Assembly (NCBI GenBank): GCA_018698975.1
Contig: JABIPQ010000122.1
Coordinates: 1-44,914 of the forward strand
DNA length: 44,914 nt
Source: Gammaproteobacteria bacterium
GTDB lineage: Bacteria > Pseudomonadota > Gammaproteobacteria > Pseudomonadales > Pseudohongiellaceae
Reading direction: 5' to 3'
The notes beneath the pieces were generated by a model. The model had not been told where the DNA came from and ran no database searches. It worked only from the letters and a program-made list of their open reading frames with translations. Below, piece by piece: positions 1 to 44,914 of this stretch (position 1 is the first letter of the stretch; each line of letters opens with the position of its first letter). The translations under genes and the position numbers were made by a program.

Positions 1-19
1 CCAATTCCACCACTCCGGC
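1..19 (-). tRNA. tRNA-Leu, 5' end only (cut by window edge)
   Basis: On the minus strand these 19 bases match the start of bacterial tRNA-Leu: an acceptor strand beginning GCCGGAG, then the TGGTGGAATTGG that forms the 5' side of the D arm. The rest lies beyond the left edge, so the anticodon cannot be read. The position fits, because tRNA-Leu follows secG in E. coli and many gammaproteobacteria. The first tRNA base directly follows the secG stop codon, so the tRNA is probably cut out of a shared transcript. Confidence 0.8.
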
Positions 20-463
20 TTATTCTGTTTCCCCTGCGTCTATGACCGGCAGATCACCGGTAGCTTGTGCGTCAGCAACTGGAATATCACTCACTGGAGC
101 ACTCTCAGCAAGACTTTCTTCAGTGAAGGCTTCTACAAAAGGAATTTCATCTGCAAGACCAGGCGCTGCCGGGGCTTGGGTTATTTCATCAAGGTTCTGG
201 ATCAATCCGCTATCCTCAATACTTAAATCTGCCTGCTGCCTGGCAATAACTGCCAAGCCAAGGCTGGTAATAAAAAATACTACAGCAATGATAGAGGTCG
301 ACTTGCTCAATACATTTCCGCTGCCAGAGCTGCCAAAGATAGTCTGCGAGGCTCCGCTACCAAAGGAAGCACCCATATCGGCACCCTTGCCTTGCTGAAT
401 AAGAACAAGCCCGGTAATCGCTACGGCAGCAATTACATGTACAAAAATAATCATCGATTCCAT
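20..463 (-). CDS. secG: Preprotein translocase subunit SecG
   Basis: SecG is the small inner-membrane subunit of the SecYEG channel and assists SecA-driven export. The 147-residue product starts with a hydrophobic helix (about residues 4-22). The conserved QQGKGADMGASFG loop follows at about 23-35, then the GSSGSGNVLSKST segment and a second helix at about 57-75. The last 70 residues are an acidic tail rich in Ala, Pro and Glu, which makes the protein longer than the usual 110 or so residues. The tail has no recognisable domain. The gene lies downstream of tpiA and abuts tRNA-Leu, the standard gammaproteobacterial order. Confidence 0.95.
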   Translation of the reverse strand: MESMIIFVHVIAAVAITGLVLIQQGKGADMGASFGSGASQTIFGSSGSGNVLSKSTSIIAVVFFITSLGLAVIARQQADLSIEDSGLIQNLDEITQAPAAPGLADEIPFVEAFTEESLAESAPVSDIPVADAQATGDLPVIDAGETE

Positions 464-529
464 AAAATTTCTCTAACAATTCTCAAACAATGCTGTTAAA
501 TATTAAAAACCCGGTTTGTCATAAATTAA

Positions 530-1303
530 TCAATTTGAACAATAAGCAGACCAAATGCTGACAAACTCTTCGGCCACCAATGAAGCCCCACCTACGAGTG
601 CTCCATCGATATCCTGCTGTGCAAACAACTCAGCTGCGTTAGTACTTTTAACGCTACCGCCATAAATTATTTTTATCTGCTCACCTACACCTGTATCAAG
701 TTCAGAAATCGTTGCGCGAATCAGCGCGTGAACTTCCTGTGCCTGTTCCGGACTGGCGGTTAACCCTGTCCCGATTGCCCACACTGGCTCGTAAGCAATT
801 ACTGAATTCTTAAAGGCATCAACACCTGCATGATTCAGAACAGCCTTGAGCTGTCCAAGCACTGCTTCAGATGTCTCACCGGCTTCTCGTAGTGCCTGGG
901 TTTCCCCAACACATAACACAGGAATTAAATCGCTAGCCTGCGCCGCTGAAAATTTTTCAGCAATAAATTGATCATCTTCACCGAAAACTTCTCTTCTTTC
1001 GGAATGCCCAATTATTACATGACTGCATTTTACATCCCTGAGCATCTGCGCCGATATCTCACCGGTGAATGCCCCTGACTCGGCGGGATGCACATTCTGT
1101 GCTCCCAACTTGAGTTGACTACCTTCCAGCTTTTTTCCAACCTGCTGCAAATACAAGGCAGGAGGACAAATCAGAATTTCTGTCTGCGCATTTTCATGTG
1201 CCGATAGCCCATGTAATGCTTCCAGAATTTCACTGAGCAGAGCTTCGTTGCTCTCCTCTTGCCCGTTCATTTTCCAGTTAGCTGCTATCAGCCCTTTACG
1301 CAT
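530..1303 (-). CDS. tpiA: Triosephosphate isomerase
   Basis: This enzyme interconverts dihydroxyacetone phosphate and glyceraldehyde 3-phosphate in glycolysis and gluconeogenesis. The 257-residue product opens with RKGLIAANWKMNG, which contains the catalytic lysine. It has the catalytic histidine in IIGHSERR, the catalytic glutamate in AYEPVWAIGTG (hinge of loop 6), and the phosphate-binding GGSVK and GALVGGASL motifs. The ATG at 1303 is preferred over an in-frame TTG two codons upstream, because it gives the family's normal N-terminus. The gene lies between glmM and secG on the same strand. The 178 bp gap to the proposed glmM stop side is open enough to hold a promoter, but none was clear. 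Confidence 0.96.
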   Translation of the reverse strand: MRKGLIAANWKMNGQEESNEALLSEILEALHGLSAHENAQTEILICPPALYLQQVGKKLEGSQLKLGAQNVHPAESGAFTGEISAQMLRDVKCSHVIIGHSERREVFGEDDQFIAEKFSAAQASDLIPVLCVGETQALREAGETSEAVLGQLKAVLNHAGVDAFKNSVIAYEPVWAIGTGLTASPEQAQEVHALIRATISELDTGVGEQIKIIYGGSVKSTNAAELFAQQDIDGALVGGASLVAEEFVSIWSAYCSN

Positions 1304-1481
1304 ATCCAAGCCTGCTCAGCCCAGGGGCTTACCCCCGCCAAAATGGGCGCCAATACTAACCAAGATGGGCTTAAGTTGCAACAAAGCAAGGCTTGTGAAG
1401 ACATTAAATAAGACAGAAATTGCGACACTTGAATATCGCTTTTCAGCGCATCTACCAATCATGCGACGCTATATGCGACTC

Positions 1482-2831
1482 TTACTGCATTTCAGCTTTA
1501 ACCACTTCAGATATGTCGGTAGCAAGCCTGCTAACCTGATCAGTCTCTTCGCCTTCTACCATTACTCTGACCACCGGCTCAGTACCGGAAGGCCTGAGTA
1601 ATACCCTGCCAGTTTTCCCCAGCTCTGTTTCTACTTTTTTTACCGCAGCCTGAATGGCTTTATTTTCCATTAACCCGTCTTTAGTACTGAGCTCGACATT
1701 GATCATGGTCTGGGGAAATTTGCTCATACCAGCCTTCACATCATGTAAGCTCTGATCAAATACCTGCATAGCTGAAAGCACCTGTAATGCAGAAACAATC
1801 CCATCACCGGTGCTGGTAGAATCAAGACAAATAATATGGCCGGACGATTCTCCACCGAACAACCATTGCCGGGTCAGTAGTTCCGTCATCACATAACGAT
1901 CGCCCACTTTGGTGCGACGAAAAGGAATATCCAGTTCTTTCAAGGCTATTTCCAGACCAAGATTACTCATTACCGTACCAATAATGCCCTGATCCCTGCC
2001 GCCTTTACCCAGCTTACCCAGTTTGTATCGGGCAATGATGTAAAGCAGTTCATCGCCATCAACTGTCTCTCCTTTATGATCAACCATAATGAGACGATCA
2101 CCATCGCCATCAAAAGCTATTCCCAGGTCAGCATTTTCTTCCAGCACCCTTTCCGCCAGTTTTTCAGGATGGGTGGAGCCGCAATCACGATTGATGTTAA
2201 GCCCGTCTGGCTCTGTACCGATAGTAATAACTGAAGCTCCTAATTCCCGCAGGACATTGGGGGCAATGTGGTAGGTAGCCCCATTTGCGCAATCCACCAC
2301 AATGGAAAGACCATTAAGACTTACATTATTTGGGATAGTACTTTTGCAAAACTCAATATATCTGCCACTGGCATCTACTATGCGAGAAGCTTTTCCTATT
2401 GCATCAGATTCCACCGTTGTCAGCGGTTCATCCATAGCCTCTTCAATAGCTTTTTCAATTTCATCAGGCAGTTTCATCCCGTCGGCAGAAAAGAATTTAA
2501 TTCCGTTATCCTGAAAAGCATTATGTGAAGCACTGATAACGATGCCCGCTTGCGCCTGAAAAGTTCGTGTTAGGTAAGCAACAGCAGGCGTTGGCATAGG
2601 CCCTAACAAGTTCACATCAAGGCCGGCAGAGGTAAGTCCAGCCTCAAGAGCGGATTCGAACATATATCCTGATATCCGCGTGTCTTTACCAATCAGAATT
2701 TTTCCCTTGCCCTGACTTGCAAATACTTTTCCTGTGGCCCAGCCAAGTTTAAGCATGAAATCCGGAGTGATAGGATAAACGCCTACTTTGCCTCTGATGC
2801 CATCTGTACCGAAATATTTTTTCTCAGCCAC
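1482..2831 (-). CDS. glmM: Phosphoglucosamine mutase
   Basis: GlmM converts glucosamine 6-phosphate to glucosamine 1-phosphate for UDP-GlcNAc, and so for peptidoglycan and LPS. The protein has the [10 protein letters not shown] start, the active-site serine in GIVISASHN, the metal-binding DGDGDR loop, and the phosphate-binding [14 protein letters not shown] motif near the end. No ATG is available at the 5' end. I chose the GTG at 2831 because it gives the same N-terminal length as E. coli GlmM and places the catalytic serine at residue 102. It also has a GTGAG sequence 7 nt upstream. GTG 2843 and TTG 2873 are alternatives. The gene lies just downstream of folP, probably in the same transcript. 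Confidence 0.93.
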
Positions 2832-2876
2832 CTGCTTACTCACTTTATAATTTTTATATTTCACCCTGTACAAGTG

Positions 2877-3740
2877 TCAGGATATTCTTAGCACTTCATT
2901 ACATATTTTTAGCGCATCCACTGTCTCAGCAACATCATGAGTGCGAACTATTCGTGCGCCATTCATTACACCAATAACAGATGCGGCAATACTCCCCGAT
3001 ATTCTGTCTTTTTCTTCGCGCCCTGTTATCGTACCGATCATTCTTTTTCTAGAAACGCCCACCAATACTGGTAATTCTAACCGCTGCAATTCATCAAGTC
3101 TTCTCAGTAATTCAAGGTTATGCTCAAGCGTCTTTCCAAACCCGAACCCTGGATCAAGAATAATACTGTCATTACCAATACCCGCATCATTACAAGCCTT
3201 CACACGTGAGGCCAGGTAATTGGATATATCATCAATTACATCCGCATAGCTTGGAGCTTCCTGCATATTCCCAGGTGTGCCCTGCATATGCATCAAACAG
3301 ACGGGCAAACCGGAATTCGACGCCGCGCTCAGTGCACCATCCCGGCTCAGGGCCCTGACATCATTAATCAAGCCAGCACCAGAATCTGCGCATTGACTGA
3401 TAAGCTCTGGATTTGATGTATCCACCGAGATTATCACATCAAAATTATTATTTATTGCTTCAACTACCGGTAAAACCCGATCCAATTCTTCCTGACTGGA
3501 AACCTCACGAGCACCAGGGCGAGTAGACTCACCACCCACATCCAGAATCGCAGCCCCTGCTACAAGCATGGTTTCTGCCCGCTGCAACACTTTTGTTAAT
3601 GCAACATGTCCGGTATCACTCATCAACTCACCCCCGTCGGAAAAGGAATCTGGAGTGATATTCAAAATTCCCATGACATGGGATATGGAAAGATCGAGAG
3701 ACTTTCCGGAAAAATTAAACAGGTTTGAAGGTTTTCTCAT
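2877..3740 (-). CDS. folP: Dihydropteroate synthase
   Basis: This enzyme joins p-aminobenzoate to 6-hydroxymethyl-dihydropterin diphosphate in folate synthesis and is the target of sulfonamides. The 287-residue product has the two family signatures, VMGILNITPDSFSDGG at about residues 23-38 and the GGESTRPGA loop at about 69-77. It also has ISVDT, LINDVRAL, the HMQG loop, DPGFGFGK and LVGVSRKRMI with the substrate-contacting lysine and arginine. The ATG at 3740 gives a normal N-terminus, although no strong ribosome binding site is visible. It is separated from ftsH by a clear terminator and precedes glmM by about 45 bp, the classical ftsH-folP-glmM order. Confidence 0.96.
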   Translation of the reverse strand: MRKPSNLFNFSGKSLDLSISHVMGILNITPDSFSDGGELMSDTGHVALTKVLQRAETMLVAGAAILDVGGESTRPGAREVSSQEELDRVLPVVEAINNNFDVIISVDTSNPELISQCADSGAGLINDVRALSRDGALSAASNSGLPVCLMHMQGTPGNMQEAPSYADVIDDISNYLASRVKACNDAGIGNDSIILDPGFGFGKTLEHNLELLRRLDELQRLELPVLVGVSRKRMIGTITGREEKDRISGSIAASVIGVMNGARIVRTHDVAETVDALKICNEVLRIS

Positions 3741-3769
3741 GACATTAACTAAAAAGACTTTAATTCAGT

Positions 3770-3800
3770 AAAAATAAAAAGGAGCTCATAAGAGCTCCTT
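3770..3800 (-). terminator. Rho-independent terminator after ftsH
   Basis: A perfect 9 bp stem, AAGGAGCTC with GAGCTCCTT, encloses a 4 nt loop. On the minus strand it is followed by a T-rich tract (TTTATTTTTA). It lies 22 bp after the ftsH stop and before folP, so ftsH is likely transcribed separately from folP-glmM. Confidence 0.85.
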
Positions 3801-3821
3801 GTCAAAATTTTATTTTTATTT

Positions 3822-5762
3822 TTAATGTTCGCCGGCTGGGCCACCAATCGGTTTATTGGATTCTTTCTTATTATCCTTGTCACTCGATTCTTCAGCTTCT
3901 ACTTTGGCCGCTTTTCCCGAACCATAATCATCATCATGCCAGCCTTCAGGAGTACGTGGCTTTTTCCCGTTCATGATGTCATCAATCTGCCCCGCATCAA
4001 TAGTTTCCCATTCCATCAAGGCGTCTTTCATAGCATCCAGCTTGTCACGATTATCCTCAAGAATCTTCTGAGCACGCCCATAGCACGTATCAATAATGCT
4101 GCGAACTTCTTCATCAATTGCTTTGGTAGTCTCTCCAGACAGTACTTTGTTTTGACCTGCAGAGGAGCGCCCAAGGAAAACTTCATCTGCTTCATCATCA
4201 TACTGCAAGGGGCCCAGGCGTTCTGACAGGCCCCATTTTTTGACCATGTTATGCGCCATCTGGGTAGCACGCTGAATATCATTAGAAGCGCCAGTTGTAA
4301 CCCCATCTGCGCCCAAAGTCATTTCTTCAGCAATACGCCCTCCATAAAGACTGCAAATCTGGCTAAGAATACTTTGCTTGCTCAGACTGTAGCGATCCTC
4401 TTCCGGGAGAAACATAGTGACACCGAGAGCTCTACCGCGAGGGATAATACTGACTTTATAGACCGGATCATGTTCAGGAACCAGACGACCTACAATTGCA
4501 TGTCCTGCTTCATGATAGGCAGTATTTAATTTTTCTTTCTCAGACATCACCATGGATTTGCGCTCAGCGCCCATCATGATTTTGTCTTTGGCTTTTTCAA
4601 ATTCTTCCATAGTTACCTTCTGCTTGCTGCCACGAGCAGCAAACAAGGCGGCTTCATTCACCAGATTGGCAAGGTCAGCACCAGAAAATCCAGGGGTAGC
4701 CCTGGCAAGCACTGACTCATCAACACCATCGGAAATAGGGACTTTGCGCATATGCACTTTGAGAATTTGTTCACGACCGCGTATATCTGGCAAACCAACT
4801 ACCACCTGACGATCAAAGCGACCAGGACGCAACAAGGCCGGATCAAGTACATCAGGTCTGTTTGTTGCCGCAATGACAATAACGCCTTCATTACCTTCAA
4901 AACCGTCCATTTCAACAAGTAACTGGTTCAGGGTTTGCTCACGCTCATCATGGCCACCACCTACACCGGCACCACGATGACGACCAACAGCATCGATCTC
5001 ATCAATAAATATAATACAGGGTGACTGTTGCTTGGCCTGCTCAAACATGTATCGGACACGGGAGGCACCAACACCGACAAACATTTCTACAAAATCTGAA
5101 CCGGAGATAGAAAAGAAAGGCACCTTCGCCTCACCAGCGATTGCTTTTGCCAGCAGGGTTTTACCCGTACCTGGCTGCCCTACCATAAGTACACCGCGAG
5201 GAATTCTTCCACCCAGACGTTGATATTTGTCCGGCTCGCGCAGGAAATCCACCAGCTCTTTTACATCATCCTTGGCTTCATCAACTCCGGCTACATCGGC
5301 AAATGTCACCTTCACCTGATCTTCGCTAAGCATCTTCGCTTTGCTTTTACCAAAAGCCATGGGCCCACCTTTGCCACCAACGCCACCACCCTGCATTTGT
5401 CGCATAAAAAACATGAACACTGCGATAATGATGAGAATGGGGAAAGAGGCAACCAGTAACTGTGTCCAGATACTTTGTTGCTCAGGCTCCTGTCCGCGAA
5501 GTCTTACATTGTGAGATAGCAGATCATCAATCAGCTTGGGGTCTTCGATATAGGGACGAATGGTATTAAAACGTGTGCCGTTGCTTTTCAGGCCCATGAT
5601 ATTCACGCCACTGATGGTGACTTCAGTGACATTACCCTGCTGAACTTCACTAATAAAATCGGAATAATCCAATTGCTCTGCATTAGTGGGCTGATTGAAA
5701 TTATTGAACACGGTCAACAGGACTGCCGCAATAATCATCCAAAGTAATAAATTTTTTGCCAT
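3822..5762 (-). CDS. ftsH: ATP-dependent zinc metalloprotease FtsH
   Basis: FtsH is the essential membrane-anchored AAA+ protease that degrades sigma-32, LpxC and damaged membrane proteins. Counting from the ATG at 5762, transmembrane helices lie at about 4-21 and 98-119, flanking a periplasmic domain. The Walker A motif GQPGTGKT is at about 195-202, Walker B is IIFIDEID, and the second region of homology is [18 protein letters not shown]. The zinc site HEAGH is at about 417-421. The C-terminus is a charged, disordered tail. The upstream TTG was rejected because MAKNLLLWM matches family starts. The gene has its own terminator and a heat-shock-like promoter. Confidence 0.97.
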
Positions 5763-5810
5763 ATCGTTCAAGGGTATAGCCCTTTTAATTTCTTAATTAA
5801 CGTAATTAAA

Positions 5811-5839
5811 ATACGGGATTGGAAAAGTCTTTTTTCAAC
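5811..5839 (-). promoter_or_regulatory. Candidate sigma-32 promoter of ftsH
   Basis: On the minus strand GTTGAAA (consensus CTTGAAA) is followed after 14 bp by TCCCGTAT (consensus CCCCATNT). Each element has one or two mismatches and the spacing is inside the sigma-32 range. It ends about 48 bp before the ftsH ATG. FtsH is a heat-shock protein in E. coli, so the site makes biological sense. Confidence 0.5.
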
Positions 5840-6017
5840 TGGGCTTCAGGTATTTTCCCAGTGAGTCTCTGGTAAGACCCTGAAAAGTCCCGTTTAGCTT
5901 CAGACTCGCGCGTATTTCCTGATTTAATTCTTGCATGAAAAGCATGCCTTGCCTACCAGTATCGGTATGCTGATTACAGCAATGACCCCGGGATTAAAGG
6001 GGTTTTGCCCTGATTTC

Positions 6018-6641
6018 TTAGTTCTTGTAGCCTTTTGCGAGGAGATATATTTCCTTGGAACGTGCACGTGAGGCCCCGGGTTTTCTGCTCAGAACCTGAG
6101 AAAATTCCTGTTTTACTTCTTTTAACAGAGATTCGAAGCCCTCACCCTGAAACACTTTGGCGAGTAAACAACCACCCGGCTTTAAGGTTATACGAGCGAA
6201 ATCCAGTGCAAGTTCAACGAGATGCATAGATCTTGGCTGATCTATAGCAGCCATACCACTTAAATTGGGGGCCATATCCGAAATTACAAGGTCCACACCT
6301 TCACCGGATGGTATCCGGGACAGAATTTCTTTAAAGCAATCCTCTTCGGTGAAATCACCCTGAACAAAAACAACGCCATTTACTGCGTCCATGCCTAAAA
6401 TATCCGAGGCAATCACCGTTCCTTTTGCCCCTGCCAATTGAGCTGCCACTTGAGACCATCCACCAGGGGCTGACCCGAGATCAACGATAGTCATTCCGGG
6501 TTTAATCAAACGATCTGACTTCTGTATTTCCAGGAGCTTATAACTGGCCCGCGAACGATAGCCATCTGCCTTTGAGCGCTGTACCCAGGCATCATCAAAA
6601 TGTTCTTTTAGCCAACTTTTACTGCTTTTCGATTTCGACAT
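6018..6641 (-). CDS. rlmE: 23S rRNA (uridine-2'-O-)-methyltransferase RlmE
   Basis: RlmE (FtsJ/RrmJ) methylates the 2'-O of U2552 in the A loop of 23S rRNA, a late step of 50S assembly. The 207-residue product has the SAM-binding motif IVDLGSAPGGWSQ at about residues 50-62. The family's K-D-K-E tetrad is visible as the lysine in RASYKL, the aspartate in VISDMAPNLSG, the lysine in LLAKVFQGEG and the glutamate in RSKEIYLLA. The ATG at 6641 is chosen over an in-frame GTG four codons upstream, since it yields the usual MSKSKSSKSWL start. It is divergent from yhbY with 49 bp between the starts, and is heat-shock controlled with ftsH in E. coli. Confidence 0.95.
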   Translation of the reverse strand: MSKSKSSKSWLKEHFDDAWVQRSKADGYRSRASYKLLEIQKSDRLIKPGMTIVDLGSAPGGWSQVAAQLAGAKGTVIASDILGMDAVNGVVFVQGDFTEEDCFKEILSRIPSGEGVDLVISDMAPNLSGMAAIDQPRSMHLVELALDFARITLKPGGCLLAKVFQGEGFESLLKEVKQEFSQVLSRKPGASRARSKEIYLLAKGYKN

Positions 6642-6690
6642 GATAGAATCCACAGCCCTTTTGGCATGAACCGGTAACTATACCCCAAGC

Positions 6691-7005
6691 ATGAAACACG
6701 ATAAAAAATTACAGAAGAAGTTCCGCAGCATCAGTCACCACCTTGATCCCGTAGTGATTGTCTCCAATGGCCTGACAGAAAACGTCCAGGCTGAAATAGA
6801 CCGGGCTCTGTCAGATCACGAACTTATCAAGATCAGGGTTAACACTGCTGACCGAGAGGCAAAAAAATCTGTAATCGGGGAGATTTGCGAGCATCAAAAG
6901 GCTGAGCTGGTGCAGACCATTGGCAATATCGCACTGATTTACCGCAAGGCTGCGGAGCTAAAACCACATTTATCAAATATCCAGAGAAATTCAGAAATAA
7001 ACTAG
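6691..7005 (+). CDS. yhbY: Ribosome-assembly RNA-binding protein YhbY (CRM domain)
   Basis: This 104-residue protein is a single CRM domain. The family binds pre-50S particles and helps ribosome assembly. Visible features are the basic N-terminus, the LDPVVIVSNGLTENV segment with the loop typical of CRM domains, and the IRVNTADREAKKSVIGEICE and VQTIGNIALIYRKA strands. It lies divergently from rlmE, another 50S maturation factor, an arrangement conserved in gammaproteobacteria. It converges on greA, with only a repeat-filled gap between them. Confidence 0.93.
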   Translation: MKHDKKLQKKFRSISHHLDPVVIVSNGLTENVQAEIDRALSDHELIKIRVNTADREAKKSVIGEICEHQKAELVQTIGNIALIYRKAAELKPHLSNIQRNSEIN

Positions 7006-7092
7006 TAGCTGAAAGCCTAAAGCTTAAGGCAAAAAACACGCTGGATGTTTGGGTTTAATTCCCTTTAGCCTTTAGCCTTTAGCCTTTAGCCA
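7006..7092. repeat. Heptamer repeat element filling the yhbY-greA gap
   Basis: The right half (7062-7091) holds four perfect copies of the heptamer TTTAGCC. The left half (7006-7030) holds three degenerate heptamers in the opposite orientation (TAGCTGA, AAGCCTA, AAGCTTA). The two arrays can pair through a roughly 30 nt spacer. The element occupies the whole space between the two converging stop codons. Confidence 0.8.
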
Positions 7093-7569
7093 TCAAAGAT
7101 GCTCTACCTTTTCAATTTCATATAACACTTCACCGCCTGGCGCATTGACGGTAATTTCGTCGCCTTCTTCCTTGCCCATCATGGCACGGGAAATGGGAGA
7201 ACCAACGGAAATTTTTGAATTTTTCACATCCGCTTCATCTTCCCCGACTATCTGGTAGGTGACAGACGCCTCTGTATCGATATTGTAAAGCGTCACTGTT
7301 GTTCCAAAAATCACCTTACCGGTAGCAGGAATCGATTTCACATCAATTATTTCTGCGTCTGCCAGCTTGCCTTCAATTTCCTGAATTCTTCCTTCGCAAA
7401 AACTCTGCTGTTCACGCGCGGCATGATATTCAGCATTTTCTTTCAAGTCACCATGCTCCCTTGCATCAGCAATGGCCTGGATAATCCTTGGGCGCGCATT
7501 ACTCTTGAGTTCGGTAAGCTCCGTTCTCAATGTTTCAGCCCCGCCAACAGTCATGGGTACTTTTCTCAT
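7093..7569 (-). CDS. greA: Transcription elongation factor GreA
   Basis: GreA enters the secondary channel of RNA polymerase and stimulates cleavage of backtracked RNA. The 158-residue product shows the N-terminal antiparallel coiled coil (about residues 5-75), including [20 protein letters not shown]-type sequence with the acidic tip residues. A C-terminal FKBP-like domain contains [19 protein letters not shown]. The ATG at 7569 is preferred over a TTG two codons earlier. The gene is last in the dnaJ-dapB-carA-carB-greA series, and the carB-greA gap is 84 bp. Its C-terminal end points into the heptamer repeat shared with yhbY. Confidence 0.96.
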
Positions 7570-7653
7570 TTCCAAATTCTCTTTTTATTCTGGCAGTTAA
7601 ATAATTCAGCTCGCTTTTTCTTTAAGCTAAAAAAGGGCTTAACTCTGTCGCTA

Positions 7654-10600
7654 TTATGAATTTTGCTCAGCATGCAGGTCCTGCAAACTATTTACTGAAG
7701 TATCACCGCCAAACAGGAGAGCTTCATAAACTGCCATGGCACTGGCAATAGTGGTTGTACAGTAGACTCCATGTCGCAATGCTGTACTACGGATCGTAGC
7801 CGAATCAGCAATAGCCTGACGTCCTTCAGTAGTGTTTACGATAAGGTCAATTTCATCATTTTTCAACATATCGACAATATGAGGTCTGCCTTCCATCACT
7901 TTGTTCACCGGTTCAACAGGTACGCCTGCGTCCTCGATTATTTTGGCCGTCCCTTTAGTTGCTACCAGGGAGAAGCCCAGAGAATGAAGATTTTTTGCCA
8001 ACTCAGGCAGCGCCCATTTATCGACTTCCCTGACACTGATAAAAGCCTTGCCATCCAGAGGTAAATTTAGCTCACCAAGTCCCTGCGATTTGTAATACGC
8101 CTCGGCAAAAGTTTCCCCTGTTCCCATCACTTCACCGGTAGACTTCATTTCCGGACCAAGAATCGGGTCAACACCCGGGAATTTGTTAAACGGAAAAATT
8201 GCCTCTTTTACGGCATAGAATGAAGGCACAATTTCTTTCGTGAAGCCCTGAGACTCCAGTGAAATGCCTACCATACATTTGGCGGCAATTTTCGCCAGCG
8301 ATACGCCAATGCATTTGGATACAAAAGGCACCGTTCTGGAAGCGCGCGGGTTAACCTCAATGATATAAACTTCGCCATCCTGATAGGCCAACTGGGCATT
8401 CATTAAACCAATCACATTCAATTCTATAGCAAGCTCAACACACTGATTTCGAATTTTGTCCTGAACTTCCATGGGCAGACTATAAGGTGGCAATGAGCAA
8501 GCCGAGTCTCCGGAATGTACTCCCGCCTGTTCAATGTGTTGCATAATCGAGCCTACCACAACCTGTTTGCCATCACTGACAACATCCACGTCCATCTCAA
8601 TAGCTGAATTCAGGTAATGATCCAGCAGTACCGGACTTTCATGGGACACATCCACAGCGCTATTAATATAGCGTTTCAATTCTGCCTGGTTGTAGACGAT
8701 CTCCATGGCGCGACCGCCCAATACATAGGAAGGACGCACTACCAAAGGAAAGCCAATTTTTTCTGCCTCAATTACCGCTTCTTCCAAACTGCGCACTGTA
8801 CTGTTGGGTGGCTGTTTTAAACCCAGCTTTTCAATCATGCTCTGGAAGCGTTCACGATCTTCTGCCCTGTCGATAGCATCAGCGCTGGTACCGATAATTG
8901 GCACACCCAGTTTTTCAAGTTGAGTCACCAGCTTGAGAGGCGTCTGGCCGCCAAACTGGACAATTACACCGTCCGGTTTTTCGAGGTGAACAATTTCCAG
9001 CACATCTTCCAGGGTGACCGGTTCAAAGTAGAGACGATCTGAGATATTGAAGTCGGTAGAAACTGTCTCTGGATTACAGTTAACCATGATGGCTTCATAG
9101 CCTTCTTCGCGCATAGCCATGGCAGCATGCACACAACAATAGTCAAACTCGATACCCTGACCGATTCTGTTAGGGCCACCGCCCAAAACGATAATTTTTT
9201 TCCTGTCACTGACATCCGCCTCACATTCCTCTTCATAACAGGAATACATATAAGCAGTGGATGATGAGAATTCAGCGGCGCAGGTATCTACACGTTTATA
9301 GACAGGATGGATGCCCAGGCTATGGCGTTTGTTTCTTACATCATCTTCCGGAACGTTCAATACACATGCCAGTCTCTGATCAGAAAAGCCTTTGCGTTTA
9401 AGACGGTAAAGCGCATCTCTATCGAGCTGCTCCAGGCTGGAGGCCTCGAGCTTTTGTTCATCCAGGATAATGTCTTCTATCTGTATCAGATACCAGGGGT
9501 CAATGTGAGTGTAGCCAAACAGATCTTCCACAGACATCCCTGCCCTGAAAGCATCTCCTATATAGCGAATACGATCACAACCCGGATCTTTCAATTCACG
9601 CAGCAAGACTTCATTGGAATTACTGGCCTCCACATCCAGAATAGGATCGAATCCGCAGATACCGATCTCCATTCCACGTAGCGCTTTTTGAAACGATTCC
9701 TGGAATGTTCTGCCAATAGCCATCACTTCACCCACAGATTTCATCTGCGTAGTTAAACGGTCAGGTGCCTGGGGGAATTTCTCAAAGGTAAAACGCGGAA
9801 TCTTGGTAACCACATAATCAAGAGTCGGCTCAAAGGAAGAAGGAGTAATGCCACCAGTGATTTCATTACGCAGTTCATCCAAAGTAAAGCCTACAGCCAA
9901 CTTGGCCGCCACTCTCGCAATAGGGAAACCTGTTGCCTTGGAGGCCAGGGCAGAAGAACGCGACACGCGGGGATTCATTTCAATCACCACCATGCGACCA
10001 TCTACCGGGTTAATCCCAAATTGCACATTGGAGCCGCCTGTTTCTACACCGATTTCCCGTAATATGGCAATCGAGGCATTTCTGAGCAGTTGATACTCCT
10101 TATCAGTCAAGGTCTGGGCAGGCGCTATCGTAATGGAGTCGCCAGTATGGATACCCATGGCATCAAAATTTTCGATACTGCAGACAATAATGCAGTTATC
10201 GTTTTTATCCCTGACTACTTCCAGCTCATATTCTTTCCAGCCAATCAGCGATTCATCAATCAATAGCTCATTGGTTGGACTCAGATCTATCCCGCGCTTA
10301 CAGATTTCTTCAAACTCTTCCTTGTTATAGGCGATACCACCGCCACTTCCACCCATAGTAAATGAAGGGCGAATAATGCACGGGAAGCCAAGATTTTCCA
10401 TAGCAGCAAAGGCTTCATCCAAATTATTGGCAATAAAATGTCTGGGCGTTTCCAGACCAATCGCTACCATGGCATTGTCGAATAGCTCTCTGTCTTCTGC
10501 TTTATCGATGGAATTTTTCTTCGCACCGATGAGCTCAACATTATATTTTTCCAGGATACCTTCACGATCCAGATCAAGAGCACAGTTAAGCGCTGTCTGG

Positions 10601-10875
10601 CCACCCATAGTGGGTAAAATGGCATCCGGTCTTTCTTTCTCGATTATTTTTTCAACTGTTCGCCACTCAACTGGCTCGATATAGGTGGCATCCGCCATAC
10701 CGGGATCGGTCATGATAGTAGCCGGATTAGAGTTCACCAGAACAATCCGGTAACCCTCTTCTCTCAGCGCCTGGCACGCTTGAGCTCCAGAATAGTCAAA
10801 CTCGCAAGCCTGTCCGATGACGATAGGGCCTGCACCTATTATTAGTATGGTTTGTATATCTGTTCTTTTTGGCAT
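7654..10875 (-). CDS. carB: Carbamoyl-phosphate synthase large subunit
   Basis: CarB makes carbamoyl phosphate from bicarbonate, two ATP and ammonia supplied by CarA, for arginine and pyrimidine synthesis. The 1073-residue length is standard. It consists of two homologous ATP-grasp halves. The first (about 1-400) has [19 protein letters not shown] and [12 protein letters not shown]. The second (about 550-930) has [31 protein letters not shown] and [17 protein letters not shown]. Between them lies the oligomerisation domain, and the end is an MGS-like allosteric domain where UMP or ornithine binds in other species. It follows carA by 46 bp, almost certainly in one operon. Confidence 0.97.
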
Positions 10876-10921
10876 GGTGACTAAAGTTTCTTTTTTAATT
10901 AGTTCGTATTAATGTTTTTAA

Positions 10922-12076
10922 TCAGGCGTTTCTTGCTTCCATCAACTCGATAAAATGATCAAAAACCGATGCAATATCATGTGGCCCGGGACTGGCTTCC
11001 GGATGTCCCTGAAAACCGAAGGCTGCTTTATCTGTGCGGTGTATACCCTGCAACGATCCATCGAAAAGTGATTTGTGCGTAGCCTTCACATAGTCAGGAA
11101 GACTTTCTTCATCCACAGCGAAACCATGGTTCTGACTGGTGATAAATACTTTTTGGCTATCTAGATCCTGAACCGGGTGATTAGCACCGTGATGACCCAG
11201 TTTCATTTTTACCGTTCGTGCACCGCTGGCTAATGCCAGAAGTTGGTGGCCAAGACAGATACCAAACACCGGAATGTCTGTTTCCAGAATCTCCTGAATT
11301 GCCTTTATGGCATAGTCACAGGGCTCAGGGTCGCCCGGGCCATTGGAAAGAAATACGCCATCAGGCTGTAAAGCCAGCACTTCACTGGCTGGTGTCCTGG
11401 CAGGTACGACCGTAACCCTGCAGGAACGATCAGTCAGCATTCTTAAAATATTACGCTTCACACCGAAATCATAGGCCACCACATGATACTGGCCAGGCAC
11501 TTCCGGAATACGGTGTCCCTCAACAAGATCCCAGCCGCCTTCCTCCCAGGAATATGACTGTTTACAAGAGACTTCCTGTGCCAGATCCATGCCCACCAGA
11601 CCTGGAAATTCTTTTGCTGCAGCAAGTGCCAGCTCACGCCCTTTTTTCATATCTGAACCCAGTTCTGCACCCGTGATAATGCAGCCGTTGAGCGGGCCAT
11701 GATCCCTGAGAATTCGCGTAAGGCGTCGAGTATCAATATCACAGATAGCCACAACATTACGCTGCTTTAAAAAATCACTGAGTATTTGTTCATTGCGGAA
11801 ATTACTTGCCAGTAAGGGAAGATCCCGGATAACCATTCCAGATGCCCAGACTTTTTCAGACTCATCATCTTCAGGGGTGGTCCCGGTATTACCTATATGT
11901 GGATAAGTAAAAGTAATGATCTGTTGCGCATAGGAAGGATCCGTCAGGATTTCCTGATAACCGGACATAGCTGTATTGAAAACCACTTCACCTGTGGCCT
12001 TGCCTTCAGCACCGATGGATATTCCTTCAAACAAAGATCCATCTTCCAGAGCAAGTATGGCGGTCTTTTGTTGCAT
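10922..12076 (-). CDS. carA: Carbamoyl-phosphate synthase small (glutaminase) subunit
   Basis: CarA hydrolyses glutamine and channels ammonia to CarB. The 384-residue product has the CarA-specific N-terminal domain (about 1-190) and a class I glutamine amidotransferase domain. The nucleophile is Cys274 in GICLGHQ, and the other catalytic residues are His358 and Glu360 in [13 protein letters not shown] good GAGGAG ribosome binding site lies 5 nt upstream of the ATG at 12076. The 5' region holds a hairpin at 12102-12131 and, farther up, a terminator and tandem repeats. That suggests carAB is transcribed separately from dapB, with its promoter inside the 583 bp gap. Confidence 0.97.
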
Positions 12077-12101
12077 AGACTCCTCGTTAAAGCTTGATTC
12101 C

Positions 12102-12131
12102 AGTTAACAGGGCTTTTATGGCCTGTTAAGT
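12102..12131 (-). promoter_or_regulatory. Hairpin in the carA 5' leader
   Basis: TTAACAGG (12104-12111) and CCTGTTAA (12122-12129) form a perfect 8 bp stem with a 10 nt loop, 25-55 nt upstream of the carA start. On the minus strand no T-tract follows, so it is not an obvious terminator. It could affect translation or RNA stability of carA, but this is inference only. Confidence 0.45.
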
Positions 12132-12252
12132 AAAAGTCTTATTCTTGTCTTACCCGGCGAGTAAATTTCAGCTCGTAGGATGCTTCAACCAGATAACTGG
12201 CTGAGACACGATGTAATGACAAGAGAGGTCAAGACAACTTCAAAAACAGGCA

Positions 12253-12366
12253 GCCCTGGGCGAGCCTAATAAAAGGCCCTGTGCGGACCTTATAAAAAGC
12301 CCTGTGCGGACCTGAAAAAAGCCCTTTGCGGACCTGAAATTTGGCCCTGAGCGAACCTAAAAAAAA
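12253..12366. repeat. Five tandem ~23 bp repeats upstream of carA
   Basis: Units begin at 12253, 12276, 12299, 12321 and 12344, spaced 23, 23, 22 and 23 bp. The shared core on the plus strand is GCCCTGTGCGGACCT followed by an A-rich run. Read on the minus strand, each unit has a GC-rich core followed by a T-rich run. The array ends at the strong hairpin at 12362. The spacing is not a multiple of three, which argues against coding. There are no variable spacers, so it is not a CRISPR. Confidence 0.85.
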
Positions 12367-12396
12367 GCGGAATGGGTAAATCCCATTCCGCTTTTT
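12362..12396. terminator. Bidirectional terminator between dapB and carA
   Basis: A 10 bp stem, GCGGAATGGG with CCCATTCCGC and a 5 nt loop, is flanked by A-runs and T-runs so that it can terminate on both strands. On the minus strand it lies about 270 bp past the dapB stop and would separate the dnaJ-dapB transcript from carAB. Confidence 0.8.
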
Positions 12397-12659
12397 GATC
12401 AATTCTTTTGCAGGGCTATTGCCTGTTTCAGTGTCTTCATACTGAAAAAGAATTCTATGCAATTTTGCTAGTGCTTGTCCATGTATACCGCTTACAAAAT
12501 GCAAAAAACTGCAAAGAATCATCAAAAAGCGCCATGAACATTTTGTACCGCAGTAAAAGTTGCTCTGAATCATCGCTATGACATTGGATTAAGCGAGAAA
12601 GCTGATTGGTAAAAATGGCAGAAACTTTGCTCCCTTGAGAGGGGGAGCAGTTGCAGGAG

Positions 12660-14601
<1,942 letters not shown>

Positions 14602-14617
14602 ACTAATCCCTAATACG

Positions 14618-14655
14618 AAAAAACTAACGTGAACAAATGTCCACGTTAGTTTTTT
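14618..14655. terminator. Terminator/attenuator between dnaK and dnaJ
   Basis: A perfect 14 bp inverted repeat has arms AAAAAACTAACGTG and CACGTTAGTTTTTT with a 10 nt loop, giving an A-flanked stem and a T-tract on both strands. It lies 45 bp past the dnaK stop and 17 bp before dnaJ, so it should cut dnaK transcripts and let only part of them reach dnaJ-dapB. Confidence 0.85.
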
Positions 14656-14699
14656 CAGTTAGCTCTATTCAGCCGGAAGTTTGCAGATGATTTGACGAA

Positions 14700-16652
14700 T
14701 TATTTTTCGTCTTCTTTCGCTTCCTCTTTGCTTTCTTCTTCAACTTCTTCAAATTCGGCATCGACAGCATCATCATCTGAACCCGATGCTGCTCCCGCAG
14801 CATCTCCTGCCGCACCTTCCGCGCCGGCTGCCTGTGCTTCGGCATACATGCGCTGCACCAGAGGTGTTGAAGCTTCAGTCAATTCCTTGGTCTTGGCTTC
14901 TATAGTTTCCAGATCGTCGCCTTTAAGGGCTTCTTCCAATGCGGTAATTGCCGCATCAATAGTTTCCTTTTCTTCAGCTTCCACTTTATCGGCAGCCTCG
15001 GTAAGCGTTTTTCTCGTTGCATGCACCAGACCATCAGCCTGATTGCGAGCAGTAATGAGCAATTCAAACTTTTTGTCTTCCGCTGCATGAGATTCTGCAT
15101 CCTGCACCATATTCTGGATCTCATCATCAGACAATCCACTGGACGCCTTGATGACAATTGACTGCTCCTTGCCTGTAGCTACATCTTTTGCGGACACATT
15201 CAAAATACCGTCAGCATTCAGATCGAAACTCACTTCAATTTGCGGCATACCCCGTGGCGCTGGCGGAATATCCGAAAGGTCAAAACGACCCAGGGATTTG
15301 TTCTGCGCAGCCTGCTTGCGTTCGCCTTGTACCACATGAATTGTCACTGCAGTCTGATTATCATCGGCTGTAGAAAAAGTCTGTTTCTTGTTACAAGGAA
15401 TGGTGGTGTTCTTTTCAATTAATGCGCTGGCTACGCCACCCAGTGTCTCAATACCCAGAGACAGAGGCGTCACATCCAACAACAGAACATCCGTAACATC
15501 ACCAGCCAATACCGCAGCCTGAATAGAAGCACCCATGGCAACCGCCTCATCAGGATTCACATCCTTGCGAGCTTCTTTACCGAAAAATTCAGTAACTTTC
15601 TTCTGCACCAATGGCATACGGGTCTGTCCACCGACCAGGATAATATCGTTGATCTCGGACACACTCAGGTCTGCATCTTGCAATGCTGTTTTCAGCGGCC
15701 CTAAAGTACGCTCAACAAGATCCTCAACCAGAGATTCCAGTTTCGAGCGAGTCAGTTTGACCACCAGATGTTTTGGACCCGTCGCATCTGCAGTAATGTA
15801 GGGTAGATTTACTTCTGTTGATTGAGCAGATGACAGCTCGATTTTTGCTTTTTCAGCGGCCTCTTTCAAACGCTGCAGCGCCAGAGGATCGTTGTGCAGA
15901 TCCATTCCGGATTCTTTCTTGAACTCATCTGCCAGAAAATCAATCAGGCGCAGGTCGAAATCTTCACCACCCAGGAAAGTGTCACCATTGGTAGAAAGCA
16001 CTTCAAATGAATGCTCACCATCAGTTTCAGCAATCTCAATGATCGAGATATCAAAAGTACCACCACCCAAATCGTAAACGGCTACAGTGGAGTCGCCACC
16101 CTTTTTGTCCATGCCGTATGCCAGGGCGGCTGCCGTAGGCTCGTTAATGATGCGCTTAACATCCAGCCCGGCAATTTTGCCTGCATCTTTAGTTGCCTGA
16201 CGCTGAGAGTCGTTGAAATAGGCGGGAACAGTAACCACAGCCTCAGTGACTGGCTCACCCAGATAATCCTCAGCAGTTTTCTTCATTTTTTTCAAAACCT
16301 GCGCGGCTACCTGTGGCGGCGCTATGGCTTCACCACGCACCTCAACCCAGGCATCACCATTGTCTGCTGCGACAATCTTGTATGGCACCATCTTGATGTC
16401 TTTCTGCACAACATCGTCTTTAAACTGACGACCAATCAAACGTTTGATCGCAAACAATGTATTGTCCGGGTTCGTTACCGCCTGACGCTTTGCAGGCTGC
16501 CCCACAAGAATTTCGCCATCTTCGGCATAGGCGATGATTGAGGGGGTTGTGCGATCACCCTCAGCATTTTCAATTACCTTGGCTTTACCGCCTTCCATAA
16601 TCGCAACACAGGAATTAGTGGTACCCAGGTCTATTCCGATAATTTTGCCCAT
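14700..16652 (-). CDS. dnaK: Chaperone DnaK (Hsp70)
   Basis: DnaK is the central ATP-driven Hsp70 chaperone. The 650-residue product opens with [16 protein letters not shown]. It has the phosphate-binding [13 protein letters not shown] and [11 protein letters not shown] motifs, and the linker [20 protein letters not shown] substrate-binding domain and helical lid follow, ending in an acidic tail (EEVEEE). It lies between grpE and dnaJ in the usual order. A second sigma-32-like site lies in the 118 bp gap after grpE, so dnaK may be made from two start points. A terminator follows the gene. Confidence 0.98.
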
Positions 16653-16703
16653 AATTTCTTACTCTCCAGCTAAGCTTTCGCTTAAATATCTTTAATATGT
16701 TCT

Positions 16704-16731
16704 ATATTGGCCCGGCATCAGATAATTCAAG
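16704..16731 (-). promoter_or_regulatory. Candidate sigma-32 promoter of dnaK
   Basis: On the minus strand CTTGAAT (consensus CTTGAAA) is followed after 13 bp by GCCAATAT (consensus CCCCATNT). The geometry is the same as at the grpE site. It ends about 50 bp upstream of the dnaK ATG. The -10 is weaker than that of grpE. Confidence 0.45.
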
Positions 16732-16770
16732 AGTTGCCGTGACTTTATTTGTTAATTTTTCAGTACTTTT

Positions 16771-17367
16771 CTACTGTTTTGCTGCCTTTGACACCATAAC
16801 CATGGCTGGCCGGATTACCCTGCCATTGAGGACATAGCCTTTCTGAACCACAGTCAGCACGGTATTTGGTTCTACATCATCATTTTCGACCATGGACATC
16901 GCCTCATGCTGCTGGGGATCAAAAGGCTCCCCTTCAGGATCCAGCTGTTCCAGGCTGTATTTGGTCAATGTTTCCAGAAACCCCTTTAAAGTGAGCTCCA
17001 CGCCTTCATAAAGCGCACTAACACTTTCATCTTCAGCATTTGGGACTGCCTGTAATGCCCTTTCAAGATTATCCATTACCGGCAACAAGTCACTGCTGAA
17101 TTTTTCCAGTGCAAACTTGTGGGCCCTTTCTACGTCCTGTTCACAACGGCGGCGCATGTTTTGAACTTCTGCTTGAGATCTGAGAACCGAATCCTGTTGC
17201 TCGGCCAGTGCAGCAGCCACAGCTTCCTGAATCAATCCATCCAGTTCAGTATCAATTTCCTGATCAGCATCATTGCCATCGCTTTCTTGTTGCATTACTT
17301 CCTCAGATTCAGGGATATCTTCACCTATTTCGTCAGTGACATCTTTGTCAGCGTCATCACCTGCCAT
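16771..17367 (-). CDS. grpE: Nucleotide exchange factor GrpE
   Basis: GrpE releases ADP from DnaK to reset its cycle. The 198-residue product has an acidic disordered N-terminus and the long dimerisation helix (about 45-95). Family sequence follows, including [25 protein letters not shown] and the C-terminal beta domain with VLQKGY-like [22 protein letters not shown] strong ribosome binding site (GGAGGAA) lies 5 nt before the ATG. It is the first gene of the heat-shock group and is preceded by the best sigma-32-like site in the window. It is divergent from recN. Confidence 0.96.
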
Positions 17368-17413
17368 CTTGTTCCTCCAGCTAATTCATTTTTACAGCAA
17401 CAGATTATGCGGA

Positions 17414-17441
17414 ATATGGGGGCAAGCGGCTGATAATCAAG
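17414..17441 (-). promoter_or_regulatory. Sigma-32 promoter of the grpE-dnaK group
   Basis: On the minus strand CTTGATT (two mismatches to CTTGAAA) is followed after 13 bp by CCCCATAT, a perfect match to CCCCATNT. It ends 46 bp before the grpE ATG. A heat-shock promoter here is expected from the known regulation of grpE-dnaK in proteobacteria. Confidence 0.7.
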
Positions 17442-17478
17442 GGGTAATATTGAAACCGGATAAATTATGAAATCTGTA

Positions 17479-17507
17479 CTAACATCAGGGTAACAAGTCG
17501 CTATAAT
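17479..17507 (+). promoter_or_regulatory. Candidate recN promoter (leaderless geometry)
   Basis: A perfect TATAAT at 17502-17507 has CTAACA (4/6 to TTGACA) 17 bp upstream. Only 6 nt separate the -10 box from the recN ATG, so transcription should start at the start codon. No ribosome binding site is visible. CTGT at 17474 begins an imperfect LexA-like sequence overlapping the -35, too weak to call. Confidence 0.5.
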
Positions 17508-17513
17508 TCAACC

Positions 17514-19178
17514 ATGCTGCAACAACTTACCATCAACAATTACGCCATTGTCGATCAGCTCGAAATAGAGCTTGAAGCCGGGATGACCGTGATTACCGGC
17601 GAAACAGGCGCCGGAAAATCCATCATGCTGGATGCTCTGGGTCTGACGCTCGGAGATCGAGCAGATCGTGAAGTAATCCGTGGTGGCGCTGAAAGAGCCG
17701 ATATCAGTGCCTGCCTGACACTTCCTGAAAACCCGGCGGTGGTGGCCTGGCTAAAAGACAACGATTTTGATGTAGACGAAAACAGCTGCATTCTGCGCAG
17801 GGTGATTACCCGTGACGGTCGCTCCCGCGCCTATATCAACGGCCAGCCCACCACCCTGAACAATCTCCGCGATCTGGGTGAGATGTTGATTGATATTCAT
17901 AGTCAGCATGAGCACCAGTCTCTGTTGAAAACAGCAACACATCAGCGTCTGCTCGATGAATATTGCGGTCTGCAGCTGGATGCCACTGAAGTGAAAACCC
18001 TGGCAACAAAATGGCGACAACTCAATCAGGAACTGGAAAATATCCGCAACCGGGCTGAAGAATCCAATGCCCAGTATCAGTTGCTTAGCTATCAGGTAAA
18101 AGAACTGGAAGAAATTGGCCTGGTAGAGAATGAACTTGAGGCCCTGGAAGAGGAGCACAAGAAACTCAGCCATGGCGAAGCCTCTATGCAGGTCAATCAA
18201 CAAGTTCTGGATCTGTGCAATGAAAATGAATCTTTCAATCTTGAGCAATCTCTGGGACGCGCCATAAGCCTGCTCCAGGAAATCCCTTATTCCAGCAAAC
18301 AGACTGAAGAAGCCGGTGGCCTGCTTACTACTGCCCTGATCCAGGTTGAAGAAGCGTCCTCAACATTGAAGCATGCTATCGACGGCTTTGAACTCGATCC
18401 TGAGCGCCTCGAAGAAATTGATCAGCGCCTGAGCCTGATCCACCAGCTGGCACGCAAGCATCATGTTCCCCCGGCTGAACTGCCCGCCCTTACCAGCAAA
18501 CTGGTTGATGAGCTTTCCGGTCTGAGTGAAGCAGATGTCCAGATCAGTTTAATGGATGAAGAGTTGAGCAAGCTGCTGCAGCGCTACGAGGAACTGGCAA
18601 ACAAGCTTAGCAAAGCCAGAGAGAAAGGCGCCAAAAAGCTGGCCAAGGAAATTAATGTACAACTGGCCATACTCGGTATGAATTCCGCCAGTTTCAGTGT
18701 CGCTCTAACCCGTTTCAGTGACAGCACGCCAAGATCAAGCGGCCTGGAAGGCATAGAATTTCTGGTAAGCACCAATCCCGGACAACCGCCCAGACCTATG
18801 GTGAAGGTCGCTTCCGGCGGTGAATTATCCCGTATCAGTCTGGCAATCCAGGTGGTAACTGCTGCCACTTCTTCAATCCCCACGCTGGTCTTTGATGAGG
18901 TTGATGTCGGCATTGGTGGCGGTGTGGCAAAGTCTGTCGGCGAATTACTGAGAAAACTTGGCGAGAAAGGCCAGGTCTTGTGTGTCACCCATCAACCCCA
19001 GGTAGCCAGCCAGGGGCACCAGCATCTCTATGTCAGCAAATCCTCAGACAAGAATTCCACAGCCACGCAACTAAATAAATTGAATAAAAAAGAAAGAGTT
19101 GAGGAAATCGCCCGCATGCTTGGTGGAGAGGAATTATCAGATCAATCACTTGCCCATGCAGAGAAGATGCTGGCTTAA
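17514..19178 (+). CDS. recN: DNA repair protein RecN
   Basis: RecN is an SMC-like ATPase acting in double-strand-break repair. The 554-residue product has Walker A GETGAGKS at about 29-36 and two long coiled-coil arms at about 160-380, such as NQELENIRNRAEE and LMDEELSKLLQRYEELANKL. The ABC signature region is KVASGGELSRISLAIQ and Walker B is TLVFDEVDVGIGG. The family tail is CVTHQPQVASQGHQH. The ATG is the only plausible start. It is divergent from grpE and convergent with fur, and may be translated from a leaderless mRNA. SOS control is usual for recN, but no clean LexA box was found. Confidence 0.96.
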   Translation: MLQQLTINNYAIVDQLEIELEAGMTVITGETGAGKSIMLDALGLTLGDRADREVIRGGAERADISACLTLPENPAVVAWLKDNDFDVDENSCILRRVITRDGRSRAYINGQPTTLNNLRDLGEMLIDIHSQHEHQSLLKTATHQRLLDEYCGLQLDATEVKTLATKWRQLNQELENIRNRAEESNAQYQLLSYQVKELEEIGLVENELEALEEEHKKLSHGEASMQVNQQVLDLCNENESFNLEQSLGRAISLLQEIPYSSKQTEEAGGLLTTALIQVEEASSTLKHAIDGFELDPERLEEIDQRLSLIHQLARKHHVPPAELPALTSKLVDELSGLSEADVQISLMDEELSKLLQRYEELANKLSKAREKGAKKLAKEINVQLAILGMNSASFSVALTRFSDSTPRSSGLEGIEFLVSTNPGQPPRPMVKVASGGELSRISLAIQVVTAATSSIPTLVFDEVDVGIGGGVAKSVGELLRKLGEKGQVLCVTHQPQVASQGHQHLYVSKSSDKNSTATQLNKLNKKERVEEIARMLGGEELSDQSLAHAEKMLA

Positions 19179-19180
19179 TA

Positions 19181-19363
19181 TAGTCACAAGTCGCAAGTTT
19201 CAAGCCTCAAGGGATTCGGTGAGGATTAAAGTGGTAAGTGGAAGTGGAAAGTGGAAAGCGGAAAGCGAAAATAATGTAGGTCGGAAAAGGCCTGCAAGGC
19301 CGTCATCCGACATGGCATCTGAAAGATGCCCGTTGGTAACTTGAGACTTGTGACTTGCGACTA
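19181..19363. repeat. MITE-like element with inverted heptamer arms and a REP-like palindrome
   Basis: A 24 nt sequence at 19181-19204 is repeated in inverted form at 19340-19363 with 21 of 24 positions matching. Both arms start with TAGTC and consist of heptamers of the type AAGTCGC/AAGTCAC. Between them lie a second heptamer array (19231-19270, units like AGTGGAA and AGCGGAA) and a palindrome at 19275-19313. The palindrome has outer arms GTCGGA/TCCGAC and inner stem GGCCT/AGGCC, and resembles enterobacterial REP sequences. The element fills the recN-fur gap almost exactly, stopping 2 bp after the recN stop codon and 1 bp before fur. It encodes no protein. Confidence 0.75.
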
Positions 19364-19364
19364 A

Positions 19365-19781
19365 TCACTCCTGACAATTAGCACAAAGCCCATAAATATA
19401 GAGTGAATGATCAGATATAGTAAAGCCATGCTTATCCGCAGCTGCTTTCTGCTGCTTCTCAATTATCTCATCAAAAAATTCTTCTACCTGCCCGCACTTG
19501 GTGCAAACGATATGGTCATGATGGTCATCAGGAGTCATCTCAAATATTGAGTGACCCCCTTCAAAATGATGACGGGTTACCAGGCCAGCGGCTTCAAACT
19601 GTGTGAGCACGCGGTATACGGTCGCAAGCCCCACATCCTCATCCGCATCACGTAATGCCTTATAAACATCTTCAGCGCTCATATGACGGGATTCGGCAGA
19701 TTCAAGAATCTGCATAATCTTCACCCTTGGCAAAGTGACTTTTAGCCCCGCCTTACGTAATTCCTGATTCTCTCCGGACAT
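19365..19781 (-). CDS. fur: Ferric uptake regulator Fur
   Basis: Fur is the iron-sensing repressor of iron-uptake genes. Starting at the ATG at 19781 (MSGENQELRKAGLKVT), the product has 138 residues. It shows the winged-helix DNA-binding part (LPRVKIMQILE, MSAEDVYKAL, GLATVYRVLTQFEAAGLV) and the metal-binding, dimerising part with HHFEGG and DDHHDHIVCTKCG. The C-terminal CANC provides a second cysteine pair, as in zinc-containing Fur proteins. Fifteen upstream codons in frame are ignored because the shorter start matches the family. It is divergent from bamE and convergent with recN, the pseudomonad arrangement. Confidence 0.95.
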   Translation of the reverse strand: MSGENQELRKAGLKVTLPRVKIMQILESAESRHMSAEDVYKALRDADEDVGLATVYRVLTQFEAAGLVTRHHFEGGHSIFEMTPDDHHDHIVCTKCGQVEEFFDEIIEKQQKAAADKHGFTISDHSLYIYGLCANCQE

Positions 19782-19826
19782 ATCTTTACAGCCTCTACAG
19801 TGGATTCGCTTAAAGGCAATCACCAC

Positions 19827-19856
19827 TTAACAAGATTGTTGAGTTTCAGGTATTAT
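19827..19856 (+). promoter_or_regulatory. Candidate bamE promoter
   Basis: TTAACA (5/6 to TTGACA) and TATTAT (5/6 to TATAAT) are separated by 18 bp. The predicted start near 19863 gives a leader of about 30 nt to the bamE start, including an AAAGG that can serve as the ribosome binding site. The site lies within the fur-bamE divergent gap. Confidence 0.5.
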
Positions 19857-19893
19857 GCCTTTTCCTGTTTTTATGTGAAAGGCTCAACCACTT

Positions 19894-20298
19894 TTGCGTT
19901 CGATTACACTTATATTTATTACGGTCTTTTCCCTGCTCTTGGGCAGTTGCGGGAGCGTAACCTCGTTTGCTTTCCCCGGTGTTTACAAGCTGGGAATCCC
20001 CCAGGGCAATATCATTACTCAGGAAATGGTCGATCAACTGCGCCCCGGCCTTACCAAACGGCAGGTTAATTTTATTCTTGGCACCCCTCTGGTAAAAGAT
20101 ACTTTTGACCAGGATCGCTGGGACTATATCTACAGTTATCAACCTGGGGGCGGCGAACGTGTCCAGGAAACACTGACTGTCTTTTTTGAAAATGATCAGC
20201 TCACTCATTTTGCTGGCGACTTCGAACAAACTCCTGAAAACGAACAGTTTGGCAAGGTAGCTGAAAGCGCTGAAGATATTTCTGCACTAGGACAGTAG
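19894..20298 (+). CDS. bamE: Outer-membrane assembly lipoprotein BamE (SmpA/OmlA)
   Basis: BamE is a lipoprotein of the BAM complex that inserts beta-barrel proteins into the outer membrane. The 134-residue product has a signal peptide ending in a lipobox LGSC with the lipidated Cys19. The conserved core follows: [26 protein letters not shown]-type sequence, [10 protein letters not shown], and [13 protein letters not shown]. The start codon is TTG, with AAAGG about 10 nt upstream. No ATG gives a complete signal peptide. It is divergent from fur and convergent with rnfH, the usual location of omlA in Pseudomonas. Confidence 0.93.
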
Positions 20299-20316
20299 AG
20301 CTTCCTCACGAAATTT

Positions 20317-20718
20317 TTATTTTTGTGCCAGTCTTTTGTTTTTTTTCTCTTTATTTTTTTTGTCCCGCTCCTTCCTCATATTGCGCTGCTCAATACGAAC
20401 CCGTTCAAGTCTTGCGAGCTTGGGATCATTCAGTAGGGGCCGGTATATCTCCACACGATCATTTTCCTCAAGCACATAAGCGCCAGGTAAGGGCAAATCA
20501 AGACCGTTTAGCGGTCGCGAGAAAATACCAAACTCCAAACTATCCAAATCAAACTCTGGAAATTTCATTCGCATCCCTGAGAGTTCAACAGCTTCCTGTG
20601 CAGTGCAGCCTGCAATCACCGACATGACGACAAGTTCCTGACGTTCAGGAAGTGCAAAGGCCACTTCTACCCTGATCTCATCATGCTCTTTTTCATTTAC
20701 AGGGGAATTTTTGTTCAT
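20317..20718 (-). CDS. rnfH: RnfH family ubiquitin-like protein
   Basis: This 133-residue protein belongs to the RnfH (UPF0125) family, a beta-grasp fold of unknown precise role that is conserved next to ratA. Family features are IRVEVAFALPERQELVVMSV, the ELSGMRMKFPEFDL region, and the EFGIFSRPL and ENDRVEIYRPLLNDPK motifs near the core's end. A lysine/arginine-rich tail follows. The ATG at 20718 overlaps the ratA stop in an ATGA, so translation is probably coupled. An in-frame start ten codons earlier lies inside ratA and is less likely. Confidence 0.9.
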   Translation of the reverse strand: MNKNSPVNEKEHDEIRVEVAFALPERQELVVMSVIAGCTAQEAVELSGMRMKFPEFDLDSLEFGIFSRPLNGLDLPLPGAYVLEENDRVEIYRPLLNDPKLARLERVRIEQRNMRKERDKKNKEKKNKRLAQK

Positions 20719-21155
20719 TTGACGCAGACCGCCTGTGCGCGCTGGCAAATAGCATTGACCAGGTTTCGGCTGGTGTTATCGAACAGGCTTTTCATGGCAG
20801 CATTCACCAGCCCGGATGAAAACTCAAATTCCATTTTCAAACTTATCTTGCAGGCCGTGTGATTCAGTTCCTTAAAACCCCAGGTTGCCGAAAACTTTTT
20901 AAATGGCCCTTCCACTAGCGCCATTGTCATTCTTTCTGGTGCACTCAATGTATTGCAGGTGGTAAAGGTATAGCGCAATCCTGCCTTACCCAAAACCAGG
21001 CGCGCAGTTACTTCCTGTGCGCTTTTCGACATAATTTCAGCATCGATACAGCCATCCATGAAGTCCGGATAAGCTTCAATATCATTAACAAGGTCGAATA
21101 ACTGCCCGGCAGAATAAGGAAGCAAGGCACTTTGATCAATTATAGTCACCGGCAA
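20715..21155 (-). CDS. ratA: RatA / coenzyme Q-binding START-domain protein
   Basis: The 146-residue product is a single START-like domain of the RatA/COQ10 family. E. coli RatA was reported to block 70S assembly, while eukaryotic relatives bind ubiquinone, so its cellular role is unsettled. Seen in the sequence are IDQSALLPYSAGQLFDLVNDIEAYPDF-type N-terminal sequence, RLVLGKAGLRYTFTTCN, and MALVEGPFKKFSATWGF. It overlaps rnfH by 4 bp and follows the sodium-coupled transporter gene by 20 bp, so the three may form one transcript. Confidence 0.92.
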   Translation of the reverse strand: MPVTIIDQSALLPYSAGQLFDLVNDIEAYPDFMDGCIDAEIMSKSAQEVTARLVLGKAGLRYTFTTCNTLSAPERMTMALVEGPFKKFSATWGFKELNHTACKISLKMEFEFSSGLVNAAMKSLFDNTSRNLVNAICQRAQAVCVK

Positions 21156-21175
21156 GCCTTTACTGGAAAAATCTG

Positions 21176-22600
21176 TTAAAAACCGAACAGGTTATGGGCG
21201 AAATAAATCCGCGAGACATTATTGGCAAACACTGCCAACAAAATCAGGGGGATAAATGTTCCCAGAGAAACACTGACATATTTTTCCAGCAAGGAGCCAT
21301 GATAGCCATCATCTTCGAGAGCGATTTCTTCATGCATGCGGAATTTTTTCCAGCGGTAGCAGACAAACAGACAAACAATGAACCCCATAAGAGGAAGAAT
21401 CGTTTCATAGAAAACATCATAAATCAGGTCAAAAAACGACTTACTTATACCACCGTAATTCAAAAAACTGGTGAAAAAATCACTCATGCCAAATGACACC
21501 GTGGTAATGATAATAAACACACTCATTGAGCCTGCGATATAGACAATGGCCTCTCGCCGGGATTTATCTTTTTCATCCATCAGGTAGGCAATGGGGATCT
21601 CGGATATTGACACCAGTGAGGTAAGTGCCGCAAAAAATACCAGAGTGAAAAACATTGTTGCCACCAGACTGGCACCAAAAAATCCAACGAAATCCTGCAG
21701 GGACAAAAATACCTGAGGCAAATAGCTGAACATTAAACTGATACTACTTTCAGAAAGTTCATCCGCATTAACAGAGGGATCAATGGCAAACACCGCAGGT
21801 ATTACCAGCAATCCGGCAAAAAAAGCGACCCCGGTGTCAGCCAATGCAACGAGGCGGGTAGAGCTGACCAGCTTTTCTTTTTTATTCAAATAGGACCCAT
21901 AGGTGATCAGGATGCCCATCCCCAGGGATAATGAGAAAAACCCATGGTTGAGCGCAGAATTAATCACCCCGCTATCGATCTTGGAAAAATCCGGAATCAG
22001 GTAAAACGCCAACCCTGCAGAGGCATTATCCAGAGTAAGCACGAAGGCAATTAACAGCACCATCATTACTATCAAAGCAGGCATCAGAATTTTCGCTACA
22101 CGCTCTATTCCGTCATTTACCCCACGCCCGAGAATGTAAAAAAGTACTGCCAGCAATGGCAGAAGGTAGGCAAACATAATGGGCGAGCCAACCGTTGCAC
22201 CAAAAGTATCAGGGTTGGCGAGCGTCTCCAGATTGCCAATTGCCGACTGCAGCATATAAACCAGAATCCAGCCCGTTATCACCGTATAAAAAACGCCGAT
22301 CATAAAAGGGGTAATTAAACCAAGCCCTCCTATCATGCGCCATTTACGGTTACCTTCTGACAATTCGTGGAAAGCTCCCACCGGGCTTTTCTGTGAAGCG
22401 CGCCCCATGGAAATTTCTGCAAGCATTACGGGAAAACAGACAAAAGCAATGAAGATAAAGTAGATTAGCAGGAAAGCGCCACCGCCATTTTTGGACGCCA
22501 TTACCGGGAATCCAACCAGATTACCGATTCCCACCGCCGATCCCGCAGATGCCAGGATAAAACCCAGTTTTGAACTAAACTGACCTCTCAAAACCGACAT
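21176..22600 (-). CDS. Sodium-dependent transporter (neurotransmitter:sodium symporter family)
   Basis: This 474-residue inner-membrane protein has about 11-12 hydrophobic helices. The family start is clear: FSSKLGFILASAGSAVGIGNL followed by GFP, a segment that in LeuT-type proteins lines the Na+ and substrate sites. Other marks are LLIYFIFIAF, ISMGRASQKSPVGAF, and helix 6-like SLGMGILITYGSYL. LeuT homologues move amino acids with Na+, but the substrate here cannot be predicted. It lies upstream of ratA-rnfH on the same strand and is divergent from smpB. The tail after the last helix is very short. Confidence 0.9.
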   Translation of the reverse strand: MSVLRGQFSSKLGFILASAGSAVGIGNLVGFPVMASKNGGGAFLLIYFIFIAFVCFPVMLAEISMGRASQKSPVGAFHELSEGNRKWRMIGGLGLITPFMIGVFYTVITGWILVYMLQSAIGNLETLANPDTFGATVGSPIMFAYLLPLLAVLFYILGRGVNDGIERVAKILMPALIVMMVLLIAFVLTLDNASAGLAFYLIPDFSKIDSGVINSALNHGFFSLSLGMGILITYGSYLNKKEKLVSSTRLVALADTGVAFFAGLLVIPAVFAIDPSVNADELSESSISLMFSYLPQVFLSLQDFVGFFGASLVATMFFTLVFFAALTSLVSISEIPIAYLMDEKDKSRREAIVYIAGSMSVFIIITTVSFGMSDFFTSFLNYGGISKSFFDLIYDVFYETILPLMGFIVCLFVCYRWKKFRMHEEIALEDDGYHGSLLEKYVSVSLGTFIPLILLAVFANNVSRIYFAHNLFGF

Positions 22601-22692
22601 GAATATCCCCTCATTGAATCCTGTATTGGTGGTTTTTTTGTAGTCGACAGGAAGTTTACCAGAAATTTCTACAGACTCTGCCTCCTATTAAG

Positions 22693-22721
22693 TAGGCAGA
22701 TCATACCTCTCCCCCTATAAT
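22693..22721 (+). promoter_or_regulatory. Candidate smpB promoter (leaderless geometry)
   Basis: A perfect TATAAT at 22716-22721 has TAGGCA (4/6 to TTGACA) exactly 17 bp upstream. The -10 box ends 7 nt before the smpB ATG at 22729, so transcription should start at or one base before that ATG. No ribosome binding site is present. Confidence 0.55.
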
Positions 22722-22728
22722 GCTCCCC

Positions 22729-23211
22729 ATGGCAAAAGCAAAGAAAAATACATCAGACGACTCCACAATCATCGTCAATAAAAAAGCACGGCACGACTAT
22801 TTTCTTGGTGATACCTTTGAAGCAGGCATTGCCTTATTAGGCTGGGAAGTAAAAAGCCTGCGCATGAAAAAAGTTCAGCTCACGGACTGTCATGTCATTA
22901 TCCAAAATGGGGAAGCCTGGTTACTGGGCGCTATGATAAATCCCCTGGATACAGCCAGTTCTCATATCATTGCAGATCCTACCCGAACCCGTAAGCTGCT
23001 TCTGCATGCCAAAGAACTCGCTAAAATATTTGCCGCAATACAGCAAAAAGGCAATACCTGTGTTTGTACAAAAATGTACTGGAAAAACCATCTGGTGAAA
23101 TGTCAGATTGCCCTGGGCAAGGGTAAACAAACCCATGACAAACGCGACTCGGTGAAAGATAGAGAGTGGAATATTGACAAGCAGCGTACCGTCAGAGCAG
23201 GCAACCGCTAG
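22729..23211 (+). CDS. smpB: SsrA-binding protein SmpB
   Basis: SmpB binds tmRNA and brings it to stalled ribosomes for trans-translation. The 160-residue product has the family's basic start (KKARHDYFLGDTFEAGIALLGWEVKSLR) and the tmRNA-binding beta barrel, with LTDCHVIIQNGEAWLLGAMINPL and TRTRKLLLHAKEL. The C-terminal basic tail (GKGKQTHDKRDSVKDREW) reaches the decoding centre. The ATG at 22729 is chosen over an ATG three codons earlier, which overlaps the predicted -10 box. Its RNA partner, ssrA, lies 12.8 kb downstream on the same strand. Confidence 0.96.
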   Translation: MAKAKKNTSDDSTIIVNKKARHDYFLGDTFEAGIALLGWEVKSLRMKKVQLTDCHVIIQNGEAWLLGAMINPLDTASSHIIADPTRTRKLLLHAKELAKIFAAIQQKGNTCVCTKMYWKNHLVKCQIALGKGKQTHDKRDSVKDREWNIDKQRTVRAGNR

Positions 23212-23233
23212 CAAGCCTGGTGATCAAACCACT

Positions 23234-24139
23234 TCAAAGAGCAGAAAGTTCCCGGTAAAGCGCTGGCAGAAACCGTCCCGGGTCACCCCAGATGCTATCA
23301 AATTCAGCGCTGGGATTTGCAGCGATTACCTGTTCTTGAGATAGACCGTCGGCAATCATCTCGGCGACTCTCTCTTTTACTGTCAGCACCATATTGATAT
23401 ATGCCTGCACATCCTGTCTTTGGGTGACGACACCATTTCCGGCAATAAAAAATGTTTCTTCATTCGCCAGAGCCAGGGCATTTTCATTTGCTGAAATAAA
23501 CCCGTTAACAGACCCGCCAGCAATAACCGGATAACGTTCCGGACTATAAAGATCACCCAGGTGTATGACGTTCGCCTGTTCGAAACGTACCATCACATTA
23601 CCCAGCGAGTGTGCTGGTGGAGCGTGAGTAACATGAACAGTTTCACCGTCAAAATGCAGAGTCATACTGCCCTCATTGGCAATGGTTAACACAGGCAAAG
23701 CTGCTGTTGGTGCCGGAGGTCCGCCACGCTGACCCGCCATTAGCACTCGCCGAACTTCTTCATGAGCAATGATAATAGCCCCCTGCTCACCAAAGCCTTC
23801 ATTACCATCAGTGTGATCGGGATGAACATGCCCATTAATCAGATATTCAACATCCCCGCCGCTTAGCTGTCGAACCATGGCACGAATTTCATTCACCAGT
23901 TCCGGACGCTTGCTGTCAACCATCAAGGCCCGGTTATCACCGACAAGCACACTGATATTGGCATAACCGCCGCCGCTGAGCATCCACACCGGACCACTCA
24001 CATGCTCCATAACCAGACCTGATTGTGCAGACAGATTGAAAGATAAACCAAGGCAGAAAAAAAGGACGCCTAGTGCGCGCCCTTTACTGATTAAGTAAGT
24101 GATTAAGTGTGAAATCAAAATATTTTTTTCTGTTTTCAT
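23234..24139 (-). CDS. Secreted metallo-beta-lactamase-fold protein with altered metal site
   Basis: The 301-residue product has an N-terminal hydrophobic export segment (about 20-38, ending LSAQ) and a metallo-beta-lactamase fold. The first metal cluster HVHPDH is at residues 104-109, with further ligands at His177 (THAPPAHSLGN) and Asp196 (IHLGD). The last expected ligand, the His of the usual GHG turn, is Asn235 in IAGNGVV. Substrate is unknown; the family includes lactonases, glyoxalases and beta-lactamases. The ATG at 24139 has AAGAG upstream. A longer open frame reaching back into the DUF1552 gene is ignored. It is last of the ankyrin-DUF1592-DUF1552 cluster and converges on smpB, 22 bp away. 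Confidence 0.85.
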   Translation of the reverse strand: MKTEKNILISHLITYLISKGRALGVLFFCLGLSFNLSAQSGLVMEHVSGPVWMLSGGGYANISVLVGDNRALMVDSKRPELVNEIRAMVRQLSGGDVEYLINGHVHPDHTDGNEGFGEQGAIIIAHEEVRRVLMAGQRGGPPAPTAALPVLTIANEGSMTLHFDGETVHVTHAPPAHSLGNVMVRFEQANVIHLGDLYSPERYPVIAGGSVNGFISANENALALANEETFFIAGNGVVTQRQDVQAYINMVLTVKERVAEMIADGLSQEQVIAANPSAEFDSIWGDPGRFLPALYRELSAL

Positions 24140-24150
24140 AATTAAACTCT

Positions 24151-24179
24151 TTTTAGCAGGCGTTTTAGCAGGCGTTTTA
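24151..24179. repeat. 12 bp tandem repeat before the metallo-hydrolase gene
   Basis: Two perfect copies and a partial third of TTTTAGCAGGCG occupy the space between the DUF1552 stop and the downstream start codon. Confidence 0.8.
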
Positions 24180-25520
24180 TCAGATATCCAGCCTACCGGT
24201 GCTGTTACCGAAACTGTCCTGGGGTATGCCCAATTTATCAAACAGCGCCATGTACAGGTTTGCCAGGGGTGTGTGCGCTTCAAATTCAAGATGCCGCCCA
24301 CCTTCGATTAAACCACTAGCCCCGCCTACCAGAAGAATCGGTAGAGGATCAAAGTTATGCTCATTAGCATCACTCATACTGCTGCCATAAAGAATCATCG
24401 AGTGATCTAGAAGGCTGCCATCACCATCTGGAGTCGCGGCAAGTTTGTCAAAAAAGCTTTTCAGTACGGTTATGTGGTAATTGTTAATAATGGAAAACTG
24501 ATCCTTGTTTTTCTGTTCGTTGGAATGATGCGAGGCATTGTGAAATCCCTCGGTAACGCCACTGCGAGGGAAACGGGTATTACTACCCTCACCTGCCATC
24601 ATCAGGCTTGAGACTCTGGTGATATCAGATTTGAATGCCAGCACCTGCAAGTCAAACATCAGATTAATATGATTTTCAAAACCGTTTGGTATACCACGCG
24701 GGGCATCTGGCACGTCCAGGGCTTCCGCTGATAACTTGGCATCCACCAGTGCTACACGGCGCTCAATTTCACGCACTTCCTGCAGATATTCATCGAGTCG
24801 GACCCGGTCAGCTGTTGGTAATTGCAGATTAAGGCTGGACACATCTTCGCGAATGGAATCCAGGAGGCTTGCAGACTGCCTGCGTCTTTCCCTGCGATCG
24901 GCATCTGTGGTGCCATCACCAAACAATCTTTCAAATACCAGCTGGGGATTATTTTCCATCGGTAGCGGCAAGGTTGGTGTTTTCCATGACAGCGCACTGC
25001 GATAGGAGCAGGTGAAATTAACATCCCCGCAAGTATTGTTGGATGGCTCTATGGCAAGTTCAACAGAGGGCAATGGTGTGTCCTGCCCAAGTGCGTCAGC
25101 GATTACCTGGTCAAAGGATTTACCCACATAGGCACGGTCTCCAGCAATTGGATGAGCGGCAGTCAGGAAAGCTGCAGCTGCGCGCTCATGATTCTGGGCA
25201 CCGCCGCTATCTTCACCTTCACGGGGACCCACCGGGGTATTGGCAAGTCCGCTAATGATATTTAACTGGTCACGGTAGCCTTCCAGGGGTTTTAAAATAG
25301 GGGTAAAGTCAAAATTCTTTCCGGTTTGCGATGGCGTCCAATAGGCCATAGTGGCGCCATGGGGGATATAGATACAGCCCACACGCGGTGCCGGTGATGC
25401 TGCAGTCTGAGCCAGCAGGGTCTGTGCCGGGATCATCGAATCCAGCAAGGGTAAAGCAATAGCCGTGCCCGTTCCCCTTAACAGGGTGCGACGAGACAAG
25501 TGTTTTTTGGTAATAAACAT
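24180..25520 (-). CDS. DUF1552 family protein, Tat-exported
   Basis: The 446-residue protein begins with a twin-arginine signal (SRRTLLRGTGTAIALPLLDS), so it is probably folded in the cytoplasm before export. The body matches the DUF1552 family, best known from planctomycetes and some proteobacteria. Typical parts are PRVGCIYIPHGATMAYWTP, the ISGLANTPVG segment, and DHSMILYGSSMSDANEHNFDPLPILLVGG near the end. The function of the family is unknown. The ATG at 25520 has a GGAGAAAC ribosome binding site and is preferred over an upstream start that adds a Cys-rich stretch made by repeats. It pairs with the DUF1592 gene just upstream, an association seen in other genomes. Confidence 0.88.
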   Translation of the reverse strand: MFITKKHLSRRTLLRGTGTAIALPLLDSMIPAQTLLAQTAASPAPRVGCIYIPHGATMAYWTPSQTGKNFDFTPILKPLEGYRDQLNIISGLANTPVGPREGEDSGGAQNHERAAAAFLTAAHPIAGDRAYVGKSFDQVIADALGQDTPLPSVELAIEPSNNTCGDVNFTCSYRSALSWKTPTLPLPMENNPQLVFERLFGDGTTDADRRERRRQSASLLDSIREDVSSLNLQLPTADRVRLDEYLQEVREIERRVALVDAKLSAEALDVPDAPRGIPNGFENHINLMFDLQVLAFKSDITRVSSLMMAGEGSNTRFPRSGVTEGFHNASHHSNEQKNKDQFSIINNYHITVLKSFFDKLAATPDGDGSLLDHSMILYGSSMSDANEHNFDPLPILLVGGASGLIEGGRHLEFEAHTPLANLYMALFDKLGIPQDSFGNSTGRLDI

Positions 25521-25545
25521 TTGTTTCTCCTGAATCTTGCAGTGC

Positions 25546-25587
25546 TTACAACTCTTACAACACTTGGTATGACATTTGGTATAACAC
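25546..25587. repeat. Compound 9 bp and 12 bp tandem repeats upstream of the DUF1552 gene
   Basis: TTACAACTC and TTACAACAC (25546-25563) are followed directly by TTGGTATGACAT and TTGGTATAACAC (25564-25587). They lie in the 206 bp gap between the DUF1592 stop and the DUF1552 start. Confidence 0.65.
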
Positions 25588-25726
25588 TTGCTGTTTTCTG
25601 CGATCTGCACCACTTCCTGCAGCTCGAAGGATACAGCAAAGTAAAAATAGTTCTTTTTTGCCTACACCACTTGCCCAAAACACTATGTTATGGCTTAACT
25701 GTGGAGTAACTATGACCTGATTTTTC

Positions 25727-28081
25727 TTAGCGCTGAGCCGTTTCCTTAGCCTCATCGCTTGCATTTCCTTTCGTGCGACGGGTAAATGCCTCGCTCAGCG
25801 CAATTTCCTTAACCAGCACACTAAAACGGTTACCCTCTTGTTCTGCCTGTCGTGTTGCCCGACGTACCGAGGGCATATCGAAAAACTCCACCTTACGGCC
25901 AAGCGCATAGGTCATTAGTTTCTCAGTGAAATTTTCCACAAACAGATCACTGCGAACCATCAGCAAACCATGTAACTCCTGTGGCCCCTGAAATTCTGTG
26001 CCATCCCAGAACACAGCCTGTGTATTCACCTGCTGTCCGTTAGTGTACTCACGGAATTTACCCACTTCATCAAAATTTTCCAGGGCAAATCCGATCGGGT
26101 CCATCATGTTATGACAGGCCGCGCACGATGGATCAGCCCGATGTTGTTCAAGGCGCTGACGCAATGTTGTTGGTGCTGCCCCGGCTTCAGCCGTTTCTTC
26201 CAGGTTCGTTTCAACCCCCGGAGGCGGTGGTGGCGGCGGAGTGCCTAATAAATTTTCCATAATCCATGCGCCACGGATTACCGGTGATGTCCGGTTAGGC
26301 GCAGAGGTTATGGTAAGAATGCTACCGTGACCCAGCAAGCCCTGTCGCCCGGTGCCGTTTAAATCCACTTTGCGAAAATGACTGCCACGTATATTGGGAA
26401 TGCCGTAATGCTTTGCCAGGCGTTCATTTACGTAAGTGTAATTCGCTGTTAACAATTCCATAACATTCCGATCTTCCAGCATAACTGACTCAAGCAAGAG
26501 TTCAGTTTCTCGCTTCATAGCGACACGCAAGCTGCCATCAAACTCTGTAGAAGTAGGATTAACACTGTTGAGCTGTCCCAGGGATAACCATGAGGAAGCA
26601 AAATTTTCGACCAGGGATCTGGATTTAGGATCTTGCAACATGCGCTGAATCTGCTGTTCAAGAATGTCTGGATCAGTCAACTCTCCGCTTTCTGCTACGG
26701 CTAGTAATTCTTCATCAGGGATGCTGCTCCAGATAAAAAATGACAGTCGTGAAGCCAGCTCAAAATCATTGACCGCATAGGTTTGCCCGTCTTCCAGACC
26801 TGCAGGCTCTTCTTCGAAGCGAAAGACAAACATGGGGTCAACAAGTACGCGTGCCAAGGCATATTGAATGCCGGTATCAAAATCGCGTAATTCGCGGCCA
26901 TCCCGGTAAAAAGCCATCAAGGTGTTCAGAGAGCGAGCGCTAACTGGACGCCGGTATGCCCGATAAGCCAGGTCTTCCAGTATCTGGCGAGCACAAGGCT
27001 CCTCATCAGAAGTGCTTGCTGGAGTACAACTAAAAATTGCGCTGCGGCTGGGAGTATTGCCTGGCCCGGTCGCATTAACGGGACCCGAAATAGCCACTGA
27101 ACGCATTACCGTACTATCGGACCAGACTGTATGTAAATCATCTACGCCAAGGGGTGACTGTGTTTTCACGAAAGCGGCTTCTATGGTGTGTGGGCCGGCA
27201 GGAATGGTGAGGCTGACCTGACTACCGGTCCCGGCCGGGAAAAGTTTTACCCGCTCTCCGTCGATAACCAGCTCCACCGGATCTTCAATTCCAACAGGGT
27301 CCAGAGAAAATGCAGCATTGGCCCCACTGCGGCTAATTCTGAATTCATACTCCGCATCCAGGGGAAAAACATGCTCAAAAACCAGACCGCCACGTGTGCC
27401 AAGAGAAATCCCTTCCAGATGGGATGACTGATCCTGCTGATCGGCGCGGTAGGTAGCGGTAGTAAGACTGGCGGTCATATCGCCCACTGCCAGCCGACTC
27501 ACTTTATTTGCTGCAGAAATATACGATTGCATCAATGCTGGCGACACACTCAACACGCTGGCGATATTATCGAAGCCTTCACTGGAATTATCCGCGGGAA
27601 ACATACTTGCAGCATTGATAGGCAAGTTCAACAGATCACGAATGGCATTCTCGTATTCAGTACGATTCATACGATGTAATAAAGGAGCACCAGTGTTGGG
27701 GCTGACTGCCCAGGCGCTATCGATGGATTGTTCCAGGCCACTGACAAAACTATTAACCAACTCACCAGCCGGACGGTCTTTGCCCAGAGGTGGCATCATG
27801 CCGGCTTTAAGTTTAAGTAATACTTTTTCCCAGGTTTCAGCATCATTCAACAGATTGCCGGTTTCCAGTAATTCAAAGGCAAGACCACCGGCATAATCTT
27901 CGAAGTTATGACATTCCGTGCAATATTGATCCAGCATTTGCCTATGGCCTGCATCCAGGCTTTCAGTTGACGACTGAGCCTGGGCAAAAACAGGGATAGA
28001 CATAACAAGGCCAAAGGTAAGTTTTCTACCGAGAAGCAAAGCGCTATATAAAGGCAAATTAAAAATAGTGTTACTGCGCAT
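25727..28081 (-). CDS. Secreted DUF1592-type protein with two cytochrome-c motifs
   Basis: The 784-residue protein carries a signal peptide (about 1-36) and the domain series of planctomycete-type cytochrome C proteins. An N-terminal haem motif CTECH is at 54-58. Next come a DUF1587-like LHRMNRTEYENAIRDLL segment, a beta-rich insert (about 215-330), a DUF1595-like part with YRRPVSARSL, and DUF1592 with NDFELASRLSFFIWSSIPDEEL. DUF1588 follows with APNRTSPVIRGAWIMENLLG, a second haem motif CAACH, and DUF1585 at the end. Two covalent haems suggest periplasmic electron transfer; the substrate is unknown. Its start overlaps the ankyrin gene's stop by 11 bp, so the two are translationally coupled. 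Confidence 0.88.
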   Translation of the reverse strand: MRSNTIFNLPLYSALLLGRKLTFGLVMSIPVFAQAQSSTESLDAGHRQMLDQYCTECHNFEDYAGGLAFELLETGNLLNDAETWEKVLLKLKAGMMPPLGKDRPAGELVNSFVSGLEQSIDSAWAVSPNTGAPLLHRMNRTEYENAIRDLLNLPINAASMFPADNSSEGFDNIASVLSVSPALMQSYISAANKVSRLAVGDMTASLTTATYRADQQDQSSHLEGISLGTRGGLVFEHVFPLDAEYEFRISRSGANAAFSLDPVGIEDPVELVIDGERVKLFPAGTGSQVSLTIPAGPHTIEAAFVKTQSPLGVDDLHTVWSDSTVMRSVAISGPVNATGPGNTPSRSAIFSCTPASTSDEEPCARQILEDLAYRAYRRPVSARSLNTLMAFYRDGRELRDFDTGIQYALARVLVDPMFVFRFEEEPAGLEDGQTYAVNDFELASRLSFFIWSSIPDEELLAVAESGELTDPDILEQQIQRMLQDPKSRSLVENFASSWLSLGQLNSVNPTSTEFDGSLRVAMKRETELLLESVMLEDRNVMELLTANYTYVNERLAKHYGIPNIRGSHFRKVDLNGTGRQGLLGHGSILTITSAPNRTSPVIRGAWIMENLLGTPPPPPPPGVETNLEETAEAGAAPTTLRQRLEQHRADPSCAACHNMMDPIGFALENFDEVGKFREYTNGQQVNTQAVFWDGTEFQGPQELHGLLMVRSDLFVENFTEKLMTYALGRKVEFFDMPSVRRATRQAEQEGNRFSVLVKEIALSEAFTRRTKGNASDEAKETAQR

Positions 28082-29630
28082 ATTTTATTCCAGCCTTATC
28101 CATCAACTCTTTCAGCAGAGCAATGGTTTCCGGTTTTTGTTCTGCGCCTACCGCAGCGAGAAATACCCCTTCAGCCCAGCGTAGAGCTGTGCGACCCACT
28201 GCATCTTCCACATCCAGTTTCGCGCCTTGTGAGGCAAGATAACGGATGATGTCATTTGACCCTCTATTGGCAGCTCCCAGTAAGGGCGTCAAGCCCATTG
28301 AGTTTGCCGCATTAACATCTGCACCCAGAGCAATATTTATTTTTACGGCTTCCAGTAAAGCTTCATCAGACACTGTATAGGTCTGGGCAACTGTCCAGTT
28401 CATTCCGGCCGCAGCCATCAATGCAGTGGTCCCTTCATAAGTAGTGATATGCGGATCTGCCCCATACTCAAGCAGCATTTCCATCACCGGAATGTCGCCT
28501 GCCAATGAGGCTCTGATAAATGGCGTTTGCCCAGTGACATCCACCCAGGCTACATCATTGAGTGAATACAGCCATTTTTTCTCTGGTGGCCATTCCTTGG
28601 TTCTGGCATTTACATCAGCACCTTCATCCAAAAGTCGTTTGATCATCGGCAGGATGGGTTCCCTGTCTACCTCGTTGTCCTGGGGATCATCTTCCAGATC
28701 ACTGTTCATATCCAGGTTGCGGTAGTCCACAGCAGCAAACAGGGGTGTGCGACCATAAAAATCATCGACGTTTATCCGGGCACCAAAATCCAGCAGTATC
28801 TCTGCTACCCCTAATTGATTATTAAGCAGAGCCATTAATAGAGGGGATATTTCATTGGCTTCCGCCATTTCCAGGTCGGCACCGTTTTCAACGAGCAACC
28901 TGGCAGCTTCCACATGACCATCTCTTGCTGCATACAACAATGGTGTCATGCCGCCTTTGGCATCATAACGTTCACCACGATGGGGAACGCCGCTACGATT
29001 GATACCAACACCTTCAGAACCACAACCTGTTCCTTTGCAAGGAGGGATATAAGCCGGTACAGGTCCCACCCGGGTGCTGGCATCGACTTTGGCCCCATGT
29101 CTTATCAACATATCGATAACCTCTGTATGTCCTTCACGCACACCGATCATAAGAGCAGTTTGTTGAAAGTCAGGATCCCGATAATCAACCAGCGCACCGT
29201 TGGCCAGTAACAAACTCACCACTTCGGGTTTACCCGTGTGAACAGCAGTCATCAATATCGTTTCACCATTTTCTGACAAGGTGTTCGGATCAGCACCGGC
29301 CAACAGCAGGCGTGCAACAATTTTTTCACTGCCATTTTGTACCGCGAGAAATAGAGGCGTAATGCCATTTCGATTTGGCGCCAGGGGATCGGCACCGGCT
29401 TCCATCAAGAGCGCAACAGATTCCTGCTGATCCCTAAGCACAGCCCAATGCAGCGCTGTGCTGCCATCATTCAGGCGACTATTCACATCAATGCCATCTT
29501 TCAGCAAATCACTGACTTCTTTGACCAGGCCCATTTCGGCTGAACGCGCCAGCTCCTGATTGGCACTCAAGGTAAGCGGTAGCATGCAAGTCAGAATTGA
29601 GAGCATGACGATGCTTGATATTTTCTTCAT
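28071..29630 (-). CDS. Secreted ankyrin-repeat protein
   Basis: The 519-residue product starts with a Sec signal peptide (KKISSIVMLSILTCMLPLTLSA) and is then almost entirely ankyrin repeats, roughly ten. Examples are DGSTALHWAVLRDQQESVALLM and NGITPLFLAVQNGSEKIVARLL. A non-repeat linker (about residues 190-225) carries two cysteines (PPCKGTGCGSEG). Ankyrins bind proteins, so it may be a scaffold or inhibitor in the periplasm. It is the first gene of the cluster and overlaps the haem protein gene. Its later repeats resemble the two ankyrin proteins at the right end of the window. The ATG at 29630 is preferred over one 13 codons upstream because it begins the signal peptide. Confidence 0.9.
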   Translation of the reverse strand: MKKISSIVMLSILTCMLPLTLSANQELARSAEMGLVKEVSDLLKDGIDVNSRLNDGSTALHWAVLRDQQESVALLMEAGADPLAPNRNGITPLFLAVQNGSEKIVARLLLAGADPNTLSENGETILMTAVHTGKPEVVSLLLANGALVDYRDPDFQQTALMIGVREGHTEVIDMLIRHGAKVDASTRVGPVPAYIPPCKGTGCGSEGVGINRSGVPHRGERYDAKGGMTPLLYAARDGHVEAARLLVENGADLEMAEANEISPLLMALLNNQLGVAEILLDFGARINVDDFYGRTPLFAAVDYRNLDMNSDLEDDPQDNEVDREPILPMIKRLLDEGADVNARTKEWPPEKKWLYSLNDVAWVDVTGQTPFIRASLAGDIPVMEMLLEYGADPHITTYEGTTALMAAAGMNWTVAQTYTVSDEALLEAVKINIALGADVNAANSMGLTPLLGAANRGSNDIIRYLASQGAKLDVEDAVGRTALRWAEGVFLAAVGAEQKPETIALLKELMDKAGIKYAQ

Positions 29631-29657
29631 AAAGTTTGCCAAATTTTCCCACCGGAA

Positions 29658-29683
29658 AAGCAGTTGCAATCCAGCAACTGCTT
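29658..29683 (-). promoter_or_regulatory. Hairpin upstream of the ankyrin-DUF1592 cluster
   Basis: AAGCAGTTGC and GCAACTGCTT form a perfect 10 bp stem with a 6 nt loop. On the minus strand it ends in TTTTCC, a short T-run, 28 bp before the ankyrin start. It could be an attenuator or a translation-control structure. Confidence 0.5.
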
Positions 29684-29695
29684 AGCGGTCTGTAT

Positions 29696-29755
29696 TGTTC
29701 GCCTGTAAAATGTTCGCCTGTAAAGTGTTCGCCTGTAAAGTGTTGGCCTGCAAAT
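29696..29755. repeat. Four tandem 15 bp repeats
   Basis: The unit TGTTCGCCTGTAAAG occurs four times in a row starting at 29696, 29711, 29726 and 29741. Units 2 and 3 are identical, unit 1 differs at one base, and unit 4 at three. The array lies 66 bp upstream of the ankyrin start. Confidence 0.9.
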
Positions 29756-30031
29756 TCGACCGAATGGTTCACGATTCCTGCACAATAGCGCGAAAACAGT
29801 ATCATGTGGCTCTTTTGCACTATATAACATTGCCTATTACCATCACAAGATTGCTTATCGCAACATGGCCGTCAATTGCTCCTTATTCAGATTGATTCAG
29901 CTTGTCTGCCACTCTGATTCTGCTACATTGAACCCTTGTCGGCAGTGCTGATGGAATAGTTGAAATAAATATCCGGAACAAAAATCGGCTTAATACCATC
30001 AAAGTTTTATTATTGAATTTAATTATTTATT

Positions 30032-30079
30032 AAAATTAACTCCAAATTTAACTTTAAAATTAACTTTAAAATTAACAAC
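30032..30079. repeat. Four tandem 12 bp AT-rich repeats
   Basis: The unit AAAATTAACTTT occurs in four adjacent copies from 30032, 30044, 30056 and 30068, with one to three changes each. It lies directly upstream of the DsbA-like gene's ribosome binding region. Confidence 0.85.
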
Positions 30080-30090
30080 AGGTTCAGAGT

Positions 30091-30744
30091 ATGCAAGTGA
30101 CAATCCGGCTTTTACTACTCCTAATTATCTCAGGCTACTCCTTGTTCACTATGGCGCAGCCACGTGAATCTGTTGAAGGCATCCATTACCAGGCACTTGA
30201 AATTCCGGTACCCACCGAGACGGATGCCGACAGAATCGAAGTACGGGAAATTTTCTGGTACGGCTGCGCCGAATGTTTCACTCTGGAACCCATCATGAGC
30301 GATTGGGGCGAAGGGGTAAGAGGTGATCTGCTTTTATCCAGAACCCCGGCTATCTGGAATGAGGTGATGGCTGTGCATGCCAAAATTTACTACACCGCAA
30401 TTGCCGTGAACGCCGAAGACAGAATTCACCGTGCTGCCTTCCAGGCCCTCCATGAAGAAAATAATCCCTTGCGTACTGAAACGCAGATCAGGGACTTTTT
30501 TATGGCCAACAACGTAGATAGCGAAACTTTTAATAGTGCATGGAATTCCGAGGAAGTGGCGTCCGCATTACAGCAGGCAAGCGTGAGAACCAGTGATTAC
30601 GGCATCGATAAACTGCCCAGTATCATTGTGAATGGCCGCTTTAAAATCACCCATAACGAAAAGATATTCAATCACATCGAGATGAATATTGCCGTGAACC
30701 TGCTGGTGCGTCGTCTGCGGGATGAGCGGCGTAGTGACTTTTAA
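30091..30744 (+). CDS. DsbA-like periplasmic thiol-disulfide protein with a CAEC site
   Basis: The 217-residue product has a signal peptide ending MAQ at about 21-23 and a DsbA fold. The active site reads FWYGCAECFTLEP, with Cys59 and Cys62, where typical DsbA has CPHC. The cis-proline loop is present as KLPSIIVNGRF. The alpha-helical insert contains AIAVNAEDRIHRAAFQALHEE. The proline and histidine that tune the redox potential are replaced by Ala-Glu, so it may not be a strong oxidant. It could serve the neighbouring cytochrome-c proteins, for example in haem-motif reduction or disulfide formation, but this is inference. Confidence 0.85.
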   Translation: MQVTIRLLLLLIISGYSLFTMAQPRESVEGIHYQALEIPVPTETDADRIEVREIFWYGCAECFTLEPIMSDWGEGVRGDLLLSRTPAIWNEVMAVHAKIYYTAIAVNAEDRIHRAAFQALHEENNPLRTETQIRDFFMANNVDSETFNSAWNSEEVASALQQASVRTSDYGIDKLPSIIVNGRFKITHNEKIFNHIEMNIAVNLLVRRLRDERRSDF

Positions 30745-30760
30745 ATTAAATATTCTTTTC

Positions 30761-30850
30761 GTTCGGGACTGAAGTCCCTCCTACAAACTTTCCACTTTCC
30801 ACTTTCCACTTTTAGCTTTGCATCATTCGGGGTTGAAACCCTTCCTAAAA
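30761..30850. repeat. Two REP-like hairpins flanking a heptamer array
   Basis: Hairpin 1 (30761-30786) has stem GGGACT/AGTCCC with GA as loop, then TCCTAC. Hairpin 2 (30826-30850) has stem GGGGTT/AACCCT with the same GA loop, then TCCTAA. Between them lie three perfect ACTTTCC heptamers and a partial one (30787-30813). The unit is the reverse complement of the GGAAAGT type seen between recN and fur. The block fills most of the gap between two convergent genes. Confidence 0.8.
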
Positions 30851-30855
30851 ACTTT

Positions 30856-32697
30856 CTATTCCGGTGCCAACTCAAAGGCAAATAAGGCATTGCCTGGTCG
30901 GCCCACAATGCAGCAATTGCCTGACAGGAAATACACCATGCCATCCACGATCACTGCTCCAGATGCATCAAAGGATCCTCCCTGGGCAGGCACACCATTG
31001 ATCGTTTCAAATTGAGCATTACTGTTAAAGGTCCACAACACATCTCCGTCTTCGGCACTATAAACCCGCATACCACCGTCCGCTGAACCAGAAAACACTG
31101 CGCCAGGGATTGCCGTCACCGCTGCTGACTGAGTGGCTCTGCAGCCGCGACCTGGTGCACACAACAAATCCTGAGCAGGGGCGACCCACACTCCTTGTCC
31201 GCTGGCCAGATCAATGGAATGAAGACCACCTGATTCCGGGTTGCCATAGCCGCCAACACCGACATAGGCGAGTCCATCGGCCACTGACATTCCCCACCAA
31301 CCGCCAGAGGCACTGCCTGGAGCAACGTAGTACTGCCACACCAGTTCACCGTTATTATTCGGATCAAGTGCATGAGCCATGCCGGACTTTTGGGGAATGA
31401 TCAGCAACTCTCTACCGTCATCCGTGGACGTGAGTATGGGCGAAGCAGAAAAATCCACATCCGGGCCAAGTTCCAGCGGGCAATTGGGGTTATCAATGAC
31501 ATTGCCATTATTACTGTTGTTACAACCGCCAATAAAGGCATCGTTGGGTGTCGTTTGATTCACCCAGACGATAGCGCCGCTGTCCAGATCCATGGCAAGC
31601 ACGGCATCGGAGGTTGCCGGGGCAGGTTCGCCATAGGCATTGCCGGTAGCGGTATAAAGAAGACCTCTATCAGGATCTATGGTGGGTGCATTCCAGATGC
31701 CGACACCGGACGGGCCGTATAGCTGCACACCAGTGTTACTCAAGCCGCGCGGCTCGGGCTTATCAATTGTGTAGGTTTTCCAGACTATCTCCCCGGTACT
31801 GGCATTCACCTTGGTCATGCTGCCACGGAAAGTACAGCAGGGGTAATCCGGCCCGGAGGAATTGGTCTCCTCAACAACGCCTGCAGAAGGGACATAAAGA
31901 TAGCCTTCAAACAGGGTGACAGAACCGGTACCGCGCACACCCGGATGATTTTCCACCCGCGAGACCCACAACTCTTCCCCGTTTTGTGCATTCACCGCAT
32001 AAACATTACCCCGCAGATCCTGAAAATAAACGGCATAACCATCACCACCGCCGGGCAGGTTTATTGGACCAACAGACAGAGCACTGCGCACACCGTTTCG
32101 TGGGAGATAAGTCCAGTAGCTACAACCACTTGAGGCATCGAGGGAATAAATGGCGCCCGCCTTGTTGCCAACAAAGAGACGGCCAGACACCACTGCTGGT
32201 TGTGCTCGCGGTTGGTCTTCTCCCGGCAAACCAAATACCCATTTCAGCCGCAGCCTGTCGATATTTTCAGCGCTAAGGCCAGCATCCAGTGCTGCCCTGG
32301 CATTTCGGTGATCACTGCCCCAGCCATTCCAGGAAGGACTTAAAACAGGATTACCCATCTGTGGATTCTGTGTACAGAGATTGCTGGTCATTTCCAGTCC
32401 CAGGGGAACCATCGGCTGGCCGGTGAGATATTCAGATACTGACTGCATCTGGGCATTAGTGAGCCCTGATGCCTGAATGCGCATAACGCCCTGAGTAAGC
32501 GCCCGATATAGCGCATCAGTAGTCAGCGACTCAAGGACGGAACGGGCAGGAGGTGGACGATCCAAAGTGGTAACAGGAGTTTCATGGCAAGCGGCACAGC
32601 GGGCGGCATAGATTTCACTGCCATCCTGAGCTTGAGCCTGAAGAACAGGGAAAAGCAAAGCCCAGGCTACACACAAATAAAAACAGATTTTCTTCAT
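30856..32697 (-). CDS. Cytochrome c / PQQ-type beta-propeller protein
   Basis: The 613-residue protein has a signal peptide (about 1-23), a small cytochrome-c domain with CAACH at 34-38, and an eight-bladed propeller of the quinoprotein type. Propeller blades include LFVGNKAGAIYSLDASSG, VYAVNAQNGEELW and MRVYSAEDGDVLWTF. The layout matches the polyvinyl-alcohol-dehydrogenase-like family, in which an alcohol is oxidised by PQQ and electrons pass to the fused haem. Whether PQQ binds here cannot be decided by eye. Cysteines are frequent (CCTF, CNNSNN, NCCIV) and could form disulfides. A GGGGGGAAGAG ribosome binding site precedes the ATG. Confidence 0.85.
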   Translation of the reverse strand: MKKICFYLCVAWALLFPVLQAQAQDGSEIYAARCAACHETPVTTLDRPPPARSVLESLTTDALYRALTQGVMRIQASGLTNAQMQSVSEYLTGQPMVPLGLEMTSNLCTQNPQMGNPVLSPSWNGWGSDHRNARAALDAGLSAENIDRLRLKWVFGLPGEDQPRAQPAVVSGRLFVGNKAGAIYSLDASSGCSYWTYLPRNGVRSALSVGPINLPGGGDGYAVYFQDLRGNVYAVNAQNGEELWVSRVENHPGVRGTGSVTLFEGYLYVPSAGVVEETNSSGPDYPCCTFRGSMTKVNASTGEIVWKTYTIDKPEPRGLSNTGVQLYGPSGVGIWNAPTIDPDRGLLYTATGNAYGEPAPATSDAVLAMDLDSGAIVWVNQTTPNDAFIGGCNNSNNGNVIDNPNCPLELGPDVDFSASPILTSTDDGRELLIIPQKSGMAHALDPNNNGELVWQYYVAPGSASGGWWGMSVADGLAYVGVGGYGNPESGGLHSIDLASGQGVWVAPAQDLLCAPGRGCRATQSAAVTAIPGAVFSGSADGGMRVYSAEDGDVLWTFNSNAQFETINGVPAQGGSFDASGAVIVDGMVYFLSGNCCIVGRPGNALFAFELAPE

Positions 32698-32881
32698 ATC
32701 TCTTCCCCCCCTCTTCTATTACCAACCATGACTTACATTCAGCATTTAAACTTTATACTACAGGTGCCATTTCCTTTCCTTATTATCTTTCTTTTTTACG
32801 TTTTGCAGGGTTTGTGCTTCATGCTATCCTGCTTTTTCATTTCCCAGTCCCAATCAAAGACTGAAATTACAGGGGAAAAAA

Positions 32882-33289
32882 ATGAAAAACTTGATCACCA
32901 TTCTCGCAGGTGCCGTATTACTGGCAGCCACTTCTGCTGCCGCACTTGCTCACCATTCTTTTGCCATGTTCGACCAGACTACAAAGGTGGAATTCACCGG
33001 TTATGTCTCTGAAGTTCAGTGGACCAATCCACACGTCTGGATCATGGTTGATGTGCCTCAGGATGACGGCACTGCTATAAGCTGGGGAGTTGAATTTACC
33101 AGCAAGGTACACCTGACCCGTCGCGGATTTTCCCCTGACTTGTTCAACATTGGTGACGAAGTCACTTTTTCTGTAAGCCCCTACGCCGATGGCAGTCCGG
33201 GTGGTCGTTACTTTTGGGTGCAACTGGCTGACGGCACCTATGCCTGCGATGTTGGTGCAGCACAGCGCATCTGCCAGGAAAGAAATTAA
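32882..33289 (+). CDS. DUF6152 family secreted protein
   Basis: The 135-residue product has a signal peptide ending ALA, so the mature protein should begin HHSFAMFD. The rest is one small beta domain with GYVSEVQWTNPHVWIMVDV and the RRGFSPDLFNIGDEVTF segment, typical of the DUF6152 family, whose function is unknown. AGGGGA lies 7 nt before the ATG. The next gene, 59 bp downstream, encodes a protein of the family that is fused to the DUF6152 domain at 39038-40177. The two proteins therefore probably act together. Confidence 0.85.
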   Translation: MKNLITILAGAVLLAATSAAALAHHSFAMFDQTTKVEFTGYVSEVQWTNPHVWIMVDVPQDDGTAISWGVEFTSKVHLTRRGFSPDLFNIGDEVTFSVSPYADGSPGGRYFWVQLADGTYACDVGAAQRICQERN

Positions 33290-33348
33290 ATCCCTTATAA
33301 ACAACCTTAGATAAAGCAATCATTCAAATAATTAGCTGGAACATAATT

Positions 33349-34128
33349 ATGAAATCCCCATATTTACTCTGCTCATTATTCGCTGCCAGTATATTTGGCA
33401 CTACCATCGCTATGGCTCAGGACGATGTAGTTTATCCAGCCAATGCAGAAAATGTCAGTTATGCTGAACTCGATGAGCTGCCGGACTTTCGCGGACTCTG
33501 GTTCCCTGCCTTCAGGCAGGTTGGCGGTGATGAGCCGGTACTGATCGGCGCAGCCAAGGAAAGCTGGGAAATGCATGAGGCCAGACTGGCAGCTGATTCA
33601 AATTATGAAGTCCCGGAAACCTCGAACAACTGTGAACCCGATGGCTTTCCCTACATCATGAACTTCCCCTACAGCCTGGAATTTCTTTTCACGCCTGGCA
33701 AAATTACTGTGATTCAGGAAGCCCTGATGCAGGTACGACGTATTTTTACCGATGGTCGTCCCATGCCTTCGCGTGAAGATCTCGATCCCAATTACTTCGG
33801 TTATTCCCGCGGCCATTGGGAAGGCGATACGCTTGTTGTCACAACCATCGGCACCCAGCCAGGACAGCGACTGGGTCGTGCCGGAATCAAAAATAGTGAC
33901 CAGCTGACTACCACCGAGCGCATCTACCTTGACCCGGAAAATCCTGATCAGTTGCACCTGGACTTCACCTTTGAAGATCCAGAAGTTTTGGCACAACCCT
34001 GGCATATGACCCACACCTTCAGTCGTGACCGTACCTGGGAACAGATTGAATATATCTGTTCACAAAACAACAGACATATCCTCGATGCTGAAGGCCAGAC
34101 TCTGCCGCCCGAAGAAATCAGAAACTAA
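33349..34128 (+). CDS. Secreted protein of the 'WEGDTLVV' family (unnamed)
   Basis: I recognise the sequence pattern but know no function. The 259-residue product has a signal peptide ending AMAQ. The mature part contains CEPDGFPYIMNFPYSLEF, RRIFTDGRPMP and SRGHWEGDTLVVTT. It ends with EYICSQNNRHIL, and the two conserved cysteines could form a disulfide. Similar secreted proteins are common in acidobacteria and some gammaproteobacteria. The same module forms the C-terminal half of the protein at 39038-40177. It is cotranscribed with the DUF6152 gene and ends at a strong terminator shared with the convergent tannase gene. Confidence 0.75.
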   Translation: MKSPYLLCSLFAASIFGTTIAMAQDDVVYPANAENVSYAELDELPDFRGLWFPAFRQVGGDEPVLIGAAKESWEMHEARLAADSNYEVPETSNNCEPDGFPYIMNFPYSLEFLFTPGKITVIQEALMQVRRIFTDGRPMPSREDLDPNYFGYSRGHWEGDTLVVTTIGTQPGQRLGRAGIKNSDQLTTTERIYLDPENPDQLHLDFTFEDPEVLAQPWHMTHTFSRDRTWEQIEYICSQNNRHILDAEGQTLPPEEIRN

Positions 34129-34157
34129 AACTTCTACTTTTTAGAAACTCACCCAAT

Positions 34158-34185
34158 AAAAAACCCGGCAAGTGCCGGGTTTTTT
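34158..34185. terminator. Bidirectional terminator
   Basis: A stem CCCGGCA/TGCCGGG with a 2 nt loop is flanked by six A and six T residues. It serves the plus-strand gene ending at 34128 and the minus-strand gene ending at 34201. Confidence 0.88.
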
Positions 34186-34200
34186 ATTCGTGGCCAAGAG

Positions 34201-35886
34201 TTATTCAACACAGCTGAAACTGTCAGCACTGTTGATGTCACCACGGCCGTTATAACGTGGCCACTCAGGGTAATGACAAACAGGACGCGTGCGTCCGGCA
34301 GTCGCCTGATTGGCATCGCTGGCTACCATTTCTTCTGGTGCCTGACCTCTTTCCACCCAGGCTTCCAGAGCATCAAGAGAAGAAACGCGGGCATTGAATA
34401 CACCAGTCACATGACCCATCCCCGGAATGGTATAAAACTTCACAAAATCTGAAAGCGTATCTTCATCATAACGCTGCTGCAGTCTTTCCCAGTACTGGAT
34501 GGATGAGTACACCGGAATAAAATCGTCCACCCGACCATGGAAGTAAATTAACTTACCGCCGTTTTCCTGGAAGCGATCAATGTTGGCACTATTGGCACTG
34601 ATCAGCTCCACCAGCTCACCAATACGCCCGGCATATTGGGCCGGGTCAAAATCATTCATGGTGTCCAGAGTCAGATCCTGGGCAATGGCATAGCGTGGAG
34701 TGGCGTCACCCGGTCCATGCTGCAGAGCTTGCTGCGGTCCTTCACGCCCCAGGTTGGTACTGCCGCCATCCATAAAGGTGGAGCCTTCAAAAGGCGTCCA
34801 CTTGGGAAAAATAGACGTAAGTTCATCATCAGCAAACACACTGAAACCAAGATCGTATGGCGTATCCATAACATTCAACGCTTCAATTTGTGCATCGGAC
34901 AAACAACGATCACTGGTGTCAGCACCATTATCACAGCGTACAGGATTATCTGAACTGCTCAGTCTAAAATCCTGAGTCGCTTCCAGACAAGCTTCGACAT
35001 TACTGATAATGCCATCTTCTGCACGGTCGAGATCGTCGCAGGCTTCATAGACAGCCGCGACATAGCTTTCAATTTTGGCAGGACTAATCCAGCTGTCACC
35101 ATTATTTGCCAGTAGCGCCCTGGCATATTGATTGGCAGACAAATGCAGCATCACTACATTATGAGCCGGGTAACCTGCCACGGCACCATGGTAATCATCC
35201 GGATAACGTTGCACTGCATCAAAGGCTTCGTGACCGCCCTGCGAACCACCAATAATATAGTTGTACTGAGAAGCCGTTCCGTAGCGAGCCTGCGTCAGAT
35301 GCATGGCCACGTCATGGGTCTTCTTGATCTGTTCGTGCCCATAATTGCGTAGCGCTTCCTCATAAAGAAAAAAGCTGCCATCAAAACCTGGCAACCGTGA
35401 CTTGTGCCCTGAGTCACTGCCCAGGGTGACATACCCGCTGGCAAGCGGTGTTGGCTCAGAAGATGGTTGCTTGGCGTAATGACCGAGGCCTGTCACTACC
35501 CTGCCATTAAAACCGCCACCACCCAACTGAAGTGACTTGCCATTCCAGTTACTGGGCAAATTCACTTCAAATTCAATATCCGGTGCGTTGTAGGTAACAG
35601 GGTGAATATTGCCCATCACCTTGCAGAACTCACCATTGGTGTTATCACGCGCATTACTGCGAATCAGTTCTGTGGAATATATAGTGGCACCGGTAGTAGA
35701 AAGACCGATCCCGGATGCCGGAATTTTCAGACCATTAAGTGCAGCACAGGCATTCGCTGCTGACATGCTGGCCAGCTTCAGCCGCCATGAAACGTCCTGG
35801 GCATGGGCACCGACGCTTGCAAATGCGCAAAGTACAGCTGACGTCAGGACACTGATTACTGTTGATGTTTTTATTGATCTTGCCAT
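34201..35886 (-). CDS. Tannase / feruloyl esterase family protein
   Basis: The 561-residue product has a signal peptide (about 1-30, ending AHA) and the alpha/beta hydrolase of the tannase family, which cleaves esters of phenolic acids. The nucleophile is Ser215 in YIIGGSQGGHEAF. The acid Asp lies in YFHGRVDDFIPVY and the His in YTIPGMGHV. The family's cysteines, next to Ser and His in the CS-D-HC motif, are Gly and Val here. The longer open frame to 36114 runs antisense through tmRNA and is rejected; the ATG at 35886 starts the signal peptide. The true substrate is unknown. Confidence 0.87.
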   Translation of the reverse strand: MARSIKTSTVISVLTSAVLCAFASVGAHAQDVSWRLKLASMSAANACAALNGLKIPASGIGLSTTGATIYSTELIRSNARDNTNGEFCKVMGNIHPVTYNAPDIEFEVNLPSNWNGKSLQLGGGGFNGRVVTGLGHYAKQPSSEPTPLASGYVTLGSDSGHKSRLPGFDGSFFLYEEALRNYGHEQIKKTHDVAMHLTQARYGTASQYNYIIGGSQGGHEAFDAVQRYPDDYHGAVAGYPAHNVVMLHLSANQYARALLANNGDSWISPAKIESYVAAVYEACDDLDRAEDGIISNVEACLEATQDFRLSSSDNPVRCDNGADTSDRCLSDAQIEALNVMDTPYDLGFSVFADDELTSIFPKWTPFEGSTFMDGGSTNLGREGPQQALQHGPGDATPRYAIAQDLTLDTMNDFDPAQYAGRIGELVELISANSANIDRFQENGGKLIYFHGRVDDFIPVYSSIQYWERLQQRYDEDTLSDFVKFYTIPGMGHVTGVFNARVSSLDALEAWVERGQAPEEMVASDANQATAGRTRPVCHYPEWPRYNGRGDINSADSFSCVE

Positions 35887-35996
35887 GTATTTCCCCTTTT
35901 CCCCGATGGTATGTAAAGCAGGCAGCAATATTCCTTTTTTTTGCCTCCGGTTGCAAATCTGGAATTTAGCCCCCATATAAAAGAAAATGGATGTGT

Positions 35997-36002
35997 TAGA
36001 AT
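35997..36002 (+). promoter_or_regulatory. Candidate -10 box of ssrA
   Basis: TAGAAT (5/6 to TATAAT) lies 12 nt before the mature 5' end of tmRNA, leaving a short leader for RNase P to remove. No good -35 box is found at 17 bp. An alternative pair TTGCAA (35951) and TATAAA (35976) has a 19 bp spacer. Confidence 0.35.
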
Positions 36003-36014
36003 GTCCTTTGTTCT

Positions 36015-36379
36015 GGGGGTGTTTTGGATTCGACGCCGGTACTAAAACCCAGGGTGCATGTCGAGAGGGTAGTAACTCTCGTAAAACAATTGCTGCAACT
36101 TTTTTAGTTGCCAACGACGATACGTACGCTCTAGCCGCTTAAAGACCTTAAGTTAGGCTAGCGATTGCCAAGGGATGCCTGTAAACCGGAAGCAATTGTC
36201 ATATAGAACAGGACCGCGCCGGAAGTGTGTTTGCCACCAAGGTGCTAAAATTTAGCAAACTCGCCCTAAACACCCTGCCGGTCGGGTCGTGATGGGCTAA
36301 CTCAATAGATTTGGCTAAGCATGTAGATCTCTCGGCAGAGGGCTGACGGACGCGGGTTCAACTCCCGCCGCCTCCACCA
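36015..36379 (+). ncRNA. ssrA: Transfer-messenger RNA (tmRNA)
   Basis: tmRNA acts as both tRNA-Ala and mRNA to rescue stalled ribosomes. The 5' GGGGGTG pairs with 3' CGCCTCC to give a 7 bp acceptor stem with one G-T and one T-G pair, followed by discriminator A and an encoded CCA. TTGGATTCGACG near the 5' end and CGGGTTCAACTCCCG (T arm) near the 3' end are diagnostic. Length is 365 nt, normal for the one-piece form. The tag frame lies at 36110-36142. A terminator follows after 9 nt. smpB is in the same window, 12.8 kb upstream. Confidence 0.97.
36110..36142 (+). other. tmRNA proteolysis-tag reading frame
   Basis: The resume codon is GCC and the frame reads ANDDTYALAA, then TAA. With the alanine carried by tmRNA the tag is A-ANDDTYALAA. 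The LAA end is the ClpXP degradation signal. The fifth position is Thr, where E. coli has ANDENYALAA. Confidence 0.93.
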
Positions 36380-36388
36380 ATAGATAAA

Positions 36389-36418
36389 GCTCACCCCCTA
36401 AGAGGGTGGGCTTTTTTA
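36389..36418 (+). terminator. Terminator after ssrA
   Basis: GCTCACCC and GGGTGGGC form an 8 bp stem with one T-G pair, followed by six T residues, 9 nt after the tmRNA 3' end. Confidence 0.85.
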
Positions 36419-36470
36419 TTGGGCAAAGATAAGGTTTTTTGCTCCAGTATGAACCGGCAGGCTATGCTGG

Positions 36471-38660
36471 TCATCGATTATAAATCCTGAAGCGCAACTC
36501 AGCTTGTGGCCCCTGTGCAATTTCTCTGGCCAGTAAAGTTCCATCCTTGGCGCCAAACTCACGCAACATCTCCCTGCTTTGAAAGCGTGGACGGGGATTG
36601 ATGGTGGCGGTTACTTCCATGTACTTTTTAAGACGCCATTGCAGCGAAATTCTGGCAGAGCTGTCGCGTCGGCTGTCGGTGGTGGCAAGAAATGAAGGGG
36701 CTAGTCCGGGTTGTCGCACAGTGGAGAAAAACTCCTCCAGGTTGCGCTCGTCACGAGGGCTTTCAATTCGGGCATTAAGTCGCAGACCCTGGAAAAATTC
36801 GTACTGAAGAAAAGCCCGCCACTGGTGAGATTGTTGCCAAACATTAGCTCCCCTGACGCTATAGTTTTTATTATTGATATTGCGCCACGTGTTCAGCTCC
36901 CAGGACCACTTGCTCTCACCTGGATTCTTTTTCAGCCCCAATGACCACCGCAATCTGGAGCCGGAAACATCACGACTTTCTCCTGTCACCGGATCAATAG
37001 TCTCCGAGTCCTGAATATTAAAGCCGGCATCAAGCACCAGGTCTTCCATATTGAAACGCGCAAAGGGATGTTCAATATTGGTATCAAACCAGGTGATCTT
37101 TTCAGCATTGGTGTTTTGCGACACGATCAGCGAATCGGAAAGTGGCACCGATCGGATAGGGTTCTCAAGGATGTAGTGGCCAAGGGTAAATTTCAGCACG
37201 CCGCGGTCGCCAAAGCGCTGGTCATAGTTGAGCGTGTGTCGCCAGTTACTTTCGGAATCCAGTCGAACAGCCCCTGCCTGGAGAATTTCAGAAGACAGAC
37301 TGGATGACGCCAGAAACTGACTCAGGCTTAGCTGGCCAATGTCGTAGCGTGATTCCCAGGTAATGGTGGTCCTGTCCCTGAACTGGTAGGCAACCGAGGT
37401 GAGGCCCTTCACCTCGGTCTGGTCATTGCTGGAAACTCCCTTTGCTTCGATAGCGTAAATCCCGCCACTGAGACTGCCGCGTAGTGTCCAGTTTTCTTTC
37501 CAGTTCCAATCAGCTTCCATGGTAAGTGAATGGCGATCTTCCTCAACACGACTATCGCTACCGGCCAGAGTTTGTAACTGCCCGTTCTCGAACAGCCGCA
37601 GATTACCTTCGAAGTAATTAAAGGCGGAAGACGCGATAGCTCGCAAGGTTAAATTGTTACTGTAATTATTGGTAAGACGCAGGCGTGCCGCTGTCTCTCC
37701 GGATTCTCGATTCCTCTTTAAGGACAGCAGATCCAGCTCATCAGAAAATGTCGATTCGTTGGTTTGAATATTTCGGGAATCAACCACCGCAAACATCAAG
37801 TCGCTACGCATGCCGAAAGTCCTTAAATACTCCGCTGAGACCTCCTGGAAATCACGATCGTTGAGAAAGGATTCGCTGATAGCCAGGACTGCCGCAGAGC
37901 CTCCCCCCACCGGGATCGGCTCAGAAATTCTTTCCTGGGTATTTAGTTCAGCATTCACCGACAGACTGCTTTCATTCTGAAAATTGAATATGGAACTAAG
38001 CTGTAGATAATTCTCACCCTGGTCGTTCTGGTTCTGGCTGGAAATTCTCTGCTCCGGGTTTGCCGGGTCGATATCGACAAAATCGGAGGGCGTCTTGGTG
38101 CTTCTATCCATCAATCCTGCGCGCAGGCTGAAATCATGCTGGCCCCAGGACAGGTTGCCGGTCAGATCCAGCTCGGTATTGCGCTCGTTGCGCTGGCGTA
38201 CATCGCCGTCCCCGCTGCGATTGAACTGGGAGCTGAGCTCAAAGTAATCCGGATCCTCATCTTCAAGAATAATGTTGGCCACCTGGGTATAACCCTGCAT
38301 ATCAATACCCAGGGTGGCACCCGTATTGATCAGATCAATTCGGGTGACGCTGGTATAGGGTCTATTGGATAGTTGTTGCCAGATTGACTGGCCTTTTGGT
38401 GGGGGACGTTTGCCGTTTATCAGGATATTTGTGCGCACCCCTGCAAGGCCGCGACCACCGGACTGCTCCTGGGGATTAAACCCTGGAGTTTGCTGCACCA
38501 TATCAAGCGCAGTGACTGGATCAAATTGCAGGTAATAGGCCGGTACAAAAACCCGAATACCCTGAGTAATTTGATTTTCGTCCGCCGATTGTGAAAAGCT
38601 GACAGACGCCAGGCTAACGGACAATACGAGAACAGCTATTTTTCCTGAAAACGAAACCAT
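36471..38660 (-). CDS. TonB-dependent-receptor-like outer membrane protein
   Basis: The 729-residue product has a signal peptide (about 1-23). A plug domain follows at about 30-155, with FDPVTALDMVQQTPGFNPQEQSGGRGLAGVRTNILINGK-type sequence (read in shorter pieces: ALDMVQQTPGF, GRGLAG, ILINGKRPP). A 22-strand-like beta barrel then runs to the end, rich in alternating aromatic residues such as NWTLRGSLSGGIYAIEA and GLRLNARIESP. It lacks the STN signalling domain. The last residue is Arg instead of the usual Phe or Trp, with aromatic Tyr two residues earlier. Substrate is unknown; it could import a product released by the neighbouring secreted enzymes. Confidence 0.78.
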   Translation of the reverse strand: MVSFSGKIAVLVLSVSLASVSFSQSADENQITQGIRVFVPAYYLQFDPVTALDMVQQTPGFNPQEQSGGRGLAGVRTNILINGKRPPPKGQSIWQQLSNRPYTSVTRIDLINTGATLGIDMQGYTQVANIILEDEDPDYFELSSQFNRSGDGDVRQRNERNTELDLTGNLSWGQHDFSLRAGLMDRSTKTPSDFVDIDPANPEQRISSQNQNDQGENYLQLSSIFNFQNESSLSVNAELNTQERISEPIPVGGGSAAVLAISESFLNDRDFQEVSAEYLRTFGMRSDLMFAVVDSRNIQTNESTFSDELDLLSLKRNRESGETAARLRLTNNYSNNLTLRAIASSAFNYFEGNLRLFENGQLQTLAGSDSRVEEDRHSLTMEADWNWKENWTLRGSLSGGIYAIEAKGVSSNDQTEVKGLTSVAYQFRDRTTITWESRYDIGQLSLSQFLASSSLSSEILQAGAVRLDSESNWRHTLNYDQRFGDRGVLKFTLGHYILENPIRSVPLSDSLIVSQNTNAEKITWFDTNIEHPFARFNMEDLVLDAGFNIQDSETIDPVTGESRDVSGSRLRWSLGLKKNPGESKWSWELNTWRNINNKNYSVRGANVWQQSHQWRAFLQYEFFQGLRLNARIESPRDERNLEEFFSTVRQPGLAPSFLATTDSRRDSSARISLQWRLKKYMEVTATINPRPRFQSREMLREFGAKDGTLLAREIAQGPQAELRFRIYNR

Positions 38661-39037
38661 GCTCTATAACACCCGAATTAGCATGAAGCCCAGACAGCAA
38701 GATAGCCGGGTTTCTTTTCTGAAATCGGTCATTGAGCCTCGATAATAACGGGCCTTTGTTAAATAATTAAGGATTTCTCCCTTTCATGACGACAAATAAG
38801 GCATGAGTAATACTTTGCTGATAAATAAGACTCAGGAGCTTGGTACGCATTATTTCCAAACAGAAGACAATGGATACCCTGCTCTATTGGCAATAATTTG
38901 CCTCTGGCATTCTTTTATTTCGCTTACCGAAAATTAGGAAAAATTGCGAATTTTTACTCAAACTCTGGCATCTTTCCTCTGCGCCTATATACTCCGCAGC
39001 AATCTACCTAAAACTACAATCATTGCAGGAAATCACC
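38661..39037. other. 377 bp divergent promoter region
   Basis: This AT-rich gap lies between the outer-membrane protein gene and the DUF6152 fusion gene. It has no credible open frame. A promoter for the rightward gene is proposed at 38965-38993. Nothing else recognisable was found, apart from short A/T runs near 38930-38960. Confidence 0.5.
38965..38993 (+). promoter_or_regulatory. Candidate promoter of the DUF6152 fusion gene
   Basis: CTGGCA (4/6 to TTGACA) and TATACT (5/6 to TATAAT) are separated by 17 bp. The predicted start near 39000 leaves a leader of about 38 nt with an AGGA ribosome binding site 7 nt before the ATG. Confidence 0.45.
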
Positions 39038-40177
39038 ATGCGATTATCAAATAAACTCCTGTGGTCGGCCGTTGCCACCACCCTTGTCAGCCTGACTGTA
39101 CCAGTGTTTGCCCACCATGGCTTTGGCCTGTTTCAGCTGGAAATCAAAAAGGAATGGTCAGGCACCCTAACCAAGATGAACCTGGTTAATCCACACTCAT
39201 ATATGGAACTTGATGCTATCGATGAAAACGGTGAGATTTTGCATATGCGCTGTGAAATGCGCGCTGGCACTTTGTTACGTCGCGCCGGCTGGGCTACCGA
39301 TATGTTCGTGGTAGGTGCACATGTTGAGATTGAAGGTAATCCGCACCGTGACGATCCTGAGGCCTGTTACATCGAAAATTTCTCAATTGATGATTCCGTT
39401 ATGATCAATCGCAACGACCAGTTCCTTAGTAATGAGCCAGTGGACACCTCGAATCGTCCCTTGCGCCTTGCCGATGGCCAGCTCAATATCAGCGGAGACT
39501 GGGCCGTTGAACAATTGGTGCTTACAGTCCCCCCGAGCGGTGGCAGAGGCTCCATGATTCCCAAGACAATGTCGCCTGATTTTGCTGCTGGCAGAATCAC
39601 CCAGGAAGATGTGCGCGCCACCCAGCCGCCAAGACCGCAAACCGTTTATACGGAAAGAGGACAGGCAGCAGCCGATGCTTTCGACAGGCGCTCTCCCATA
39701 GACAATCCCTGGTTTGCCTGCAAGCCCACCAGCTTCATCCGGGACTGGACCGCCGACTGGCCAATTAACAAATTCGAGCAAAAAACCATGGCAAACGGTG
39801 AAAAAGTCATCGACATCACCTATGGCTTGTATAACTTCAACCGTCGTATTCATATCGGCATGACAGAGCACCCCCCTGGGATCAGACCCAGCTATGCCGG
39901 CCATTCAATCGGCAATTGGGAAGGCGATACTCTGGTGGTCGATACCACTGGATTTGCGGAAGGGGTTCTGACGCCGCCGACTCGAACCAGTGAACAGTTA
40001 CATATCGTGGAACGCTTCACCCTCGATACCGAAAAAATTGCTCTCAAACGTGAGTATTCAGTGACGGATCCGGTTTATCTGGCAGCGCCCTATGAAAGTT
40101 ATGATGTTATGTTCCTTTCAGATGTGCCTTTCCAGGCGCAGGAATGCAAGGAAATGACGCCGGAATTCCAGCAGTAA
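39038..40177 (+). CDS. Secreted fusion of DUF6152 and 'WEGDTLVV' modules
   Basis: The 379-residue product has a signal peptide ending VFA, so the mature form should begin HHGFGLFQ. Residues about 25-125 align with the DUF6152 protein at 32882-33289 (NPHSYMELDA, LLRRAGWATDMF). After a linker, the C-terminal half matches the protein at 33349-34128: WFACKPTSFIRDW, the RRIH segment, SIGNWEGDTLVVDTTGF, and a final cysteine (AQECKEM). Two genes that are adjacent elsewhere in this window are thus one polypeptide here. The ATG at 39038 has AGGA upstream; an in-frame TTG five codons earlier is ignored. A terminator follows. Confidence 0.8.
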   Translation: MRLSNKLLWSAVATTLVSLTVPVFAHHGFGLFQLEIKKEWSGTLTKMNLVNPHSYMELDAIDENGEILHMRCEMRAGTLLRRAGWATDMFVVGAHVEIEGNPHRDDPEACYIENFSIDDSVMINRNDQFLSNEPVDTSNRPLRLADGQLNISGDWAVEQLVLTVPPSGGRGSMIPKTMSPDFAAGRITQEDVRATQPPRPQTVYTERGQAAADAFDRRSPIDNPWFACKPTSFIRDWTADWPINKFEQKTMANGEKVIDITYGLYNFNRRIHIGMTEHPPGIRPSYAGHSIGNWEGDTLVVDTTGFAEGVLTPPTRTSEQLHIVERFTLDTEKIALKREYSVTDPVYLAAPYESYDVMFLSDVPFQAQECKEMTPEFQQ

Positions 40178-40194
40178 ATTAGTCGAAAAAATAG

Positions 40195-40232
40195 AACCGG
40201 CAGGTGTTAATTTACATCTGCCGGTTTTTTTT
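40195..40232 (+). terminator. Rho-independent terminator
   Basis: AACCGGCAG pairs with CTGCCGGTT, the inner bases extending the stem, followed by eight T residues. It lies 18 bp after the fusion gene's stop. Confidence 0.88.
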
Positions 40233-40285
40233 GGGATAAAATTCTTCTCTCTGATTGCGCGAGATTTGCCGCAAACCCCTGTTCC

Positions 40286-40372
40286 GATATACTAGCCCAC
40301 ATGAATTACTCTGTTTCCCAGCCGCTCCCGAAATACTAGCCCTATGGAAGTTACTGTCTTTCCCAACCCCCT
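40286..40372 (+). repeat. Tandem duplication of a gene start region
   Basis: Two adjacent imperfect copies of about 43 bp (40286-40329 and 40330-40372) share ATACTAGCCC, an ATG, TTACT and TTTCCCA in the same order. The second copy holds the start of the gene at 40344. The first copy's ATG at 40301 opens a 12-codon frame that stops at 40337-40339, 4 nt before the gene's ATG. Confidence 0.65.
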
Positions 40373-41186
40373 GCGACCCGGCATTGGTTTGCGCCCCAAG
40401 AAAGAGGCACAACGGCCTTCACTGCCTCAACATGCAAGGCTTTGTCCTGTGCTGGAAGCTGGCAGCTCGCTGGGAGCTCTGGTCTATCCCGCTCTTGCTG
40501 AAAACGAGCAATTTCATATTGGCTATGAAGGTGAAGGGCTTTTCCAGTTTGGATACTCGGTCAACGCCACTGGCAAAAAATGGGAACAGATATTTTTTGT
40601 AAACTATCAGTTATCGGTAGGTACCATTGGTATGCGCAAGGAAGATGTCCAGCTGATGGTGCCCGAGACACCGGGTTTCAAGGATACCGCCAGAGCGATT
40701 GCGCGCATGTTTATCTCAGTCGACGATCTCGGCACCCCCGAAGGTGCGGTGACCTTGCGCGGTGCTTATAACTTTCAGACTCCTCCCGGGTGGGACACTG
40801 TTTATTCAGGGGTAATTAACACTACTGCGCGGCCGGTTGCCCCAGTCCTGGTAACGCGGGTTGAAACCGATTGGTATGTCCATGATTCCGAGTTTCGCTA
40901 TGTCCTGACACCGGGGGATATTATTACCGTGTCCCACAACTTGCCAGTCGGCCAGGTATTTTTTGTACCGCGCGAAGAAGTCACCTATCGCGACGGCACT
41001 GATGAAGAAATTGCCGAGCGGCAAAAGATAAGCGCGGCATTTTTTGATGAGAAAGCCAGTAACAAGAAAAAAACGCCGTACGGCATGGAATACAGCCCGG
41101 TCTATCAGCAGAAGAGCCGTGAACAGCAGAAGGCTGAAAGCCAAAAAACAGACAAAAGCTCCAAAAAAGACCAACAGGAAAAATAA
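40344..41186 (+). CDS. Hypothetical protein, probably cytosolic
   Basis: I do not recognise this 280-residue protein with confidence. It has no signal peptide or membrane helix, unlike nearly all its neighbours. The N-terminus is basic (PLRPGIGLRPKKEAQRPSLP). The middle is predicted alpha/beta, with YEGEGLFQFGYSV, YRGAYNF-like LRGAYNFQTPPGWDTVYSGVIN and VETDWYVHDSEFRYVLTPGD. The last 45 residues are a highly charged Lys/Gln/Glu tail. The start is preceded by a duplicated start region and has only a weak ribosome binding site. A strong terminator follows. Its context with secreted proteins gives no clear clue to its role. Confidence 0.7.
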   Translation: MEVTVFPNPLRPGIGLRPKKEAQRPSLPQHARLCPVLEAGSSLGALVYPALAENEQFHIGYEGEGLFQFGYSVNATGKKWEQIFFVNYQLSVGTIGMRKEDVQLMVPETPGFKDTARAIARMFISVDDLGTPEGAVTLRGAYNFQTPPGWDTVYSGVINTTARPVAPVLVTRVETDWYVHDSEFRYVLTPGDIITVSHNLPVGQVFFVPREEVTYRDGTDEEIAERQKISAAFFDEKASNKKKTPYGMEYSPVYQQKSREQQKAESQKTDKSSKKDQQEK

Positions 41187-41236
41187 ACAGGTTTAGTTCT
41201 TTTATTGGCTGAGAAAAGTATTTAAAAAAATTAAGC

Positions 41237-41270
41237 AAAAAAAAGCCCGGTATTCACCGGGCTTTTTTTT
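41237..41270. terminator. Bidirectional terminator
   Basis: GCCCGGT and ACCGGGC form the stem with an ATTC loop, flanked by eight A and eight T residues. It serves the plus-strand gene ending at 41186 and the minus-strand ankyrin gene ending at 41283. Confidence 0.9.
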
Positions 41271-41282
41271 GCTAATACTAAA

Positions 41283-43151
41283 TCAGTTGTACTCAAGCGG
41301 ATTGTAATCCGGCGAACAGACTTCAACGATACAGATAGATTCCAGCGTACGGCCTACGGGCGGCGCATCCAGACCCTGTTCAAGCATCACCTCGCGCATC
41401 AACTCTGCTGTTTCTGGATGCGGAATGGCTGACTGCACGCCAACACGCACCAGGCCATCGGCATAATCGATTGGTAACCAGGTGTGAGCTGCCAGCTCGG
41501 CACTGCCTCGGTTATCTGTATTACCGAAGTCCCGAATATCCAATCTGCCACCCGCTTCCACCAGAATTCTTGCAACCTCGGTGGCGCCTTTATGACCAGC
41601 ACCATGCAGCGCGGTACGCCCGGTATCAGCCTGAAAATTTGGGTCTATGCCAAGTTCTAAAAGTAGTTTAACGGCCTCCACTGTCTGCGCTGTGGACCAT
41701 TCACTGGTGACACCTTCAACCCAGCCAATACCTGCAGCCACAGCCAGGGGCGTAACATCCAGAGCAGTATTGATATGGGGATCAGCCCCATATTCCAGCA
41801 ACATCTTCATCAAGGGAACATCACCGGATTGCGATGCACGCAGGAAGGCTGTAGCCCCCTCCTCATCCAGCCACTGGTTGGTAAATACAGTGCGGGTCTC
41901 GGTACTTTCGGTCAAGCGTGCATTGGGCTCAGCACCGGCATCAAGCAGAATCTGGATATAGTCAAGATGATCCATGTCAGGTTCGCGGGTGGGGTAGTCA
42001 CCACCCTCGACGTTGCGATTGTCTGTAGCCAGGTAAAGGTTAGTCCAGCCACCTTTGTTGGCTATATTGGCATCAGCGCCATTGTCGATGAGAAATTTGC
42101 CCATCAGATAATTACGGTTCTGTGTTGCTGCCAGCAAGGGAGTCCAGCCATAACGTGTGGTCTGGTTTACATCAGCGCCGGCATCCAGCAGAACACGTGC
42201 TGCTTCAATCACACCGGAACGGGCAGCATAAACCAGAGATGTCAGTTCACCCGCATCCGGTTCGCGCTGAGCACGGTCACGGCCAAAACCACCAAAGTCG
42301 CCAAATTCGCCACCACTTCCGTCAGCTACCGCCGCAAAACCAAGGCCACGGCGTTCGAATGTTTCACAGACGACTTCAGTAGTCAGTTCAACACCTGAAT
42401 CAACGAGTCTTGCAAGCGCTCTATCCTGGCTACCGGAATCTATACTGCCTGCAATAGTCAGTTTTCTAAGTAAGGGCAGGTCCGGGGTTGCTTGTTCACA
42501 CAGGGAGACAATAGTCTGGCGCCTGACATTAATCCTGGGATCTTCTGAATTACCAAGTGCCGCTGTACGCCCGTCACGCATGACCGGTGCGGATGTGGCG
42601 GATACATCAGCTCCGGCCGCAATCAGTACCGCTATTACATCGGCATGTCCCTGATCTGCAGCCTGCATCAGGGCCGTAGTACCGCGCTCATCTTCACTGG
42701 CATTCGGGCCTGCGCCTGCATCCAGTAATACCTGGACAGCATCAACAACACCGGAACGTGACGCCAACATGAGAGGACGACGTCCAAGCGGTAATTCCTC
42801 GTTGGCATTCGCGCCACTATCCAGTAAAACCTTGATCATCTCTGCATCGCCATGCTTAGCTGCCAACCATAAGGGAGTAGCACCATTCCGGTTTGCCAGC
42901 GATGTATCAGCACCAACAGCTAGCAAAGCCCGGGCAATTTCCGTATCACCATGGTATGCAGCCCATTGTAAGGCTGTTGCCCCATCAGCCTGGGCAGCAT
43001 TCACATTAACACCATCCTTTATAAGGCGCTGTACAGTGGCGCTATCACGCTGCATGGCCACATCTGAGATTTCAGATTGTGCCAAGGCAAAATGGGTGCT
43101 CAACATGAGCAGTAACAATGTAACTTTTTTCAAATTTCTAATAGCTTGCAT
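41283..43151 (-). CDS. Secreted ankyrin-repeat protein, copy A
   Basis: From the ATG at 43151 the product has 622 residues, with a signal peptide ending ALAQ at about 22-25. An N-terminal set of about five ankyrin repeats (DGATALQWAAYHGDTEIARALL, NGATPLWLAAKHGDAEMIKVLL) is followed by a non-repeat linker. The linker has the RTAALGNSEDPRINVRRQ and LCEQATPDL motifs and a Gly/Phe-rich stretch. More repeats follow, and the tail has a CIVEVC cysteine pair. Other in-frame ATGs lie up to 21 codons upstream; none has a clear ribosome binding site. It is a tandem paralogue of the gene at 43271 and related to the ankyrin protein at 28071. Confidence 0.88.
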   Translation of the reverse strand: MQAIRNLKKVTLLLLMLSTHFALAQSEISDVAMQRDSATVQRLIKDGVNVNAAQADGATALQWAAYHGDTEIARALLAVGADTSLANRNGATPLWLAAKHGDAEMIKVLLDSGANANEELPLGRRPLMLASRSGVVDAVQVLLDAGAGPNASEDERGTTALMQAADQGHADVIAVLIAAGADVSATSAPVMRDGRTAALGNSEDPRINVRRQTIVSLCEQATPDLPLLRKLTIAGSIDSGSQDRALARLVDSGVELTTEVVCETFERRGLGFAAVADGSGGEFGDFGGFGRDRAQREPDAGELTSLVYAARSGVIEAARVLLDAGADVNQTTRYGWTPLLAATQNRNYLMGKFLIDNGADANIANKGGWTNLYLATDNRNVEGGDYPTREPDMDHLDYIQILLDAGAEPNARLTESTETRTVFTNQWLDEEGATAFLRASQSGDVPLMKMLLEYGADPHINTALDVTPLAVAAGIGWVEGVTSEWSTAQTVEAVKLLLELGIDPNFQADTGRTALHGAGHKGATEVARILVEAGGRLDIRDFGNTDNRGSAELAAHTWLPIDYADGLVRVGVQSAIPHPETAELMREVMLEQGLDAPPVGRTLESICIVEVCSPDYNPLEYN

Positions 43152-43225
43152 AGGTCGAATTTCCATAAGGTGCTTTGTATTCATAATTTTATTAAATGAA
43201 ATCCTGCCTCTCACTTTCTAACGTC

Positions 43226-43255
43226 AAAAAGCCCGGTGAAAACCGGGCTTTTTTT
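43226..43255. terminator. Terminator between the tandem ankyrin genes
   Basis: GCCCGGT and ACCGGGC with a GAAA loop are flanked by A and T runs. The stem is the same as in the terminator at 41237, which suggests it was copied along with the gene. Confidence 0.88.
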
Positions 43256-43270
43256 GGAGATTTAATTAAA

Positions 43271-44914
43271 TTAGTTGTACTCAAGCGGATTGTAATCCGG
43301 AGAGCAAACCTCAACGATACAGATAGATTCCAGAGTACGGCCTTCAGGTGGTGCCGCGAGGCCCTGTTCAAGCATCACCTGGCGCATCAACGCAGCTGTT
43401 TCAGGATGAGGTATGGCTGACTGCACACCGACGCGAACCAGGCCGTCAGCATAATCGATCGGCAACCAGGTATGGGCAGCCAGTTCGGCACTGCCTCGGT
43501 TATCTGTATTACCGAAGTCCCGAATATCCAGTCTGCCGCCCGCTTCCACCAGGATTCTTGCAACTTCGGTTGAGCCTTTGTGACCGGCACCATGCAGAGC
43601 AGTACGTCCGGTATCGGCCTGATAATTGGGATCAATGCCAAGTTCCAAAAGCAATTTAACGGCTTCCACAGTTTGTGCTGTGGACCATTCGCTGGTAACG
43701 CCTTCAACCCAGCCAATGCCAGCAGCCACGGCCAACGGGGTTACACCTAATTCTGTATTGATATGGGGATCGGCACCGAACTCGAGCAACAACTTCAACA
43801 AGGGCATATCACCGGATTGAGAAGCACGCAGAAAAGCTGTAGCACCATTCTCGTCCAACCATTGATTGGTAAAAACTGTTCTTGTCTCGGTACTCTCAAT
43901 CAGGCGGGCATTCACCTCAGCACCAGAATCAAGCAGCAGTCGAATATAGTCCAAATGATCCAGATCGGGTTCGCGAGTCGGATAGTCGCCACCCTCGACG
44001 TTTCGATTGTCAGTAGCCAGGTAAAGGTTAGTCCAGCCACCCTTGTTGGCAATGTTTACATCGGCACCATTTTCGATAAGAAATTTGCCCATCTGATAAT
44101 TACGATTTTGTGTCGCTGCCAGCAGTGGCGTCCAGCCGTATCGTGTGGTCTGGTTTACATCAGCGCCGGCATCCAGCAGAACCTGTGCAGACTCAATAGA
44201 ACCTGAACGGGCTGCGTATACGAGGGCGGTCAGTACGCCACCGTCAGGCTCCCGTACTGCATTGCGATCAAAGCCATTGTTTCCACCCCGCCTGCCCTGA
44301 CAAATACCAATGGAGTTCTGTTCACAACCGCAGACATTCCTGGCGCTGAAGGCGCTTTGCTCATTTTCTTCCGTATCAGATTCGGCTAGGTTGGAAAAAT
44401 TGTCTGGATCCAGGCTCGGTGTTTCTTGCTCACAGAGAATAGCAAGCACTTGTCGCCTCACTGATTCACGTGGATCTCCGGCTTTGCCCAGCGCTGCAGT
44501 ACGTCCGCCACGCAGGATAGCCTTGGAGCCTGCAGCAACATCAGCGCCGTGTTCAATCAACACTGCCATGACATCCGCATGGCCCTGATCTGCAGCTTGC
44601 ATTAATGGAGTTGTGCCTCTCTCTGTTTCACTGGCATTGGGGTCAGCACCATGATCAAGGAGTAGCTTTACAGCCTCTACGTTGCCAGAACGGGCAGCCA
44701 GCATAAGTGGTCGTCGTCCCAGTGGCAGGGATTCATTAGCATCGGCCCCACCATCGAGCAAAATATTGATCACTTCAACGTTGCCATGATTTGCTGCTAA
44801 CCACATAGCCGTAGAACCGTTGCGGTTAGATAGAGAATGATCAGCGCCGGCCGCCATTAATAATGAGGCCAGATCCGCATCGCCATAATAAGAAGCCCAA
44901 TGCAGCGCCGTGGC
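43271..44914 (-). CDS. Secreted ankyrin-repeat protein, copy B (5' end beyond window)
   Basis: The frame is open to the right edge (it reads ATALHWASYYGDADLASLL before the first internal Met), so the start and any signal peptide lie outside. The visible 547 residues follow the same plan as copy A: N-terminal repeats, a linker with RTAALGKAGDPRESVRRQ and LCEQETPSL, more repeats, and the CIVEVC tail. The part after about 44200 downwards is nearly identical to copy A. The linker differs completely and contains an extra cysteine group (NVCGCEQNSIGIC). Such a mixture of identical and divergent segments suggests tandem duplication followed by uneven divergence or gene conversion. Confidence 0.88.
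   Translation of the reverse strand, partial: ATALHWASYYGDADLASLLMAAGADHSLSNRNGSTAMWLAANHGNVEVINILLDGGADANESLPLGRRPLMLAARSGNVEAVKLLLDHGADPNASETERGTTPLMQAADQGHADVMAVLIEHGADVAAGSKAILRGGRTAALGKAGDPRESVRRQVLAILCEQETPSLDPDNFSNLAESDTEENEQSAFSARNVCGCEQNSIGICQGRRGGNNGFDRNAVREPDGGVLTALVYAARSGSIESAQVLLDAGADVNQTTRYGWTPLLAATQNRNYQMGKFLIENGADVNIANKGGWTNLYLATDNRNVEGGDYPTREPDLDHLDYIRLLLDSGAEVNARLIESTETRTVFTNQWLDENGATAFLRASQSGDMPLLKLLLEFGADPHINTELGVTPLAVAAGIGWVEGVTSEWSTAQTVEAVKLLLELGIDPNYQADTGRTALHGAGHKGSTEVARILVEAGGRLDIRDFGNTDNRGSAELAAHTWLPIDYADGLVRVGVQSAIPHPETAALMRQVMLEQGLAAPPEGRTLESICIVEVCSPDYNPLEYN

Follow-up and report, generated by a model that had tools for sequence, protein, structure and literature searches.

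The 44,914-nucleotide stretch of DNA analysed here (the window) carries two adjacent genes, one encoding a DUF6152 protein and the other a protein marked by the motif WEGDTLVV, and a third, longer gene in which counterparts of both are joined in one frame. The DUF6152 domain is referred to below as D and the WEGDTLVV domain as W. An initial annotation had placed three open reading frames at the positions listed in Table 1, and all three were located there; the fusion may start at an ATG at 39038 or, according to the ORF lister, at a TTG at 39023. The separate W protein presents, in order, a predicted signal peptide, a GxW motif, a cysteine, WEGDTLVV and a second cysteine. His26 and His27 of the fusion are invariant in all six aligned fusions from its own genome and conserved at 90% or more in 61 fusions.

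Table 1. Genes and features of the D and W proteins encoded in the window.
Feature	Position	Strand	Details
Separate DUF6152 protein (D)	32882..33289	+	135 aa; Pfam DUF6152 1.3e-28
Mature separate D	predicted start HHSF at 32951	+	AF2 model, pLDDT 92.0; predicted OB topology
His-His, predicted mature N-terminus of separate D	32951..32956	+	directly 3' of A-x-A type signal-peptidase site
Asn-Pro-His of separate D	33026..33034	+	third conserved His; mature residues 26-28; counted from translation
Separate W protein	33349..34128	+	259 aa; 59 bp past D
WEGDTLVV of separate W	33817..33840	+	counted from translation
Fused D-W protein	39038..40177	+	379 aa; Pfam DUF6152 1.7e-14 in residues 16-105
His26-His27 of fusion	39113..39118	+	predicted mature N-terminus
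Asn-Pro-His (51-53) of fusion	39188..39196	+	from fusion alignments
Predicted lipocalin/FABP-like barrel part of fusion	39458..40126	+	residues 141-363; GxW at 153-155
WEGDTLVV (294-301) of fusion	39917..39940	+	position counted; conserved across fusion and W alignments

The neighbouring genes had been proposed to correspond to the two halves of the longer protein, and Pfam and pairwise BLASTP comparisons bear this out. Both D sequences are members of DUF6152 (PF19649), the separate protein scoring 99.3 bits and the first half of the fusion 54.1 bits against a gathering cut-off of 27 bits, and the first gene product aligns with the fusion at 26% identity over 103 aa (4e-14). The second gene product aligns with it at 41% over 74 aa (5e-11); neither this protein nor the second half of the fusion matched a Pfam family at E 1. 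The landmarks that had been picked out by inspection proved real and family-wide. Among 178 distinct D domains, His-His is conserved at 99%/99% (175 rows reaching there) and Asn-Pro-His at 96, 99 and 98% (rounded); among 243 distinct W domains, the first and last cysteines are each at 100% (212 and 218 rows reaching them), and the WEGDTLVV columns range from 76 to 97% each (rounded).

Some environmental bacteria possess dozens to more than 100 copies of the D/W pair, mostly as neighbours or fusions. The source genome, of 2.79 Mb, contains 73 D and 87 W (160 domain matches), and another genome, of 3.3 Mb, contains at least 150 of each, that is, at least 300 together. Adjacency had been named beforehand as a check on the pairing, and it lies far above chance: of the 73 D domains of the source genome, 69 lie within 2 kb of a W and 67 lie on the same strand as a W no more than 600 bp away, the 2-kb figure comparing with a mean of 9.9 and a maximum of 21 in 2000 runs of random placement across the genome, contigs ignored. 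The arrangement is found again in loci titled Gammaproteobacteria, Acidobacteria/Bryobacterales, Opitutales and sphingomonads, among the best 80 of 524 loci, which are skewed towards such pairs because they were retrieved through the W motif. Assembly artefact was rejected as an explanation, D and W being present in the strain-titled records of Novosphingobium sp. Rr 2-17 and Alteraurantiacibacter aestuarii JCM 16339 and in complete plasmids.

The order of the two genes is free when they are separate and fixed when they are fused. Across the fetched stretches of the source genome and loci L061-L140, there are 54 separate pairs in the order D-W and 54 in the order W-D, and 80 D-W fusions with no W-D fusion; 23 D domains of the source genome are in one-frame fusions, all D-first. 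This exclusive order is expected if the N-terminal histidine of D must stay free. Neighbouring same-strand genes less than 400 bp apart (171 cases) are separated by a median of 13 bp. The fusions do not form one clade, a single origin being rejected with p-AU 5.22e-61 on 82 rows made up of 40 fused and 40 separate W domains, chosen at random from the 80 fused and 153 separate ones exceeding 125 aa, and the window's own; another tree set was limited to W domains above 110 aa and D domains above 60 aa. Divergence of D is correlated with that of W in 50 pairs within one genome (r 0.49, permutation p 0.0005) and in separate neighbouring genes (r 0.587, n=31, permutation p 0.0005), and most weakly in fusions (r 0.377, n=19), which is the opposite of the naive expectation; such co-divergence could arise from linked duplication alone. 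Together, above-chance adjacency, fusions outside one clade and co-divergence support the original suggestion that D and W function together.

Mature D is confidently modelled by AF2 with strands at residues 13-24, 29-36 and 42-48, a helix at 52-57 and strands at 70-78 and 84-91, and is accordingly predicted to be an OB fold, a five-stranded barrel with the helix between strands 3 and 4. The model aligns with PriB and SSB at Z up to 9.2 over 81 residues; a Foldseek search with it against the PDB returned nothing at E 0.001 or better. Residues 1-10 have a mean pLDDT of 86; when the fusion is modelled as a precursor, pLDDT falls below 50 at residues 24-26. An AxA-type site (A, V, S, T, L, I or G at -3 and A or G at -1) stands directly before His-His in 157 of the 169 D proteins that have both His-His and Pro-His (179 examined), and His-His is predicted to be the mature N-terminus. 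The internal Pro-His, at 99%/98% in the 178 D domains, is invariant in all 10 rows of a separate alignment that includes genomes lacking W, and both signatures are present in all nine D domains from W-less genomes, eight of which were aligned in rows trimmed to begin at His-His. An N-terminal histidine is, according to PMC12537917, a natural chelator of transition metals whatever the protein structure. Among 138 D-bearing proteins, three fused D domains (L091, L098 and L137) lack His-His at its usual place, so the putative metal site can be lost. A fourth D-bearing protein (L077) is cut by the start of its contig.

The AF2 model of the fusion (pLDDT 90.3) has a pTM of 0.85, which is the sole structural hint of an interface between D and W. 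In VIA-align, residues 141-363 matched NanoLuc, CRABP, FABP and CRBP chains at Z 9.7 to 8.6 (rmsd 3.0-4.3 over 109-130 residues, among the 50 matches listed), and W is predicted to be an antiparallel up-and-down barrel of the lipocalin/FABP-like (calycin) type; fold matches at Z 8-10 signal a common arrangement and no function. A strict GxW-type motif lies upstream of the W core in 118 of 247 W domains, with none in shuffled copies, and is unrecognised in the other 129; a looser form is found in 165 domains, compared with 35 in shuffles. The tryptophan at residue 155 is conserved at 90% or more in 61 fusions. PDB sequence searches for solved relatives gave no match in one case and a single match at E 0.6 in the other, and Foldseek with the fusion model against the PDB gave no match at E 0.001 or better.

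The genes around D and W have no common enzyme or transporter among 108 immediate neighbours from L061-L140 and the window (25 Pfam families listed), a sample scanned from 122 drawn at random out of the 177 of at least 150 aa among 195 immediate neighbours. Similarly, Pfam counts differed little between 96 near and 96 far genes of the source genome, with no common partner among the 25 families listed per scan: Lactamase_B was found 5 and 2 times, PQQ 4 and 2 times, and Cytochrome_CBB3 5 times near and not among the 25 listed far. The near set is entire (96/96); the far set is 96 of 100, four window genes being omitted, and the window accounts for 19 of the 100 far genes, many with housekeeping functions. 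A link to cytochromes was discarded, since CxxCH proteins are not enriched next to D/W relative to genes further away (6/107 and 6/115 in the source genome; 6/191 and 8/350 in L061-L140). Of the sphingomonad plasmid loci, one has a TonB receptor near D/W and another has monooxygenases and a TonB receptor.

D and W are not obligate partners: W often occurs without D, and where D is single-copy and W is missing, D lies mostly beside a gene of another family, DUF6644. Genomes of five sister genera of the family hold 5-27 W and 1-3 D each, and a one-contig genome (G033) holds 14 W and one D. D occurs without W in nine of the ten D-positive genomes of the phylum draw, eight of these scoring weakly at 34-50 bits. 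The single-copy D abuts a DUF6644 membrane gene in eight of the nine W-less genomes, and the same neighbourhood occurs in Paracoccus denitrificans PD1222, Sinorhizobium meliloti Ak57 and Comamonas antarctica; the D of L271, strong and single-copy, adjoins neither W nor DUF6644. Runs of W-W-D-DUF6644-DUF6644 are present in L254, L255 and L260, and TonB-dependent receptors, one annotated as a siderophore receptor, lie near the Comamonas pair. DUF6644 is a small membrane protein in which one histidine and one lysine are invariant; of 19 members aligned, 17 match its Pfam family (PF20349) at E 0.1 or better, with a best value of 1.2e-96. Members also match DUF2214 at 5.7e-6 and UPF0093 at 0.003; CopD was not among the seven families listed for the 19 members at E 0.1. 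By eye, DUF6644 and three CopD sequences have His-x8-Gly, Gly and Lys landmarks in common, and hhalign against an alignment of three CopD (PF05425) domains gave a weak match (P 0.0024/0.0033, probability 12%/10%, 59 columns). These suggestive landmarks and the weak profile match make kinship of DUF6644 with CopD a lead. Comparison of D itself with CopD found no similarity.

The reading we prefer, and in which we place middling confidence, is that D and W form a secreted unit in which a constant metal site on D serves a variable ligand barrel, W, and that D has an older role with DUF6644. The signal peptide of D would be cut directly before His-His, and the free N-terminus together with the conserved Pro-His would form a transition-metal site; copper is a first guess for the metal. 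W would be a disulfide-bonded barrel that binds a small organic ligand, probably hydrophobic or aromatic, and D would dock on it, either as a separate chain or within the fusion. Lineages that scavenge diverse organic matter would have amplified the pair, one copy for each ligand or ligand class, and the older pairing of D with DUF6644 may work as CopC does with CopD. The unit might oxidise, carry or sense its ligand, and we lean towards metal-assisted redox chemistry. A bolder form of the proposal, which we regard as doubtful, is that D-W is a new modular class of metalloenzyme in which an OB-fold head with a histidine-brace-like N-terminal site docks on interchangeable lipocalin-like barrels, each presenting a different small organic molecule, a single conserved oxidising centre having been duplicated up to 150-fold or more for processing a broad range of dissolved organics in the periplasm.

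The predicted barrel, the extreme numbers of paralogues and the receptor and monooxygenase genes at the sphingomonad plasmid loci would also suit a pair devoid of metal chemistry, in which W is a periplasmic carrier of diverse organics, comparable to an amplified binding-protein family, D merely docks on or stabilises W, and His-His and Pro-His are structural. Such a carrier is improbable: across 178 divergent D domains three histidines are held at 98-99%, including the two that sit precisely at the predicted cleavage site, they are retained in D of genomes without a W match, and TonB and transporter genes are not prominent beside D/W overall. That D and W are linked passengers, co-amplified by tandem duplication with no functional connection, is very unlikely. 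Their numbers do vary independently in some genera and linked duplication can yield their co-divergence, but the equal frequency of the two gene orders, the strictly D-first fusions outside any one clade and the pairing in several phyla argue against it.

The neighbourhood of DUF6644 bears on another alternative, metal acquisition, in which W, like a siderocalin, would capture a metal bound in an organic complex, D would take the metal at its N-terminal histidine and DUF6644 would carry it inwards, the whole being functionally analogous to CopC-CopD. The D-DUF6644 adjacency in W-less genomes, the mixed runs at three loci, the DUF2214 and UPF0093 matches, the landmarks common with CopD and the receptors near the Comamonas pair are consistent with this possibility. 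We judge it unlikely: amplified genomes hold from 50 to at least 150 D/W and only 0 to 18 DUF6644 copies, which is odd for metal uptake, the profile similarity to CopD is weak, CopD is absent from the families listed, and metal genes are not prominent near D/W. If, as in the preferred reading, D provides a metal site and W a ligand barrel, soil and marine bacteria would harbour a layer of periplasmic chemistry that has yet to be read, with D as a novel scaffold for metal sites built on an N-terminal histidine. D-DUF6644 is present in the cultured and tractable P. denitrificans and S. meliloti, in which the question of the older pairing can be tested at once.

Pfam lists DUF6152 as a family of unknown function; the predicted His-His mature end and OB fold and the pairings with W and DUF6644 are added here. 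In the paper library searched, no paper mentions DUF6152, WEGDTLVV or DUF6644. LPMO and CopC have folds that differ from the OB fold. LPMO and CopC are like D, as predicted, in being secreted and in having a mature N-terminal histidine and a further conserved histidine, as are the DUF4198, DUF6702, Ang-1 and Ang-2 families of PMC12537917, from whose main text "PF19649" is absent and in which DUF6702 and the anglerases are beta-sandwiches and DUF4198 has another fold. Histidine-brace proteins are marked by a mature N-terminal histidine, a second conserved internal histidine and a T-shaped N3 copper site; the first two of these features are recognisable in D by sequence. D differs from these N-terminal-histidine metalloproteins in its predicted OB fold, its pairing or fusion with a barrel and its tens to more than 100 copies, its own metal site being a prediction.

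The GxW-type motif is a lipocalin landmark. W, many members of which have such a motif before the core, resembles the calycins (lipocalin, FABP, CRABP and NanoLuc) in its modelled barrel arrangement (Z 8.6-9.7) and differs from them in its conserved cysteine pair, WEGDTLVV strand and Asp-Pro, with neither a Pfam match nor a PDB sequence match below E 0.6. CopC and CopD are partners in a copper system. The layout of D-DUF6644 appears analogous, a predicted periplasmic N-terminal-histidine protein next to a small membrane protein that has His-x8-Gly and Lys, but D has a different predicted fold from CopC, DUF6644 has weak profile similarity to CopD, and a copper role for the pair is hypothetical. 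The Bug proteins of Bordetella have a fold different from those of D and W. They are described in PMC11452294 as an amplified periplasmic binding family, mostly unassigned secreted binders of small molecules in one genome. D and W are like them in forming a large secreted family, as predicted, within one genome, and unlike them in being two families amplified as a pair.

The window encodes a DUF6152 protein (PF19649; hereafter D), a neighbouring protein with the motif WEGDTLVV (hereafter W) and, farther on, a single protein joining the two. The two adjacent genes and the fusion reported in the initial annotation are present, and the neighbours match the halves of the fusion as it had claimed, with 26% identity over 103 aa for D (4e-14) and 41% over 74 aa for W (5e-11). 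Both the separate D and the D part of the fusion exceed the Pfam cut-off for DUF6152; W matched no family in Pfam or NCBIfam at E 1. The D-W case of the window is part of a much larger pattern, of which a literature search returned no description, DUF6152, the neighbouring family DUF6644 and the motif all being absent from it.

Coordinates of D, W and DUF6644 features in the window and in plasmid records
Feature	Position	Basis
D, DUF6152 gene	32882-33289	ORF check
W gene	33349-34128	ORF check
D-W fusion	39038-40177	ORF check
D-DUF6644 units in plasmid records	L280:5923-6783; L281:5926-6791; L282:5935-6788	

The window's genome (2,794,204 bases, 151 contigs) holds 73 matches to DUF6152 and 87 to W at E 0.01 or better. 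A W lies within 2 kb of 69 of the 73 D, and a D within 2 kb of 82 of the 87 W. A same-strand W is found within 600 bp of 67 of the 73 D; random placement, with contig ends ignored, gave a mean of 9.9 and a maximum of 21 in 2000 runs. In 23 cases a D and a W are joined in a single open frame, D first in all; on contig C80 a further long D frame, the 24th, adjoins a W whose frame differs in length. The same contig carries two tandem W domains in one 532-aa open frame (G000:C80:8304-9548, minus strand).

The median gap between neighbouring same-strand D and W genes less than 400 bp apart is 13 bp (n=171). Both orders are equally common in separate pairs (54 D-W, 54 W-D); the fusions comprise 80 D-W and no W-D, with three further frames scored W-W. 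Fused and separate states change 11 times on a W tree of 243 rows, 15 times on a D tree of 195 rows, and 8 times in an 82-row subset versus a mean of 27.6 with shuffled labels. A single clade of fusions is rejected on this subset (p-AU 5.22e-61). If order were free, and counting every change as a fusion, the chance of D being first in all 8 events is about 0.004. Distances among D and among W are correlated in the window's genome (r 0.49, 50 unambiguous pairs, p 0.0005), as they are over 31 separate pairs (r 0.587, p 0.0005) and 19 fusions (r 0.377, p 0.0005). Linked duplication could by itself produce this correlation, but it leaves unexplained the combination of both gene orders, fusions that do not form a single clade and the invariable D-first order; for this reason we regard the link as functional. 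Thus the working partnership inferred in the initial annotation holds, given adjacency, fusions, the D-first rule and the co-divergence of pairs.

In a set of 57 genomes made up of the window's own and its relatives, D and W are present in 37 each: both in all 36 of the same family, D also in one genome of another family, and W also elsewhere as one weak match. The five other genomes of the window's genus have 45-71 D each, two sister genera 37-57 and 18-25 D per genome, and five sister genera 1-3 D versus 5-27 W, some of these counts being lower bounds with candidates scored in part. One single-contig relative (G033; L211-L219) has fourteen W genes and one D. Its W genes lacking a D neighbour often have a longer frame, one lying near a TonB receptor (L215), and its sole D (L214:5809-6267) comes after a W, with a small CxxCH protein and a HupE/UreJ-type gene close by.

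A scan of genome contigs for the W motif gave at least 524 confirmed stretches, the best 80 of which carry titles from Gammaproteobacteria, Bryobacterales, Terriglobia, Vicinamibacteraceae, Opitutales, sphingomonad genera, Rhodospirillaceae and Caulobacteraceae. These 80 loci and the window contain 62 D-W fusion proteins; a W lies within 1 kb of 74 of 76 separate D, and a D within 1 kb of 96 of 120 separate W, adjacencies biased upwards because the loci were found via the W motif. One metagenome bin among them, titled Bordetella parapertussis (L081), has a D-W-W run and an environmental-type gene set, and its title looks doubtful. Sixteen genomes hand-picked among the sources of the 80 loci have D/W counts between 1/2 and 150/150 or more. 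The highest belongs to a genome of 3.3 Mb titled Rhodospirillaceae; an Arenicellaceae genome of 2.6 Mb has 100/88 and Novosphingobium sp. Rr 2-17 has 24/59. In a phylum survey (even draw of 120 genomes, E 1e-5), W is found in a single genome, that of the window. D is found there and in nine more, 10 in all; each of the nine carries one copy, eight of these scoring 34-50 bits. The amplified system is therefore rare but extreme.

A PQQ dehydrogenase with a cytochrome domain (30856-32697) and a tannase/feruloyl esterase (34201-36114) flank the separate pair of the window, an arrangement that is no general rule across D/W loci. CEMIP_beta-hel matches 2 of 96 genes near D/W in this genome. DUF1552, PSCyt3/PSD2 and ankyrin families recur among control genes far from D/W; these controls include genes of the window itself at 24180-29669, one minus-strand run of DUF1552, DUF1592/1588/1587/1585/1595 and ankyrin proteins. 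Two adjoining, closely similar large ankyrin-repeat proteins (41283-44857, minus) are likely a recent tandem duplication. On a Croceibacterium atlanticum plasmid (L220:5938-16533), D-D-W, a TonB receptor and a MarR regulator lie between two G8-domain proteins.

The strongest columns of 178 distinct D domains are a His-His (HH) at the predicted mature N-terminus (99%/99%) and N-P-H (96/99/98%), with a Glu (91%) and glycines also strong. HH then Pro-His occurs in 169 of 179 distinct D-bearing frames; an AxA-type signal-peptidase site directly precedes HH in 157 of the 169, and Ala occupies -1 in 149. HH is missing from its usual place in 4 of 138 D-bearing proteins (best 80 loci and window): L077, cut by the contig start, and the fusions L091, L098 and L137. 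The mature separate D, modelled from 75 rows all trimmed to begin at HH, reached pLDDT 92.0 and pTM 0.84 (residues 1-10, mean 86), and the model resembles the OB proteins PriB and SSB (Z up to 9.2, 81 residues). HH, cleavage site, Pro-His and model together lead us to read D as a putative OB-fold protein in which the His-His end is free and a Pro-His is conserved; its histidines, presumably close in space, are a likely transition-metal site. An N-terminal His is described as chelating metals irrespective of structure, and its signature as able to uncover such families (PMC12537917); the four classes of that paper are DUF4198, DUF6702, Ang-1 and Ang-2, and DUF6152 is not one of them.

The fusion, modelled from 61 fusions, reached pLDDT 90.3 and pTM 0.85. 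A Foldseek search with this model found nothing at E 0.001 or better, and re-comparison of the entries that it listed gave Z 8.6-9.7 for residues 141-363 against the NanoLuc, CRABP, FABP and CRBP barrels. Upstream of the W core, 118 of 247 domains show a strict GxW-type motif, against 0 shuffled copies, and the two Cys of W are invariant where aligned. Barrel matches, motif and cysteines suggest that W is a secreted, lipocalin-like and probably disulfide-bonded barrel.

DUF6644 is presumably the older partner of D. In 8 of 9 W-less genomes with one D each, DUF6644 adjoins D on the same strand (L272-L279), the domain ends lying 80-145 bp apart; L271 is the exception. HH and Pro-His are kept in 9 of 9 of these D domains; an alignment with the two D of the window covers eight of them (L271-L278). 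Among the W-less proteobacteria that carry the two-gene unit are Paracoccus denitrificans and Sinorhizobium meliloti. Five of 23 plasmid records were examined, two of them without annotation; DUF6152 then DUF6644 is annotated in P. denitrificans PD1222 and Comamonas antarctica, and S. meliloti Ak57 has the same unit with its second gene labelled DUF2214. DUF6644 is present in 11 of 14 chosen genomes. W-rich genomes contain W-W-D-DUF6644-DUF6644 runs (L254, L255, L260), and in five of 12 stretches around DUF6644 genes, some picked for a nearby D, DUF6644 stands without D or W (L257, L258, L259, L262, L263). Across 19 aligned rows the family keeps invariant His, Lys and Trp residues; its matches to DUF2214 and UPF0093 are weak, as is its profile similarity to CopD.

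Most likely, D would supply a constant, predicted metal site for W, and W a variable, predicted ligand barrel beside D, amplification giving one D-W pair per ligand class. We lean to redox chemistry by this unit, rather than carrying or sensing of a ligand, because the barrels diversify while the metal-type site next to them stays conserved, and because copy numbers far exceed what metal supply should need. Carriage by D-W without metal would suit a lipocalin-like barrel and leave that conserved site aside; we consider it unlikely. Metal uptake together with DUF6644, to which the two-gene units point and against which the copy numbers speak, seems to us slightly less probable still. For the amplified pairs we favour the constant site beside a variable barrel; the D-DUF6644 layout presumably works like CopC-CopD, a likeness of layout and not a claim of membership.
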